In this document: in pieces, positions 1 through 64,000 of the stretch | Numbering within the stretch: position 1 is the stretch's first letter | Layout of the letters: every line of letters starts with the position of its first letter | Assembly (NCBI GenBank): GCA_964036295.1 | Contig: OZ038464.1 | Coordinates: 16,236,443 to 16,300,442 of the forward strand | Length of the DNA: 64,000 nucleotides | Direction: 5' to 3' | DNA from: Plumapathes pennacea | Taxonomy: Eukaryota; Cnidaria; Anthozoa; Antipatharia; Myriopathidae | Translations under genes and position numbers: made by a program | The notes under the pieces: model-generated | What the model saw: only the letters and a program-made list of their open reading frames with translations | The model's database searches: none | What the model was told of the DNA's origin: nothing

Positions 1-307
1 GTCGTGGGACGTGGGGCCTTGGGGTTGTTTTGTTGTTTGGGTAACCCTATGGTATGTGGAGATGCATGGTTTTCAACAAGTGAGTTTCCGTCGCTCTCAA
101 CCGAAAAACAGTATAATCGAGCCATCAGGACAGAAACCAGTAATCGAAGAAAATCAGCAGCATTTCATTTAGGTTTAATAGCAACACAACCCCAAGTTCT
201 TACAAAAGTATTGTAACCTTGGATAAACCAAGCTGACAAACGAAATGCAGTAGCGGTAATAGCCTTTAGGATTACTTGATCTAGTGTTGAAATTCACTTA
301 ACGGTTC
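1..307. other. Gene-free edge beyond the NCAPG2 3' end
   Basis: No exon with a supported frame and splice sites was recognised. A 70-codon open frame at 4-216 has no coding features that I can support. Confidence 0.4.
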
Positions 308-313
308 TTTATT
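308..313 (-). terminator. Poly(A) signal AATAAA of NCAPG2
   Basis: The minus strand reads AATAAA 29 nt after the NCAPG2 stop codon (345-343). Position and orientation fit the 3' end of this transcript. The final exon therefore ends near position 290 or slightly lower. Confidence 0.7.
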
Positions 314-342
314 CAGGAGAAGAGATGCCAGCATCAGTAAGT

Positions 343-2339
343 TTATACAACAACGCCGAGCTTGTTAAGTACAACGTTTGTCAGATCTCGGACTGTATTA
401 GGATCCCTGCAAAGAAGATGCAAAACCATGTCATCATTTCTTAGTTTCACTTCGCCCTTCTGTCAAGTCAATCGCCCTCTTTCATTCTGTTAGCTTGCCA
501 ATAAAATAGACCAAATTTGCGGCAATTTCAAGACGTAGTGACAAGTTTAGTCGGGGTGGGATAGGCAATTGACCCCTTCACTCCCAAGAGTGATCAACTC
601 CAGTTTTCTCCAAAGAAAAAGTTTAACACACCTCTGAGCTGCAATCACACTCCCTTCCTCTTCTTGTATGTCTGCACTTAGTCCCTCCAAACGACGCTGA
701 ATGTGAAGTACGCACGACTTCATGTTCTCCACGGACTTCTTACCTGCAACGCATTCAACACAAGAGTGATCAACTTCTACATTCCCCTCTAATCTTTAAC
801 TAGCGATGATGTGAACAGTTTGGAGAATTTTCCACTTGATGAAAGCTAATTCCATTCCCACTTCATCACATTTTATTCTTAAACGTTGGGAGAATCATGC
901 ACATTCTGTATTTTGAGCTTGGGAGTGAAAGGGTCAAACTGTGAAAACGCAAACCGAAAAACCAACAACAAAGTAAACGTACAGGTTTCGCTTGACAATG
1001 GGGTCGTTTATACAAGAGAAAACAAGCCGCGGCTTCCATAAGACGTGAACACCTCGTATAAATGGTACGAAATCCACGTTCACGGCTTACAGAAGCCGCA
1101 GTTTATCCTGGCCTAGGGGTTTTGAGCTGGTCCTACCGAAGACGCGGCTTACCTTGGACGTGAAACCGTGAACCATTTATACGAGCAGTTCGCGTCTTGT
1201 GTAAGCCGTACTCGTATAAAAGGGTCTGTTCACGTCTTAGGTAAGTAACGGCATATTTTCTCTCGTATAAACGACCCTAATGTTTCTCATTTAGTCCTTC
1301 GAAGGGTTAACACAAGAAGACATTGAATCTGCTCAACGTAAACGCTGACCCTAGAATGTACTCATTGAGAGATCTCATTCGAGTGGTCCTACCTGTGAGA
1401 ACTGCGAGAATCACAAGCATCACAGCTCTGTAGCTCTCCACTGTTTCCATGGCATCCGAAACCACGAAACCTTCCAGCTCGTAGATCAAGGACCTATGAG
1501 CAGAAAAAGATTTGATTGAATGCTCCTGCTCCCGAACGAAAATTCGCTGCACTGCAAGTCAAACGTGAACTCAAACTCACTGGAAAAAAAATCAATATCC
1601 CGGCTTTGAAGACGCGCTGTACATATCTCGACATTCACAAATAAAATGATAAACTCCGACCTGACCCTTACAGTACTTAGGCCCGGGTCAAACGCCGTAC
1701 TTCAAATGAGCCAAACTCAATGCAAATTAGCTCAAACAATGGATTTTGCTCATTTGCATTGAGTTCGGCCCATGCGAAATACGGCGTTTGACCCTGGTCT
1801 TATTGGACGATAGGAAATTGTGAGTCGACTGGTGGGTAATTCCTTTGCAAGCGCTCAAGTTACTAAGGCGAATAAATAGTTTATCAGGTCCAGTTATTTT
1901 GTTACCTTAAGAGGACTTGCGACTTCACCAGAATTCCAAGCACACATGAGGAGACCGGGGGCAAGTCGGCCAGGCTGTTAAGAGACTGGGCCTCAGGAGC
2001 CTGAGGAGAAATTGTGCAAAAAGAACGTGAAAAGTAGCGAGAATTCATAAATAAATCAGCTGTAATCAGAACAAGCTATCAAATAGCAAGTTCTCTACTG
2101 AGTGAGTTATCTCTGGTGAGAGCTGAAAATTTCTCCCTGAAATGGTTTCCTGTCCGACCGCTGACTAAAGTGACAGTCTCTTCATGATCTTCAGTCCACG
2201 TGACTCACCCGATGTATCATCTCTGCCAACACAGCGGGCATCAGAATCTTCATCACACCACTTCCGGTGGCGCGCGGGGTACACTGGTCCAACTTGAGAA
2301 CCTCGGCCAAAGATAATCGCATGCTGAGAAGCAACTGTG

Positions 2340-2373
<34 letters not shown>

Positions 2374-5300
2374 TCATCATCAGCATCAGCATCATCATCA
2401 AAACAACGTTCATTCCGCACATCCGGGATCGCTGATCTTTTTAGGAGAATTGCATGCTAAAAGTTGAACTACATATGAAATAATCTTAACGCCACAGATA
2501 ACTGAACGTATTTGAGTCTATATAATAATACGATAAGCAACCATTGACATGACGTACACCGATAGCAGTAACCATTAACTTGTACTTTGAACAGATCGCT
2601 AAAGATTTCCCGCATTAGTTTACGGGAGTCTCGCTAGTATCGTTATATTGCGCTAAACGGTCGGAATGTCAGGGTAGAGGCGGATCCAGGAGAAAAACCG
2701 AACGGTTTCCAAATGTGCGACCCCCGTGTCAAGGAGAATTCGGGAGCATGCTTTGGCTCTCCAAAACGCCATCTGCCAGAGGCCGAGAACTAAATTAAAG
2801 ATCCGACCTGTTTCCCAAACCGGTGTAAACCGGTCTGGATACGCGCCTGGAGGGTGTGTTACTTGAAGTGATGACGTACTAAACGAAGTCCGATTTCACA
2901 CTGATATCGGACGAGACGAAGTTTTCTTACCAGTTCATATTGAGTACATGTTGAACATTTTGAAAAACACATTTCAAACATGTACAGCAAGATATTCTCC
3001 AGCTATAACATTGTCACCTTCTGTGTCATTTTTGTAGTATCAAACGATAAAATCTCACAAGGTATAAGTAAGCTGTTTTAGACCTGAGGGAGGTTGCTGT
3101 GGTTGCCGCACGACGTGAGACTTTGTAGAATGCTGGTTAAGATGACCTGGGACGGCTGGCCGATGGACTCAATGGAATCTGACAAAACAAGCTAGATATA
3201 GTTAAAAAAGTACACAGAAAAGGAAATGTTAAAGTGGTTACTCTCTCGATACAACAAACCGACGAAAATAAGAACATAAAGGACGACAAGGGGTAGGGTA
3301 ACCCCAACCACAGAGGTTGTAAGAAACACTTTCGACCAACTAGAAGTCAAAGAAATTTGCGTTTGTTTTTACTTTGAAGAAGAAACCAATCAGCAATGCG
3401 AGGAAACGCCATCGCCACTTGCTTGTGATCGCAATCGTGTTTTGCTTTTGTTCCTGATTGGCCAAGAATGACCAATCCGAAAGCAAAGAAAACGCAAAAA
3501 AAAAAAAAAGAAAAAAAAAATCCCCATAGCAACCACGATACCGACTACATACCGAACAAATACCGAATACATACCCCCCCCCGGTCGACTACCGACCATA
3601 TACCCATACCGACTACATAGGATGCAAAAGACTCTTCAGTCCAAGCACAGTGCAAGAAAATAAAGATTCATCGTAGTTCAGGGGCTTCAGGGCCCAGTGA
3701 GTCGACCTTGGCACTGACGCTTTTTTCATATAGATTATTTGACACCAAACTCGTTTTGATAAACTTCGGATGGTTTAGTTCAAGAAAGCTAACGTATTTT
3801 TACAAGCAATGTTCACAAAACGACGGGCACTTACTAGGGTCGAGGGCGGATCGCTGGGCAAGCTGGTACATTAGTTTAGAGAGCGGTGGAACAAACTGCA
3901 ACGCATGTTCCCCTGTGAACGTAAGAAATCACCAAGTTCACATCAACAGAAAACACTTGTGAACATTAGCTAGTTGGAATATAGGCCAAGTCGTCAATAT
4001 TCTGAAAACAAATGTATGATGAATCGACTAAGGCTCGATATGTGAAAACTGGACGCGCCTGTTAAGATGATTGACTCTCTCCGACAAAGGGCTAACGTTC
4101 GAAACGTCAGCTCCTAGTTTTCACACATCGACCCTAGTCGATTCATCATACGTCTTTGTCCACGCCAGCGCTGTCTAAAATCATAGTGGAACTCGATATA
4201 ACGTGCCCAAGGGTTCCAAAGGACTAGGAAAATATGTTCGTTATAACGGGGGCTCGTGATAAACGAACCCGTTATAACGAATTTTTGAAATATACAGTGT
4301 TACGTTGCACCACTCAGCATTTGATTTAATCGTACAATTACTATCCTAATTCGAACGATTAAATAACATTCGTGATTTAGTGTCTGCATGCAGCTGCATA
4401 GCTAAATATCGCATCTGTATCAACTTCAGTCTCGTGATGACATTTATTTGGGCCTCTGGATTGTGTTCGTTGTAACGAACATTTCGTTATACCGGGGTAT
4501 TGTTCCATACATTTTACTGTAACTTTGGTCGGGCTGAAGAATATAGTTCGTTATACGGGGGACTTCGTTATAAAGGGGTTCGTATATCGAGGTTCCACTG
4601 CAGTTCTCAAAAATACTAGCTTTCCAGGTATTTCGGGGACCGTTTTATTCCATGTTCGAAATAGTTAGCCAGAAAATGAAATATCTCAGATTGAAATTTG
4701 CTCGCTGCTAATGATTACTGGTATAACAGGTATAACTTGGTATAACAGGTTTAACTTGGTATAACAGGTTTAACTTGGTATAACAGGTATAACTTGGTAT
4801 AACAGGTATAACTTGGTATAACAGGTATAACTTGGTATAACACGTTTGTCTGTTTTCTTACAGCTACTGACCTTGGTGGAGTAATGAAGTCGCGAAGACA
4901 GCAACATGACTGCAGAATTCGTCTTGAGCCATTCCAAGGATCACCATCTCAGTTACTGCAGCTAGTAATATCTACAGAAAAATCGGCCACAAGAGAACTT
5001 CAATATCCAAACACTGGGACGATAAGATTACAGTTACGGCCACGAGAAAACTCAACATATTTACAATATTGGACAAACTGTTGAACCACTGCATCTGTTT
5101 CAGTTCTTACCCCCCCCCCCCCCCCCCCCCCCCCTTTTTGGTGTTGTAAGGATCAACATGTTGACTGCTGTGTACATCTGGCATTCGAACTATTTTTGGC
5201 GCGAAAACATGACAGCTTCGCTCACAACGCAACCATCAGTTTAAAAAATAAAAAAAGAAGCAAAAAAGAAGTACGGTATCTGCAATCATCTCATTCATTC

Positions 5301-8027
5301 AATCAAACAAACAAACAAACAAACAGCGATTTCTGCTTTTAGCCATGCGCACCTTAATCAGCTCAGCCACAATCGTCTGATCACAAACGTCTTCCTGCTC
5401 CAAACGCCTCTTGGGATTCGGCGGAGACTCCGAGTTTGTGTGGTTTTCATGGCTGGACCAAAAACATGCAATAACAGTGTTATCAATGATACAGTCAGAC
5501 ATGTATTAAGGGGACACCTTGGGGAATTGTGAAGTGTCCAATAACTACAGGGTGTCTGCTTAATACATGCTCGTTAATTAAAACAGGAATGCAAACTTTC
5601 TTAAAATGAGTACTATTAACAACATGCGACAATAAATTTTACACATATACAGGTTGAATTATAGAGAAAAATCTTACAGGGACTATACAGTAAGACTAAT
5701 TGAGCCACTGTTCGGAATGAAATGAGACCGTCAAGGATATCGACCGTCTGATGTCCGATTACATACTATAAGACGGAAACTTCACTAGGGCAAACAGTTA
5801 GAGCTGGTCCCAAGGGTGTCCGCCTTAGAAGAAGTTCACTGTAATATAAAATCCCGGCTAACCCTTTTACTCCCAAGAGTGATCAACTTCAATTTTCTCC
5901 TTCAGTTTCTCACCAAAGATATATATCATACAGTAAGGAGAACTTGGCTATTGATAGCTTGCTCACATGGGAGCTGATTAAACTATCAATTCTCAAATCA
6001 TTACTCACACATTTTCTTTATGAATGGTTAGGAGAATTTGTATCGGGTTAAGAAATCCTCACCTTGCTGAAGCAAGCTGTGGTACCAACACTCTGTCTGC
6101 CCAAACCAAGACGTTTTCCATAGCCGACACCGCGTCCTCCTGGGTCTCCTGATCTTTCTCCTGTAACAGCGATCAGAGGCAAACTTTTCTTTTCAATATG
6201 TGGTCAGCTACTTATATATTTAAAATAGTTTGTTGCTCCGATCGATTCTCCTGACTTTCATATACCGTAATGATTCAAATAAGCGCCCTGCTTCCAATAA
6301 GCGCTCTGTTTCTAATAAGCGCCTTGCTTTTAATAAACGCCCTGGTTCGAAGTTCGAAGTCCGTACGGTAAATATATTTAAGGCCGATTAGGAGCAAAAT
6401 CATTATCCGCACTCCCCCTACATAATCATATTGTGTAATATAGTTTGGCGCTGAAACGGCTTTGAAACAGGCCGTAAAGCGGAAAAAGGGTGTTCAATAC
6501 CGCAAAAATAACCCGCTTCAATAAACACGGGATTATAGATGGTGGTTAAGGTGGAAACAGCCTCTCTCTATTTAGCACGGTATTCAATACTAACAACTCT
6601 TACCAAGCTGTGTAAGTGTATCTTAGTGTGACAGTACGCCTTAAAGGCCTCCTGGCAGTGTCTTCCTATCTCATGCGCAGTGGAAGTAGAAAACCTCAAC
6701 TCAAGTACCTCCTGAAAAAAAAAAAAAACAAAAAAAACAAGCAAACAAAACAAAAATTTAAATCATCTGCATACTGTTTCTCTTTCAAAACACATGCAAG
6801 AGCATACTTCCCAGTCCCTTGAATGTCACCACATAAACCACAAAGCCAAGTTCAATCCGAGAGTAAGACTGGGGCGAATACAAAAACTTCGGAGGGGAGA
6901 GCTCCCTCTCCCTCGGAAGCTTTTGTTCTCACCCCAGTCTTACACTCGGATCGAACTTGGCCTGAAAGCGAACGGGAACGCCTGCTAACTGAGTCAGGTG
7001 TGACCACGGAAGGCGAGGTAGAGCAGCGAGTTTGATATTCAGGACACCTTGAGTGCTTTGGGGTAGCCTCTGTCAATTTCCTTATCTCCACTCACTGTAG
7101 CACAACAGGATCAGGAAAGAATGTACTAAACAAGCAAGAGCTTGAACGATCGAAAATTCAAGTTGATCACCAAGCCGGGTTAGTCTTGTTTGTACTCCCA
7201 AGAGTGATCGAGTTCGAGTTTCTCTTTCAGTTTCTCACCAGTATCATATGGTAAGAAGAACTTGGCTCTTGATACCTTGTTCAGATAAAAGCTGATGAAA
7301 GTATCAGTTCTCACAACATCATTCATAAATTTTCTTCTTAAAAGGTTTGGAGAATCTGCATTTTGAGCTTGGGAGTGAAAGGGTTGTTAAGAGACAACCA
7401 ACCTTGAGAGACACAGTTGGTACATATTCATGAAGTAAGTAAGTGATTCTAACTTTAGTCCAATATAGAACAATCGGAGCAGGACGGACAAACTTGTGAC
7501 GGTGTAGCAAAAGGCAACTTGGACATGGCTTAAAAAATACAACTAGTTTCAAAGAACAACTATATAACAGACGACCTCTATTTCCTGATTGCTACATGCT
7601 GCTCTGTGAAACCTCTTGACTATGAAGAGAATACGCGTTCTTCATTGAAATCAAGTCTCACCATCACGTTTTTCAGATTGTCCGCTATCTCTCGCAGCTT
7701 TTCAGGTGATTTCAGGACCTTTACTCGGCAAGTTGGCTGGCTCTGTAACAAAAACAACAAATAACAACAAAAACAACAACAACAAAACAAGATAGATGTA
7801 AGAAGGAACTAGATTCACACAGTATTCAGACTTGACTGTCCGCTTACGAGAATGTGTAAAGACAAAGTTTGGCTGAGCTAGAGTTTAAACAGAGTTTCGT
7901 GGAGGCGTCCGTAAATAGAGCTGTCCGGTTACGATAGTGTCTGCCCAGAGAGCTCTGACTGGTCCCAGTGCATACAATTTTGTCGCACTCTCCTGTTGTT
8001 GTTGTTGTTGTTGTTGTCGTTGCTGTT

Positions 8028-8063
<36 letters not shown>

Positions 8064-8531
8064 TTTATCGTTAGCTTGGGCTTGGGCTTGGTCTTGATTG
8101 TTGTTGTTTTTGTCGCGCTCTGCTTTATGCTTGAAGCTTTTGTAAAACCTCGGAAAACAAATAACCTACGAATGAAGGATTAATACCGGGTTTCACTGTG
8201 TGAATTTACAGACAGGGCATTATTCTAAGCCATGTTTACAAGAAGCGTCTACCCTTTCACTCCTGGGAGCGATCATTGTCGATTTTCTCTCTCAATCTCT
8301 CGCTGGAGATGTATCATACAGTACGGAGAAGTTAGGACTTGATATCTTGTTTGGGTAAAAACTGGACTGTCAGTTCTCACTATATCATTAATACATTGTT
8401 TAGACAAGGGGACCTTCCTCACCAAAAGCCAAGACAAAAAATCCAGCGCCAGTAGAAGCCTGGGTCGAGACTGTGAATCAAAACGAACAGACTTCTTGCG
8501 CTGTCGGCCCTGCAAAGACAAAACGACGACG

Positions 8532-8568
<37 letters not shown>

Positions 8569-11500
8569 ATGGTAAAAAAAAATGATGAGAAGAATCCTAT
8601 ATTCACAAGGCGTGAAAGCCAAAAGACTCTCAAACTAAGACGCCATTTTTGCAAGAAGAAACTTATTAAATCAAAAATCTGGGTTTTGTTGGCCAAAAAC
8701 GATATGAAAAAAAGTTTGGCTAAGCTTGATCGAGCTTTGAACGACCAAGCCAACTACCGTAAAATAATGCTCTAATAAGCCCCCCCCCCCCCCCCCCCCC
8801 CCTTTCCCCTACAAGGTCAATGTTTAAATAAGATCCGGGGTCTTTATTAACGCTTTTACGGTAGTTTATAAGGTCCCTTTGGAGTTAAAATTAATAAACT
8901 TTCTCATTTCTCTCCAATATTCCTTTTCCCCTTGGGACTTACAGGTGGCCGCCGAGGTGACGTGTGATTCAAGCCGTTCATTCCCTCTACCACCCACTGA
9001 TTTATCAGATCCACTACTTGAGAGACTTTGTCCCAGGAACACATGCAGTTGAGGATGGGACCATACTGTTGGCTCGACGCACTTGCGTTCATTGACGACA
9101 ACGAAGAGAGAAACTGTTCACTGAAAGAGGGCAACAAGTATGTTATATATTACTTCAAGTATATTCAGTGTTTATCCCTTTCACTTCCAAGAGTGATCAA
9201 CTTCAACTCTCTCTTTTCAGTCTCCCACCAAATATATATCATATAAAGTGCGGAGAAATTGGCACTTGATACCTTGCTTTCTTATGTGAGAATATCGCAG
9301 GTTTTGCTTTTGCTCTTGATTGGCCAAGAATGCTCCAAAGTTGTTCAGAGCAATCGGAAAGCGTAGCAAACGGAAAACCCAAAGCAATCACACGATTACT
9401 TTCAACAGTCATTCGAAAACGGCTCCAATGAAAAGTTCATGTTTGAGTTCAGCTTTGCCTGCACGACCAACATTACGTCACAATATGTGAATCACCTGAT
9501 GTTTGGCACAAAATCCGGAGGCAGAAATCCAACAATGGTGACAAGAGCCGCTTGTACCCTGGGATGCTGAAAAACAAAAACACTTTATTATGGCACGCAT
9601 ACAGTAGTACGCCCGCTCTCTTGTTCAATCTACCCGCCCACAACTTGATGTTCGGACCGGCATGTTCTATTCTCTGCGGAATATGGCACTTAATAGATAT
9701 CCTTTTGACCTCGTTCCCTTGGTCCGAACTGTAAGTTATAAAGCGTCGTTTTCCCTCGCCTAACGGCCCGCGCTCAAACTCAGTCTCGATCGGGAAAAAA
9801 AAGGGTGTTGGCCTAAATGTGGAGCATTTCGCCGTTACCATCTAAATGTCGGCCATTTCGTGAGCATTTAACCATCAACTCTTAAACGTGGCTGTACGAC
9901 TACTTGCAACACACTCTTTCTCGTTTGTTTGTTTGTTCGTTTGTTTGTGAGCAATAAACCATTGGTAATTATTAGTGTCTATATTCGCATTTAGTCCATA
10001 GTATTTCTCATTTCTCGTTACAACCTGGCATGAAATTTGCCAGACGTGAAACAAGAGTTTCCTATCTTTCTAAAGCACCAAGGCGTCTACAGACGAGATG
10101 TATATGTTTCATTTGGGTAGTTACATGCACAAATTTCCAAGGTGACCTTCTCAGTAATGCCAGGACAGCCTCGTTTTGAAGCTCGTGCCAGTTCCCGTGC
10201 AAAGAGGCAAACCACAGAGCTTAGAGAGTGAAATTACTATTCCTCCCCTCATACCTTAACCGACGAGAAGTCAGCGGACAAGAAGAGCTTCTGGAAGGCT
10301 CTGGAAAACTTCTCAGCAATCTTGGCCTTCATACTTGCGTTGGCCTTCTGGAAATTGAATATCGAAATCCCTGTAAACACCAGCTAATAAGAACTTAGTG
10401 GATTAGGAATTTGTAGGCAAAAATTTGTCATTTAAATCCCAAAAACTTATAGGAACCGGTTTTAATATAAAAATTGAGACAGGCTCTTGTTTGAGAAATT
10501 ATAACACAGAAGCAAGGGACCAACACCCATTTTTCTGACCACGTATTATTGTATATTTTGAGCTAGGAAGGAAACCAAAACAGTCACATCTTCCTTTACA
10601 CTTCTTGACTATTTTCGGTGTTACTTATAGATGATCATCTTACATATTCAAACTAGAAAATCAACAAATCACGGAAACAGTGCTTCTTTTTCTGGTACAG
10701 ACTTTTTGCATGCATTGCGACTCCACTGCCATAACCATAACCATGTTGAGTTTCAAGAACAGAGATCAAACCTTGTCTAATTGGTCCTTCATTCCTGCCC
10801 ATGTGATGGCGACTGTCTCGAGTAGTCCTGCAACAACATCAGCTTCACACATCCCGTCCATCTGCTCAACTCTATCCACAACGCTCTCGTCATTTTCTTT
10901 ATCTGTCACTAAGTTGATCTTGTTTCCTGACGTAAGTGATGCACCCCTTGATCACGTGATCGCACAGTCGAAAAACATATTTCTGTGGTGTTCATCGTAC
11001 ATTCAGTTCTCAAACTGGATAGAGAGACCTCTCTGCAAAGCTGAGAATGCTTAAGCAAGCCCAAGGGGTGATCAAATGCATATTTTATCTTCTTTCAATA
11101 AAATAATATTCAGCTGTAGGCAGTTCAGTATGGCCGATAAAACGGCACGTAATCCCGGCTGTAAGCCACTTTCAGGATCATGCGCACTTACACTGTAGCG
11201 ATTCTGAGATATTTATCAGTTCAGGCCACATGATGATAAAACTTGGCAGGCAGAATGAAGAACTGTTTCTTCGGTCATAAGGCGATGTCACATAAACAAA
11301 GCCCAGCTTGGCAGAGAGATTCACTTAACAAACACTCCTTGATACGGCCAGCAAAAAGTACGATTTGTTATTACGTACATGGTTTATGCTGGTAAACTAT
11401 CAATTTTCTTTATGATTCGTAGAGTAGTAAGGTTCAATACCTTCATCGTTCGTTGTTACAGTAGAACAAGAATTACTGTCAGTACCATCCCTTCTCTTCG

Positions 11501-14500
11501 TGCACTGAAGTAAATAATGACACAGCAACAGCAGAAACTTCCCTGAAAAAAATAATCATGTATCACTCTATTAGAAACACTCGGAACAAAGCATAACCAC
11601 ACGGCCCAGTTGTTCAAAGCACAATTAGGCTAATCTAGGATTAGTGTGATACCAGCTCCTAGGAGAACTAAATTAACTGCGTCGGCGTGGTGATAAAAAC
11701 GCTGGTGTGTCAACTAAAAGTTGATTGAGGTACTGGAACACCGTAAGAGGAACTTTTACGGCGTTTCAGTACCTCAATCAACTTTCAGTTGATACACCAG
11801 CGTTTCAATCTGGGATTAGGTGTCTAACCTTTGTTGTCATTTAAAGTCAGAGAATGTTTCTCTCACAAAACGACTACTTTGCTTTGTTAAGAGTTTTTTT
11901 TTTTTTTTGCTTTGTTTTGCCAAAAGTATGAAAAAACTGATTTGGTAAATCCTCGGTAAGCTTAATCGGCCTTTGACCAACCAGGCCCAGTTTAGTAAAG
12001 ACCTTGAAAATCAACACTTTTACTGCCAACGTTTAGGCGGAAAAGTTTGGCTGATTGCGCTCTTACCAGTGGCTGAAACTGAAGGATACAAATGGACGTA
12101 TTGATAAAACCTTCTCGCGGCTCCAGGATTCTCGTGCCACAGGGCGATACAGCGGGTCACCTGATAAAGGACGAGAATGACATAAGCTAGGAACACCAAA
12201 CATTACTCACTAATGCATTGGCTGTACCATGAGGAAACAAGAGCTGGGGGTTTCTGCTAGAACGTCGAGTGCCTCTTGCACGGAAAACATGCAATTATAA
12301 AATAGCAAGAGCAAATTGGACCTCTATTTGATTTATGTGACTTCTAGAGCACTACCAGAGCAATTCAGAGAACAATGTCAGCGCCAAGAGCTGCAAATCT
12401 ATGTCAAATTTGTGAACTATATGAGCAATGTGAACCGGTAGAGAATCCTCTATTCGTGGGAACTTTCCTGCCATGTTTTTACCTGGACGTCTGCTCCTTT
12501 GTCCAAAGGATGAAAAGAGTTGATCAGGAGTTTGATGATCTTTCTTCTCACGGCAGGAGAAGTGTCCACCTCCAGCTGGCCCAGCAAGTTCGCCAATGGA
12601 ACGATATGCCAGAACTGCAGAGGAAATAAAACACGCCACCTGTTATACACGTGACTTGCTCTGCTAAGGCTTCACAGCTCAGTAGTCTAATCGTGGCTCT
12701 TTGTACGGGAACTGGCACGAGCTTCAAAACGAGGCTGACCTGGCAAAACTGAGAATGCTACCTTGGAAATCTGTGCATGCAAGTCCCCAAATGAAGCGTG
12801 TGCATCACCTCTAAAGACGTCTTGGTGCTTTAGAGTGATAAGAAACTCCCTTGTTTCATGTCTGGCGAATTTTGTGCCAGGTTAGCCTCGCTTTAAATCC
12901 AAGATGGCGACACCGTGCAAAGAGTCCATTCCCGTTGAAGTTTTAGGTGATTCACAAACTGATAACTAATGTCCACTTTCAATGAAATTCTTATCATGTA
13001 GGTATCTGCCACACTTACCCGCTTCCCTAATTGTACACTAAACGAGGAAATACCGTGTACACGATACCTTGATAGCTTTCATGCCTTTCACCAACAGCAA
13101 CACATCCAAACATGCCAGTCGAACTTTCTCGGATATGTCGTGAATTTTATTTTGAAGATTTCCCAGCAGAGGCTTCAGAAGTGGGTGACTCAGTCGGTTG
13201 TCCAGCAGAAACTTCAGGCCCTATATAACGAACAGTTATGGTGATCAACTTCAAGTTTCCCAGGTCCTACGGTCGATCCTACGGTCTCCCAGCAAAGATG
13301 TGTCATACAATAGAGACCTCGGTTTTTGATAGCTTGCTCAGATGATTGTACCGTTAATTCTCACTACATCACTCACAGATCTTTCTTGGGTGATTGGGAG
13401 AATTTGTGGTAACATACCTGGAAGACGGCTACTCTGACGGCACTTGAAGACATGTCGAATGCAAGTTCACTGACCTGTGACACAAGAAAGTCAGTGGAAA
13501 AATCACAAGGAATTCAGCGAAAAAACTGCACTTGTAGTGACTGAGAGGAATTCGAAAGAGACGCCAATTGTGCTGCTGTCTGTTGTGCCAAGACTCCCTA
13601 TTATCGGCTAAACGTTGGGGCTATGCTTGAAAGGGGTCCCTTATAAAAAATGAAGTTCTTTGGTATTTTAAAGGGTCGTTAAGAAAGGCTGGACTAAAGA
13701 AAATTGTATTGACGTTTATAGAGGTTCTAAAACCCGTGCTTCGCCGAGGCCTTCCTCCTGTTGTGTTGTCGCGTGCGTTTTCTTTGAAATTTTTCTGTTC
13801 AGAGGTATAAAAGGGGAGAACTTTTACTAACGGTATATAAGATGGTCGCTATTTCGACCCCAGGAATGTACTGTTAAGGGTAAGGTCCCCGTACAAACAT
13901 TATTCAAGTACCCCCCTCCCCCGGGTATTGTGGCTGTTTGGTAGACACTCGCGTACTGTGAATGTCGCAGTAAAGTTTTCACTTACTATTTTTGTAAGCA
14001 AGCTCTTGATGACGCGTGAAGGTATCAATTCCCAAAATACCCCAGCGATTCTACAAACTCCATGGACAGCTGTAGCACGAACAGTGGGATAGGGATCCAT
14101 CAAGATGTCCTGCAAGACAAAACCAAAGCAGCATGCACTTTTTATATTGGGCTCTAAAAATATGACAACACTATAAAATCCTGCAAGAGCTTGTTTAACG
14201 GCGTAAAACGGTGTAAGAATAACATAATACACAAAACATCCATTCCCAAAAATAACAGACTTTGCGCTTCACCTTACTAAAGTTGACGTGCTGAGACCGA
14301 AAAAGTCCAAGTGTGGGACCTGCTCCGCGCGGGCGCCAAATTTTTCCCGCCATTTTTTCAAGGAGAAAATGGTTAAATAAAAGAGCACAGCATACTATTC
14401 CGTTCATTCTGGGGCCAGAGTAAGCCCTAAGAAGAACACGACTACCTCACTATTCCGCCTATTATCATTCCGGAATAATCACAAAAGGATGTGATATAGC

Positions 14501-16193
14501 GACATGGTAGATCATGCAAGAAAAAAAAAAAACTATAAATCGTTTGGACACTCCCTGTTAGGCAGATACTGTAGTTTGAAATCTTCTAGGACAAAAGATA
14601 GATCGCCAGTAGGCGACCAACATGAAAACTTTGGTCGCCCAAAGCGTAACTTTCATTCGCACAACTCATAGGTCGCAATTTCTGACGAGCAGTTGGTTGA
14701 CATTTATTTTTGTTAACCCTTCGACAGAGAAAATTGCCTTCATTTACTCAGTGGTCACATTGCAGTAAAAATTGAAACCATTATTAGTTTTGTTCCTTAC
14801 TAGACCTTTACTAATATTGATACTTCGATCAGTTTTTATCTCACGATCGTGAGAAGCTATCAGATCTCATGAAAGACTGAAATGAAAGTTAAAGTTAATC
14901 ACTACTGCATCTGTAAGTTCATCCAGAAATGACTGCTAACCACACCGAAATATTGTGTTCATGGCTGCCATGGAAAAACATTGATGACCATCGATTCTGT
15001 TTTTCTTACCTCAAATATGTCAAATTGCTTCTGCAACAGTGAGTCAATTTCCTCGTTGCCAGCATCAGGATTTTGAAGTGGAAACACATCCATCAATAGT
15101 CCAGCTGCATTGGCCCTCACCATGGGGTTGGCAGCCTTTGAGAACAAACAAACGAGGAGCCAATAGTCATTCCACTTTCACCAATTATACATCGCCATAA
15201 GTAATTCCAATACTATCTGACCTTGAATCTAGATAGACCAACTTATGTTTCTCTGCAATTTTCAAGATGGGTTTGTGTGTTTTTTTAACTCATGAGAAAA
15301 TGTTGCAGAAAAATTCAACTTGCAACAACAGCTCAAAATAAATACTTATGTGTTGACCTTGAAACATAGTCAACAGCAACATTCTCTTTTCAGCTCTCTT
15401 TTGATATAGTATCTTAAGAAAATTGAAAATTTCTTTTTTACCTTGAAAGCTCTCCAGATAATTGGCTGGTAGAGTCTCAGCAATGCTTCATCAACTCCTC
15501 TCTGCTTCTTTTGCTGATGAAAATATCCAAGGACCTGTAACAGCACACATACAGCAATCAGAACTTTGAAAAATGCATCTTGATCCTAGCTAAAATTGCA
15601 TATCAAAGAAGAATTTTAAAATCGTGCAGCAGGAGTAAAATTAACCCCAACCTCCCGTCTTTACAAAAGCAATAAAATTTGAAGAATGAATTCAAAATGT
15701 TTTGGTTTCCATGTATAAAACAGCAAAACAGGAGCCTCAAAACCCACTCAAATGCTTATGAGAAACACTCTTATAGCAAACTGCATATCGGAGATTTTCT
15801 AACATATGCAGGTTCTCTGTGTAATGCATGACCTCTGTAAATAAAGTAACTTTTTTCTTATGGTGCAGAATATTATAACCCAACAAAAGCCTAACATATG
15901 CAGGTTTCTGTGTAAAGTATGACCTCTATAAAGAAAGTTTTTTTTTTTCTTATGGTGCAGAATATATAATGTCATAAAAGCCTGAAGTTATCAAGTGGAT
16001 ATGAATCACGGGAAATATGTTAGCCCACCTTTCTAAGCCGTGAGGCCATGGACTGTGTTCCTGTACGCTGGGCATGCACAGCACAGAACATCAAGTCCTG
16101 GATGCAGTGTATTTCAAGAGTCTGCAGTTGAGACAAGAAAAAGTAAATAATACATTGCTTTATCCCTTTCACTCCCAAGCTCACTTTTTTTTT

Positions 16194-16225
<32 letters not shown>

Positions 16226-19200
16226 GAATCTGTAGGAGAAAGTCGAAGTTGATCACCCACAGCCAGGGTTAACTCTGTATGAAAGAAGTTCTTCTTTCAG
16301 TGGATGATATAACAAATCTATTTTCTATAGTCACCAATGGATATTAGCTAGTCTGAATAAAAGGTCCAGACACTCTTGTCCCATCCTCAAAATAATGATC
16401 AACGTTTGATCATGCTGTGACGATGTACCTCCAGGAATGGTCCGGATGCAACTCGCCATGCCCTGAAGTAGACTTCACCATAATAACCAAGAACGGCCCT
16501 ACAATAACAAGACATACAGGTGACTGTAAGACTTACTCAGAAACCCTAGCAGTACCCCTGTTAAAATACATGTACTGTATGTAATGGGACCAATTTGTTT
16601 AAAAAATGAAAGTTGATAGGTATCTATTGTTCACACAAGTTAGTTTTCTGTATTTTTAAGAGGGGGAGGGGTGAGGGGGGAGGGGGGAGGGGGTGGACTG
16701 CTTCCTGTAATTGTCAGAGGGGGGGGAGGGGTGATTCCAGGAGTACAGTTTACACAGGTACACGTACTGTAAACCTTCTTGGGAATGGGAGCTTTCCTTT
16801 ACTTAAAAACCAACAAAAATATTGGAACAGTCAACAAACTAAAGAATCAGCAGGCCGTTCAGATGTCAAGGATCGTTGACATCTAAACTGGCATTTCAGT
16901 TAATACTTACAGAGGACAAGAGGGTAGCTGGTTTTTTATTGTCTTGTGCAGCTGCTTGGAAAAACCAATATTGAGGCCAAAGAGATAACTCAAGAAACGA
17001 CGACCCTGTAGAGCCATATAATACAAGTTGCATAGTAATACAAAAAAGTGAAACAAATACCTTATTACAGAAAATGACACGAAATTTAAAAATTCGAAAT
17101 TAACCCTTTCACTCCCAAGAGTGATAAAGTTTAATTTTTCCTTCAGCTTTTCAGTGTCTACAGTAATATACATGTATGAAAAGCCTTGCTCAGATGAAAG
17201 CTGATTAAATTATCAGTTTTCATAATTATATCATTCATACACTTTCTTAGGTTGGGAGAATCTGTATTTTGAGCTTGGAAGTGAAAGGGCTAAAGTGACC
17301 CAAAATATAGAATTGTTGAAGACAGCAAAAAGTAAAGTCAGTGCTGCAAAATATGCATTTCACCAAAATTACCACGTTGCAAACATTTCATGTAATAAGG
17401 CACTGGGGAGAAGATGCAGGATTTCTATTGCATTATAACTTTGCTTAAATAAATAACATGAGATGTAAAGACATATACAGTACCTCCTCTTGTTCTAGGT
17501 ACAGTGGGTGTATGATGCATTGGTAAAGTAAATGTTTGAGAGATTCAGAAGATTCATCTTCAAAATCCATCAAGAGCAGACTCTGTCGGAATCCCCAGAC
17601 ACGTTTGATTTCTGCACCCTGTAGAACATGCATGGGTAATAAAAAGATGAGCAATATTGAGAGCTACAGTACAGTATTTATGACATTCACAATTAGTGTA
17701 GCTAGAGTAATACAGTCAAAGCTGTCTGGGCGGACACTCTTGTAATTGGACAGCTCCACTTATGGACACCTTTAAGAAACCTTGCTTAAATTCTGGCTCA
17801 GTCAAACTCTGTAGTAATTTAGAATCAGAATACTGCACAGTGTGCTGGTAAGCACATTGTCTGCTATTACTTGGGCTGCTATTGTTGGCTGCTAATTACT
17901 TGGGCTCACAATTTTTTTTTTTTTTTGGTGGATCAAGGGGTAATGCCTGCTACCACCGTGGCCTTTGTGCCCTATTCTGTGGCTTCAGCTTACCAGCACA
18001 TTGTGCAGCATTCTGGTTATGTAAATTAAGCCACATCCCACAAGCCTTACGATTTTACAGCTCTGTAGTAATTTACACATGTAAGTGAACAGTTCCAGTC
18101 ACGAACACTTTTTCTGCGACAAACCATAGAGTGTCCATTTACGGGAGCTTCAACACTGTATTTATTGACAAGTGTGTGGTTGTCAAACTGACTAAGAGCT
18201 ACAATTCAATGAAAGGTATCAGGAAAGAATTTTAAATCTGACATGTGGAAGCTGACTACAAATAGACAAACTTTTATAGAAACTTACAGTCCCTTGCATC
18301 AGACTTCTTATGAGCAAATATGGCATTGTGTGGGTCACAAGTTCTTCCCGTCCATCCAGATCAGTGTTTGCAAACCTGCAACATGTTCACAAAGAAGTGT
18401 GCTGCCTGTTAAATTATACTGATATATTTATCTTGGGTGGAGTGGAGGGAAGATTAATGATCTAAAAAGAAGATGAATACAAGTTTCTCAAATTCCCAAG
18501 CATAAGGATAGAATGTGAAGTACATAGAGCATGGCGATTGTTATTTATATGGTGAACCGTGAGAGGTACAGTGTGCATTGTAGATGTGTTAGAAATTATT
18601 ATTGATGTTCAGGTGTGGAAAAAGTGTGTATGAAAGGACTGTAGAAGTATTGTAGTACTAACAGTACAAAGAGACTCCTTCCTGTTGGAAGGAGTAAAGG
18701 GAGTGACTGTGGTCTACATCTCAAGCAGACAGTTTAGGTTTTTTTTCTTTGGATTTCAATGTGCAATACAAAGGAGTTTGTGATTAAATTGGCTGGCTAT
18801 TGCATGGCAGTTTACATGTACAATAGGGTGCTGGATATTCAGATATAAAATATTAGTTAATCAAAAGATTGAAGTAAAGAAAAAACTCACCATAATTCAC
18901 ACAAGTGAGCAATTTCATTCTGCAATTTCTCTTCATCATCTGGAAGGGACAGCAAGACACCTACAGGAACATTTTAAGAAAAATAAAGTAATATTATGAG
19001 TCATGTTCTTGAAGCAAAGAAATCAAGACAAATGAACAAACAAACAAACAAAATGTGTTACCATGCAGAGCAACAACAGTTTCCAGCATGGCTGAGGGTT
19101 TGACTACATTCCCCGGGGAAGTTAATGCAGAGACAGCCACCGAGACTATGCCACAAAGACAAGACAAAGCATCAGAAACAGCCTGAAAGAAAAAAGAAAA

Positions 19201-21076
19201 CTTCAATTTAACCTACAGTAATACCCACAAATACTCCATACATACATGTATTTTGAGGTGTGTGTGCAGACAGAAGGCTGTCAACTGCTCCCTAAGCTAG
19301 AAGTCGTACAATATGTAGCAATTAGACCAATCAGCATAAAAGTCTGTGAAAATTGCCAGGTCTTGCCAATCATACTGGTATTTTATAGGTGTTCCAACTG
19401 CATGCCTTGGTTGAGTTCTTTAATAGTTTACATTGTTGTGCTGCTTGTGCCATTCATTCGGTTTTTGTTTTGCAGGCTTGTGGAAGTCTATCTGACCCCT
19501 GGCCAAGAAGTGCACAGGGTTTACATTTTTACTAGTGTGTAAAAAGCTCCCCCCCCCCCTCCCCCCCCCCCCCCTTCTCTGGATATTAATGCAGATCGCC
19601 TATTTTCCTACCATGGCATCATCTCTCAGTTCCCGTTCCTCCTCTGCTGAGACTATCAGTAACAGGGCACTGCACATCTCTTGCAGACCGCTCCACATCT
19701 TGTTGTGGTCTTTCTTAGACAAGGTTTGCAGAATTTCGTCAACATCAGATGTGGTATTCTTGGAATTCTGGCAAAATACAGACATATCACATGTTGATTC
19801 ATACAGTTCTACAAACAACTCAGCAGTATATAAAATAGAGAATAATATTTGGGCATGCAAAGATATGAAAATTATCTTTGAGTGTTCATCTCGATATCTC
19901 ACGAGTGAGCAAAGCAAACCTCTGTTTATTTCATAAACTCTGGTGTGATACGGAGATTTCCGCCAATAAGAAATGTGAAAACATACAAGATCGTGGCTTG
20001 GCTGATATCAACACTCGTAAGAATATAGTATTTTTACATGTGTTTAGATATGAAATTTCTCAGTGGCGGAAATCTCTAGTCTGTATCGTTGATATACTAA
20101 CAGGGGTACAATGACAGGGAGGTGCGATGGTCTTTTTTTTGGGGGGGGGGGGGCGGTTAAATTTGCAATTTTGGGGTAAGAAGTTTTTGGGGTGGTCCAT
20201 TTTTGGATCGAAAGATTTTGGTAGTGACTCTTTTTAGGGTTGATAAAAAGCTTGTCCTATCGTTCTTAAATTTATGCTAAACAACTACTGTTACAATTTC
20301 CTTTTCCAGCTTCTACCAAATTACTACCAAGTATACTTCTTGTTGTAGTGTGTTCTATTCACGAGAGATTAAGTTACACAGTTACAAAAGTTCTGGGCCA
20401 TTGAATACCCTCCCTGGAATCTGCTGTAAACTCTATACACCGGACACTTCTATTAGACTATAGGTACCAAGATCAAGTTGACTAACACTGTATTTGCATT
20501 AGTTCAAATCGACTGGACATCAAAGTGTTGCACTGTCTGTATGTTTACATATAAGCCATGTCACACAAGGCAATTTTTATTGCAACCTGCAACGCCGTTG
20601 CGAGACAAGTTGCAGAAGAGATTGTGTGTGTAACACCCCCTCTTTGCAACACAGCAAAATTGCAAGACAAGTTGCAGGAACAGTCTTATACTTTTTGCAG
20701 CGTTGCATGGTCTATTGGTCTTCTTGCAACGTGTGACATGCATGTATTTTGAAACTTGTCTTGCAATGCAATATTGTTAGCGTAGAAAAGTATGATTAAC
20801 AAATGTCCAGTGGTTTGTTGTGGTGTGGACTCTTATTTACCGTCAAAATGTTGTGGACTCACGAGGCGCTGTTAGTCCACACCACGACAAGGACGGTTAT
20901 TGTAACATTACACCTTACAGCGTGCACAAACCACCATTTTTTGACGCCAAAACGTCTCAGCTTCAGGAAGTATACAAATCACTACTCACATTCGTCACAC
21001 GCTGTTCCATGAACTCCAGAAATGAATGGCAGTCGCCGTTGCTCACAGACCTCAAAAACAACTCTCGTAGATTCAT
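343..21076 (-). CDS. NCAPG2: Condensin-2 complex subunit G2, complete 34-exon gene
   Basis: HEAT-repeat subunit of condensin II, the nuclear complex that compacts mitotic chromosomes. Coding exons in transcript order: 21076-20990, 19767-19612, 19182-19062, 18960-18891, 18375-18288, 17618-17484, 17005-16911, 16498-16429, 16121-16029, 15534-15442, 15135-15010, 14109-13987, 13474-13418, 13220-13068, 12614-12483, 12160-12067, 11542-11441, 10926-10772, 10347-10255, 9566-9496, 9120-8943, 8509-8423, 7742-7662, 6711-6604, 6160-6063, 5452-5353, 4971-4872, 3912-3835, 3178-3084, 2334-2209, 2000-1906, 1493-1393, 743-632, 406-343. All junctions are GT-AG and phases agree; 3537 nt gives 1178 aa, close to vertebrate NCAPG2. 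Recognisable segments, compared with remembered human protein: GRRFLSYLFGLNIGF, CIQDLMFCAVH, DPYPTVRATAVHGVCRI, ELAFDMSSSAVRVAVF, NRLSHPLL, AARRFYQY, CMCSWDKVSQVVDLINQW. The ATG at 21076 aligns with the vertebrate start. No frame break was found. Weakest exons, supported mainly by phase: 3178-3084 and 7742-7662. Confidence 0.95.
571..934. repeat. Two copies of a MITE family with ends CCCTTTCACTCCCAAG
   Basis: A truncated copy begins at 571 in the last NCAPG2 intron. A second copy ends with the inverse terminus CTTGGGAGTGAAAGGG at 919-934. NCAPG2 exon 743-632 lies between them. The same family recurs throughout the window. Confidence 0.7.
1001..1277. repeat. MITE-like element with 22-bp inverted ends
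   Basis: It starts GGGTCGTTTATACAAGAGAA and ends with the near-perfect inverse (TTCTCTCGTATAAACGACCC). Inside are smaller palindromic motifs around CGTCTT and GCGGCTT. It lies in an NCAPG2 intron. Confidence 0.75.
1685..1795. repeat. Short inverted-repeat element
   Basis: The arms GGGTCAAACGCCGTA and TACGGCGTTTGACCC flank a second inner palindrome (CTCAATGCAAAT / ATTTGCATTGAG). This is a foldback MITE in an NCAPG2 intron. Confidence 0.75.
2339..2401. repeat. CAA then CAT/CAG microsatellite at an NCAPG2 3' splice site
   Basis: About eleven CAA repeats followed by CAT/CAG triplets. On the minus strand this is a (TTG)n tract ending 4 nt before the AG that opens NCAPG2 exon 2334-2209. A plus-strand Gln/His open frame across it is not a gene. 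Confidence 0.85.
4014..4151. repeat. MITE with about 37-bp inverted ends
   Basis: The left end GTATGATGAATCGACTAAGG is mirrored by CCTAGTCGATTCATCATAC at the right end, continuing into AGTTTTCACA. It lies in an NCAPG2 intron. Confidence 0.8.
4185..4600. repeat. Element with AGTGGAACCTCGATATA ends, pogo/Tigger-like appearance
   Basis: Inverted ends AGTGGAACTCGATATAACG and CGTATATCGAGGTTCCACT are separated by about 380 bp containing repeated GTTCGTTATAACG motifs. The end sequence resembles ends of Tc1/mariner-pogo non-autonomous elements. The superfamily assignment is inferred. Confidence 0.7.
4720..4842. repeat. 19-bp tandem repeat, about 6.4 units
   Basis: The unit GGTATAACAGGTATAACTT repeats with an alternating GGTTTAAC variant. 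It sits about 30 bp inside the intron following the donor of NCAPG2 exon 4971-4872. Confidence 0.9.
5862..6040. repeat. CCCTTTCACTCCCAAG-family MITE copy
   Basis: Starts ACCCTTTTACTCCCAAGAG and shares the internal block GATCAACTTC...ATATCATAC with the other copies. The right terminus is degraded. Confidence 0.65.
7191..7383. repeat. CCCTTTCACTCCCAAG-family MITE copy
   Basis: Left end TACTCCCAAGAGTGATCGA and right end GAGCTTGGGAGTGAAAGGG are both preserved. In an NCAPG2 intron. Confidence 0.75.
7993..8066. repeat. GTT/GTC trinucleotide microsatellite
   Basis: Runs of GTT and GTC in an NCAPG2 intron. They create a long valine-rich open frame on the plus strand that is not a gene. Confidence 0.85.
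8251..8404. repeat. CCCTTTCACTCC-family MITE copy, right end lost
   Basis: Begins ACCCTTTCACTCCTGGGAG, shares the ATGTATCATACAGTACGGAG block, and ends shortly before NCAPG2 exon 8509-8423. Confidence 0.6.
8525..8569. repeat. CGA/CAA microsatellite at an NCAPG2 3' splice site
   Basis: Directly abuts the polypyrimidine stretch of the acceptor of exon 8509-8423. On the transcribed strand it reads (TTG)n(TCG)n. Confidence 0.85.
11700..11802. repeat. Near-perfect hairpin with arms of about 47 bp
   Basis: The arm CGCTGGTGTGTCAACT continues through TTGATTGAGGTACTG to CCGTAA and is mirrored after a loop of about 7 nt. It sits inside a larger repeat flanked by CTAATC/GATTAG-type motifs in an NCAPG2 intron. 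Confidence 0.85.
16163..16258. repeat. CCCTTTCACTCCCAAG-family fragment broken by poly-T/poly-G
   Basis: The left end CCCTTTCACTCCCAAG is followed by a T run and a G run, then reversed internal sequence (AAGTCGAAGTTGATCAC). It lies immediately upstream of NCAPG2 exon 16121-16029. Confidence 0.6.
16661..16735. repeat. G-rich tract, possible G-quadruplex
   Basis: Several runs of four to eight G separated by one to three bases on the plus strand, followed by a second G8 run. It lies in an NCAPG2 intron, so the transcript carries the C-rich strand. Confidence 0.6.
17104..17288. repeat. CCCTTTCACTCCCAAG-family MITE copy, complete
   Basis: Both ends are present: CCCTTTCACTCCCAAGAG at the left and CTTGGAAGTGAAAGGG at the right. 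In an NCAPG2 intron. Confidence 0.8.
20557..20740. repeat. MITE with CATGTCACA/TGTGACATG ends
   Basis: Inverted ends CATGTCACACAAGGCAA and TTGCAACGTGTGACATG, with internal short repeats of TTGCAAC. In NCAPG2 intron 1. Confidence 0.75.
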
Positions 21077-21190
21077 CTTGAGGCATTTAAACACGTTCAG
21101 AACAAACAGGCCAAAACTTTGAGAGAAAATATAAAAACATAAAACAGCAAAAACGTTGGATCGGAAATGCGCGCGCTTTTAGCTAGCCAA

Positions 21191-21267
21191 CCTCGTACCC
21201 AGACTCTTCCGCTGTCCGTTGAGCATGCGCTGTACGCTGTAAGACAGTGGAAGAGTCTGGGGCGAGG
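21191..21267. repeat. Foldback element with 25-bp arms
   Basis: CCTCGTACCCAGACTCTTCC and its inverse GGAAGAGTCTGGGGCGAGG pair around a loop of about 26 nt just upstream of NCAPG2. Confidence 0.85.
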
Positions 21268-21355
21268 AATGAGACTTCAACATAAAAAGGAAAAAGATGC
21301 GGAGGGAAAGGGACCGGGGGAAAATTACTATAGCTAAAAGTGATTAAGGGGTAGG

Positions 21356-21538
21356 CGCCAATCCTCGTTCGATGGGTTCTATTCCCAGAACAAACATTAG
21401 GTCATTTTAGCTATTCCTGCATTTTGAACAGCTTCTGGATACATCCCAACCTTAATCAGCTCCAAACCAAATAATTTTCAGTACCGATCAGCAGCGCATT
21501 TTTATTCCGGAAGAGACCGAATCGAACGAGGATTGGCG
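21356..21538. repeat. 183-bp MITE with perfect 18-bp inverted ends
   Basis: Ends CGCCAATCCTCGTTCGAT and ATCGAACGAGGATTGGCG are exact reverse complements. Confidence 0.88.
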
Positions 21539-21913
21539 AGAATTTTAAGAGCGACAGCAAAAACCAGTTAATGGATGCCCTCAAACGACGTCGCATATTC
21601 TAGTATGTAAATGCTGCCAGTCTCGAAATTGGATGATCCAATGACTAAAATAGATATCTTAGACAACCGGTGGGGAAAATCACTGGGGCAAAAACAGATA
21701 TGCATGGGATTAATGGGATTAACGGAATTAATGGGCCGAAGGCTGTCAAACCTGTGCGTGAACCAAAAAGGTAATTCACTGATATTCAATTAAAAAGACT
21801 AGGCACAGAGACAAGCCATCAATTATTGAACCACAGAATAAAATAAAAATCACCACTGAGTATTTTCGGCAACGTATATTGCATTTTTAAATTGCTAGTT
21901 CCATTCTGTCGGT

Positions 21914-22135
21914 TAGCCTGAGATCACAAACAACCGTACCTATTTAAAAATTCACTAAACATATACGTTTTCCCATCAAATAACAAACACTCCGACTACC
22001 ACCTGTCCGAGTGAAGGTTTACTAATTACTCAAAAGTATAAATGACCACATGGCCGCGGAAATGCATTTAAAACAGACGGCGACAGATCACGCTTGGGTC
22101 GTGATCAACCTCGAAGAAAGACTTATCGTGAAGTC
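21914..22135 (+). promoter_or_regulatory. Conserved 5' leader/promoter block of receptor gene A
   Basis: Shares ATCACAAACAACCG, a TATTTAAAAATTCACTAAA-type AT stretch, CACCTGTCCGAGTGAAGG and the GGGTCGTGATCAACC leader with regions before the ATGs of B, C and D. Conservation next to four start codons suggests promoter or 5' UTR. It could also be duplicated sequence without function. Confidence 0.5.
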
Positions 22136-25100
22136 ATGATCTTTGTACCCGCATTGCTTCTGCTGATGCAGACTGATGCCTGTCCATTCACAACAGGTAC
22201 GGAAAAAAAAACTAAAGGAAAGCGATGTTTGACATTTTAGTTGATCGCAGGATCTAAAAGTTCTCCAGTTTGTAGAGTAAACGTCAGAAAAGCTGAATAT
22301 CTTGCAAATCACCCTGGGTTGCGACGAGAAATTCCCACATCGCTTTGTGATGGATGTACTCTTACCGTAAAAAACAAGTTTGCCGAGATACTGTCGGTGG
22401 GTTGGAGTTGATCAAAATTGCCGGCAAATTTCTAAAGTTGGTGACACCTATTCTTTTTCAGAAAAGCGGACACGATTTATGCAACGTCGAGCAACAATTT
22501 TGCCTCTTCAGTTTATTGCGTGTACAGTCCTAGATATGGAAATGTGTTATATGAAAAACTGCGCCACACTGTGTGTCAGCCGCGTGATAGTAGTTTTTGT
22601 ACTGATAACATGACCTCAGAAAGGCGAAAGTCGTGCTCAGTGGCCACATTCGTTGAAATAATACCATAAATAATTCATACAACACTGAGCGGTATAGATA
22701 AATTGCAACTCATGTGAAAGAGTGGCATCCGCGATAGCCAATATCAAAGACTATCACCAGCAAGTGCCATTACTTTAGCAAAGCGGAACGATCACAAGTA
22801 CACGAAGATTTTAAGACTCGCAAACACTAAAACGATCCGCTGTTTGTTTATCGCAAGTTTGGCCAGAGGGACATAATTATCGTTTAACATATGTAGTAAC
22901 AGCCTCTCTCACTAAAAGGTTTGAAATTGCATGCTGTTCAATATACAAGGAAGCACTCCACGAAGTTTCCTTTTCATCCGGCAAAAGGCAGACAATCGTC
23001 GTTTTGTTCTGTAAACAAAACGCCGGTGTCGCCTTAATGGAAAAAATCAATTCATTCGTTTCATTCAATGGCTATTTTCTGGCAGCAGGCACGAGGCCCG
23101 TGCGTGCGTTCAGTCAATTAATCATCAGTTTCCGGTAGAAAAAGCTTAATTGAATAATTGCAAACATGAATATGAAAGCGCGAGACAATATTTCCTTGCG
23201 CCCACGGGGCCACGCAGTTTAATAAATGTCCAAGACGAAGCCCTCGCCTGAAACTACTACAGAAGAGAATCACTGATCGTAACAGAAATGAAAAAAAAAA
23301 ACACAAAACGAAGCAAAAACAGCCCATTAACCATCGAGGAACGCTTGTACAAGATCAATCAACAAATGTTGTTGTTGTTGTTTTTTCTTGTTTTGCTTTT
23401 TGATGAAATCCGCGGATGTAATTCTTCATTCAGTCTTTGATCGAAATTTTAAATGAAAAAAATAGCAACGAATAATACTACACATAAAACGGAAAAAGTA
23501 TTTGATAATTTTTAAAAATATGAATTAATGTAATTTTATATTAGAGGATGGAGACAGGGAATTCTAAGAAACAACCGTGAGTAAAATCTTGTTTGCATAC
23601 AGTGAACCGTGTACTCGGTGGATTGACTTATGAGCCTGCATACATAGGGTTCAGCGTTTCACGAAAGAAAGCAGCTGGCATGCTTCTCTGGCCAAATTAA
23701 GTAATACATGCATCTGATCTTGCTTTTGATACGCTTTCGGATTGGTCCAAGCAAGTCAGTTTGGCAGCAGTCTCGAGCAATCAGGAACAACATACACCCT
23801 TTTTTCATCACGGTCAGTTCGTCAAAATCAAAATGCGGTAGAAACCAACATACAGCCTTTTATGATCAGGGTCAGTTGGTCAAAACCAACACACATCCTT
23901 TTGTCATCACAGTCAGTCGGTTAAAACCAACATGCGGCCTTTTATGATCAGGGTCAGTTCATTAAAACCAACACACATCCTTTTGTTTTCACGGTCAGTT
24001 GGTCAAAACCAACATACACCCTTTTGTCATCACGATCAGTGGGTCAAAACCAGCATACACCCTTTTGTGATTACGGTCAGGTGGTAAAAACCAATATACA
24101 CCCTTTTGTGAATATGGTCAAGATTTACCCAAGTAAACTTAATTATGACGTCTTGATTATGCGCACTCAAGTTTCACATGTATTAGTGTTGTTATGTATA
24201 TTGATAAGTATTTCTAGGAAGACTTTGTTCCAAGTTATACAATAAACAGAACATGTCCACTTTGAAGAGACAAACGGTCATCGCGTCAGGATAAAGAAGT
24301 TATTACACGGGAATGAGTGCAATACGGCGGAGTATTTTTACGAGTCGGTTTTATTTTTTCGAGCCTGCTTCAGGCGAGAAAAAATAAAACTGACGAGTAA
24401 AAATACAGCCGTATTGCACGACTCTTTTTGTAATAAATTGTTTATTATACGACAAACGAAGAAGGGCAAACGTTCTCGCCGCGCGCAAAATGGAACAAAA
24501 AATGACGCGTTCGTAAGCTTTTGCTTGCGAAAATTTATCCCGTGTAAGCTATTAAACCAGTAGATCTGGTTCCTGACGAGTGCAATACGCTCCCATCTTT
24601 GCACTCGTTTTGGCCCGTATTTGCACTCCGAAATGTGAAGTCGTGTAATAATGTATATTACGGAATATTGAAGGCAGAACTTTTCCTTTTCTTGCAGGGT
24701 CGGGTTTGAAAGTCTGCATTGATTCCATAGAATTTGTCAAGTCGGGAGATAACGCGACCCTGAACTGTTCTGTAGTGACCGGGGGACTCGCCGACAACAT
24801 TTACTGGTACAATACTGCAGATGTGAATACCAAGATGAAAGTATCGAAAAGTTCCGTAGCATGGGACAGTCTCGTACTGCACAATGTGACGCTGAAAGAC
24901 GCATCAACATATCGCTGCCAAGCGAACAAGGGACAAGAGGTGGATAGTGATGAATACACACTGGACGTGTACGGTGAGATATCACACAACTTCTCGAGCA
25001 GAAGTGATGACGTTTAATGAATGATTTTCTGAAGTAATACATGGGTGTCTTATCAAATATGTTTAGGGCTTCAACGAGATTCGAACACGCACAGGCTACT

Positions 25101-28100
25101 TTCATAAAGCGTCATAGATTCGAATCCCGCGAGAGCCCAGAAATTTTAACCTGTTTATGTTTGCCACTGAGACGGCTTCATGACTACGAAGGTCAATTCC
25201 ACTGCACGAACTTGGTTTGTTTTTGTAAATGTTGCAAACAATCGTATAAGCGACACGTATTTTTTTTTTTTTTTTTTTTTTTTTTGAAGCTATTTGCAAT
25301 ATGCAAATAGCTTCTATGTCGGCGTTTGGGCGATAGTTGAACAGCCGTTCGGCCCATCTCATTAGGTCATTAAAATGCTCCCCCTCTAGGTGGCAAAAAC
25401 TACTGAGGGGGGAGGAGCATGAAATGTTATCCATGTAAAAGCCGCCGTGGTACAGGTCCTGTGAGAAAGTTTGTCTTTTATTATCTACTTAACACAAAGA
25501 ATGCACAGAGAGATTTCCAGTAAAGGGTTTCCGTGCTAATGTTATAACTTTGCGACAGAATGTTAGAAGCTAAATTACCTCTCCAGGGAGGGGTTTTCTA
25601 AATATAATTGGCTCTCTCGCACGTGGAAATTCAAGGCATTATTTAATGGCGGCTGTGAGCGTTGCCGATTCTTTGGTTGCATGTGGAAATCTGCTCCCCC
25701 TTCAGCCCCCGGCTGACATATCTGTAGTATCTGGCAAACAGGCGACACAGATTCACATTTAGAGCGACATTTCTGGACACATTTGCGAATATACGCTCCG
25801 CTCACAAAAGAAGGAACACAGCTGTATGGTGTGACCATGACATATGTTTTGGCAAAGGTAAAAGCTTATTCCGAGTTTTTTTGCGTTCGCTGATATGTTT
25901 GTTGACACATGATTTCATGCCATAATTGCAAATGCAGATAGACTGTGGTATGTCTGAGTTGTTTGTTTATAAAATTGTTTCGAGCGGATTCTGTCACTAA
26001 TGAAAAATCGACAAGAAATTTTACTGTGAATCCTTTTCACCACCATTCGAATAGCACGAGAAACAGGTTTGTTCGGCTGGAGTGTGTTACGTTATGAAAC
26101 TATTATAACGAGTCAAAATCTGGTTTACCTCGCATGATATGTTTGTTGACACATGATTTCATGACCAGATCGACTGTGGTTTGTCTGAGTTGTTTGTTTA
26201 CAAAAATTGTCTCTAGCGGGTTTTGTCGCTAATGAAAAATCGACTGAAAAGTCGACAGGAAATTTTACTGTGAATCTATTTCACCACCGTTCGAAGAGCA
26301 CGAGAAAAAGGTTTGTTTGGCTGGAGTGTGTTACGTTAATACGAAACTACTATAACGAGTCAACGTCTGGCTTACCTCGCAGAAATTTACAAAACGACTT
26401 GAAATATTTTGGCAAGCTATACTTTCCTCCTTTTATGTCGATCAGCTCAAAATAATCATATAATAAACTGTCATGTTTGTGCATTTGTGTTTGGTCATGC
26501 ATAGTACGTAGCTGGCATAGTAGAACATAGTGTAAAACCCCGATCAAACGGTGATAATATGCGATGACAGTTCGTGCCCCGTTGTAACACGAACTAGCTA
26601 TCATAGACTATCATCAACTAGCAAATAGCTTCACGTACGCTTTGCGGACCTATGTTTTTTTTGGCCCTTCGATCACCTTATTTTTGAGTCAGCGGTCATT
26701 GCACAGAACTGTGCCTATGACGGCAAATCCAAATAAAAAATTTCGTAGTTTGTGTAACTGAACGCTTGTAAAACCTTTAGATTTAGCCAAGAAACTTGCT
26801 ACTCAAGTACAAGTTAGTTTGATACATTTACTAAAACAAAAGAAAACCGGGGCTTGCACTGACACGAGATCAAATTTAATCTCGAGTTTGTAACGACGAC
26901 GAACGCTGACCAATGGACGTGACGTCAAGAACGTATTTCCACGGTGCCGTAGTAATTGTATTCAAACTCTACGTTTACAGCTAAGCCTGAGGTGCAACTG
27001 TCCCCACTACGGATAGGGGAGCTTATCAGCAGTGTGCGCGAAGACTGCACGGCAACAGGATACCCGAAACCTAACATAACTTGGTATTTTAATGGTAAAG
27101 TTCTGAAAAATGGAGCAATGTTTAACTCAGTCGTAATTAAACAAACAACACCATCACCATCACCGAGAACGAGCGAGAGGTCGGCTCTGGCATTGCTAGT
27201 TATTGTTCGCAATCACAGCGGTAATTACACATGCGAAGCAACGAACGAAATGGGAAGCAGCAGACAAACCTTGCAGCTTTTACTGAAAGGTAAGTAAACG
27301 TGAACGCGGAAAGAAAGAAAGTTTCACCCACAAATAATAAATGCAGAAATTAAGTAGAAACTGGAATTTGATACTTTGGGCTTTCTCAACAGATTTATTC
27401 CACGATGCCTTGCATCTTGCAGGCTAGAGGCAAATCAGTTACTTTCGCTGAAAGATTTCCAGGTCAAAATGAAATTGATCCAAGGAACATACATTTATTT
27501 CTTGGTGGTTGAGAATTCCTTTAATTCAGGTTCTGAAAGCTTAAGATCAGAAATTTAGAAAATTCCTCTTAACTGATCTTTCTTCAGTTCTTTCGTTTTC
27601 TCTCCTGCTTTAGTCTACCTTTTTACGTAAGTTCCAATAGATTAGCCCGAACTTGCAGTATTTTGCGGTTCTTACAGGTGAACCCAAGGTCAGTCCTGGT
27701 GGTATTCGGGTAATACGTGAAAGCGGAAATGCAACGCTTGCATGTGAAGGAGAAAAACTGCTCCACCACGACTCAGACGTAGTTTTTTCCTGGGATTTCG
27801 AAGGAACAACAATTCCTAAGAACAGTGCTCACTACAAACAGAGCACTAATCGTGTTCCATGGAAACATATTGTTCATATGAAACTGGCGATCCTGAATGC
27901 TTCCACTGGTGATGCCGGTCTATACAATTGCCACGTGAAAAACAGCGTCAAACAATCAAGTGGAAAAGTGCGCTTGGTTGTTGTAAGTAAAGGTGAGAGA
28001 ACGTCTTAACTCTTGTATTGGGGTGATATATAAGTCACACATATTAAAAGGCCATTTCCGAGATGCATGCCTGTTGCCTTTGTTTCAAAACGAGGTCTAG

Positions 28101-30882
28101 TGCGAATCCTTTCTTATGACAATTAGTTTTCATTTTCATGCAAATTAAACTTATTTTCGTAAGAAAGGTTTCGCACTAGGCCTCGGTCTGAAACAGAGGC
28201 AACAGGCATCTCGGAAATGGCCCATTCGTGTGAGCAAAGTGGGCAAAAGGCGGCTGAAAGTAGATTAGCTAGATTTTGTCAGGATGCTCTTACTATATAC
28301 TTATTTTTCAAAATAAAGAAAAATCATTACATCAGAAAAACAGGAAAATAGTTCTTAGACTATCATAACTAATCGAAAAGAAAATAATTCCTCTGTACGT
28401 TATTAAGGCAAACGGCTCTCAGAGCAAAACACGCTTTCCACAGTGGTGACAAGCCCTTGAGGGACCGTAAATATAAACCTACATAATGGGAGAATCTTTC
28501 AGTGCTGTGATCTGTCAGCCTCTACCATATATCACTGACCCAATGATTATACATGATCATTGTAAAGCGTGTTTAACATATTTCTAATACAATTTGCGTT
28601 ATTATAGAATAATCATTCATTCATCACTCATACTGCTGTCGTTCCATGCCTCAGACATTAAACCGAAAGCCAGGATCGTAGGGCCAAATGAAAAGGCAGT
28701 AAAGCTTGGATCAAACGTCACTCTTTGGTGTGAAATATCCTACCCCGCCTACCTGAAGACGGTGAACATGTCCTGGTCAAATAGCACAGCTAAATACAAC
28801 GTCCATGAAAAGAATGCAGAGGACCTAACCTCAAGATCCTTTGTACTTTCCCTGGATTTTGTGAACATTACTCGTCAGGATTTGGGTTCTTATACGTGTC
28901 AAATAAACACTTCCATTGGCAGTTCTGTTGCTCGACTTCAAGTGATACTTCTGCAAGGTGTGGATTAGACAAAGGTCCTGTTTTTAAAAGCTCGATTATG
29001 AGCTGTTAGTAATCAAAGAAAAGCCAATTTCACCAGTCTTTCAATCTCCTGGCAAACAAATTAATCTTGGTGTCTGATCATAGACGCCAAAACTAAAGTC
29101 TTTTAGTGTGGGGAGTGACGCCTTCCGTTTTGTGGCTCACAGAAGACAAAAGAAACTAGACCTAATATTTATTAGTTCAGCTTGAAAGAACTCAGCCCAA
29201 AATGCGACAAACTGAAAATTCTAGTTAGTCTCATTAATCTTGTGGACCAAAATACCGTAATCACAGGATGCCCACTTAACAGAACCGTCAAATTTGATCG
29301 TCAAAAAAGTCAGCGAAAATAGAACTGGTGAGAATGCCACTTCACTCAGCGTATGTCGTTTTCATCACGTGACGGACTTGCACTTGAACACAGGTTATGA
29401 ACTCAAAACCCATCTTTCTTTATAACTGCTTGAGTTGCTGCATGAACGATCACTTTAACTGGTCTTCTGTACCCAAATTTCGTGTAGTCTAAGTTTGCTA
29501 TTTGCTTGTTTACGTTTTATGACATCAGTCATACGATGGAAAGAATTATATTCATCTGTCTTCTTCCCTCACCCCTACCCCCCCCCCCCCCCTCCCCCTC
29601 TCTATTTTCTAACAGGAGTTGAAACGCTGAGTCAAGACACTTCTGATAACAGCTTGGTGATGTTGGCACTTATCGTTACAGCAGGGACTGTGTCAGGTCT
29701 AACTGGCGCGATTTGGGCGTTTCGCCTCTGGCGCAAGAAGAACAATCAATACCTCGGTATGTTATGCGTACATTAAGGCCCCGTTTACACTTGAAAACTG
29801 TTTCGGATACAAAGTATCCGGATACAAAGTTCCCACTCTCGATTCCGGATTTGTTTTCTCTCCGGAGTCAATAAAAATGATCCCGGATTCATAAAAACCA
29901 GTGTAAACGCTTTTAAAAATCCGGAAACAAATGCCTCGAATCCGGATAAATTCGCTCTAGTGTAAACGGGGCCTAAGTGGTTTATCTTCCGTCAAACTAA
30001 ACTCAGGGCGCGTACTTTTGGAACTGTTGGCCGTATATTTCTATTCCGAGATACGAATAACAAAATACCAATTCCCAAAAGGGCAGACGTTGCACTATTC
30101 TGAAAGCAGAATAGCCGATCGACGTGACAAAAATTGACGTGCTGAGACCGAGAAATGCTGGGTATCACCCGATGTGCGCGGGCGCGTAATTTTCCCGCCA
30201 GAATACAGGAGGATGTTTTCATTTGACAGTGGAAATTTTTTTGCTTGTATGAAAATAGGCCAAATTTAAAAAATTGCAAATGGACTGTTCTTCATTACCA
30301 AGCAATTGGGGAAAGAATATTCAGAAAATTGGAGGATTTTGTAAACGTCCGCCATGTTGGTGTACAGTTAATGTGTATCTTAATTTTAATTGATCCTAAT
30401 TGTGTAAACCAATACTAACCTCACTCTTCCATGCAGGTCCCATAAACAACAAGGAGTTCAAATACGACGTGTTCATCACCTTCAGTGGCAAAGACTTCGC
30501 TTGGGTCAAGGCAAAGCTGATCCCTCTACTGGAGAAGCATAGTGTGGAATACTGCATCCACAACAGAGACTTTGAACTTGGCAAGACAATCTTGGACAAC
30601 ATGGCCGACAGCGTGTACAAGAGTAAGAAGGTACTGGCGGTTATGTCTAGGAACTACATGGACAGTAAGTATTGTCGAGGCGAGCTGGAAATGGCGCTGT
30701 ACAGGAGCACGGAGATGGGTGATTCGTCTGTCATTGTTATACGGATCGACAATATTGAGAAGGATAAGCTACCAAAGGCCCTGCGAAACCGAACGTTCCT
30801 TGATTATTATGATGAAACAGAAAGGAAAACCTGGGCAGCGAGGATCATGAAACATCTGACTCAAACATCAATTAAGATCTGA
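22136..30882 (+). CDS. Ig-TIR receptor gene A (IL-1R-like: four Ig, TM, TIR)
   Basis: Predicted single-pass immune receptor of 616 aa. Exons: 22136-22196 (signal peptide, MIFVPALLLLMQ...), 24698-24973 (Ig1, aa 21-112), 26981-27289 (Ig2, 113-215), 27678-27992 (Ig3, 216-320), 28655-28957 (Ig4, 321-421), 29616-29756 (TM near aa 435-457, then basic RLWRKKNN), 30437-30882 (TIR, 469-616). Each Ig exon has the Cys...Trp...YxC pattern (LNCSV/YWYN/YRCQA; TWYF/YTCEA; SWDF/YNCHV; MSWSN/YTCQI). The TIR exon shows box 1 YDVFITFSGKDF, BB loop NRDFELGK, SKYCRGELEMAL and FLDYY. All exons are GT-AG and phase 1, giving one uninterrupted frame. The Ig4 donor (GTGTGG) is weak. Ig-TIR architecture is known from IL-1 receptors and cnidarian IL-1R-like proteins; ligand and adaptor are unknown. 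Expression is not shown by sequence. Confidence 0.92.
23788..24120. repeat. Minisatellite, about 8 diverged units of 43-52 bp, in intron 1 of gene A
   Basis: The unit resembles AACCAACATACACCCTTTTG followed by TCATCACGGTCAGTTGGTCA. The copies are diverged from each other. No splice signal or gene is associated. Confidence 0.88.
24317..24419. repeat. Long hairpin upstream of the Ig1 exon of gene A
   Basis: The left arm GTGCAATACGGC...AGTATTTTTACGAGTC...TTTTATTTTTTCG is mirrored by CGAGAAAAAATAAAAC...GACGAGTAAAAATAC...GCCGTATTGCAC, around a loop of about 13 nt (AGCCTGCTTCAGG). Related GTGCAATACG motifs recur to 24590. Confidence 0.88.
28050..28222. repeat. Foldback MITE between Ig3 and Ig4 of gene A
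   Basis: Arms of about 70 bp begin GGCCATTTCCGAGATGC and end with the inverse GCATCTCGGAAATGGCC. Absent from the corresponding introns of B, C and D. Confidence 0.85.
29778..29972. repeat. MITE with GGCCCCGTTTACACT ends and TAA target duplication
   Basis: Ends GGCCCCGTTTACACT / AGTGTAAACGGGGCC are exact inverses, flanked by TAA on both sides. The 3-bp TAA duplication is typical of PIF/Harbinger-type elements. It starts 21 bp after the TM exon donor of gene A. Confidence 0.85.
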
Positions 30883-30928
30883 CGCAATGGGATCAGGAGC
30901 GGATCCAGACAGTTTACGAACCGGGGCC

Positions 30929-30934
30929 AATAAA
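30929..30934 (+). terminator. Candidate poly(A) signal of gene A inside a MITE end
   Basis: AATAAA 47 nt after the TIR stop codon. The motif belongs to the GGGGCCAATAAACATTTACA end of a MITE family also found at 57621-57853 and 61246-61490. Confidence 0.5.
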
Positions 30935-31200
30935 CATTTACAAGTTGGACCTAAGCTTCATTCAAACACCACTAAATAACAGTGAACTTTTATCCGGCAG
31001 AAGTTTGCGAAACGTTACAGAAACAGGTCTCAAGTGCATGGTTCCAAGAACATTTGTCCATAGTGTGTTTGTGTGGGAAAACTGATCCGACTCGTAAACT
31101 ACAATTATAAACGTTTCACCGAATTCTATTGGTCACATTTTTGGAATTTTGTCCGAAAATGGCGGCATTTTAGAAAACCAAATCCAAACATTTCAGTTAA

Positions 31201-31722
31201 AGTGCCTATAAACCTTCAGACGTTACGTTTTTATATGAAAGTAGGAAATAATCTAAACAACTTATGGCCAAGGAAACTCCGCTCCGAAGCGTTTTTATAT
31301 ATTTTTCCGCCCGGCAAACATGCGATTTTGACCGCCATTTTGAATCTGACCGCGCAAAGTTTTTCGATCGAGGGCCTGGGTTATGACGTCAGAGGAGGGA
31401 CTCGTTTCTTGTCAAACAAAACTTTCACACAGATTTTGCAGTTGGTGAGGTGAGAATTATGCCTCATAAATGTGTTGTCGAGAAAAACGTAACCAATGGA
31501 AAAAAACAACTAAGGCAAAGAGACGCCAAAGCGATGCCAGTCCCTTCTCTGACGTCACAGACCCAGTCTCCCATGTCGCTCGGTCAAGATTTCGGAATTC
31601 TGAATTCAACCGCGTGAAAAAAGTATAAGAACGCTTCGGAACGGAGTTTCTTTGAGTCTAAGTTGCTTAGATCACTTCCTACTTTCATATAAAAACGTAA
31701 CGTCTGAAGGTTTATAGGCACT
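31201..31722. mobile_element. 522-bp non-autonomous element with TTAA duplications
   Basis: Inverted ends begin AGTGCCTATAAACCTTCAGA and extend for about 46 bp through CGTTACGTTTTTATATGAAA. TTAA sits directly outside both ends, as for piggyBac-type elements. No transposase frame is visible. Confidence 0.85.
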
Positions 31723-31970
31723 TTAAGTGAACTCTAAACGTTCGCTGATATTTAGGAGCCACTCCCACCATTAATTCATTGCGCGCCCAGCAGCAGTCGG
31801 CGGCCATTTTCGCGTATATTACGAAAATGGCGGCTATCAATTATTTTTGTTTCTAGTTCTTTTTCCTGCGTAAAAATTGGCTTGAACGTGAATAAATTTA
31901 TTATACATGACAGAGCAGTAGGATCCAGACCGAATGGGTGACCAACAAGTGCCAAAGCTCTCTGACGATA

Positions 31971-32098
31971 ATGCATAGATCAATTCCAGCTGTAACCATC
32001 CCCCCCCCCCCCCCGGGCAACCCCGGGGATTTCTCAGACCTGGTTGCCCTGGGTCGGCCCGGGGGGAGTTGGTAAAAGCTGGAATTGATTGATGCATA
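31971..32098. repeat. GC-rich foldback element
   Basis: ATGCATAGATCAATTCCAGCT at the left is mirrored by AGCTGGAATTGATTGATGCAT at the right. The middle holds a C16 run and CCCCGGGG-type palindromes. Confidence 0.75.
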
Positions 32099-32126
32099 AC
32101 ATAAAACACCGGCACGCAAAGCATAA

Positions 32127-32617
32127 AGCCCCATGCACACGAGCAAGTTTTCTATGACAAGTTTTCTGTGACAATTTTTTTTTGCTCGTGTACATGAGAA
32201 AATTTGGGCAAATTTCCTGTGACAAATGCATTTGCTGAAAAGCTGGCGTGCTAGCTTTTTTATGACAAGGAAAACTTGTCACATGTGAAATTTGATCGTG
32301 TACACGAAAACTTGTCAAAGTTTTTCGGAAATCTTTAGTTCCCATGTCTTCATTTGCAAGCGTGTTCGCACGGTCAAGATGGCGGCATCCACAACATTGA
32401 CAACAAAGTCTTCGAATAAGCCAAATAATGCAGTTAGCCCCTTGCTGGAGGCTTTGAGATCACGCGAAAAGTTTATGGAAGTCAAAGTCAGAAGGAAAAG
32501 AAACAACGAAAATTTGTCAAAAAACTTGTGAAAAAAAAAGTTGCTCGATCGTATACACGGGCAAATCATTTGTCACAGAAAACTTGTCATAGAAAACTTG
32601 CTCGTGTGCATGGGGCT
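32127..32617. mobile_element. 491-bp MITE with TAA target duplication and a small ORF
   Basis: Ends AGCCCCATGCACACGAGCAA and the inverse TTGCTCGTGTGCATGGGGCT, with TAA on both flanks (PIF/Harbinger-like). Internally, 32379-32531 encodes a 50-residue basic peptide starting MAASTTLTTKSSNK, possibly a remnant of an element-encoded protein. Confidence 0.8.
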
Positions 32618-32760
32618 TAAATGGCGAGAGCTAATAAAAGGCACTGAGCCGCTCCAAATTGTCAATGGTCATAACCATAGGATAGGAAAAACAGTGAATT
32701 TGAAACGGTTTTGGCTACGTGTTGATTTTAAAAATTGTTTTTATATATTCTGTCAGCTGG

Positions 32761-32912
32761 CCGGAAATCACAAACAACCGCGCCTATTTAATTATTAAAT
32801 GTACATCATTCAAACACTCGGACAACCATCTGTCAGACTGAAGGTTGCCTATTGATTAATCAAAGGTCGGAAACGCACTTGAAGGCGAACGACAAATTGC
32901 TCTTGGGTAGCC
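32761..32912 (+). promoter_or_regulatory. Conserved 5' leader/promoter block of receptor gene B
   Basis: CCGGAAATCACAAACAACCG, the AT-rich TATTTAATTATTAAATG stretch and CATCTGTCAGACTGAAGG match the equivalent block in gene C and, more distantly, A. Confidence 0.5.
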
Positions 32913-35900
32913 ATGATCCTGCCGCTTCTATTGATGCAGACCTCAATATTACTCACAGCAGGTACGGAAAAATATCTAAAGAGCAACGAATTTGACATTT
33001 TGTAGTTGATTGCAGGATCTAAATGTTCTTCATTTTGCATAGCGAGCGTTAAAACTGAATATCATGCAAATTACCTTGGAGTGCGATGAGAAATTTGCAC
33101 ACTACTTCCACGCGCTGACGAACGAATCATGTTTGCCGAGAAAATACTGTGTTCGTGGGTTTGGCTTAATCAAAAGTGCGAATTTTCAAAGTTGTGATGA
33201 CACCCATTCATTTTTAGAAAACACACGAAAATTCGTTATGCAAAGTTGAACAGCAAATTGCTTCTTCAGTTTATTTCATCTATAGTATGGATATGGAAAG
33301 TGTTACATGAAAAAAAAAAACTGCGCCACACTGTATGTCAGTATGATAATTTTTGTACTAATAACATGACCTCGCAAAGGCGAAAGCCGTGCTCAGTGAC
33401 CACAACCTATGTGAGCGAGTGTCGTCCGGTTTTGCACCTGCGATCGCCATGCTTTAGCAAGCGGAACAATCAGCAACTACACAATCCAAGAGAAGAACAC
33501 TAAAGTGACCCGCTGCTCAGTTTTATTGTACGTTTGGTCAGAGTGATGTAAATATCGTTCATCATATATTGACAGCCTCTCTCACTAAAAGGTTTGAAAT
33601 TGCAGCCTAATATGGAGTTCATATGTTGGAGCCATGGAGTTCCCTTATTAGCGAAAGACAATCATTTCTGCTTTGTAGTGACAACGCCGCCGGGGACTCG
33701 CATTATAATGGGAAAAAAAAAACAATTTAATCGCAAATATAGTTGATAAAAGTCAGAGGCGAAGCTCTCGCCCTCAGATTAGCGAAGGACCATTAATCGT
33801 AACACAAGTGAACAAAACCACGAAATAAAGAAAAAAAAAAGTCGTTCGCCTTCGAGATATTCGAATTGACCCCGTCAATCACTGAACAAATTGTACGTAC
33901 TTTATTTTTTGAAGAAATATTCTCGAGAGACACAACTAATTTGCTCGAGCTTTTTAGTGAATGATCACAAGGGACTATACCATAGATAAAACGGAACAAG
34001 CATGGAATAATTTATAGAACATACAATATTATAGTCATTTTATATTAAGGGTTTAGGACAAAAGCATTCTGAGAACTTTTTGTACCACCCGTGTACTCGG
34101 TCCAGTTTTCCTCGGGATTAGTGGATTTATTTATGAGCCGCCGAACACAGAGTTCAGCGTTTCACAAATGAAGGTCCAAGCTGGCATGCTTCCCTGGCCA
34201 GGTTAAATAATAAAACCATGCATTTGATAGAGCGATTTTCAGATGACTGTCGGCAGTAATGATGTGATTGCTCTTGTCCGCTTAATCTTGCGTTTGTTAC
34301 GCTTTCGGATTGGTCCAAAAAGTTGGCAGCATTCTGGACCAATCAGGAACAAAAGCAAAACCGGATCGTGATCTTCTCACGTAAGCAAGCAAGTGGCGAT
34401 CACGTGTTCACGCACGGTAGTTTGAGTTCTTCTTCAAAATAAAACCAAACGCAGATTATCCTCTGATTGCTTAAGTTTCCTAAATGATAAAAAAAGATGT
34501 AGGTGTAATCAAAAACCAAGATTTATCCAGAGTCCTTAACTACGAAACCTTCATCACGCACACTAAAGTTCCACATCTGAACGTATTAATGTTGTCATGG
34601 CTACCAAGAAATATCTCTTTAAAAAGTTTGTTTCAATTTATATAACGAGAAGAAAATGTCCACACTGAAGAGACAAAGTCATCTCGTTGCGATTGTATAT
34701 TGCGACAGTATTCAAGACAAAATGTTTCCTTTTTCTTGTAGGGTCGGATTTGGTAGTCTTGATTAAATCTGTCGGACCTGTCAAGTCGGGAGAGAACGTG
34801 ACCCTGAACTGCTCTGTAGTAACCGGGGTACTCGCCGACAACATTTACTGGTACAATACTGCAGATGTGAATACCAAGATAAAAGTATCGAAAAGTTCCG
34901 TAGCATGGGACAGTCTCGTACTGCACGAGGTGACGCTGAAAGACGCAGGAACCTATGGCTGCCAAGCGAAAAAGGGACTAGAGACAGATTATAATAGATA
35001 CACACTGGACGTGTACGGTAAGATATCACACCATGTCTCGAGCAGAAGTAATGACGTAAAACGAAAGAGTGACCTTCTAAAATGATGGGAGTCTTACGAG
35101 AAATGTTTAAATAGGGCTACCTTCAGCGACAGTCATCCCACTGCGCAACGGGCTATTTAAGTGAGACTCCAATTCACATTATTCTCTAACCCGAGGGAGG
35201 GGGGGGGGGGTGGGGTACTCAATAGGAATCTGGGGGGGTTCCGCTGACTCTATAAAACCCTGACCCTATTCAAGACACAAAAATGGAAATTTTGCTACCC
35301 TGTCTAAGACAAAGTGCTCTAATTTGATACCCTGTTCAAGACTAAGTTTAGATAAGTTAGCCTGCGTTGTACGCGTTTCCACTGGAGCATACGAAGAAAT
35401 CGCGCGAAAATGGCAAGAGCAAAACTGTGGTTGAGGGGGGAGGGGAAGAGGAGAAAATCTTCGGAAAATAACCCTGTTTAAGACACGAAAATGTAAAATT
35501 TGATACCCTGTTTAAGACAGAAGACCCTGAAAATGATACCCTATCGGGCGGAACGTCCCTATATAGGAAATATATGGGAGTACACCACCCCCGGGTTCTC
35601 TAATCACTATGCAGTGAAACGAGAACAAATCTTTTTGACACTAAAGTTACCATCAAACATACAAGAATCAGGAATGGGCATCTCGTTTATTGATAGCCAG
35701 GCTTACAATTTAATGGGCAGTGAAACAGTAGCCATTTAACAATAGATGAGGACTAATACAATATCCATTGATATCTGGCACACAAAAGTAATTCTTAACA
35801 AGGGCAATAATGATTAACTTGCACACTGTAACAAAACTAAAGAAATTTGACGGAAGGTAAACGAGAGATGCCGTCGAGTGACACTTGCTTGTGAAACAGG

Positions 35901-38900
35901 CCTTATATACCGTACCTTCTCACGAATAGTCATGCACACTTCACAACTATGAACAGAGTGAATACCAACACGTCCGAGCTACCGCGACAAGCGTGCATTC
36001 CAAACGTGACAAAATACATCTCAAGACTATGGAATAATTTTATGTATGATAATTAAAGTTTGCATATATGAACTTCAGATAAAAATGAGTTTATTTGTAA
36101 AGATAGCCCTAAAATAAGAGTCATTTCATAAAAATTGACCATCATGTTTGACCTGCTCTTATAAAGGCGTTAGAGATTCGGATTCCGCTGAAGCCTGGAA
36201 ATTTTCTAATGGATATCTTTGCAACTGGTTCATGACTACAAATATCAGTTTGACTGGCTCGAACTAAAACAATTGCAAGGAATTTTTTTTTTTTTTTTTT
36301 TTTTGTAAATGCCACAAATAATCGTAATCTATAGTAACGACGCCGCCGCGTGGATTGCGTTTTTCGACCGTGCGATCACCTTATACTTTTTGAGTCAGCG
36401 GTCATTGCACAGAATCGCAGAAACGACAGCAAATTCAATTGCAGTTTTCGTAGTTTGTGTAACGCATGTATAACCTCAAGACTAAGCCAAACAACTCAAC
36501 AAAGACTCGATACTCAAGTATACTAGTTAGTTCAACACATTTTCTATGTAATTTGTGCACAAAAACACGAGCTTGGACACGATGTGAAATTTTACCAGAA
36601 GAATGTATTTCGGCAGTGCTGGAAGTACATGGACAACGCGAAAATACATTTTTCAGTCGTGCGGTCACCTAATTCTTGGGAGTCAGCAATCACTACATAA
36701 AACTGTGGATTCAAGTGCATATTTTGTACTTCAGTATAACACTCGTAGAAACCTCAAGCTTTAGCCAAGGAAATCTATAGTATAGGACTCGATATTAAAC
36801 TATGATACAGCTCAACTAATTTTCTATAGCCTAAAGTCGTGCAGAAGGAAAACGGGATTTGCACACGAGGTCAATGAAATTTTATCTCGGGTCCGTCGCC
36901 ATTATGTAACTCGATCTAATCTGACAAACGAAAAGTGACGTCACAAACGTATTTCTCCGCGGTGCCGTGGTAAATGTATTTACAGTCAACTCTCTCTAAG
37001 TGGACACCTCTCTAAGGCGGACAGCATACACAGTTTGGTCCTTGCTGATTTTTCCTTGTTTCTCAGTAATTGAACTCTCTCTAAGGCGGACACTAAATCT
37101 AGTCCCGAGGGTATCCGCCTTAGAGAGAGTTGTGACTGTAAACTCTCTACATTTTCAGTTAAGCCTGAGGTGCAACTTTCCCCACTACGGATAGCGAAAT
37201 CATTTGACGATACGAGCGAAGACTGCACGGCAACAGGATTCCCGAGACCAAACATAACTTGGTATTTTAATGGTGAAGTTCTGAAACATTTAGCAATGTT
37301 GAACTCAGTCATCATACGAACAGAACCATTAACGAGAACGAGCGTGGTATCATTTCTGGAACTAAAGGGTATTGAACGCGATCATGAAGGTAATTACACG
37401 TGCGAAGCAACGAACGAATTGGGAAGCAGCAGAAAAACCTGGCTGTTGTTGTTAAAACGTAAGTAAACTAAACTATAAAGCCATTTTTTAAACAATTTTT
37501 AAGACAAAAGGTTATTCTAACGAAATCCGGCGTAACAAAAACGAAATACATACACAAATTAGCCACACCGCACATACAATCATACACTGATCAGTGCATC
37601 CAAGCCTTGGGGTCGAGCCTTTCTTCCATCCAAGCCTTTCTTTTATATTGACCAAAATACATTTTTGAAAGCGCGCTAAATACAGTTCTAAGATCTAGCT
37701 CCAGGCAAACTCATGTGCTTCTGATTTTTTTTCTCTTTTTTGCTAAATTTTTACTCAAATTCCAAGAGTAATCACACTTTTATAATCAAAGGCCCAAACG
37801 TCTAATATTTCGTGGTTCTTACAGGTGACCCTAAGGTCATTGCTGGTGACATTCAGATAATACGTGAAAGCGGAAATGTAACGCTTTCATGTGAAGGACA
37901 AAATCTGCTCGACCAGGACTCAGACGTAGCCTTCTTCTGGGATTTCAAACTGAAAAGAATTCCTAAGAACAGTGCTCACTACAAACAACGTACCAATCGT
38001 ATTCCACAGGAACAAGTTGTTCATATGAAACTGGCGATCCTGAATACTTCCTCTGGTGATGCCGGTCTATACGATTGCCATGTGAAAAACAGCGTCAAAC
38101 AATTAAGTGGAAAAGTGCGCTTAGTTGTTGTAAGCAAAGGTGAGAGAACGTCTTATGTTTACTCTTGTGTATCTCTAATATGGATCGGCGCATGGACATA
38201 AAACTTGGCACATAAGCACCTCACTGTAAACATTTTCGAAGGTGTAAAAAATTATTTAAATCCGAGGGTCAATTTAGCCTCCATTACCACCTAAAGTCAC
38301 GCTTGTATTGGACTGACATAAAGGCACACTGATTTAGTACAAACTGGTTCACTAAAACTGGTTAAGCTAGACTTTGTGGACTTTGTCTATGATGAGGTCA
38401 TTGAACATATTTCACATTGCATTTACGCTATATATAAAATATTCATTCATTCATTGCTCGTACTGTTGTCGTTTCTTGCCTCAGACATTAAACCGAAAGC
38501 CAGGATCGCAGGGCCAAATGAAAAGGCAGTAAAGCTTGGATCAAACGTCACTCTTCGGTGTAAAATATCCTACCCCGCCTACCTGAAGACGGTGAACATG
38601 TCCTGGTCAAACAGCTCAGCTAAATACAACGTCATTGAAAATAACGTAGACGACCTAACCTCAAGATCCTTTGTACTTTCTCTGGATTTTGTGAACATTA
38701 CTCGTCAGGATTTGGGTTCTTATACGTGTCAAATAGACACTTCCATTGGCAGTTCTGTAGCTCGAGTTCGAATGATACCTCTGCAAGATGGTATGGAACA
38801 GAGACTATAAGCTATTAGGGGGCGTTCGATTGTGTCTGTTACGGAATAGGAATAGCAATACTGATTGATAAAATATTTTGCTTTGGAGCTGAATTGTGTG

Positions 38901-41009
38901 GAAATGCATCGGGAACTGTTCAAAATACCAGCGTGAAGGTTTTGATAACAACCCCGAATTTTCCCCAAAACAAGCAAAAAACTTTGGATCATTTTAGCTA
39001 TTCCTATTCTGGAATACGGTCAATCGAACGCACCCTCAGCATTAAGGACAAGCCAATTTCATCAGTCTTTCATTCTGTTGAGTGACGCCTTCCTGTTTTG
39101 TGGCCTTACAGAAGACAAAACAAACAAGGCCTATTCCACCATTAGTTTAGTTGTGCTTGGAACAGCTATGCGAAAAATTGATTAAAATTGATGTAGTCTC
39201 ATAATCTCGTGGACCGTAGTCAAGTAAATCAGTGAAAAAGAAAGAACTGAAGACAATGCCACCTCACTCAGTCATCACGTGACGGACTAGCACTGACTTG
39301 AACTCGAATCCCAACTTTCTTTGCAACTGCTTGAGTTGCTGCATAACTCCAAACGATCTCTTTCACTAGTCTTCTCTAGCCAATTTCATCTATACGTTTC
39401 TTATTTACTTTCCTACTTTATGACATTACTCATGCAATGGATAAATTACCTTCTTTCCTCACCCCCACTTCACGCTCTCTATTTGTTAACAGGAGCTTCT
39501 GGTGACAGCCTGGTAATGTTGGCAGTTATTGCTACAGCAGCGATTGCTTTCGGTTTGTCTGGCGCGCTTTGGCTGCTGCGCCTCTGGCACAAAAGGAAAA
39601 CGCCGCGCTACCACGGTATGTTTATGCGTACATGAAGTGCTTTGACTTTAACCCATTCACTCCCAAACTCAAAATGCAGATCCTCACAACCTTAGAAATG
39701 AATGAGTAATGTAGTGAGAATTGATAGTTTAATCAGCTTTCATCTTAGCAAGGTATCAAAAGCCAAGTTCTCCTTACTGTAATATATGTTTCTGGTGAGA
39801 AACTGAAGGAGAAAAATCGAAGTGGATCACTATTGGGATTGAAAGAGTTAAGTCAAGCCAAACTCAGGGCGCGTTTTTGGGGATTATTGGCCGTCTATCC
39901 AATTCCGGTATAAGAATAAAAAATACACCAAATCCCAAAAGAACAGACGTTGCGCTATCCTGAAAACAGTGATAAACCTTCGCATTGTATGACCGAGAAA
40001 GTCTGGCGCGGGCGGGCAATTTTCTCGCCAGAAAACAGCGCCTCTTCTGTCTATTTCGAACACACTACTGTCAGAAGCAGAATAGACTGAATGCTATTCA
40101 TTAAAAAACGAGCGTCTAATAGCGGCAGTCAAAGACTCTTTCAATAGAATAGAACACTATACAAATATTTATAGAATCAATGATCTGGCTAGGAGCTGGA
40201 CGAAGATATTAATATATTACTGTACCAATCGAAAGTTTTCCTTTTGTCAAAATTACTCTTCCACCTTCCCTTATTAGGATTGTAAGAGTCTTCCGTCAGG
40301 CTTTACATGAAGGTTTGTTGCACACGAATGACTGACGAACATTCAAAGCTCGAAATAATGGTCTGGATTAGTACCCTCGCAGGGTTAGGAAATTAGTCAC
40401 ATAACTCGCGCGTGTAAAGTAGCGCCAGTCAAAAAGGTGACTGACTAAGAAGCTAAACGAAGATATTACAGAAAAACTAATCGAAAGGTCACGAGGTTTC
40501 TTTTGTCAGATCAATAGGAATGGAACTTTGTGTAAACTAATACTAACCTCACATCTCATGCAGGTCCCATAAACAACGAGGAGTTCAAATACGACGTGTT
40601 CATCACCTTCAGTGGCAAAGACTTCGCTTGGGTCAAGGCAAAGCTGATTCCTCTACTGGAGAAGCACAGTGTGGAATATTGCATCCACAACAGAGACTTT
40701 GAACTTGGCAAGACAATCTTGGACAACATGGCGGACAGCGTGTACAAGAGTAAGAAGGTACTGGCGGTTATGTCTAGGAACTACATGGACAGTAAGTATT
40801 GTCGAGGCGAGCTGGAGATGGCGCTGTACAGGAGCACGGAGATGGGCGACTCGTCTGTCATCGTTATACGGATCGACAATATTGAGAAGGATAAGCTACC
40901 AAAGGCCCTGCGAAACCGAACGTTCCTTGATTATTATGATGAAACAGAGAGGAAAACCTGGGCAGAGAGAATCATGAAACATCTGACTCAAACATCAATT
41001 AAAATATGA
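32913..41009 (+). CDS. Ig-TIR receptor gene B (IL-1R-like: four Ig, TM, TIR)
   Basis: Predicted 604-aa receptor with the plan of gene A. Exons: 32913-32961 (signal peptide MILPLLLMQTSILLTAG), 34742-35017 (Ig1), 37159-37458 (Ig2), 37825-38139 (Ig3), 38485-38790 (Ig4), 39493-39615 (TM near aa 422-444, then RLWHKRKTPRYH), 40564-41009 (TIR). Exons are in frame and in phase 1. The TIR is about 97% identical to A at DNA level, with YDVFITFSGKDF, NRDFELGK and SKYCRGELEMAL, while Ig2 is only moderately similar to A. Ig1 reads YGCQAKKGLETDYNRY, unlike A, C and D, which have YRCQA and end DEYTLDVYG. A MITE (36983-37138) lies 20 bp before the Ig2 exon. Probably a cell-surface immune sensor signalling through TIR-TIR contacts; the ligand is unknown. 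Confidence 0.92.
35190..35600. repeat. Transposon-like repeat with GGGGTGG...CCACCCCC ends (copy in gene B)
   Basis: GGGTGGGGTACTCAATAGGA at the left corresponds to the inverse of TATGGGAGTACACCACCCCC at the right. Internal sequence repeats GATACCCTGTTYAAGAC. In the Ig1-Ig2 intron. Confidence 0.75.
36983..37138. repeat. 156-bp MITE with TA duplication just before the Ig2 exon of gene B
   Basis: CAGTCAACTCTCTCTAAG and CTTAGAGAGAGTTGTGACTG form inverted ends flanked by TA. The element ends 20 bp before the first base of the Ig2 exon. A and D lack it at this position. Confidence 0.85.
38818..39035. repeat. MITE after the Ig4 exon of gene B
   Basis: GGGGGCGTTCGATTG...GGAATAGGAATAG at the left is the inverse of CTATTCCTATTC...CAATCGAACGCACCC at the right. 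Genes A and D carry the uninterrupted site (GCTRTTAG...TAATCAA). Confidence 0.82.
39652..39849. repeat. CCCTTTCACTCCCAAG-family copy in gene B
   Basis: Diverged ends ACCCATTCACTCCCAAACTC and TTGGGATTGAAAGAGTT. Between the TM and TIR exons. The matching copy in gene C is at 49936-50132. Confidence 0.65.
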
Positions 41010-43079
41010 CGCAATGGAATCAGGGGCGCATCCAGACAGGTTTACGGAAACCGCTCAATTTTTTGGAATTTAGTCCAGAAAGCCAAATCCTAATATTTTC
41101 AGGAGTAGTATGCCTGGGGCCGGAGTCCCTGGATGCTCTTTCAGCTCTCATAGATTTGGTAAACTGTCAGATTTTCTTCTGGATTTGCCCCTAGGAAAGT
41201 TGGTCTGCATCAAAGGGACACAACGCGCTCGTCAACTAAACGTTGGTGTAAATGCGCTGCACACCGTGTGAATAGTCACACATAGCTGTGCTTGTGATTT
41301 TACCGCTATATCCTGCGTGAACCAGGACAATATGAACACAAACTAAAGCAATCCAGTGGTAAATAGTCGGTCATCTTTAGATCTATAATTTTTCACACGG
41401 ACATCCGCGGTAAAAAGCGTAGCACTGCGCTAAGTTCTTGTTCTTATGTTTAAGTCATACGAAAGAAAAAAAAACATTCATTATTTTTTGTTCTTGCGCT
41501 TGTGCCTGCGTCGTTTTACACGTAATGCATTTTGTGAGCCCGTTTCTTTTAAGCTATGCTGGTCTTGTAGGTTTGATAATCAGACTGACGCTGTGATAGT
41601 TATTCCTTGTTTTGAATCATGGCCAGAAATAACGGACGTCGCAACTGAGCATGCTCAAAAAATGCAAAACAAGATGGCGTCCGACCTGATAGGAAAATGT
41701 AAGGGCCACGAAGTATAATCGAAAATAAAAGGTAATCGAACATACATGCGGTGTTTGCCTAAATGAATCCTGTTTGGAAACGCTAATACACATCTGAAAT
41801 CGCAAACTTTATGTCCATATCTGTTCACTTACCGGTTCCATTTCGAGTGTCTTTTTTCAGCGCTTATCCCTCTATGTAACCTTCTTAATATTTTCCGAAA
41901 ACGCCGGAGACGCAACATTGCACTGGAGACAGTCCTCTTCTCTTGAGCCGGAGCGGAGTTGCCTAAATCCCTTCCAAAAGTAGACCTGTTCCTTCGTAGA
42001 TGTAGTAAATTTCAGCTGGATTCACCGCGATTTACCGGTTCCATTTTAGCCACAAACTTGCTGTAATCTTTAGTTCGACAGAGCAAAGGTTAGATGACAA
42101 GGAGCTCTTCCGGTCACGAAAGAAAACCCGATTTTTTTACCTCCTTGCGCCGACTTCCCCGACCTTTTGGTATCAAAATAAAGGTCAGAATCCAAGCTTT
42201 GTACTCTTCTATGGAACTCTGGGAAGGCAGCTAAACAGTCAAAACGGTCAGCGTTTTCACGTGTGATCGTACGACTTCCGGTTCGGAAAATTGCAGGAAA
42301 ATTAATTTTCATAAGCTGTATTACAATTTAAAGTTATGTCTGACGTTTTAAGAGCTTTCGATTTTCGTAAATTCAAACAAGATGTTAGCATATCGACCAA
42401 TCATGATTTAAAGTATAAAGATGTCCATCCCCAGATGAAATCGTTCTTACAGTTGATATTCCATACGAGCATCTTCGCAGCTGGTATGATCTCAAAGAGG
42501 GTCTGTTAGCAGCGTTCTCATACACCTCAAACGTTTTCGGGTATACTTTAATTCTTTTCGGATTAGTTTCATAAAATGCCGCCGATGAGAGGTTGTGCAG
42601 CTGAAGATAATCGACCCTCTCACTCCTCTCACGTCTGGCCGCCATATTGGTTTGGGCGGGGTCCGCTGACAATGTTGCAGGCTCAGAATGTCCGCGATTT
42701 CTGGCCATGGTAACAAACGTCTCGCTACCAACTGGAAAGCTCTTAATGAGAGTTCTTGAGAATGTGTTGACCCTCTTGGGTGTTGACTCCCAGGGGGAAT
42801 GTTCCCCACAAAAAATGGCACCCTAAGCGTCAGATTCTAGTGCGCCATAAACATTCAAGACTCCAAACGATTGGCACGGTGAAAAAGAGATTGCAAAATC
42901 TTTTCTTTTTTTGTAGCTGAAGTTGATAACTTTGTAATAACAATATTAGCTAATAAAAGGCACTGAGCCGCTCCAAATTGTCAATGGTCATAACCATAGG
43001 ATAGGAAAAACAGTGAATTTGAAACGGTTTTGGCTACGTGTTGATTTTAAAAATTGTTTTTATATATTCTGTCAGCTGG
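41010..43079. other. Intergenic region B-C
   Basis: No gene is supported. It holds the sequence 3' of the TIR stop, a single ancestral copy of what became the gene D minisatellite (about 41436-41500), the 1,092-bp insertion and the duplication junction at 42947/42948. Confidence 0.7.
41618..42709. mobile_element. 1,092-bp insertion with inverted ends, absent beside gene C
   Basis: Ends CATGGCCAGAAATAACGGAC and, inverted, CATGGCCAGAAATCGCGGAC. The empty site in unit C (around 51902/51903) reads TTTTGAATGTAACAAACG. No target duplication is evident. A minus-strand open frame (42708-42385, MARNRGHSEPATLSADP...) starts in the right inverted end; I do not recognise it as a transposase. Confidence 0.8.
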
Positions 43080-43231
43080 CCGGAAATCACAAACAACCGC
43101 GCCTATTTAATTATTAAATGTACATCATTCAAACACTCGGACAACCATCTGTCAGACTGAAGGTTGCCTATTGATTAATCAAAGGTCGGAAACGCACTTG
43201 AAGGCGAACGACAAATTGCTCTTGGGTAGCC
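43080..43231 (+). promoter_or_regulatory. Conserved 5' leader/promoter block of receptor gene C
   Basis: Appears identical to 32761-32912 of gene B by eye. Confidence 0.5.
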
Positions 43232-46200
43232 ATGATCCTGCCGCTTCTATTGATGCAGACCTCAATATTACTCACAGCAGGTACGGAAAAATATCTAAAG
43301 AGCAACGAATTTGACATTTTGTAGTTGATTGCAGGATCTAAATGTTCTTCATTTTGCATAGCGAGCGTTAAAACTGAATATCATGCAAATTACCTTGGAG
43401 TGCGATGAGAAATTTGCACACTACTTCCACGCGCTGACGAACGAATCATGTTTGCCGAGAAAATACTGTGTTCGTGGGTTTGGCTTAATCAAAAGTGCGA
43501 ATTTTCAAAGTTGTGATGACACCCATTCATTTTTAGAAAACACACGAAAATTCGTTATGCAAAGTTGAACAGCAAATTGCTTTTTCAGTTTATTTCATCT
43601 ATAGTATAGATATGAAAAGTGTTACATGAAAAAAGAAAACTGCGCCACACTGTATGTCAGTGTGATAATTTTTGTACTAATAACATGACCTCGCAAAGGC
43701 GAAAGCCGTGCTCAGTGACCACAACCTATGTGAGCGAGTGTCGTCCGGTTTTGCACCTGCGATCGCCATGCTTTAGCAAGGCGGAACAATCAGCAACTAC
43801 ACAATCCAAGAGAAGAACACTAAAGTGACCCGCTGCTCAGTTTTATTGTACGTTTGGTCAGAGTGATGTAAATATCGTTCATCATATATTGACAGCCTCT
43901 CTCACTAAAAGGTTTGAAATTGCAGCCTAATATGGAGTTCATATGTTGGAGCCATGGAGTTCCCTTATTAGCGAAAGACAATCATTTCTGCTTTGTAGTG
44001 ACAACGCCGCCGGGGACTCGCATTATAATGGAAAAAACAATTTAATCGGATCTTCAAATATAGTTGATAAAAGTCAGAGGCGAAGCTCTCGCCCTCAAAT
44101 TAGCGAAGGACCATTAATCGTAACACAAGTGAACAAAACCACGAAATAAAGAAAAAAAAAAGTCGTTCGCCTTCGAGATATTCGAATTGACCCCGTCAAT
44201 CACTGAACAAATTGTACGTACTTTATTTTTTGAAGAAATATTCTCGAGAGACACAACTAATTTGCTCGAGCTTTTTAGTGAATGATCACAAGGGACTATA
44301 CCATAGATAAAACGGAACAAGCATGGAATAATTTATAGAACATACAATATTATAGTCATTTTATATTAAGGGTTTAGGACAAAAATATTCTGAGAACTTT
44401 TTGTACCACCCGTGTACTCGGTCCAGTTTTCCTCGGGATTAGTGGATTTATTTATGAGCCGCCGAACACAGAGTTCAGCGTTTCACAAATGAAGGTCCAA
44501 GCTGGCATGCTTCCCTGGCCAGGTTAAATAATAAAACCATGCATTTGATAGAGCGATTTTCAGATGACTGTCGGCAGTAATGATGTGATTGCTCTTGTCC
44601 GCTTAATCTTGCGTTTGTTACGCTTTCGGATTGGTCCAAAAAGTTGGCAGCATTCTGGACCAATCAGGAACAAAAGCAAAACCGGATCGTGATCTTCTCA
44701 CGTAAGCAAGCAAGTGGCGATCACGTGTTCACGCACGGTAGTTTGAGTTCTTCTTCAAAATAAAACCAAACGCAGATTATCCTCTGATTGCTTAAGTTTC
44801 CTAAATGATAAAAAAAGATGTAGGTGTAATCAAAAACCAAGATTTATCCAGAGTCCTTAACTACGAAACCTTCATCACGCACACTAAAGTTCCACATCTG
44901 AACGTATTAATGTTGTCATGGCTACCAAGAAATATCTCTTTAAAAAGTTTGTTTCAATTTATATAACGAGAAGAAAATGTCCACACTGAAGAGACAAAGT
45001 CATCTCGTTGCGATTGTATATTGCGACAGTATTCAAGACAAAATGTTTTCTTTTTCTTGTAGGGTCGGATTTGTTAGTCTCAATTAAATCTGTCGGACCT
45101 GTCAAGTCGGGAGAGAACGTGACCCTGAACTGCTCTGTAGTAACTGGGGTACTCGCCGACAACATTTACTGGTACAATACTGCAGATGTGAATACCAAGA
45201 TAAAAGTATCGAAAAGTTCCGTAGCATGGGACAGTCTCGTACTGCACGAGGTGACGCTGAAAGACGCAGCAACCTATCGCTGCCAAGCGAAAAAGGGACG
45301 AGAGACGGATGATGATGAATACACACTGGACGTGTACGGTGAGATATCACACCATGTCTCGAGCAGAAGTAATGACGTAAAACGAAAGAGTGACCTTCTA
45401 AAATGATGGGAGTCTTACGAGAAATGTTTAAATAGGGCTACCTTCAGCGACAGTCATCCCACTGCGCAACGGGCTATTTAAGTGAGACTCCAATTCACAT
45501 TATTCTCTAACCCGAGGGAGGGGGGGGGGGGGGTGGGGTACTCAATAGGAATCTGGGGGGGTTCCGCTACTCTATAAAACCCTGACCCTATTCAAGACAC
45601 AAAAATGGAAATTTTGCTACCCTGTCTAAGACAAAGTGCTCTAATTTGATACCCTGTTCAAGACTAAGTTTAGATAAGTTAGCCTGCGTTGTACGCGTTT
45701 CCACTGGAGCATACGAAGAAATCGCGCGAAAATGGCAAGAGCAAAACTGTGGTTGAGGGGGGAGGGGAAGAGGAGAAAATCTTCGGAAAATAACCCTGTT
45801 TAAGACACGAAAATGTAAAATTTGATACCCTGTTTAAGACAGAAGACCCTGAAAATGACCCTATCGGGCTGAACGTCCCTATATAGGAAATATATGGGAG
45901 TACACCACCCCCGGGTTCTCTAATCACTATGCAGTGAAACGAGAACAAATCATTTTGACACTAAAGTTACCATCAAACATACAAGAATCAGGAATGGGCA
46001 TCTCGTTTATTGATAGCCAGGCTTACAATTTAATGGACAGTGAAACAGTAGCCATTTAACAATAGATGAGGACTAATACAATATCCATTGATATCTGGCA
46101 CACAGAAGTAATTCTTAACAAGGGCAATAATGATTAACTTGCACACTGTAACAAAACTAAAGAAATTTGACGGAAGGTAAACGAGAGATGCCGTCGAGTG

Positions 46201-49200
46201 ACACTTGCTTGTGAAACAGGCCTTATATACCGTACCTTCTCACGAATAGTCATGCACACTTCACAACTATGAACAGAGTGAATACCAACACGTCCGAGCT
46301 ACCGCGACAAGCGTGCATTCCAAACGTGACAAAATACACCTCAAGACTATGGAATAATTTTATGTATGATAATTAAAGTTTGCATATATGAACTTCAGAT
46401 AAAAATGAGTTTATTTGTAAAGATAGCCCTAAAATATGAGTCATTTCATAAAAATTGACCATCATGTTTGACCTGCTCTTATAAAGGCTTTAGAGATTCG
46501 GATTCCGCTGAAGCCTGGAAATTTTCTAATGGATATCTTTGCAACTGGTTCATGACTACAAAAATCAATTTTTTTTTTTTTTTTTTTTTGTAAATGCCAC
46601 AAATAATCGTAATCTATAGTAACGACGCCGCCGCGTGGATTGCGTTTTTCGACCGTGCGATCACCTTATACTTTTTGAGTCAGCGGTCATTGCACAGAAT
46701 CGCAGAATTGACAGCAAATTCAATTGCAGTTTTCGTAGTTTGTGTAACGCATGTATAACCTCAAGACTAAGCCAAACAACTCAACAAAGACTCGATACTC
46801 AAGTATACTAGTTAGTTCAACACATTTTCTATGTAATTTGTGCACAAAAACACGAGCTTGGACACGATGTGAAATTTTACCAGAAGAATGTATTTCGGCA
46901 GTGCTGGAAGTACATGGACAACGCGAAAATACATTTTTCAGTCGTGCGGTCACCTAATTCTTGGGAGTCAGCAATCACTACATAAAACTGTGGATTCAAG
47001 TGCATATTTTGTACTTCAGTATAACACTCGTAGAAACCTCAAGCTTTAGCCAAGAAAATCTATAGTATAGGACTCGATATTAAACTATGATACAGCTCAA
47101 CTAATTTTCTATAGCCTAAAGTTGTGCAGAAGGAAAACGGGATTTGCACACGAGGTCAATGAAATTTTATCTCGGGTCCGTCGCCATTATGTAACTCGAT
47201 CTAATCTGACAAACGAAAGTGACGTCACAAACGTATTTCTCCGCGGTGCCGTGGTAAATGTATTTACAGTCAACTTTCTCTAAGTGGACACCTCTCTAAG
47301 GCGGACAGCATACACAGTTTGGTCCTTGCTGATTTTTCCTTGTTTCTCAGTAATTGAACTCTCTCTAAGGCGGACACTAAATCTAGTCCCGAGGGTATCC
47401 GCCTTAGAGAGAGTTGTGACTGTAAACTCTCTACATTTTCAGTTAAGCCTGAGGTGCAACTTTCCCCACTACGGATAGCGAAATCATTTGACGATACGAG
47501 CGAAGACTGCACGGCAACAGGATTCCCGAGACCAAACATAACTTGGTATTTTAATGGTGAAGTTCTGAAACATTTAGCAATGTTGAACTCAGTCATCATA
47601 CGAACAGAACCATTAACGAGAACGAGCGTGGTATCATTTCTGGAACTAAAGGGTATTGAACGCGATCATGAAGGTAATTACACGTGCGAAGCAACGAACG
47701 AATTGGGAAGCAGCAGAAAAACCTGGCTGTTGTTGTTAAAACGTAAGTAAACTAAACTATAAAGCCATTTTTTAAACAATTTTTAAGACAAAAGGTTATT
47801 CTAACGAAATCCGGCGTAACAAAAACGAAATACATACACAAATTAGCCACACCGCACATACAATCATACACTGATCAGTGCATCCAAGCCTTGGGGTCGA
47901 GCCTTTCTTCCATCCAAGCCTTTCTTTTATATTGACCAAAATACATTTTTGAAAGCGCGCTAAATACAGTTCTAAGATCTAGCTCCAGGCAAACTCATGT
48001 GCTTCTGATTTTTTTTCTCTTTTTTGCTAAATTTTTACTCAAATTCCAAGAGTAATCACACTTTTATAATCAAAGGCCCAAACGTCTAATATTTCGTGGT
48101 TCTTACAGGTGACCCTAAGGTCATTGCTGGTGACATTCAGATAATACGTGAAAGCGGAAATGTAACGCTTTCATGTGAAGGACAAAATCTGCTCGACCAG
48201 GACTCAGACGTAGCCTTCTTCTGGGATTTCAAACTGAAAAGAATTCCTAAGAACAGTGCTCACTACAAACAACGTACCAATCGTATTCCACAGGAACAAG
48301 TTGTTCATATGAAACTGGCGATCCTGAATACTTCCTCTGGTGATGCCGGTCTATACGATTGCCATGTGAAAAATAGCGTCAAACAATTAAGTGGAAAAGT
48401 GCGCTTAGTTGTTGTAAGCAAAGGTGAGAGAACGTCTTATGTTTACTCTTGTGTATCTCTAATATGGATCGGCGCATGGACATAAAACTTGGCACATAAG
48501 CACCTCACTGTAAACATTTTCGAAGGTGTAAAAAATTATTTAAATCCGAGGGTCAATTTAGCCTCCATTACCACCTAAAGTCACGCTTGTATTGGACTGA
48601 CATAAAGGCACACTGATTTAGTACAAACTGGTTCACTAAAACTGGTTAAGCTAGACTTTGTGGACTTTGTCTATGATGAGGTCATTGAACATATTTCACA
48701 TTGCATTTACGCTATATATAAAATAGTCATTCATTCATTGCTCGTACTGTTGTCGTTTCTTGCCTCAGACATTAAACCGAAAGCCAGGATCGCAGGGCCA
48801 AATGAAAAGGCAGTAAAGCTTGGATCAAACGTCACTCTTCGGTGTAAAATATCCTACCCCGCCTACCTGAAGACGGTGAACATGTCCTGGTCAAACAGCT
48901 CAGCTAAATACAACGTCATTGAAAATAACGTAGACGACCTAGCCTCAAGATCCTTTGTACTTTCTCTGGATTTTGTGAACATTACTCGTCAGGATTTGGG
49001 TTCTTATACGTGTCAAATAGACACTTCCATTGGCAGTTCTGTAGCTCGAGTTCGAATGATACCTCTGCAAGAAGGTGTGGAACAGAGACTATAAGATATT
49101 AGGGGGCGTTCGATTGTGTCTGTTACGGAATAGGAATAGCAATACTGATTGATAAAATATTTTGCTTTGGAGCTGAATTGTGTGGAAATGTATCGGGAAC

Positions 49201-51294
49201 TGTTCAAAATACCAGCGTGAAGGTTTTGATAACAACCCCGAATTTTCCCCAAAACAAGCAAAAAACTTTGGATCATTTTAGCTATTCCTATTCTGGAATA
49301 CGGTCAATCGAACGCACCCTCAGCATTAAGGACAAGCCAATTTCATCAGTCTTTCATTCTGTTGAGTGACGCCTTCCTGTTTTGTGGCCTTACAGAAGAC
49401 AAAACAAACAAGGCCTATTCCACCATTAGTTTAGTTGTGCTTGGAACAGCTATGCGAAAAATTGATTAAAATTGATGTAGTCTCATAATCTCATGGACCG
49501 TAGTCAAGTAAATCAGTGAAAAAGAAAGAACTGAAGACAATGCCACCTCACTCAGTCATCACGTGACGGACTAGCACTGACTTGAACTCGAATCCCAACT
49601 TTCTTTGCAACTGCTTGAGTTGCTGCATAACTCCAAACGATCTCTTTCACTAGTCTTCTCTAGCCAATTTCATCTATACGTTTCTTATTTACTTTCCTAC
49701 TTTATGACATTACTCATGCAATGGATAAATTACCTTCTTTCCTCACCCCCACTTCACGCTCTCTATTTGTTAACAGAAGCTTCTGGTGACAGCCTGGTAA
49801 TGTTGGCAGTTATTGCTACAGCAGCGATTGCTTTCGGTTTGTCTGGCGCGCTTTGGCTGCTGCGCCTCTGGCACAAAAGGAAAACGCCGCGCTACCACGG
49901 TATGTTTATGCGTACATGAAGTGCTTTGACTTTAACCCATTCACTCCCAAACTCAAAATGCAGATCCTCACAACCTTAAAAATGAATGAGTAATGTAGTG
50001 AGAATTGATAGTTTAATCAGCTTTCATCTTAGCAAGGTATCAAAAGCCAAGTTCTCCTTACTGTAATATATGTTTCTGGTGAGAAACTGAAGGAGAAAAA
50101 TCGAAGTGGATCACTATTGGGATTGAAAGAGTTAAGTCAAGCCAAACTCAGGGCGCGTTTTTGGGGATTATTGGCCGTCTATCCAATTCCGGTATAAGAA
50201 TAAAAAATACACCAAATCCCAAAAGAACAGACGTTGCGCTATCCTGAAAACAGTGATAAACCTTCGCATTGTATGACCGAGAAAGTCTGGCGCGGGCGGG
50301 CAATTTTCTCGCCAGAAGACAGCGCCTCTTCTGTCTATTTCGAACATACTACTGTCAGAAGCAGAATAGACTGAATGCTATTCATTAAAAAACGAGCGTC
50401 TAATAGCGGCAGTCAAAGACTCTTTCAATAGAATAGAACACTATACAAATATTTATAGAATCAATGATCTGGCTAGGAGCTGGACGAAGATATTAATATA
50501 TTACTGTACCAATCGAAAGTTTTCCTTTTGTCAAAATTACTCTTCCACATTCCCTTAATTAGGATTGTAAGAGTCTTCCGTCAGGCTTTACATGAAGGTT
50601 TGTTGCACACGAATGACTGACGAACATTCAAAGCTCGAAATAATGGTCTGGATTAGTAGCCTCGCAGGGTTAGGAAATTAGTCACATAACTCGCGCGTGT
50701 AAAGTAGCGCCAGTCAAAAAGGTGACTGACTAAGAAGCTAAACGAAGATATTACAGAAAAACTAATCGAAAGGTCACGAGGTTTCTTTTGTCAGATCAAT
50801 AGGAATGGAACTTTGTGTAAACTAATACTAACCTCACATCTCATGCAGGTCCCATAAACAACGAGGAGTTCAAATACGACGTGTTCATCACCTTCAGTGG
50901 CAAAGACTTCGCTTGGGTCAAGGCAAAGCTGATCCCTCTACTGGAGAAGCACAGTGTGGAATATTGCATCCACAACAGAGACTTTGAACTTGGCAAGACA
51001 ATCTTGGACAACATGGCGGACAGCGTGTACAAGAGTAAGAAGGTACTGGCGGTTATGTCTAGGAACTACATGGACAGTAAGTATTGTCGAGGCGAGCTGG
51101 AGATGGCGCTGTACAGGAGCACGGAGATGGGCGACTCGTCTGTCATCGTTATACGGATCGACAATATTGAGAAGGATAAGCTACCAAAGGCCCTGCGAAA
51201 CCGAACGTTCCTTGATTATTATGATGAAACAGAGAGGAAAACCTGGGCAGAGAGAATCATGAAACATCTGACTCAAACATCAATTAAAATATGA
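43232..51294 (+). CDS. Ig-TIR receptor gene C (recent duplicate of B)
   Basis: Predicted 604-aa receptor. Exons: 43232-43280 (signal peptide), 45063-45338 (Ig1), 47443-47742 (Ig2), 48109-48423 (Ig3), 48769-49074 (Ig4), 49777-49899 (TM), 50849-51294 (TIR). All are in frame and phase 1. Against B: signal peptide and Ig2 identical, Ig3 one silent change, Ig4 two replacements (T to A in DDLTSRS; D to E at the exon end), TM exon one replacement (first codon Gly to Glu), TIR one silent change. Ig1 has 12 differences with 8 replacements. C keeps the YRCQAKKGRETDDDEY form that resembles A and D, so B looks like the derived copy, or C was converted. Role as for B. Confidence 0.92.
45510..45908. repeat. 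Transposon-like repeat, copy in gene C
   Basis: Counterpart of 35190-35600, with small indels in the G run and the GATACCC motif. Confidence 0.7.
47267..47422. repeat. MITE with TA duplication just before the Ig2 exon of gene C
   Basis: Counterpart of 36983-37138, inherited through the segmental duplication. Confidence 0.85.
49102..49319. repeat. MITE after the Ig4 exon of gene C
   Basis: Counterpart of 38818-39035. Confidence 0.8.
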
Positions 51295-53034
51295 CGCAAT
51301 GGAATCAGGGGCGCATCCAGACAGGTTTACGGAAACCGCTCAATTTTTTGGAATTTAGTCCAGAAAGCCAAATCCTAATATTTTCAGGAGTAGTATGCCT
51401 GGGGCCGGAGTCCCTGGATGCTCTTTCAGCTCTCATAGATTTGGTAAACTGTCAGATTTTCTTCTGGATTTGCCCCTAGGAAAGTTGGTCTGCATCAAAG
51501 GGACACAACGCGCTCGTCAACTAAACGTTGGTGTAAATGCGCTGCACACCGTGTGAATAGTCACACATAGCTGTGCTTGTGATTTTACCGCTATATCCTG
51601 CGTGAACCAGGACAATATGAACACAAACTAAAGCAATCCAGTGGTAAATAGTCGGTCATCTTTAGATCTATAATTTTTCACACGGACATCCGCGGTAAAA
51701 AGCGTAGCACTGCGCTAAGTTCTTGTTCTTATGTTTAAGTCATACGAAAGAAAAAAAAACATTCATTATTTTTTGTTCTTGCGCTTGTGCCTGCGTCGTT
51801 TTACACGTAATGCATTTTGTGAGCCCGTTTCTTTTAAGCTATGCTGGTCTTGTAGGTTTGATAATCAGACTGACGCTGTGATAGTTATTCCTTGTTTTGA
51901 ATGTAACAAACGTCTCGCTACCAACTGGAAAGCTCTTAATGAGAGTTCTTGAGAATGTGTTGACCCTCTTGGGTGTTGACTCCCAGGGGGAATGTTCCCC
52001 ACAAAAAATGGCACCCTAAGCGTCAGATTCTAGTGCGCCATAAACATTCAAGACTCCAAACGATTGGCACGGTGAAAAAGAGATTGCAAAATCTTTTCTT
52101 TTTTTGTAGCTGAAGTTGATAACTTTGTAATAACAATATTCATAACTAACATTTCATATAACTTAGTATTCTGAATAAAATACGAAGTATAACTTAGTAA
52201 CACATCAAAATATTCGGTACATCAGCATTGGGAGTAATAAAAGAAATCCATCAGTGATCCGCAGTTCACATCAGATTGTTTAATTTGAGGGACTGCAAAA
52301 GTTAGGTATTGAAAACTTTGAATGTGTTTGCAGTCTTCTGATTCTGATCGCAGAAGCAGTGCTGTACTCAAGTCTTACATTCTAGTGTATAAAAGGTTGG
52401 GTCTCGATGACCAAAATTTGGCGGGTGTGGCGGCATCTTGGTTGGCGGCGACGGATCACTGACACTTTTAACTCAACAACATTTAATTCCACACGGCAAA
52501 CAGAGACAAACGTACACACTCGTAAATCAATTTGTAAAACTTGTAGTAGAATTTGTGAAAGTTGCAGGTAAAAACATTACAGTTTGTCGTCCAGGTTTTG
52601 CCCCAAAATCCGCTTTAAACAGCGTCGTGTCAACTCACTACGGCGCCATCTTGGAAAAAAGCACATGTTATCCCCACCGCGTAAGGCATGATGGGAAACG
52701 GAAAACCGCTGAACACTTAAAATAACAAAAACGAATCGCAGCGAATCTGTTTTACAACGTTGTAGCACGATAAACACGGCAATCTGGGGGCTGACAAATG
52801 ATTGTGAATTACTCGTCCCCGGGAATTTACAGACCGCTCGGTCCCTAAAGCCTCCCCAGGCAAGGGAGTGTCAAATGCCTGGAGTATGCCTAAGGGAGAG
52901 GGAGATGTTGGGGCTTCGAATCGATTCGTATATAATGGGTTAGAGGCTGACAAACGTTTATGAATTATCAAAGCCTTCGCTGATTATTAACAGAAACAAT
53001 AAAATCGGCAAATCAAATCATTTTTCTTGTCAAA
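51295..53034. other. Intergenic region C-D
   Basis: Continues the duplicated 3' flank to 52140, then sequence whose relative lies downstream of gene D (ATCCATCAGTGATCCGCAGTTC near 52250 resembles 61795-61815). No exon with supported frame and splice sites was found. Confidence 0.6.
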
Positions 53035-53191
53035 TAAGACACTCCCAGGACCATCTTCTAAAATAATGATTCAGTAATTAATCAAATAAAAAGTATATTA
53101 AAATGATCACATGGCCAGGGAAGCGCATTTGGAAGCAAACAACAGATTACGGTTGGGTCGTCAGTCCCGAGGAAAGATTTATCGTGAAGCC
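53035..53191 (+). promoter_or_regulatory. 5' leader block of receptor gene D
   Basis: Shares GGTTGGGTCGT and GAGGAAAGATTTATCGTGAAGCC with the leader of gene A directly before the ATG. Confidence 0.45.
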
Positions 53192-56100
53192 ATGATACTG
53201 CCATTCCTTTTATTGATGCAGACGTCAATTCTATTCACAACAGGTACAACAAAAGCAGCTATTTTGAGACTCTAGTCATTTGCAGGATCTAGTTATTCTT
53301 CAGTAGTATCGGGTGGCTCGTAATAGCGAACGCCAAACTGAATATCATAAAAATCACCTTGAAGTGACTTGAGTTTCGCACACTACCTGACTGTTGAATG
53401 TGTGGTTATGCCGAACAAAGCGAGTTTGCCAAGAAAATATTGTAATTGTTGGTTGGCTTAATCAAAACACCAACTCTGAGTCCGATGGGACAAGTGGGGA
53501 GTCTGATGGTGTCCAACAGACAGACGGAAAAATGCAAGACATATAGCCAAAGTCTAAATCTAACTAACAGACGATCTAACTAATCGGGAACGTCTGATGG
53601 TATCAGATAGACCGATGGAAATGTAGCGAGTGAAAAAAGTGCCGTGCCTACAAGCCTAGCACAAAGTGTTGACCAGCGATGCCCGATGGACGCAATGACG
53701 TCCATCAAAAATTCTTTTCAGAACGAAACAGCACACTTGTAAGTAGTCAAGCTGATGCATACAGGCGCCCAAAATGTTGACCGACGGACCGACGATCGAT
53801 TAAACTGAATTCCTATTTGTCCGTCAAACTCAGAGGGTGTGTATTGGACGTGTGTGAATCAAAAGTGCCGACAAATCGTTAAAGTTGGTCACACCCATGT
53901 GGCAATGCAACCGTCAAGCAGCAATTTTGCCTCTTCAGTTGATCTCCTCAGTTTAAATCTAGATATGGAAATGTGTTGTATAAGAAAGATCATTGCTACG
54001 CTGTGTGCCACAGGCGGCCCAAGCTCGGTGTCTAAATGTTGCGTAACTCAAGATTATAAGGAAATGTATGGGGATTTTACCGACCACGGAAAATCATAGA
54101 ATTTTATAATGAAACTCTAAATAAACATTCGCTCCCCGTTGATAGTTGCCTCCTATGTCCCTATGAACGGCGGGAATTTCTACCACTAATACTGGCCGCA
54201 GCGGCTCTAAATTAATACAAGGGACACAGGAGACAACTAATGACGGGTAGCGAGCGTTTATTTTGAGTTTCATTATCAAATTCTATGATTTTCCGTGATC
54301 GGTAAAATCCCCATACATTTCCTTATAATCTTGAGTTACGCAACATTTAGACACCGAACTTGGGCCGCCTGTGTGTATGCTAGACGATTGGGCGGTAAAT
54401 GTGGGCGCGTATCCTGGTTTGCACCTGCACTATCACACACATGAGGCGGAACGGAAATATACAAAGAAAGGGCCTCGCGAACACTAAAATGACCCGCTGT
54501 TTGCTTATTGAAAGTTTGGCCAGAGTGATTCGTTTATCACATATAATGACAGCCTCTTTCATTAATGGCATTGAAATTGCCGCCTAATGTATCAGAAAAC
54601 ACTCCGCGGAGTTCCGTTTTAAGGCAGAAAATCGTTTTCGATCTGTAGTCAAAACACCAGGAGTCCGGCGCCGCATTAATGGCAAAAACAATTCATTCAT
54701 TGTTTTTGCAGCAGGCTTGAAGTCTGCGGGTGTTCGTCAATTAGTTGATATTTACCGGTATTAAGCCTTAAGTATATTTAAGTAATTTACATGAATAAGA
54801 AAATGACAATTCCTTGCGCCAGGACATACATTACTGTCTAGAACAAATTTGGACACTAAAGTTCTCCAAATCTAGATTGAAGGTGGCAAAACTTTCACTG
54901 TTACCACCACACAGCTATGGGACACTATTGACTTTAAAAACATTCGTAAATTGCCAACTGTTAGGTCTTTCATAAACGCACTTAAATCGAATAGTTTAAA
55001 TAATCAGCATAATGTAGCACATTTTAATCCATAATTTTATTTTTTGTACGTGTAATATTGTTACCCGTAAAATATAGTCTTTACTTACTTACTTAGTAAG
55101 GCTTCCTAGTTGATAGGTCCGAGCAAGAGACCATGTGGTCCAAGACGTAGTCCTCGCCCTGAAACTACTCTAGAGTACTAAACGTTTTAAAGCAGAAGTG
55201 AATAAAACCACAAAACGAAGTAGAAAACAATTCTGTGATAGGTCGGTACCGCGCCTAGATGTCGTCCGCAGACAGTGACAGACATAGATAGATAACAATC
55301 AAATACCATGATTTGCCCAAGTTCTTAACGTCTTAGACACCTTCATTATGCACACTATGAAAGTGGCTACTGGTATTATGCACATTATGAAAGTGGCTAC
55401 TGGTACGTATCTCTTCAAGAGTTTGTCCCAGTATATATAATAAACAGAACATCACAGGGTGCGTAATGGGCTGCTGACATTTCAAGACCATATTAAAGAG
55501 ACAAACGTCATGACTGTAAATGACTGTATATGCGGCAGTATTGAAGACAAAATGTCTCCTTTTTCTTGTAGGGTCTGGTTTGAAAGTATTCTTTGATCCT
55601 GTGAGATTCGTAACTGTCAAGTCAGGAGATAACGTGAGCCTGAACTGCGTTGTTGGAACAGGAGGACCCGCCGACAACATTTCCTGGTACAATACTGCAG
55701 ATTTAAATACCACGATAAAAATATCGAATAGGTCTGCACGGTTCTACAGCCTCGTACTGTACAATGTGACGCTGAAAGACGCAGCAACCTATCGCTGCCA
55801 AGCGAACAAGGGACGAGAGACGGATTATGATGAATACACACTGGACGTGTACGGTGAGATATCACACAATGTCTTATTAAATATTGTTTGGCGCTTCAAC
55901 GGGTCGAGATTCGTCATAATGTGATTCACACACAACAGGTTAAGTGAGAGTTCAATTCACACTTGTATATGTGAACTGCGGATAGAAAATGAATCAATTA
56001 TATGTAAAGATAGCCCAAAATAACATGAGTCATTTCATAAAAAGTGACCATCACATTTGACATGCTCACATGTAAGGCTTTTAGTACGCACGCTCCGGTT

Positions 56101-59100
56101 AGTCAAAACTTACAGTTCACTAGCACTAACTAAAGTTTATGTTACGTATATTAATTAGTTACAAAAATTTGTGCTTTTTTTCGTAAATGTCTCAAGCAAA
56201 CCGTAGAAACGATGAAGTGATGATACGTTATTCGACCGTGCGATCACCTTATTCTTTTAGTCAGCGGTCATTGCATAGAACTGTGGAAGGAAAGCCAAAT
56301 GTTTGTAGAGATCGTAGAGTAGGTCAAACAGGTAGGTAAAACAACTTAGGAACAATTTGAAACCAAAGTGTTCTTCGTTACCAAGCTATTAGAGAAATAA
56401 TATTCCTGAGAAAATGGGAACTTTGTACCGGCCATTTTGGTGTACAACCTCTGATGCTGTAGTATATTAAAGTTATCAAACTCTCCACGTTTCCAGCTGA
56501 GCCTTTGGTGCAACTTTCCCCACTAAAAAGGGTAAGTGACAATGTACGTCAAGACTGCACGGCAAAAGGATTCCCGAAACCAAACATAACTTGGTATTTT
56601 AATGATGAAGTTATCGAAGGAGGTGACGGCAGATTCCTCGGTAGAGTCTTCATCATGGAACTGATATCGCCAACTAGCACGAGCTTGGTGTCATCTTTGG
56701 CATTGATCGACGCTGATGGCAGTCTCGAAGGTACTTACACGTGCAAGGCAATGAATGAAATGGGAAGCAGCAAGCAAATCTTGCAACTCTTAATGAAAAG
56801 TAAGTAGACTGCGCAAACAATAGAAAGTTTCACCCACAGAAAGCAAGAAGAACATGGAATGAACTTGAACTATCATTTCTCAACAGATTTCTCCTACGAT
56901 GCCTTTTACTCTTGCTTGCTTGGGGAAAATATACGTTCGCTCAAAGATTTCTTGGTCAAAAATTTAAAAAAACTGAAAATAAAGGCACACTGGGCACGTG
57001 TACTCATGCTGGTTGAGAGATAAATTCTTCTATTATTGACGAAAAAGACAATTTTTAATACAGTTCTAAGATCTAAATTCCTCTAAACTGATGTTTTTCA
57101 GTTATTTTGTTTTCTTTCTTGCTTTAGTCTACATTTATACTCAAGTTCCAAGAGTAATCATAGACTCTAAATTATTGGTCCAAAATTACAGTATTTTGCG
57201 GTTCTTACAGGTAAACCCGAGGTCATTCCTGGTGACACTCAGATAATACGTGAAAGCGGAAATGTGACGCTTGCATGTGAAGGACAAAAGTTGCTATACA
57301 ATGACCCAGACGTAGTTTTCTTCTGGAACTTCCAAGGGAAAAGAATCCCAACTGACAGGGCTCACTATAAGCAAAGCATCATTCATGTTCCAGGGAAGTA
57401 TGTTGTTCACATGAAACTGGCGTGTGATGCTACCACTGCTACGGATGCCGGTCTATACGAATGCCACGTGAAAAGCAGCCTCAAACAATCAAGTGGAAAA
57501 GTGCGTTTGATTGTTGTAAGCAAAGGTGAGAAAAAACATCCAAAATTATGGTCGTTTAGTCAGTTGTCAGCGGCAAGGTGACAGAAGGTTTTTATGAAGT
57601 CACGTGATACAATTCACACTGGGGCCAATTAAATAAAGCATTTACAAGTGTATTTTACAAGTCGGACCAATTTCCCCACACGTTAAAACACACTTTAATC
57701 CAACACAATGGCCAAATATTGTTGTGGTCGTACACTGGGGGACTTGTATCTGTAATACTGTGCAGATTTTGCTGGATTAGAGTCCGTTTAGTGGTGTTAT
57801 AATAATGGTCCAACTTGTACAATACACGTGTAAATGTTTATTGAATTGGCCCCTGGTTCAGAATAAACTGGGTGATGGTGCTAAAACTGGTTTAACTAGA
57901 CTCGAACAGATTCAGCACCATCACCCAGTGTGCTATTACACTACTTTTTACAGGAAAAAAAAAAAACTTGTCAAAGCAATCCGCAAAACGGAGAAATATT
58001 TGTTAGACTATCGTATTAACTGATTGAAATGAAGATGATTCCTTTGCTGTACGTTGTTAAGGCAAACGGTTCTCAGAACAAAACTATTTTCACTGCGGGT
58101 ACCACGCCCGTTAAGTAACTGGAATTCACATACAAATAGGAGAATCTTTCCGGTGCTCTGATCTGTCGGCCTCTACCAGAAATCACCATTAATCCAACGA
58201 ACGGTTATTGACATCGTAACCCGCATTTGAACATATTTCACAAGGAATATGAGCGATATAAACTAAATAAAAATCAATCACACTTAGATATTTATCATTT
58301 CTTGCCTCAGATATTAAACCGAAAGCCAGGATTGCAGGGCTAAATGAAAAAGCAGTAAAGCTAGGATCAAACATCACTCTCCGGTGTGAAATATCCTACC
58401 CCGCCTACCTGAAGACGGTGAACATGTCCTGGGCAAATAGCACAGCTAAATACAACGTCACTGAAAAGAATGCAGACGACCTAACCTCAAGATCCTTTGT
58501 ACTTTCTCTGGATTTCGTGAACATTACTCGTCAGGATTTGGGTTCTTATACGTGTCAAATAAACACTTCCATTGGCAGTTCTGTTGCTCGAGTCATGCTC
58601 CTGTTAGTAGCTGCAGGTATGTAAAAATCATAATTATGTGGTCCTGTTGTTAAAAGCTCGATATTCATTATAAGCTATTAGACTGTAATCAAGGATATAC
58701 CACGTAAATTTTTCAGTCTTTCATTCTCTTGGCCAACAAATTGATCTTGGGGGCTGTGATCAAAACTAAGGGACAACAGAAACGTTTGTTGTAGTCCATA
58801 ACATATACCCGTACAAAGGTTTACAGAAAACAAAATAAAATAGTGATAAGTTCTATTCTATTTAGTTTAGTTTTGCATGGAACTAAACTCGGCCCAGAGT
58901 GTGTCAAAGTGAAATTTATGTTGTCTCATAATCTCGCAGAAGAAAATATTGTAATCGCGGGATTCCCACTGCAAATCATCAAGTAAATCAGTCAAAAAGA
59001 ACCTGACGAGATTGCCACCTCACTCAGTGTATGTCATTGTCATCACGTGACAGACTTGCACTAGAACGGAGGTCATGAACTCGAATTCCGTTATCGCTCT

Positions 59101-60462
59101 GGTATTTTTTTCATGCGGGCTTTCTTTATAACTGCTTGAGTTGCTTCATCACTTCGAACGATCTCCTCTAGCCAAGTTCATCTAAGTTCTTCATCAAGTT
59201 CTTAATTTACTTTATTACTTTATAACAACGGCCGTCATACAATGGAAATAATTGTCTTCAACTAACTTCTTTCCTCACCACCACCCCATCCTACTCTTGA
59301 GGATAGAGCGTTTGTGGCTGCAGCCCTAAACTTTAGAACTCTCTGCAGAGAAATGTCAGAGGTGCAGCGACAGTAGATAGTTTTAAACGGCTTTTAAAAT
59401 CCTGTCTTTTTAAAGAGGCGTTTTAGCGAACGTCTTCGTCACAACAAGAGTAGATAATCTTAACGATTTTATGTTAGAGACTGGGGTTCTTGGAGTAGGG
59501 GGAAAATGAATGCATGTATGTTTTGAAAGCTTTTTAACATGGTTGCTAGCTTGTTTTAGACTTCATTAAGACTAGCTCCAGATTGTCATACTGTTATGAG
59601 CATTTGATCATACGTATGAAATTTGCGCAATATAAGTTAATAAATTATTATTTATTACTATTACGTCCTCTCATTTTTAACAGGAGGTAAAGCCCCGCTG
59701 AGTCCAGACACTTTTGATAAAAGACTGGTGATGTTGGCACTTATCCTTACAACAGGGATTGCGGTGGGTGTGTCTGGAGCAACTTGGGTGTGGTGGCTCT
59801 GGCGCAAGAAAAACCAAACCCACCTCGGTATGTTTATGGAGTAAATACCATAAAATTCCGCGAATAAGCCCTGTATACTTATATTTGTTCAAAAGGACTC
59901 TTTTTTAGGGGGGGGGGGAGAGAGAGAGAGAGAGGGAGTCTTATAGTTGGAGGGTATTTTGCGACATACTCGCGAAAGTGGTTTATTGCTTCTTTCCTTG
60001 TTATGAAATGAAGGGCGCGTAGAACCGCTGTAAATTTTAGAAATAACAATAAACAAAAGTTTAAATTCTGGTTAGTTTGAGAAGGGGGGTCGGGATTAAA
60101 AATCAAAACTAAAACGATAACGTCCTTATATGGTACGGGTCATTGGTGATTGGGTGTTAAGCCAAAGGCTTATACTTGGGGGGGCTAATTATGGGGGGGG
60201 GGGGGATGTTGTGTTTTCGATGTGGTGGGCGGGGATTAAGGGAGGCTTACTTTCGGGGGAGGGGAGTATTTACGGAAATTTACAGTAAGTTAGGAAACTA
60301 CACAAAGATATTACAGCGCCAATCAAAGCTTTAACCAATAGGAATAAATCACTTTTGTAAACTGACATTAATAACCTTACTCTTCCAGATACCAAAAACA
60401 AACCAAGGGAGGAGCTCAAGTGCGACTTGCTCATCACCAAGGTCGAAGTGAGCACAAACTAA
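53192..60462 (+). CDS. Receptor gene D: four Ig and TM, TIR domain truncated
   Basis: Predicted 491-aa membrane protein. Exons: 53192-53243 (signal peptide MILPFLLLMQTSILFTTG), 55572-55853 (Ig1, two codons longer than in A-C), 56497-56799 (Ig2), 57211-57525 (Ig3), 58311-58616 (Ig4), 59684-59827 (TM near aa 434-458, then LWRKKNQTH), 60389-60462 (TIR remnant, KCDLLITKVEVSTN then stop). The ectodomain is intact: every Ig keeps both cysteines and the tryptophan, every splice site is usable and phase 1 is kept. The last exon keeps the start of TIR box 1 (LKCDLLIT for FKYDVFIT in A-C) and then stops, so no signalling domain remains. The intact ectodomain with a tail of about 33 residues suggests a decoy or co-receptor as in IL1R2 (inference). 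A decaying gene is the alternative. Confidence 0.85.
54009..54373. repeat. Large foldback, about 150-bp arms, in intron 1 of gene D
   Basis: The left arm begins CACAGGCGGCCCAAG and runs through GTAACTCAAGATTATAAGGA to CCTATGTCCC. The right arm is its near-perfect inverse, ending CTTGGGCCGCCTGTG. The spacer is about 60 bp. Confidence 0.9.
54843..55095 (+). mobile_element. 3' fragment of a non-LTR retrotransposon
   Basis: A short frame ending TQLWDTIDFKNIRKLPTVRS...HFNP-stop has the LW...PTVRSFxxxLK pattern common at the C-terminus of reverse transcriptases of LINEs. It is followed by AT-rich sequence and a TTACTTACTTAC tail. In intron 1 of gene D. The clade is not assigned. Confidence 0.55.
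57621..57853. repeat. MITE with GGGGCCAAT ends in the Ig3-Ig4 intron of gene D
   Basis: The left end GGGGCCAATTAAATAAAGCA continues through TTTACAAGTGTATTTTACAA and is mirrored at the right by TGTTTATTGAATTGGCCCC. A second copy is at 61246-61490 and a half copy at 30923-30979. Confidence 0.85.
59298..59662 (+). mobile_element. 3' end of a CR1/L2-like non-LTR retrotransposon
   Basis: Frames read RAFVAAALNFRTLCREMSEV and, after a frame break, TVDSFKRLLKSCLFKEAF-stop. These match the conserved C-terminal pattern of LINE reverse transcriptases. The tail GCGCAATATAAGTTAATAAA runs into TTATTATTTATTACTATTA. It ends 21 bp before the TM exon of gene D. The clade is inferred. Confidence 0.65.
60389..60462 (+). 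pseudogene. Remnant of the TIR exon in gene D
   Basis: Aligns with the start of the TIR exons of A-C (GPINN-KEFKYDVFIT), then diverges after ATCACC. The following AGCACAAACTAAAGCAAT matches sequence 3' of the TIR stop in B (GAACACAAACTAAAGCAAT, 41334-41352), so about 0.7 kb holding most of the TIR domain is missing. The stop TAA sits in the fused 3' flank. Confidence 0.85.
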
Positions 60463-61170
60463 AGCAATGTTCTTGTGTTTGTGTCATTCCAGAGGCCGAA
60501 AGAAAAACATTCATTTTTCTTGTTCTCTTGTGTTTGTGTCATTCAAGAGGCCGAAAGGAAAGCATTCATTTTTCTTGTTCTTGTGCTTGTGTTTGTGTCA
60601 TTCAAGAGGCCGAAAGAAAAATTTTCATTTTTCTTGTGCTTGTGTTTGTGTCATTCAAGAGGCCAAAAGAAAAACATTCACTTTTCTTGTGCTTGTGCTT
60701 GTGTTTGTGTCATTCAAGAGGCCAAAAGGAAAAGCATTCATTTTTCTTGTTCTTACGTTTGTGTCATTCAAGAGGTCGAAAGAAAAACATTCATTCTTGT
60801 GCTTGCCGTGTTTGAGTCATTCAAGAGATCGAAAGAAAACATTCATTTTTCTTGTGCTTGTGGTTGTGTCATTCAAGAGGCCGAAAGAAAAACATTCATT
60901 TTTCTTGTGCTTGTGCTTGTGCTTGTGTCATTCAAGAGGCCGAAAGGAAAACAATAATTTTTCTTGTGCTTGTGTTTGTGTCATTCTGTCAAGAGGCCGA
61001 AAGAAAGACATTCATTTTTCTTGTGCTTGCCGTGTTTGAGTCATTCAAGAGGTCGAAAGGAAAGCATTCATTTTCTTGTTCTTGTGCTTGTGTTTGTGTC
61101 ATTCTGTCAAGAGGCCGAAAGAAAAACATTCATTTTTTTTGTGTTTGTGTTTGTGTTTGTGTCGTCCCGG
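60463..61170. repeat. Minisatellite of about 12 units replacing the TIR region of gene D
   Basis: The unit is about 50-58 bp, built on TTCTTGTGCTTGTGTTTGTG, TCATTCAAGAGGCCGAAAGA and AAAACATTCATTTT. Two units carry CATTCTGTCAAGAGG. Units lack stops in the plus frames, so long Cys/Lys/His-rich open frames arise. The single-copy ancestor is recognisable downstream of the TIR in B and C (41436-41500, 51721-51785). Confidence 0.92.
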
Positions 61171-61245
61171 TTTACCCGTGATGGTTTTTGTGCTTAAGTG
61201 CGCTTCAGTAATGTGCGGCTTATTCTTGCTTCGTATGTTTGATAA

Positions 61246-61490
61246 CCGGGAACCAATTCAATAAAACATTTACAAGTGTATTTTACAAGTCGCACCAATT
61301 TTCTCACACGAGTTAAAACACACTTTAATCCAATGGCATGACCAGGTACTGTTCCAGTTCTATATTTAAGACCTGTGTATCTGTAACGTTTAGCAGAGTT
61401 TTGTTAGACTAGAGTCTGTTTAGTGGTGTCTGAATAATGGTCCAACTTGTATATTACACTTGTAAAATGTTTATTGAAATGGCCCCAGGT
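61246..61490. repeat. MITE with GGNNCCAAT ends downstream of gene D
   Basis: Left end AACCAATTCAATAAAACATT and right end AATGTTTATTGAAATGGCCC are mirrored. It interrupts sequence that is continuous in B and C (GTTTGATAA | GACGCTGTGATAGTTATTCC). Confidence 0.8.
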
Positions 61491-64000
61491 TTTTAAGTAC
61501 GCTTCGATAGTTATTCCTTGTAGTTTAGTGAGCGAAGCTATTAAGTCTGGCTATTCATTGGAAAGCTCTCTGTGAGAGCTCTTGAGACAGGAAATGTTAA
61601 TAGTTTAGAATTGCTTATCATTTAGTTGCAATTTTACACAAAGCTTAGGATTAGAAATAGCGACTGAGCGATAGAATCCAGGGGTCGGATTCACAACATA
61701 CCATATTGCACAAGAAAGTAGGTGTAAGTCGTCCTTATATATAAAGACATAAAATACATAGTTCATAAGCATTTGTAATGAAATCACGAAATGCACCAGT
61801 GGTCTATCTGTAGTTCGCATCGGATTATTTGATTTGCGAGAATGCAAAACGTAATTATACAAAATAATAACTTTTTGCAGTCTTTTGTCGTTGAACAACC
61901 ATGATGATAATATGCACAAAAAACTTATGTACCAGCTTATACAGCTTTGAACTTACGAAAAAATAAAGCTTGTCTCTCGCTGTAGCAGTCTGTTACTCTA
62001 ATAAACCTTTTGGGAATCCTGTACAGGGCGAGGGCATATCCGCGAATATCGTATTTCTAGTACAACTGAAGCTTGAACTGGACGCTAGAGACTGCGGTGT
62101 GAATTAGACCATTGTCACGTGACCTTTCTGAGTGATTAAAGATACAGTCAAACAGACGAGAGAAACAGACAGACAAACTGACCGAGCAGTAACAGGCGGA
62201 ACGGCGACAAGTTGCGAGTCGGCCAAGTGTTCACCCTATTTCAAACTAAAATGCTTGAAAACTCGGGCCCATTAAAGTCCTGGGAACGAGGCGGCTCATC
62301 AGGCGGAACGGAGACTGGTTGCGAATCGGCCAAAGTGCAGTGTTCAAGCAAAGCGTGAAGCAGAGGGCTGATTTAGTAAAATGGTGCAAATACTGGTGGT
62401 TTTTGCCCTGGCTGGACTGATGGCCCTGTCATACGCCGGAGGAGTCTTCTTTGTTCGTCTTCTGAGAACAAACTCTGTGTACTAACGGAACTGCACCGTA
62501 CTTCGACCTTCGCGTAAGTTAGTACGTCATTAGAAAATGGAGACAAAAGAGCAACCGTGGAACGTGTTTGGGAGCGAGAAAGCCAACAGATACTCCAGAT
62601 AGCTGAATGTAATCCAACAGAGAAGCACAGACTGAGCCGTAAAGATAGCCGAAGCTGACTAGCCGGATGGATCACCGATTCACCCCGATTAGGTTTGCGT
62701 CAGGACCACTGGCCTGTAGTAGATCAATATCACAAACTAGTTGAACAAACCACTTCATGTGGACTATTTTCCGAAGTTTTTGCAACACGCATTTATAGGA
62801 GGGAAGATTTTGTAATCAAGTATACCTTCGACAAGTCATCATTATGTATCTGTCTGGTGAGGAACAGTTTGTTTGTTCATTTGTAGTTTTCATAACGGAA
62901 ACGAGCATTTTAATATTAAAATAAGATCACGCTTTGATACCTAAAAATAGATCATTTACTTTCTTCAGTCGTTTCTTTGGCTGATCGCTTGTTTGGCTTC
63001 CGGAAAGCCTCCAAGAAAAATAACTAAAACATTAACTTCCCGTAGCCGCTGCTATGTGTGAAGACATTGGAACGCCAGTTGACACAAACAGCTGAATCAA
63101 ACGATTGTAACATGTTGGTACAACATCACCCAACATGGTGTACAAACGATCGTAACATGTTGTGCCCAACAATGTTGGGCGATGTTGTGCCAACGCATTC
63201 GTTTGCACGGGCCTTTAAAATTGTCAAATTAGCAACTCTCTTGTTTAACCTGTCGGTTCGTCATCTCTATCCTCAGTTCAGTAGACTTGCTAATACTTGT
63301 CGTTTTGCACATTCCCCTTTACCCCTCCCCCGACCGACACGACAAGTGCTCAAAAATCGCGAGTTCGTCAACCGATCGCGTATACGGACGATCGTATTAA
63401 AAAGGCTCGAAGTGGGGCATTTGTATATCTTTGTAATTCCCAGTGGCGGATTTAGGGGGGCCGAGGGGGCCGCGGTCCCCCCTTTTGTCTGGGTCTCGGA
63501 TTTTTTCAGACAACGTAGACCTCTACAATCGTACACGGGCTTTGTTTTTCGTCTTTTGTTGTTGTTTATATCAATCAATTCAGAACTTTTGTTCAGTTTC
63601 GTTACCAGCAATTATTATAAAGAAAATTGAGAAACAAGCAGCAATGTGGAATGACGTTCTGCGTGCAAACAACACTCTGACACTCATCCGGCCCGGGATC
63701 CGGCCCAGGCGTACTTGTGTAATTGTGTTGCAAAATTAATCCGTCTGAAAAGAGCCATAGAGCCAATGAGAGAAAATGGGTTTGTTGAGAACGAGACGCT
63801 CTCTCCTTTTTCACAAGGATATACCTTTGGATTACAGTGCAATTGTTGACGACTATGCCACGTGTAACCAGAGAAGGATGACATTCATCAATCCCATGAT
63901 GTGACTCTTCCTTATATCATCTGCATGGGATTGATGATTGCAATAGGGTGACCCTAGTTTGTTGGCTCCTATACTATTAGCGCGCTGCAACAGATTTATC
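61491..64000. other. Right-hand flank, repeats and no confirmed gene
   Basis: To about 61900 the sequence is diverged array flank (matches 52230-52340). 62197-62240 and 62299-62345 are a local duplication of AGGCGGAACG...CGGCCAA. 63095-63200 has palindromic AACATGTTG-type repeats. 63440-63490 has the GGCGGATTTAGGGGGGCC motif. Only one weak coding candidate (62381-62485) is seen. Confidence 0.5.
62381..62485 (+). CDS. Candidate short signal-peptide exon or small ORF
   Basis: ATG in good context (TAAAATGG) opens a 34-codon frame starting MVQILVVFALAGLMALSYAG, which looks like a signal peptide or TM segment. It ends at TAA. A strong donor-like GTAAGT follows near 62514, but the frame stops before it. 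It could be the start of a further gene whose remainder lies beyond the window, or chance. The family is not recognised. Confidence 0.25.
   Translation: MVQILVVFALAGLMALSYAGGVFFVRLLRTNSVY

Follow-up and report, generated by a model that had tools for sequence, protein, structure and literature searches.

Gene D (53192 to 60462, + strand), the last of four tandemly arranged receptor genes in the window, that is, the whole stretch of 64,000 nucleotides of Plumapathes pennacea DNA analysed here, is an intact frame coding for 491 amino acids that ends without a TIR domain. With somewhat better than even confidence we read D as a TIR-less paralog of its neighbors that originated through a deletion of ~716 bp, retained an ectodomain under selection and evolved, independently of vertebrate IL1R2, into a membrane-bound dominant negative or decoy. 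Judged from the sequence, the combination of an old TIR loss with a selected ectodomain in D is very probable; that D works by a decoy mechanism we would regard as an even call.

Results

The window contains an Ig-TIR type array in which the four receptor genes A, B, C and D follow each other head-to-tail on the + strand at a spacing of ~2 kb. According to the exon models that we built, each gene comprises seven exons (signal peptide, four Ig, transmembrane, final exon), all 24 introns (six per gene) are of the GT/AG type and in phase 1, and the reading frames of all four genes are open through to the final stop. Gene A (22136 to 30882, + strand; 616 aa) encodes a signal peptide, four Ig domains, a transmembrane segment and a TIR domain, the Ig and TIR domains both being found by Pfam (E 0.001). 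The same architecture is seen from exon models and tblastn in gene B (32913 to 41009, + strand; 604 aa) and gene C (43232 to 51294, + strand; 604 aa), the latter being a tandem copy of the former with an identity of 98.7–99.6%. A complete TIR exon terminates A, B and C, and tblastn with the TIR matches all three over the full length. Rfam at gathering thresholds returned no match anywhere in the window, and one search of viral contigs, in which the TIR served as query, returned no relatives.

In gene D, exon 1 (53192 to 53243) encodes the signal peptide (MILPFLLLMQTSILFTT), and the 60 bp upstream of it are 80% identical to A. Exon models and Pfam place Ig1 in exon 2 (55572 to 55853) and Ig3 in exon 4 (57211 to 57525); Ig2 and Ig4 are encoded by exon 3 (56497 to 56799) and exon 5 (58311 to 58616), respectively, and exon 6 (59684 to 59827) contributes the juxtamembrane part and the transmembrane helix, all on the + strand. 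The first-pass annotation had described D as intact with respect to its four Ig exons, cysteines and splice sites, and the exon models bear this out: all eight canonical Ig cysteines (43/93, 132/194, 235/297 and 343/399) are present and invariant across a three-protein alignment of D, A and C, 6/6 introns are GT/AG, and neither the reading frame nor the splice sites are broken as would mark a pseudogene. Pfam finds four Ig stretches each in D and A, but no TIR in D at E 0.001. The signal peptide and the transmembrane exon, likewise claimed earlier, are also present, the assignment of both resting on inspection and hydropathy, with a single transmembrane helix at the hydropathy peak at residues 434–452. 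Past the membrane, D carries only a short cytoplasmic tail of ~35 residues without a TIR. The stop codon lies within the last exon, and nonsense-mediated decay is therefore not expected.

This last exon (60389 to 60462, + strand) is composed, according to exon model and alignment, of a TIR remnant reaching to ~60438 and of former 3′ flank, and closes with a TAA stop. Homology to the TIR exon of A–C extends to ~60438 and no further; the remnant consists of 15 codons that align with the TIR start of A–C plus two inserted codons, which agrees with the earlier observation that the exon breaks off after the first beta strand of the TIR, a strand that we take to be Box 1. Behind the remnant, D reads seven codons of the former 3′ flank before the TAA. 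Since 24 of the 29 bases at 60440–60468 are identical to the 3′ flank of B (41324–41352), the in-frame fusion to the 3′ flank that had been suggested as the origin of the short tail is correct. At the junction (60436 to 60440, + strand), ~716 bp are absent relative to B (40608–41323); the trinucleotide ACC is present in B at both joined points (40605–40607 and 41321–41323), and D has one extra A. The deletion thus took the larger part of the TIR together with its original stop (B 41007–41009) and ~314 bp of flank. A 59-bp minisatellite with 12.3 copies (60468 to 61163, + strand) matches ~100 bp of the 3′ flank of B and C (41434–41536 and 51719–51821).

Splicing of D to another TIR exon (the first-pass annotation had named one outside the window as a counter-case) is unlikely within the window, as tblastn with the TIR finds nothing between the end of D (60462) and position 64000. 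Beyond A–C, this search gave some matches at chance level only (E 1.2 or more). A new array gene between 60500 and 64000 was considered and rejected: queries with 5′ regions (A, C and D) and with Ig1 exons (C and D) yielded nothing but matches of 11–16 bp (E 0.13 or more). The last exon of D does contain a donor-like GTGAGC at 60448.

A comparison of dN/dS between the Ig exons of D and those of A–C had been proposed as a check, and its result favors a selected gene. On the tree (A,(B,C),D), which holds four sequences only, two of them near-identical, and in which the D branch takes in the stem of A–C too, a codon model gives Ig1–4 an omega of 0.58 on the D branch versus 1.11 on the other branches. 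Over the whole D branch, omega_D = 1 is rejected for Ig1–4 (p = 0.0048) and also when the signal peptide and the transmembrane exon are included (p = 0.0022), the transmembrane exon of D by itself being unconstrained (omega ~1.2). For single Ig exons the test is weak (Ig1, p = 0.28; Ig2, p = 0.20; Ig3, p = 0.099; Ig4, p = 0.027), and the rejection holds when the data are cut down to gap-free columns (p = 0.0024) or lack Ig4 (p = 0.031) or Ig2 (p = 0.0078). Across 80 codon bootstraps the 95% range of omega_D is 0.40–0.78, none of the 80 reaches 1 and all lie below the background.

The phase of insertions and deletions depends on how gaps are charged. Under loose gap costs, multiples of three make up 5 of 21 exon gaps (D–A) and 7 of 20 (D–B), versus 10 of 59 and 6 of 32 intron gaps, respectively. 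With stiffer costs, applied to exons only, the counts are 9 of 13 (D–A) and 8 of 14 (D–B); outside Ig2 all gaps are multiples of three (8/8 and 8/8), and within Ig2, the loop of which is too diverged to align, 1 of 5 and 0 of 6 are, with the net frame kept. From the codon model and its bootstraps, with no weight given to the gap counts, the Ig exons of D are judged to be under purifying selection along the D branch. A long-neutral pseudogene fits D poorly.

To place the TIR loss in time, we compared the remnant with the intact domain. The TIR is strongly constrained between A and B (omega 0.054), where 12 of the 148 codons differ synonymously and 2 nonsynonymously. In the D remnant, which is short (15 aligned codons) and partly linker, so that its release is not wholly that of the TIR core, we count 8–9 nonsynonymous codons and one synonymous codon, and omega on the D branch is 1.12 (CI 0.48–2.15) when branch lengths are held fixed. 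Set against the value for A and B, this implies that the time since the TIR loss spans much of the D branch, and the loss looks old from these codons.

A joint two-epoch model was fitted on the signal peptide, Ig1–4 and the TIR, and its no-decay version is worse by 2ΔlnL = 21.4. When the pre-loss omega is set to the background, the neutral share of the branch is fitted at 0.87, the post-loss omega of the ectodomain is 0.44, and a neutral post-loss ectodomain is rejected (2ΔlnL = 11.6, p = 0.0007). Under the most permissive version, in which the pre-loss omega is free, the rejection of neutrality for the post-loss part alone becomes marginal (2ΔlnL = 4.42, both fits lying at parameter bounds), and post-loss neutrality then requires a pre-loss omega near zero. 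Neutral simulation of A or B exons over ~0.15 substitutions per site, the distance required by the two-epoch neutral null, left 0.2% or 0.07%, respectively, of 1500 runs each free of stops.

The conservation of the ectodomain is uneven. Protein identities of D to A and B are 72/65% for Ig1, 54/48% for Ig2, 64/66% for Ig3 and 87/84% for Ig4, Ig2 being the most divergent Ig. At the nucleotide level, D and A share 92% identity in the Ig4 exon and 68% and 63% in its 60-bp flanks; with B, where the comparison is possible at the upstream edge only, the upstream flank is 67% identical and the downstream flank did not align. We considered gene conversion as the cause of the high Ig4 identity and disfavor it: the identity to A drops at both edges of the exon, which argues against conversion as the sole cause. 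We infer that the membrane-proximal Ig4 is a contact surface shared among D and A–C, and Ig2 is perhaps a diverging, ligand-facing domain. Given that Ig2 is the most diverged, capture of the same ligand by D is weakened, and the pattern of high Ig4 and low Ig2 identity would favor a dominant negative of the dimerisation type over simple capture of the same ligand.

Discussion

Vertebrates are known to have decoy receptors of the IL-1R type, and D had been proposed as a lineage-specific equivalent of IL1R2. This likeness holds as convergence and fails as orthology. Both proteins combine an Ig ectodomain with a transmembrane segment and a short TIR-less tail and are clustered with TIR-bearing paralogs, but IL1R2 has three Ig domains and D has four. 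The closest TIRs to that of A are those of TLR6, TLR1 and TLR2, and none of the 30 PDB sequences matched is an IL-1R chain; for the D ectodomain, titin, neurofascin, NCAM2, contactins, Dscam and Robo come closest, and here too the matches listed (60 of 125 PDB matches) include no IL-1R chain. If D acts like IL1R2, it would do so by convergence only. The ends of the two proteins are comparable, that of IL1R2 being Box 1-like and the D remnant covering the first strand, which presumably is Box 1. We further take the Group III receptors to be IL1R2. These receptors, typically without a TIR, still carry one in two fishes according to PMC12108812, and loss from a full receptor would therefore be a route common to IL1R2 and D; the same source places IL1R2 in a chromosomal cluster with TIR-bearing paralogs. 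For human IL-1R2, a Box 1-like stretch at the end is described in PMC4168765. That source also describes Type II IL-18R alpha, a human TIR-less splice form for which a membrane-bound protein terminating behind a Box 1-like stretch is predicted; it is a splice variant of a signalling gene, whereas D is a gene of its own that lost the TIR by genomic deletion.

Cnidarian Ig-TIR genes are on record from Nematostella, actiniarians and Porites (PMC1896004, PMC5094078, PMC10236652), and two of these accounts consider them possibly independent of vertebrate IL-1R (PMC1896004, PMC5094078). A–C have the architecture of these IL-1R-like receptors, and D, an exon-by-exon paralog of A–C, shares with them the signal peptide, the multiple Ig domains and the single transmembrane helix but is missing the defining C-terminal TIR. 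According to PMC10236652, a TIR is carried by 49 of 56 genes of TIR orthogroups in one coral and by 42 of 47 in another; the remaining 7 and 5, whether real or annotation gaps, suggest that TIR-less relatives may not be rare. In Ciona, the TIR-less TLR-like genes CiTLR6 and CiTLR7 are expressed and, in the argument of PMC12816324, not authentic TLRs. Like D, they come from an invertebrate and are related to a TIR receptor family while having no TIR themselves, but unlike D they have an LRR ectodomain. In the open-access literature that we searched on cnidarians and invertebrates, we found no TIR-less or decoy Ig-TIR receptor described in a cnidarian.

As a working mechanism, D would sit in the membrane and associate with A–C, most likely via the conserved membrane-proximal Ig4, or would hold the ligand of A–C. 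Because D brings no TIR into the complex, complexes containing it would be signalling-dead, and signalling of A–C would be lowered. A precedent is IL1R2, which according to PMC9020223 has no TIR itself and draws the ligand and the accessory chain into a complex that is inactive. IL-1R complexes are, in the same source, usually triggered when two TIRs are brought together, and no IL-1 orthologue is reported to have been found outside vertebrates. A more elaborate version, to which we give slightly less than an even chance, is that D represents a non-vertebrate decoy of the IL1R2 type, evolved independently within a tandem Ig-TIR array, in which the TIR is cut after the first strand and a frozen Ig4 makes D a standing heterodimer inhibitor, the signalling ectodomains meanwhile diversifying (omega near or above 1) over a near-invariant TIR.

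A selected ectodomain could also serve other ends. D might be a TIR-less co-receptor that signals together with TIR-bearing partners, either A–C or TIR-only membrane proteins, and thus activates in a Hydra-like manner. Conservation of Ig4 suits such pairing equally well, Hydra is described as pairing LRR-only with TIR-only membrane proteins, the two parts residing on separate proteins (PMC5094078, PMC8260672), and TIR-only proteins are reported to be expanded in corals (PMC10236652). However, A–C have a TIR of their own, and the joining of two TIRs is the usual IL-1R trigger (PMC9020223), so that we consider an activating role unlikely. To the same degree we doubt that D has been re-used as a plain Ig-transmembrane protein for adhesion or recognition, unrelated to signalling by A–C: titin and I-set adhesion proteins are indeed its nearest ectodomain structures (among the 60 of 125 matches listed) and Ig2 is strongly diverged, but Ig4, still 84–87% identical to A and B, suggests a shared interface.

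Slightly less credible still is the view that D is dying or already a pseudogene and has an intact frame by chance, the TIR loss being recent or selection having ended at that point. The unconstrained transmembrane exon and the marginal post-loss test under a free pre-loss omega would be in line with decay, but the remnant has already diverged, as the poor fit of the no-decay model illustrates, no stop or net frameshift is found where stop-free neutral runs are rare at the inferred distance, and omega_D is below 1. Finally, splicing of D to a TIR exon beyond the window, or an assembly error behind its structure, is very improbable. The donor-like motif at 60448 could serve such a splice, but neither a TIR nor a new gene start was detected in the 3.5 kb past D in an array spaced at ~2 kb, which makes a TIR exon beyond the window unlikely, and any downstream TIR would be expected behind its own signal peptide and Ig exons. 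The near-identity of B and C makes these copies difficult to assemble, but both sides of the junction in D are diverged from B, unlike a fresh misjoin.

If the reading of D as a membrane-bound dominant negative or decoy is correct, a selected TIR-less copy in a cnidarian-type array would mean that inhibitory receptors have evolved repeatedly and through much the same kind of cut. D would moreover give a handle on the role of these orphan receptors, with Ig4, possibly for pairing, and Ig2, possibly for ligand, as parts that can be tested separately.

Genes B and C, two neighbouring members of the tandem array of four plus-strand Ig-TIR receptor genes (A to D), lie in tandem blocks (32629-41617 and 42948-51902, respectively) which are near-identical, with 98.7% and 99.6% identity over two stretches. 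Either the block was duplicated very recently, or the assembly has left two haplotypes uncollapsed. The first Ig exon (Ig1) of B (34742-35017) and C (45063-45338) contrasts with the near-complete identity of the remaining blocks. Here, 10 of the 92 Ig1 codons differ, eight nonsynonymously and two synonymously, and a quick binomial estimate of mismatch clustering, conditional on 10 of 38 mismatches falling in 276 of 3628 bp, yields P ~0.0004. Diversifying selection or conversion are possible causes of these differences.

Intron 1 of the TIR-less paralog D contains an inverted repeat at 54009-54373 (154 bp, 92% complementary, 57-bp loop), which is a foldback/MITE-like element, while intron 1 of A harbours a tandem repeat of a 41-bp unit in 6.6 copies (23842-24111). 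An imperfect inverted repeat of 86 bp (61239-61496) is located 3' of the D minisatellite, and the 3' flank of A (30936-31125) is matched in inverted orientation by both 61255-61454 and 57641-57694. Upstream of the array, a minus-strand frame at 14959-15177, one of seven scanned, shows weak likeness to a subunit of condensin II (PF12422), with an E of 0.00019 that does not reach the curated cut-off. The frame probably belongs to a neighbouring gene encoded on the opposite strand.

A splice donor follows the Ig4 exon in D (58617), with equivalent donors present in A-C. Retention of this intron would, as predicted from sequence, yield a soluble ectodomain of 421-424 residues in all four genes.

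With respect to evolutionary tempo, the Ig exons of A-C (within 22136-51294) show dN/dS (omega) values near or above 1, and the A-B comparison of the TIR exon gives an omega of 0.054. Judged by these codon-model estimates, A-C appear to carry a fixed signalling domain beneath a fast-diversifying ectodomain.
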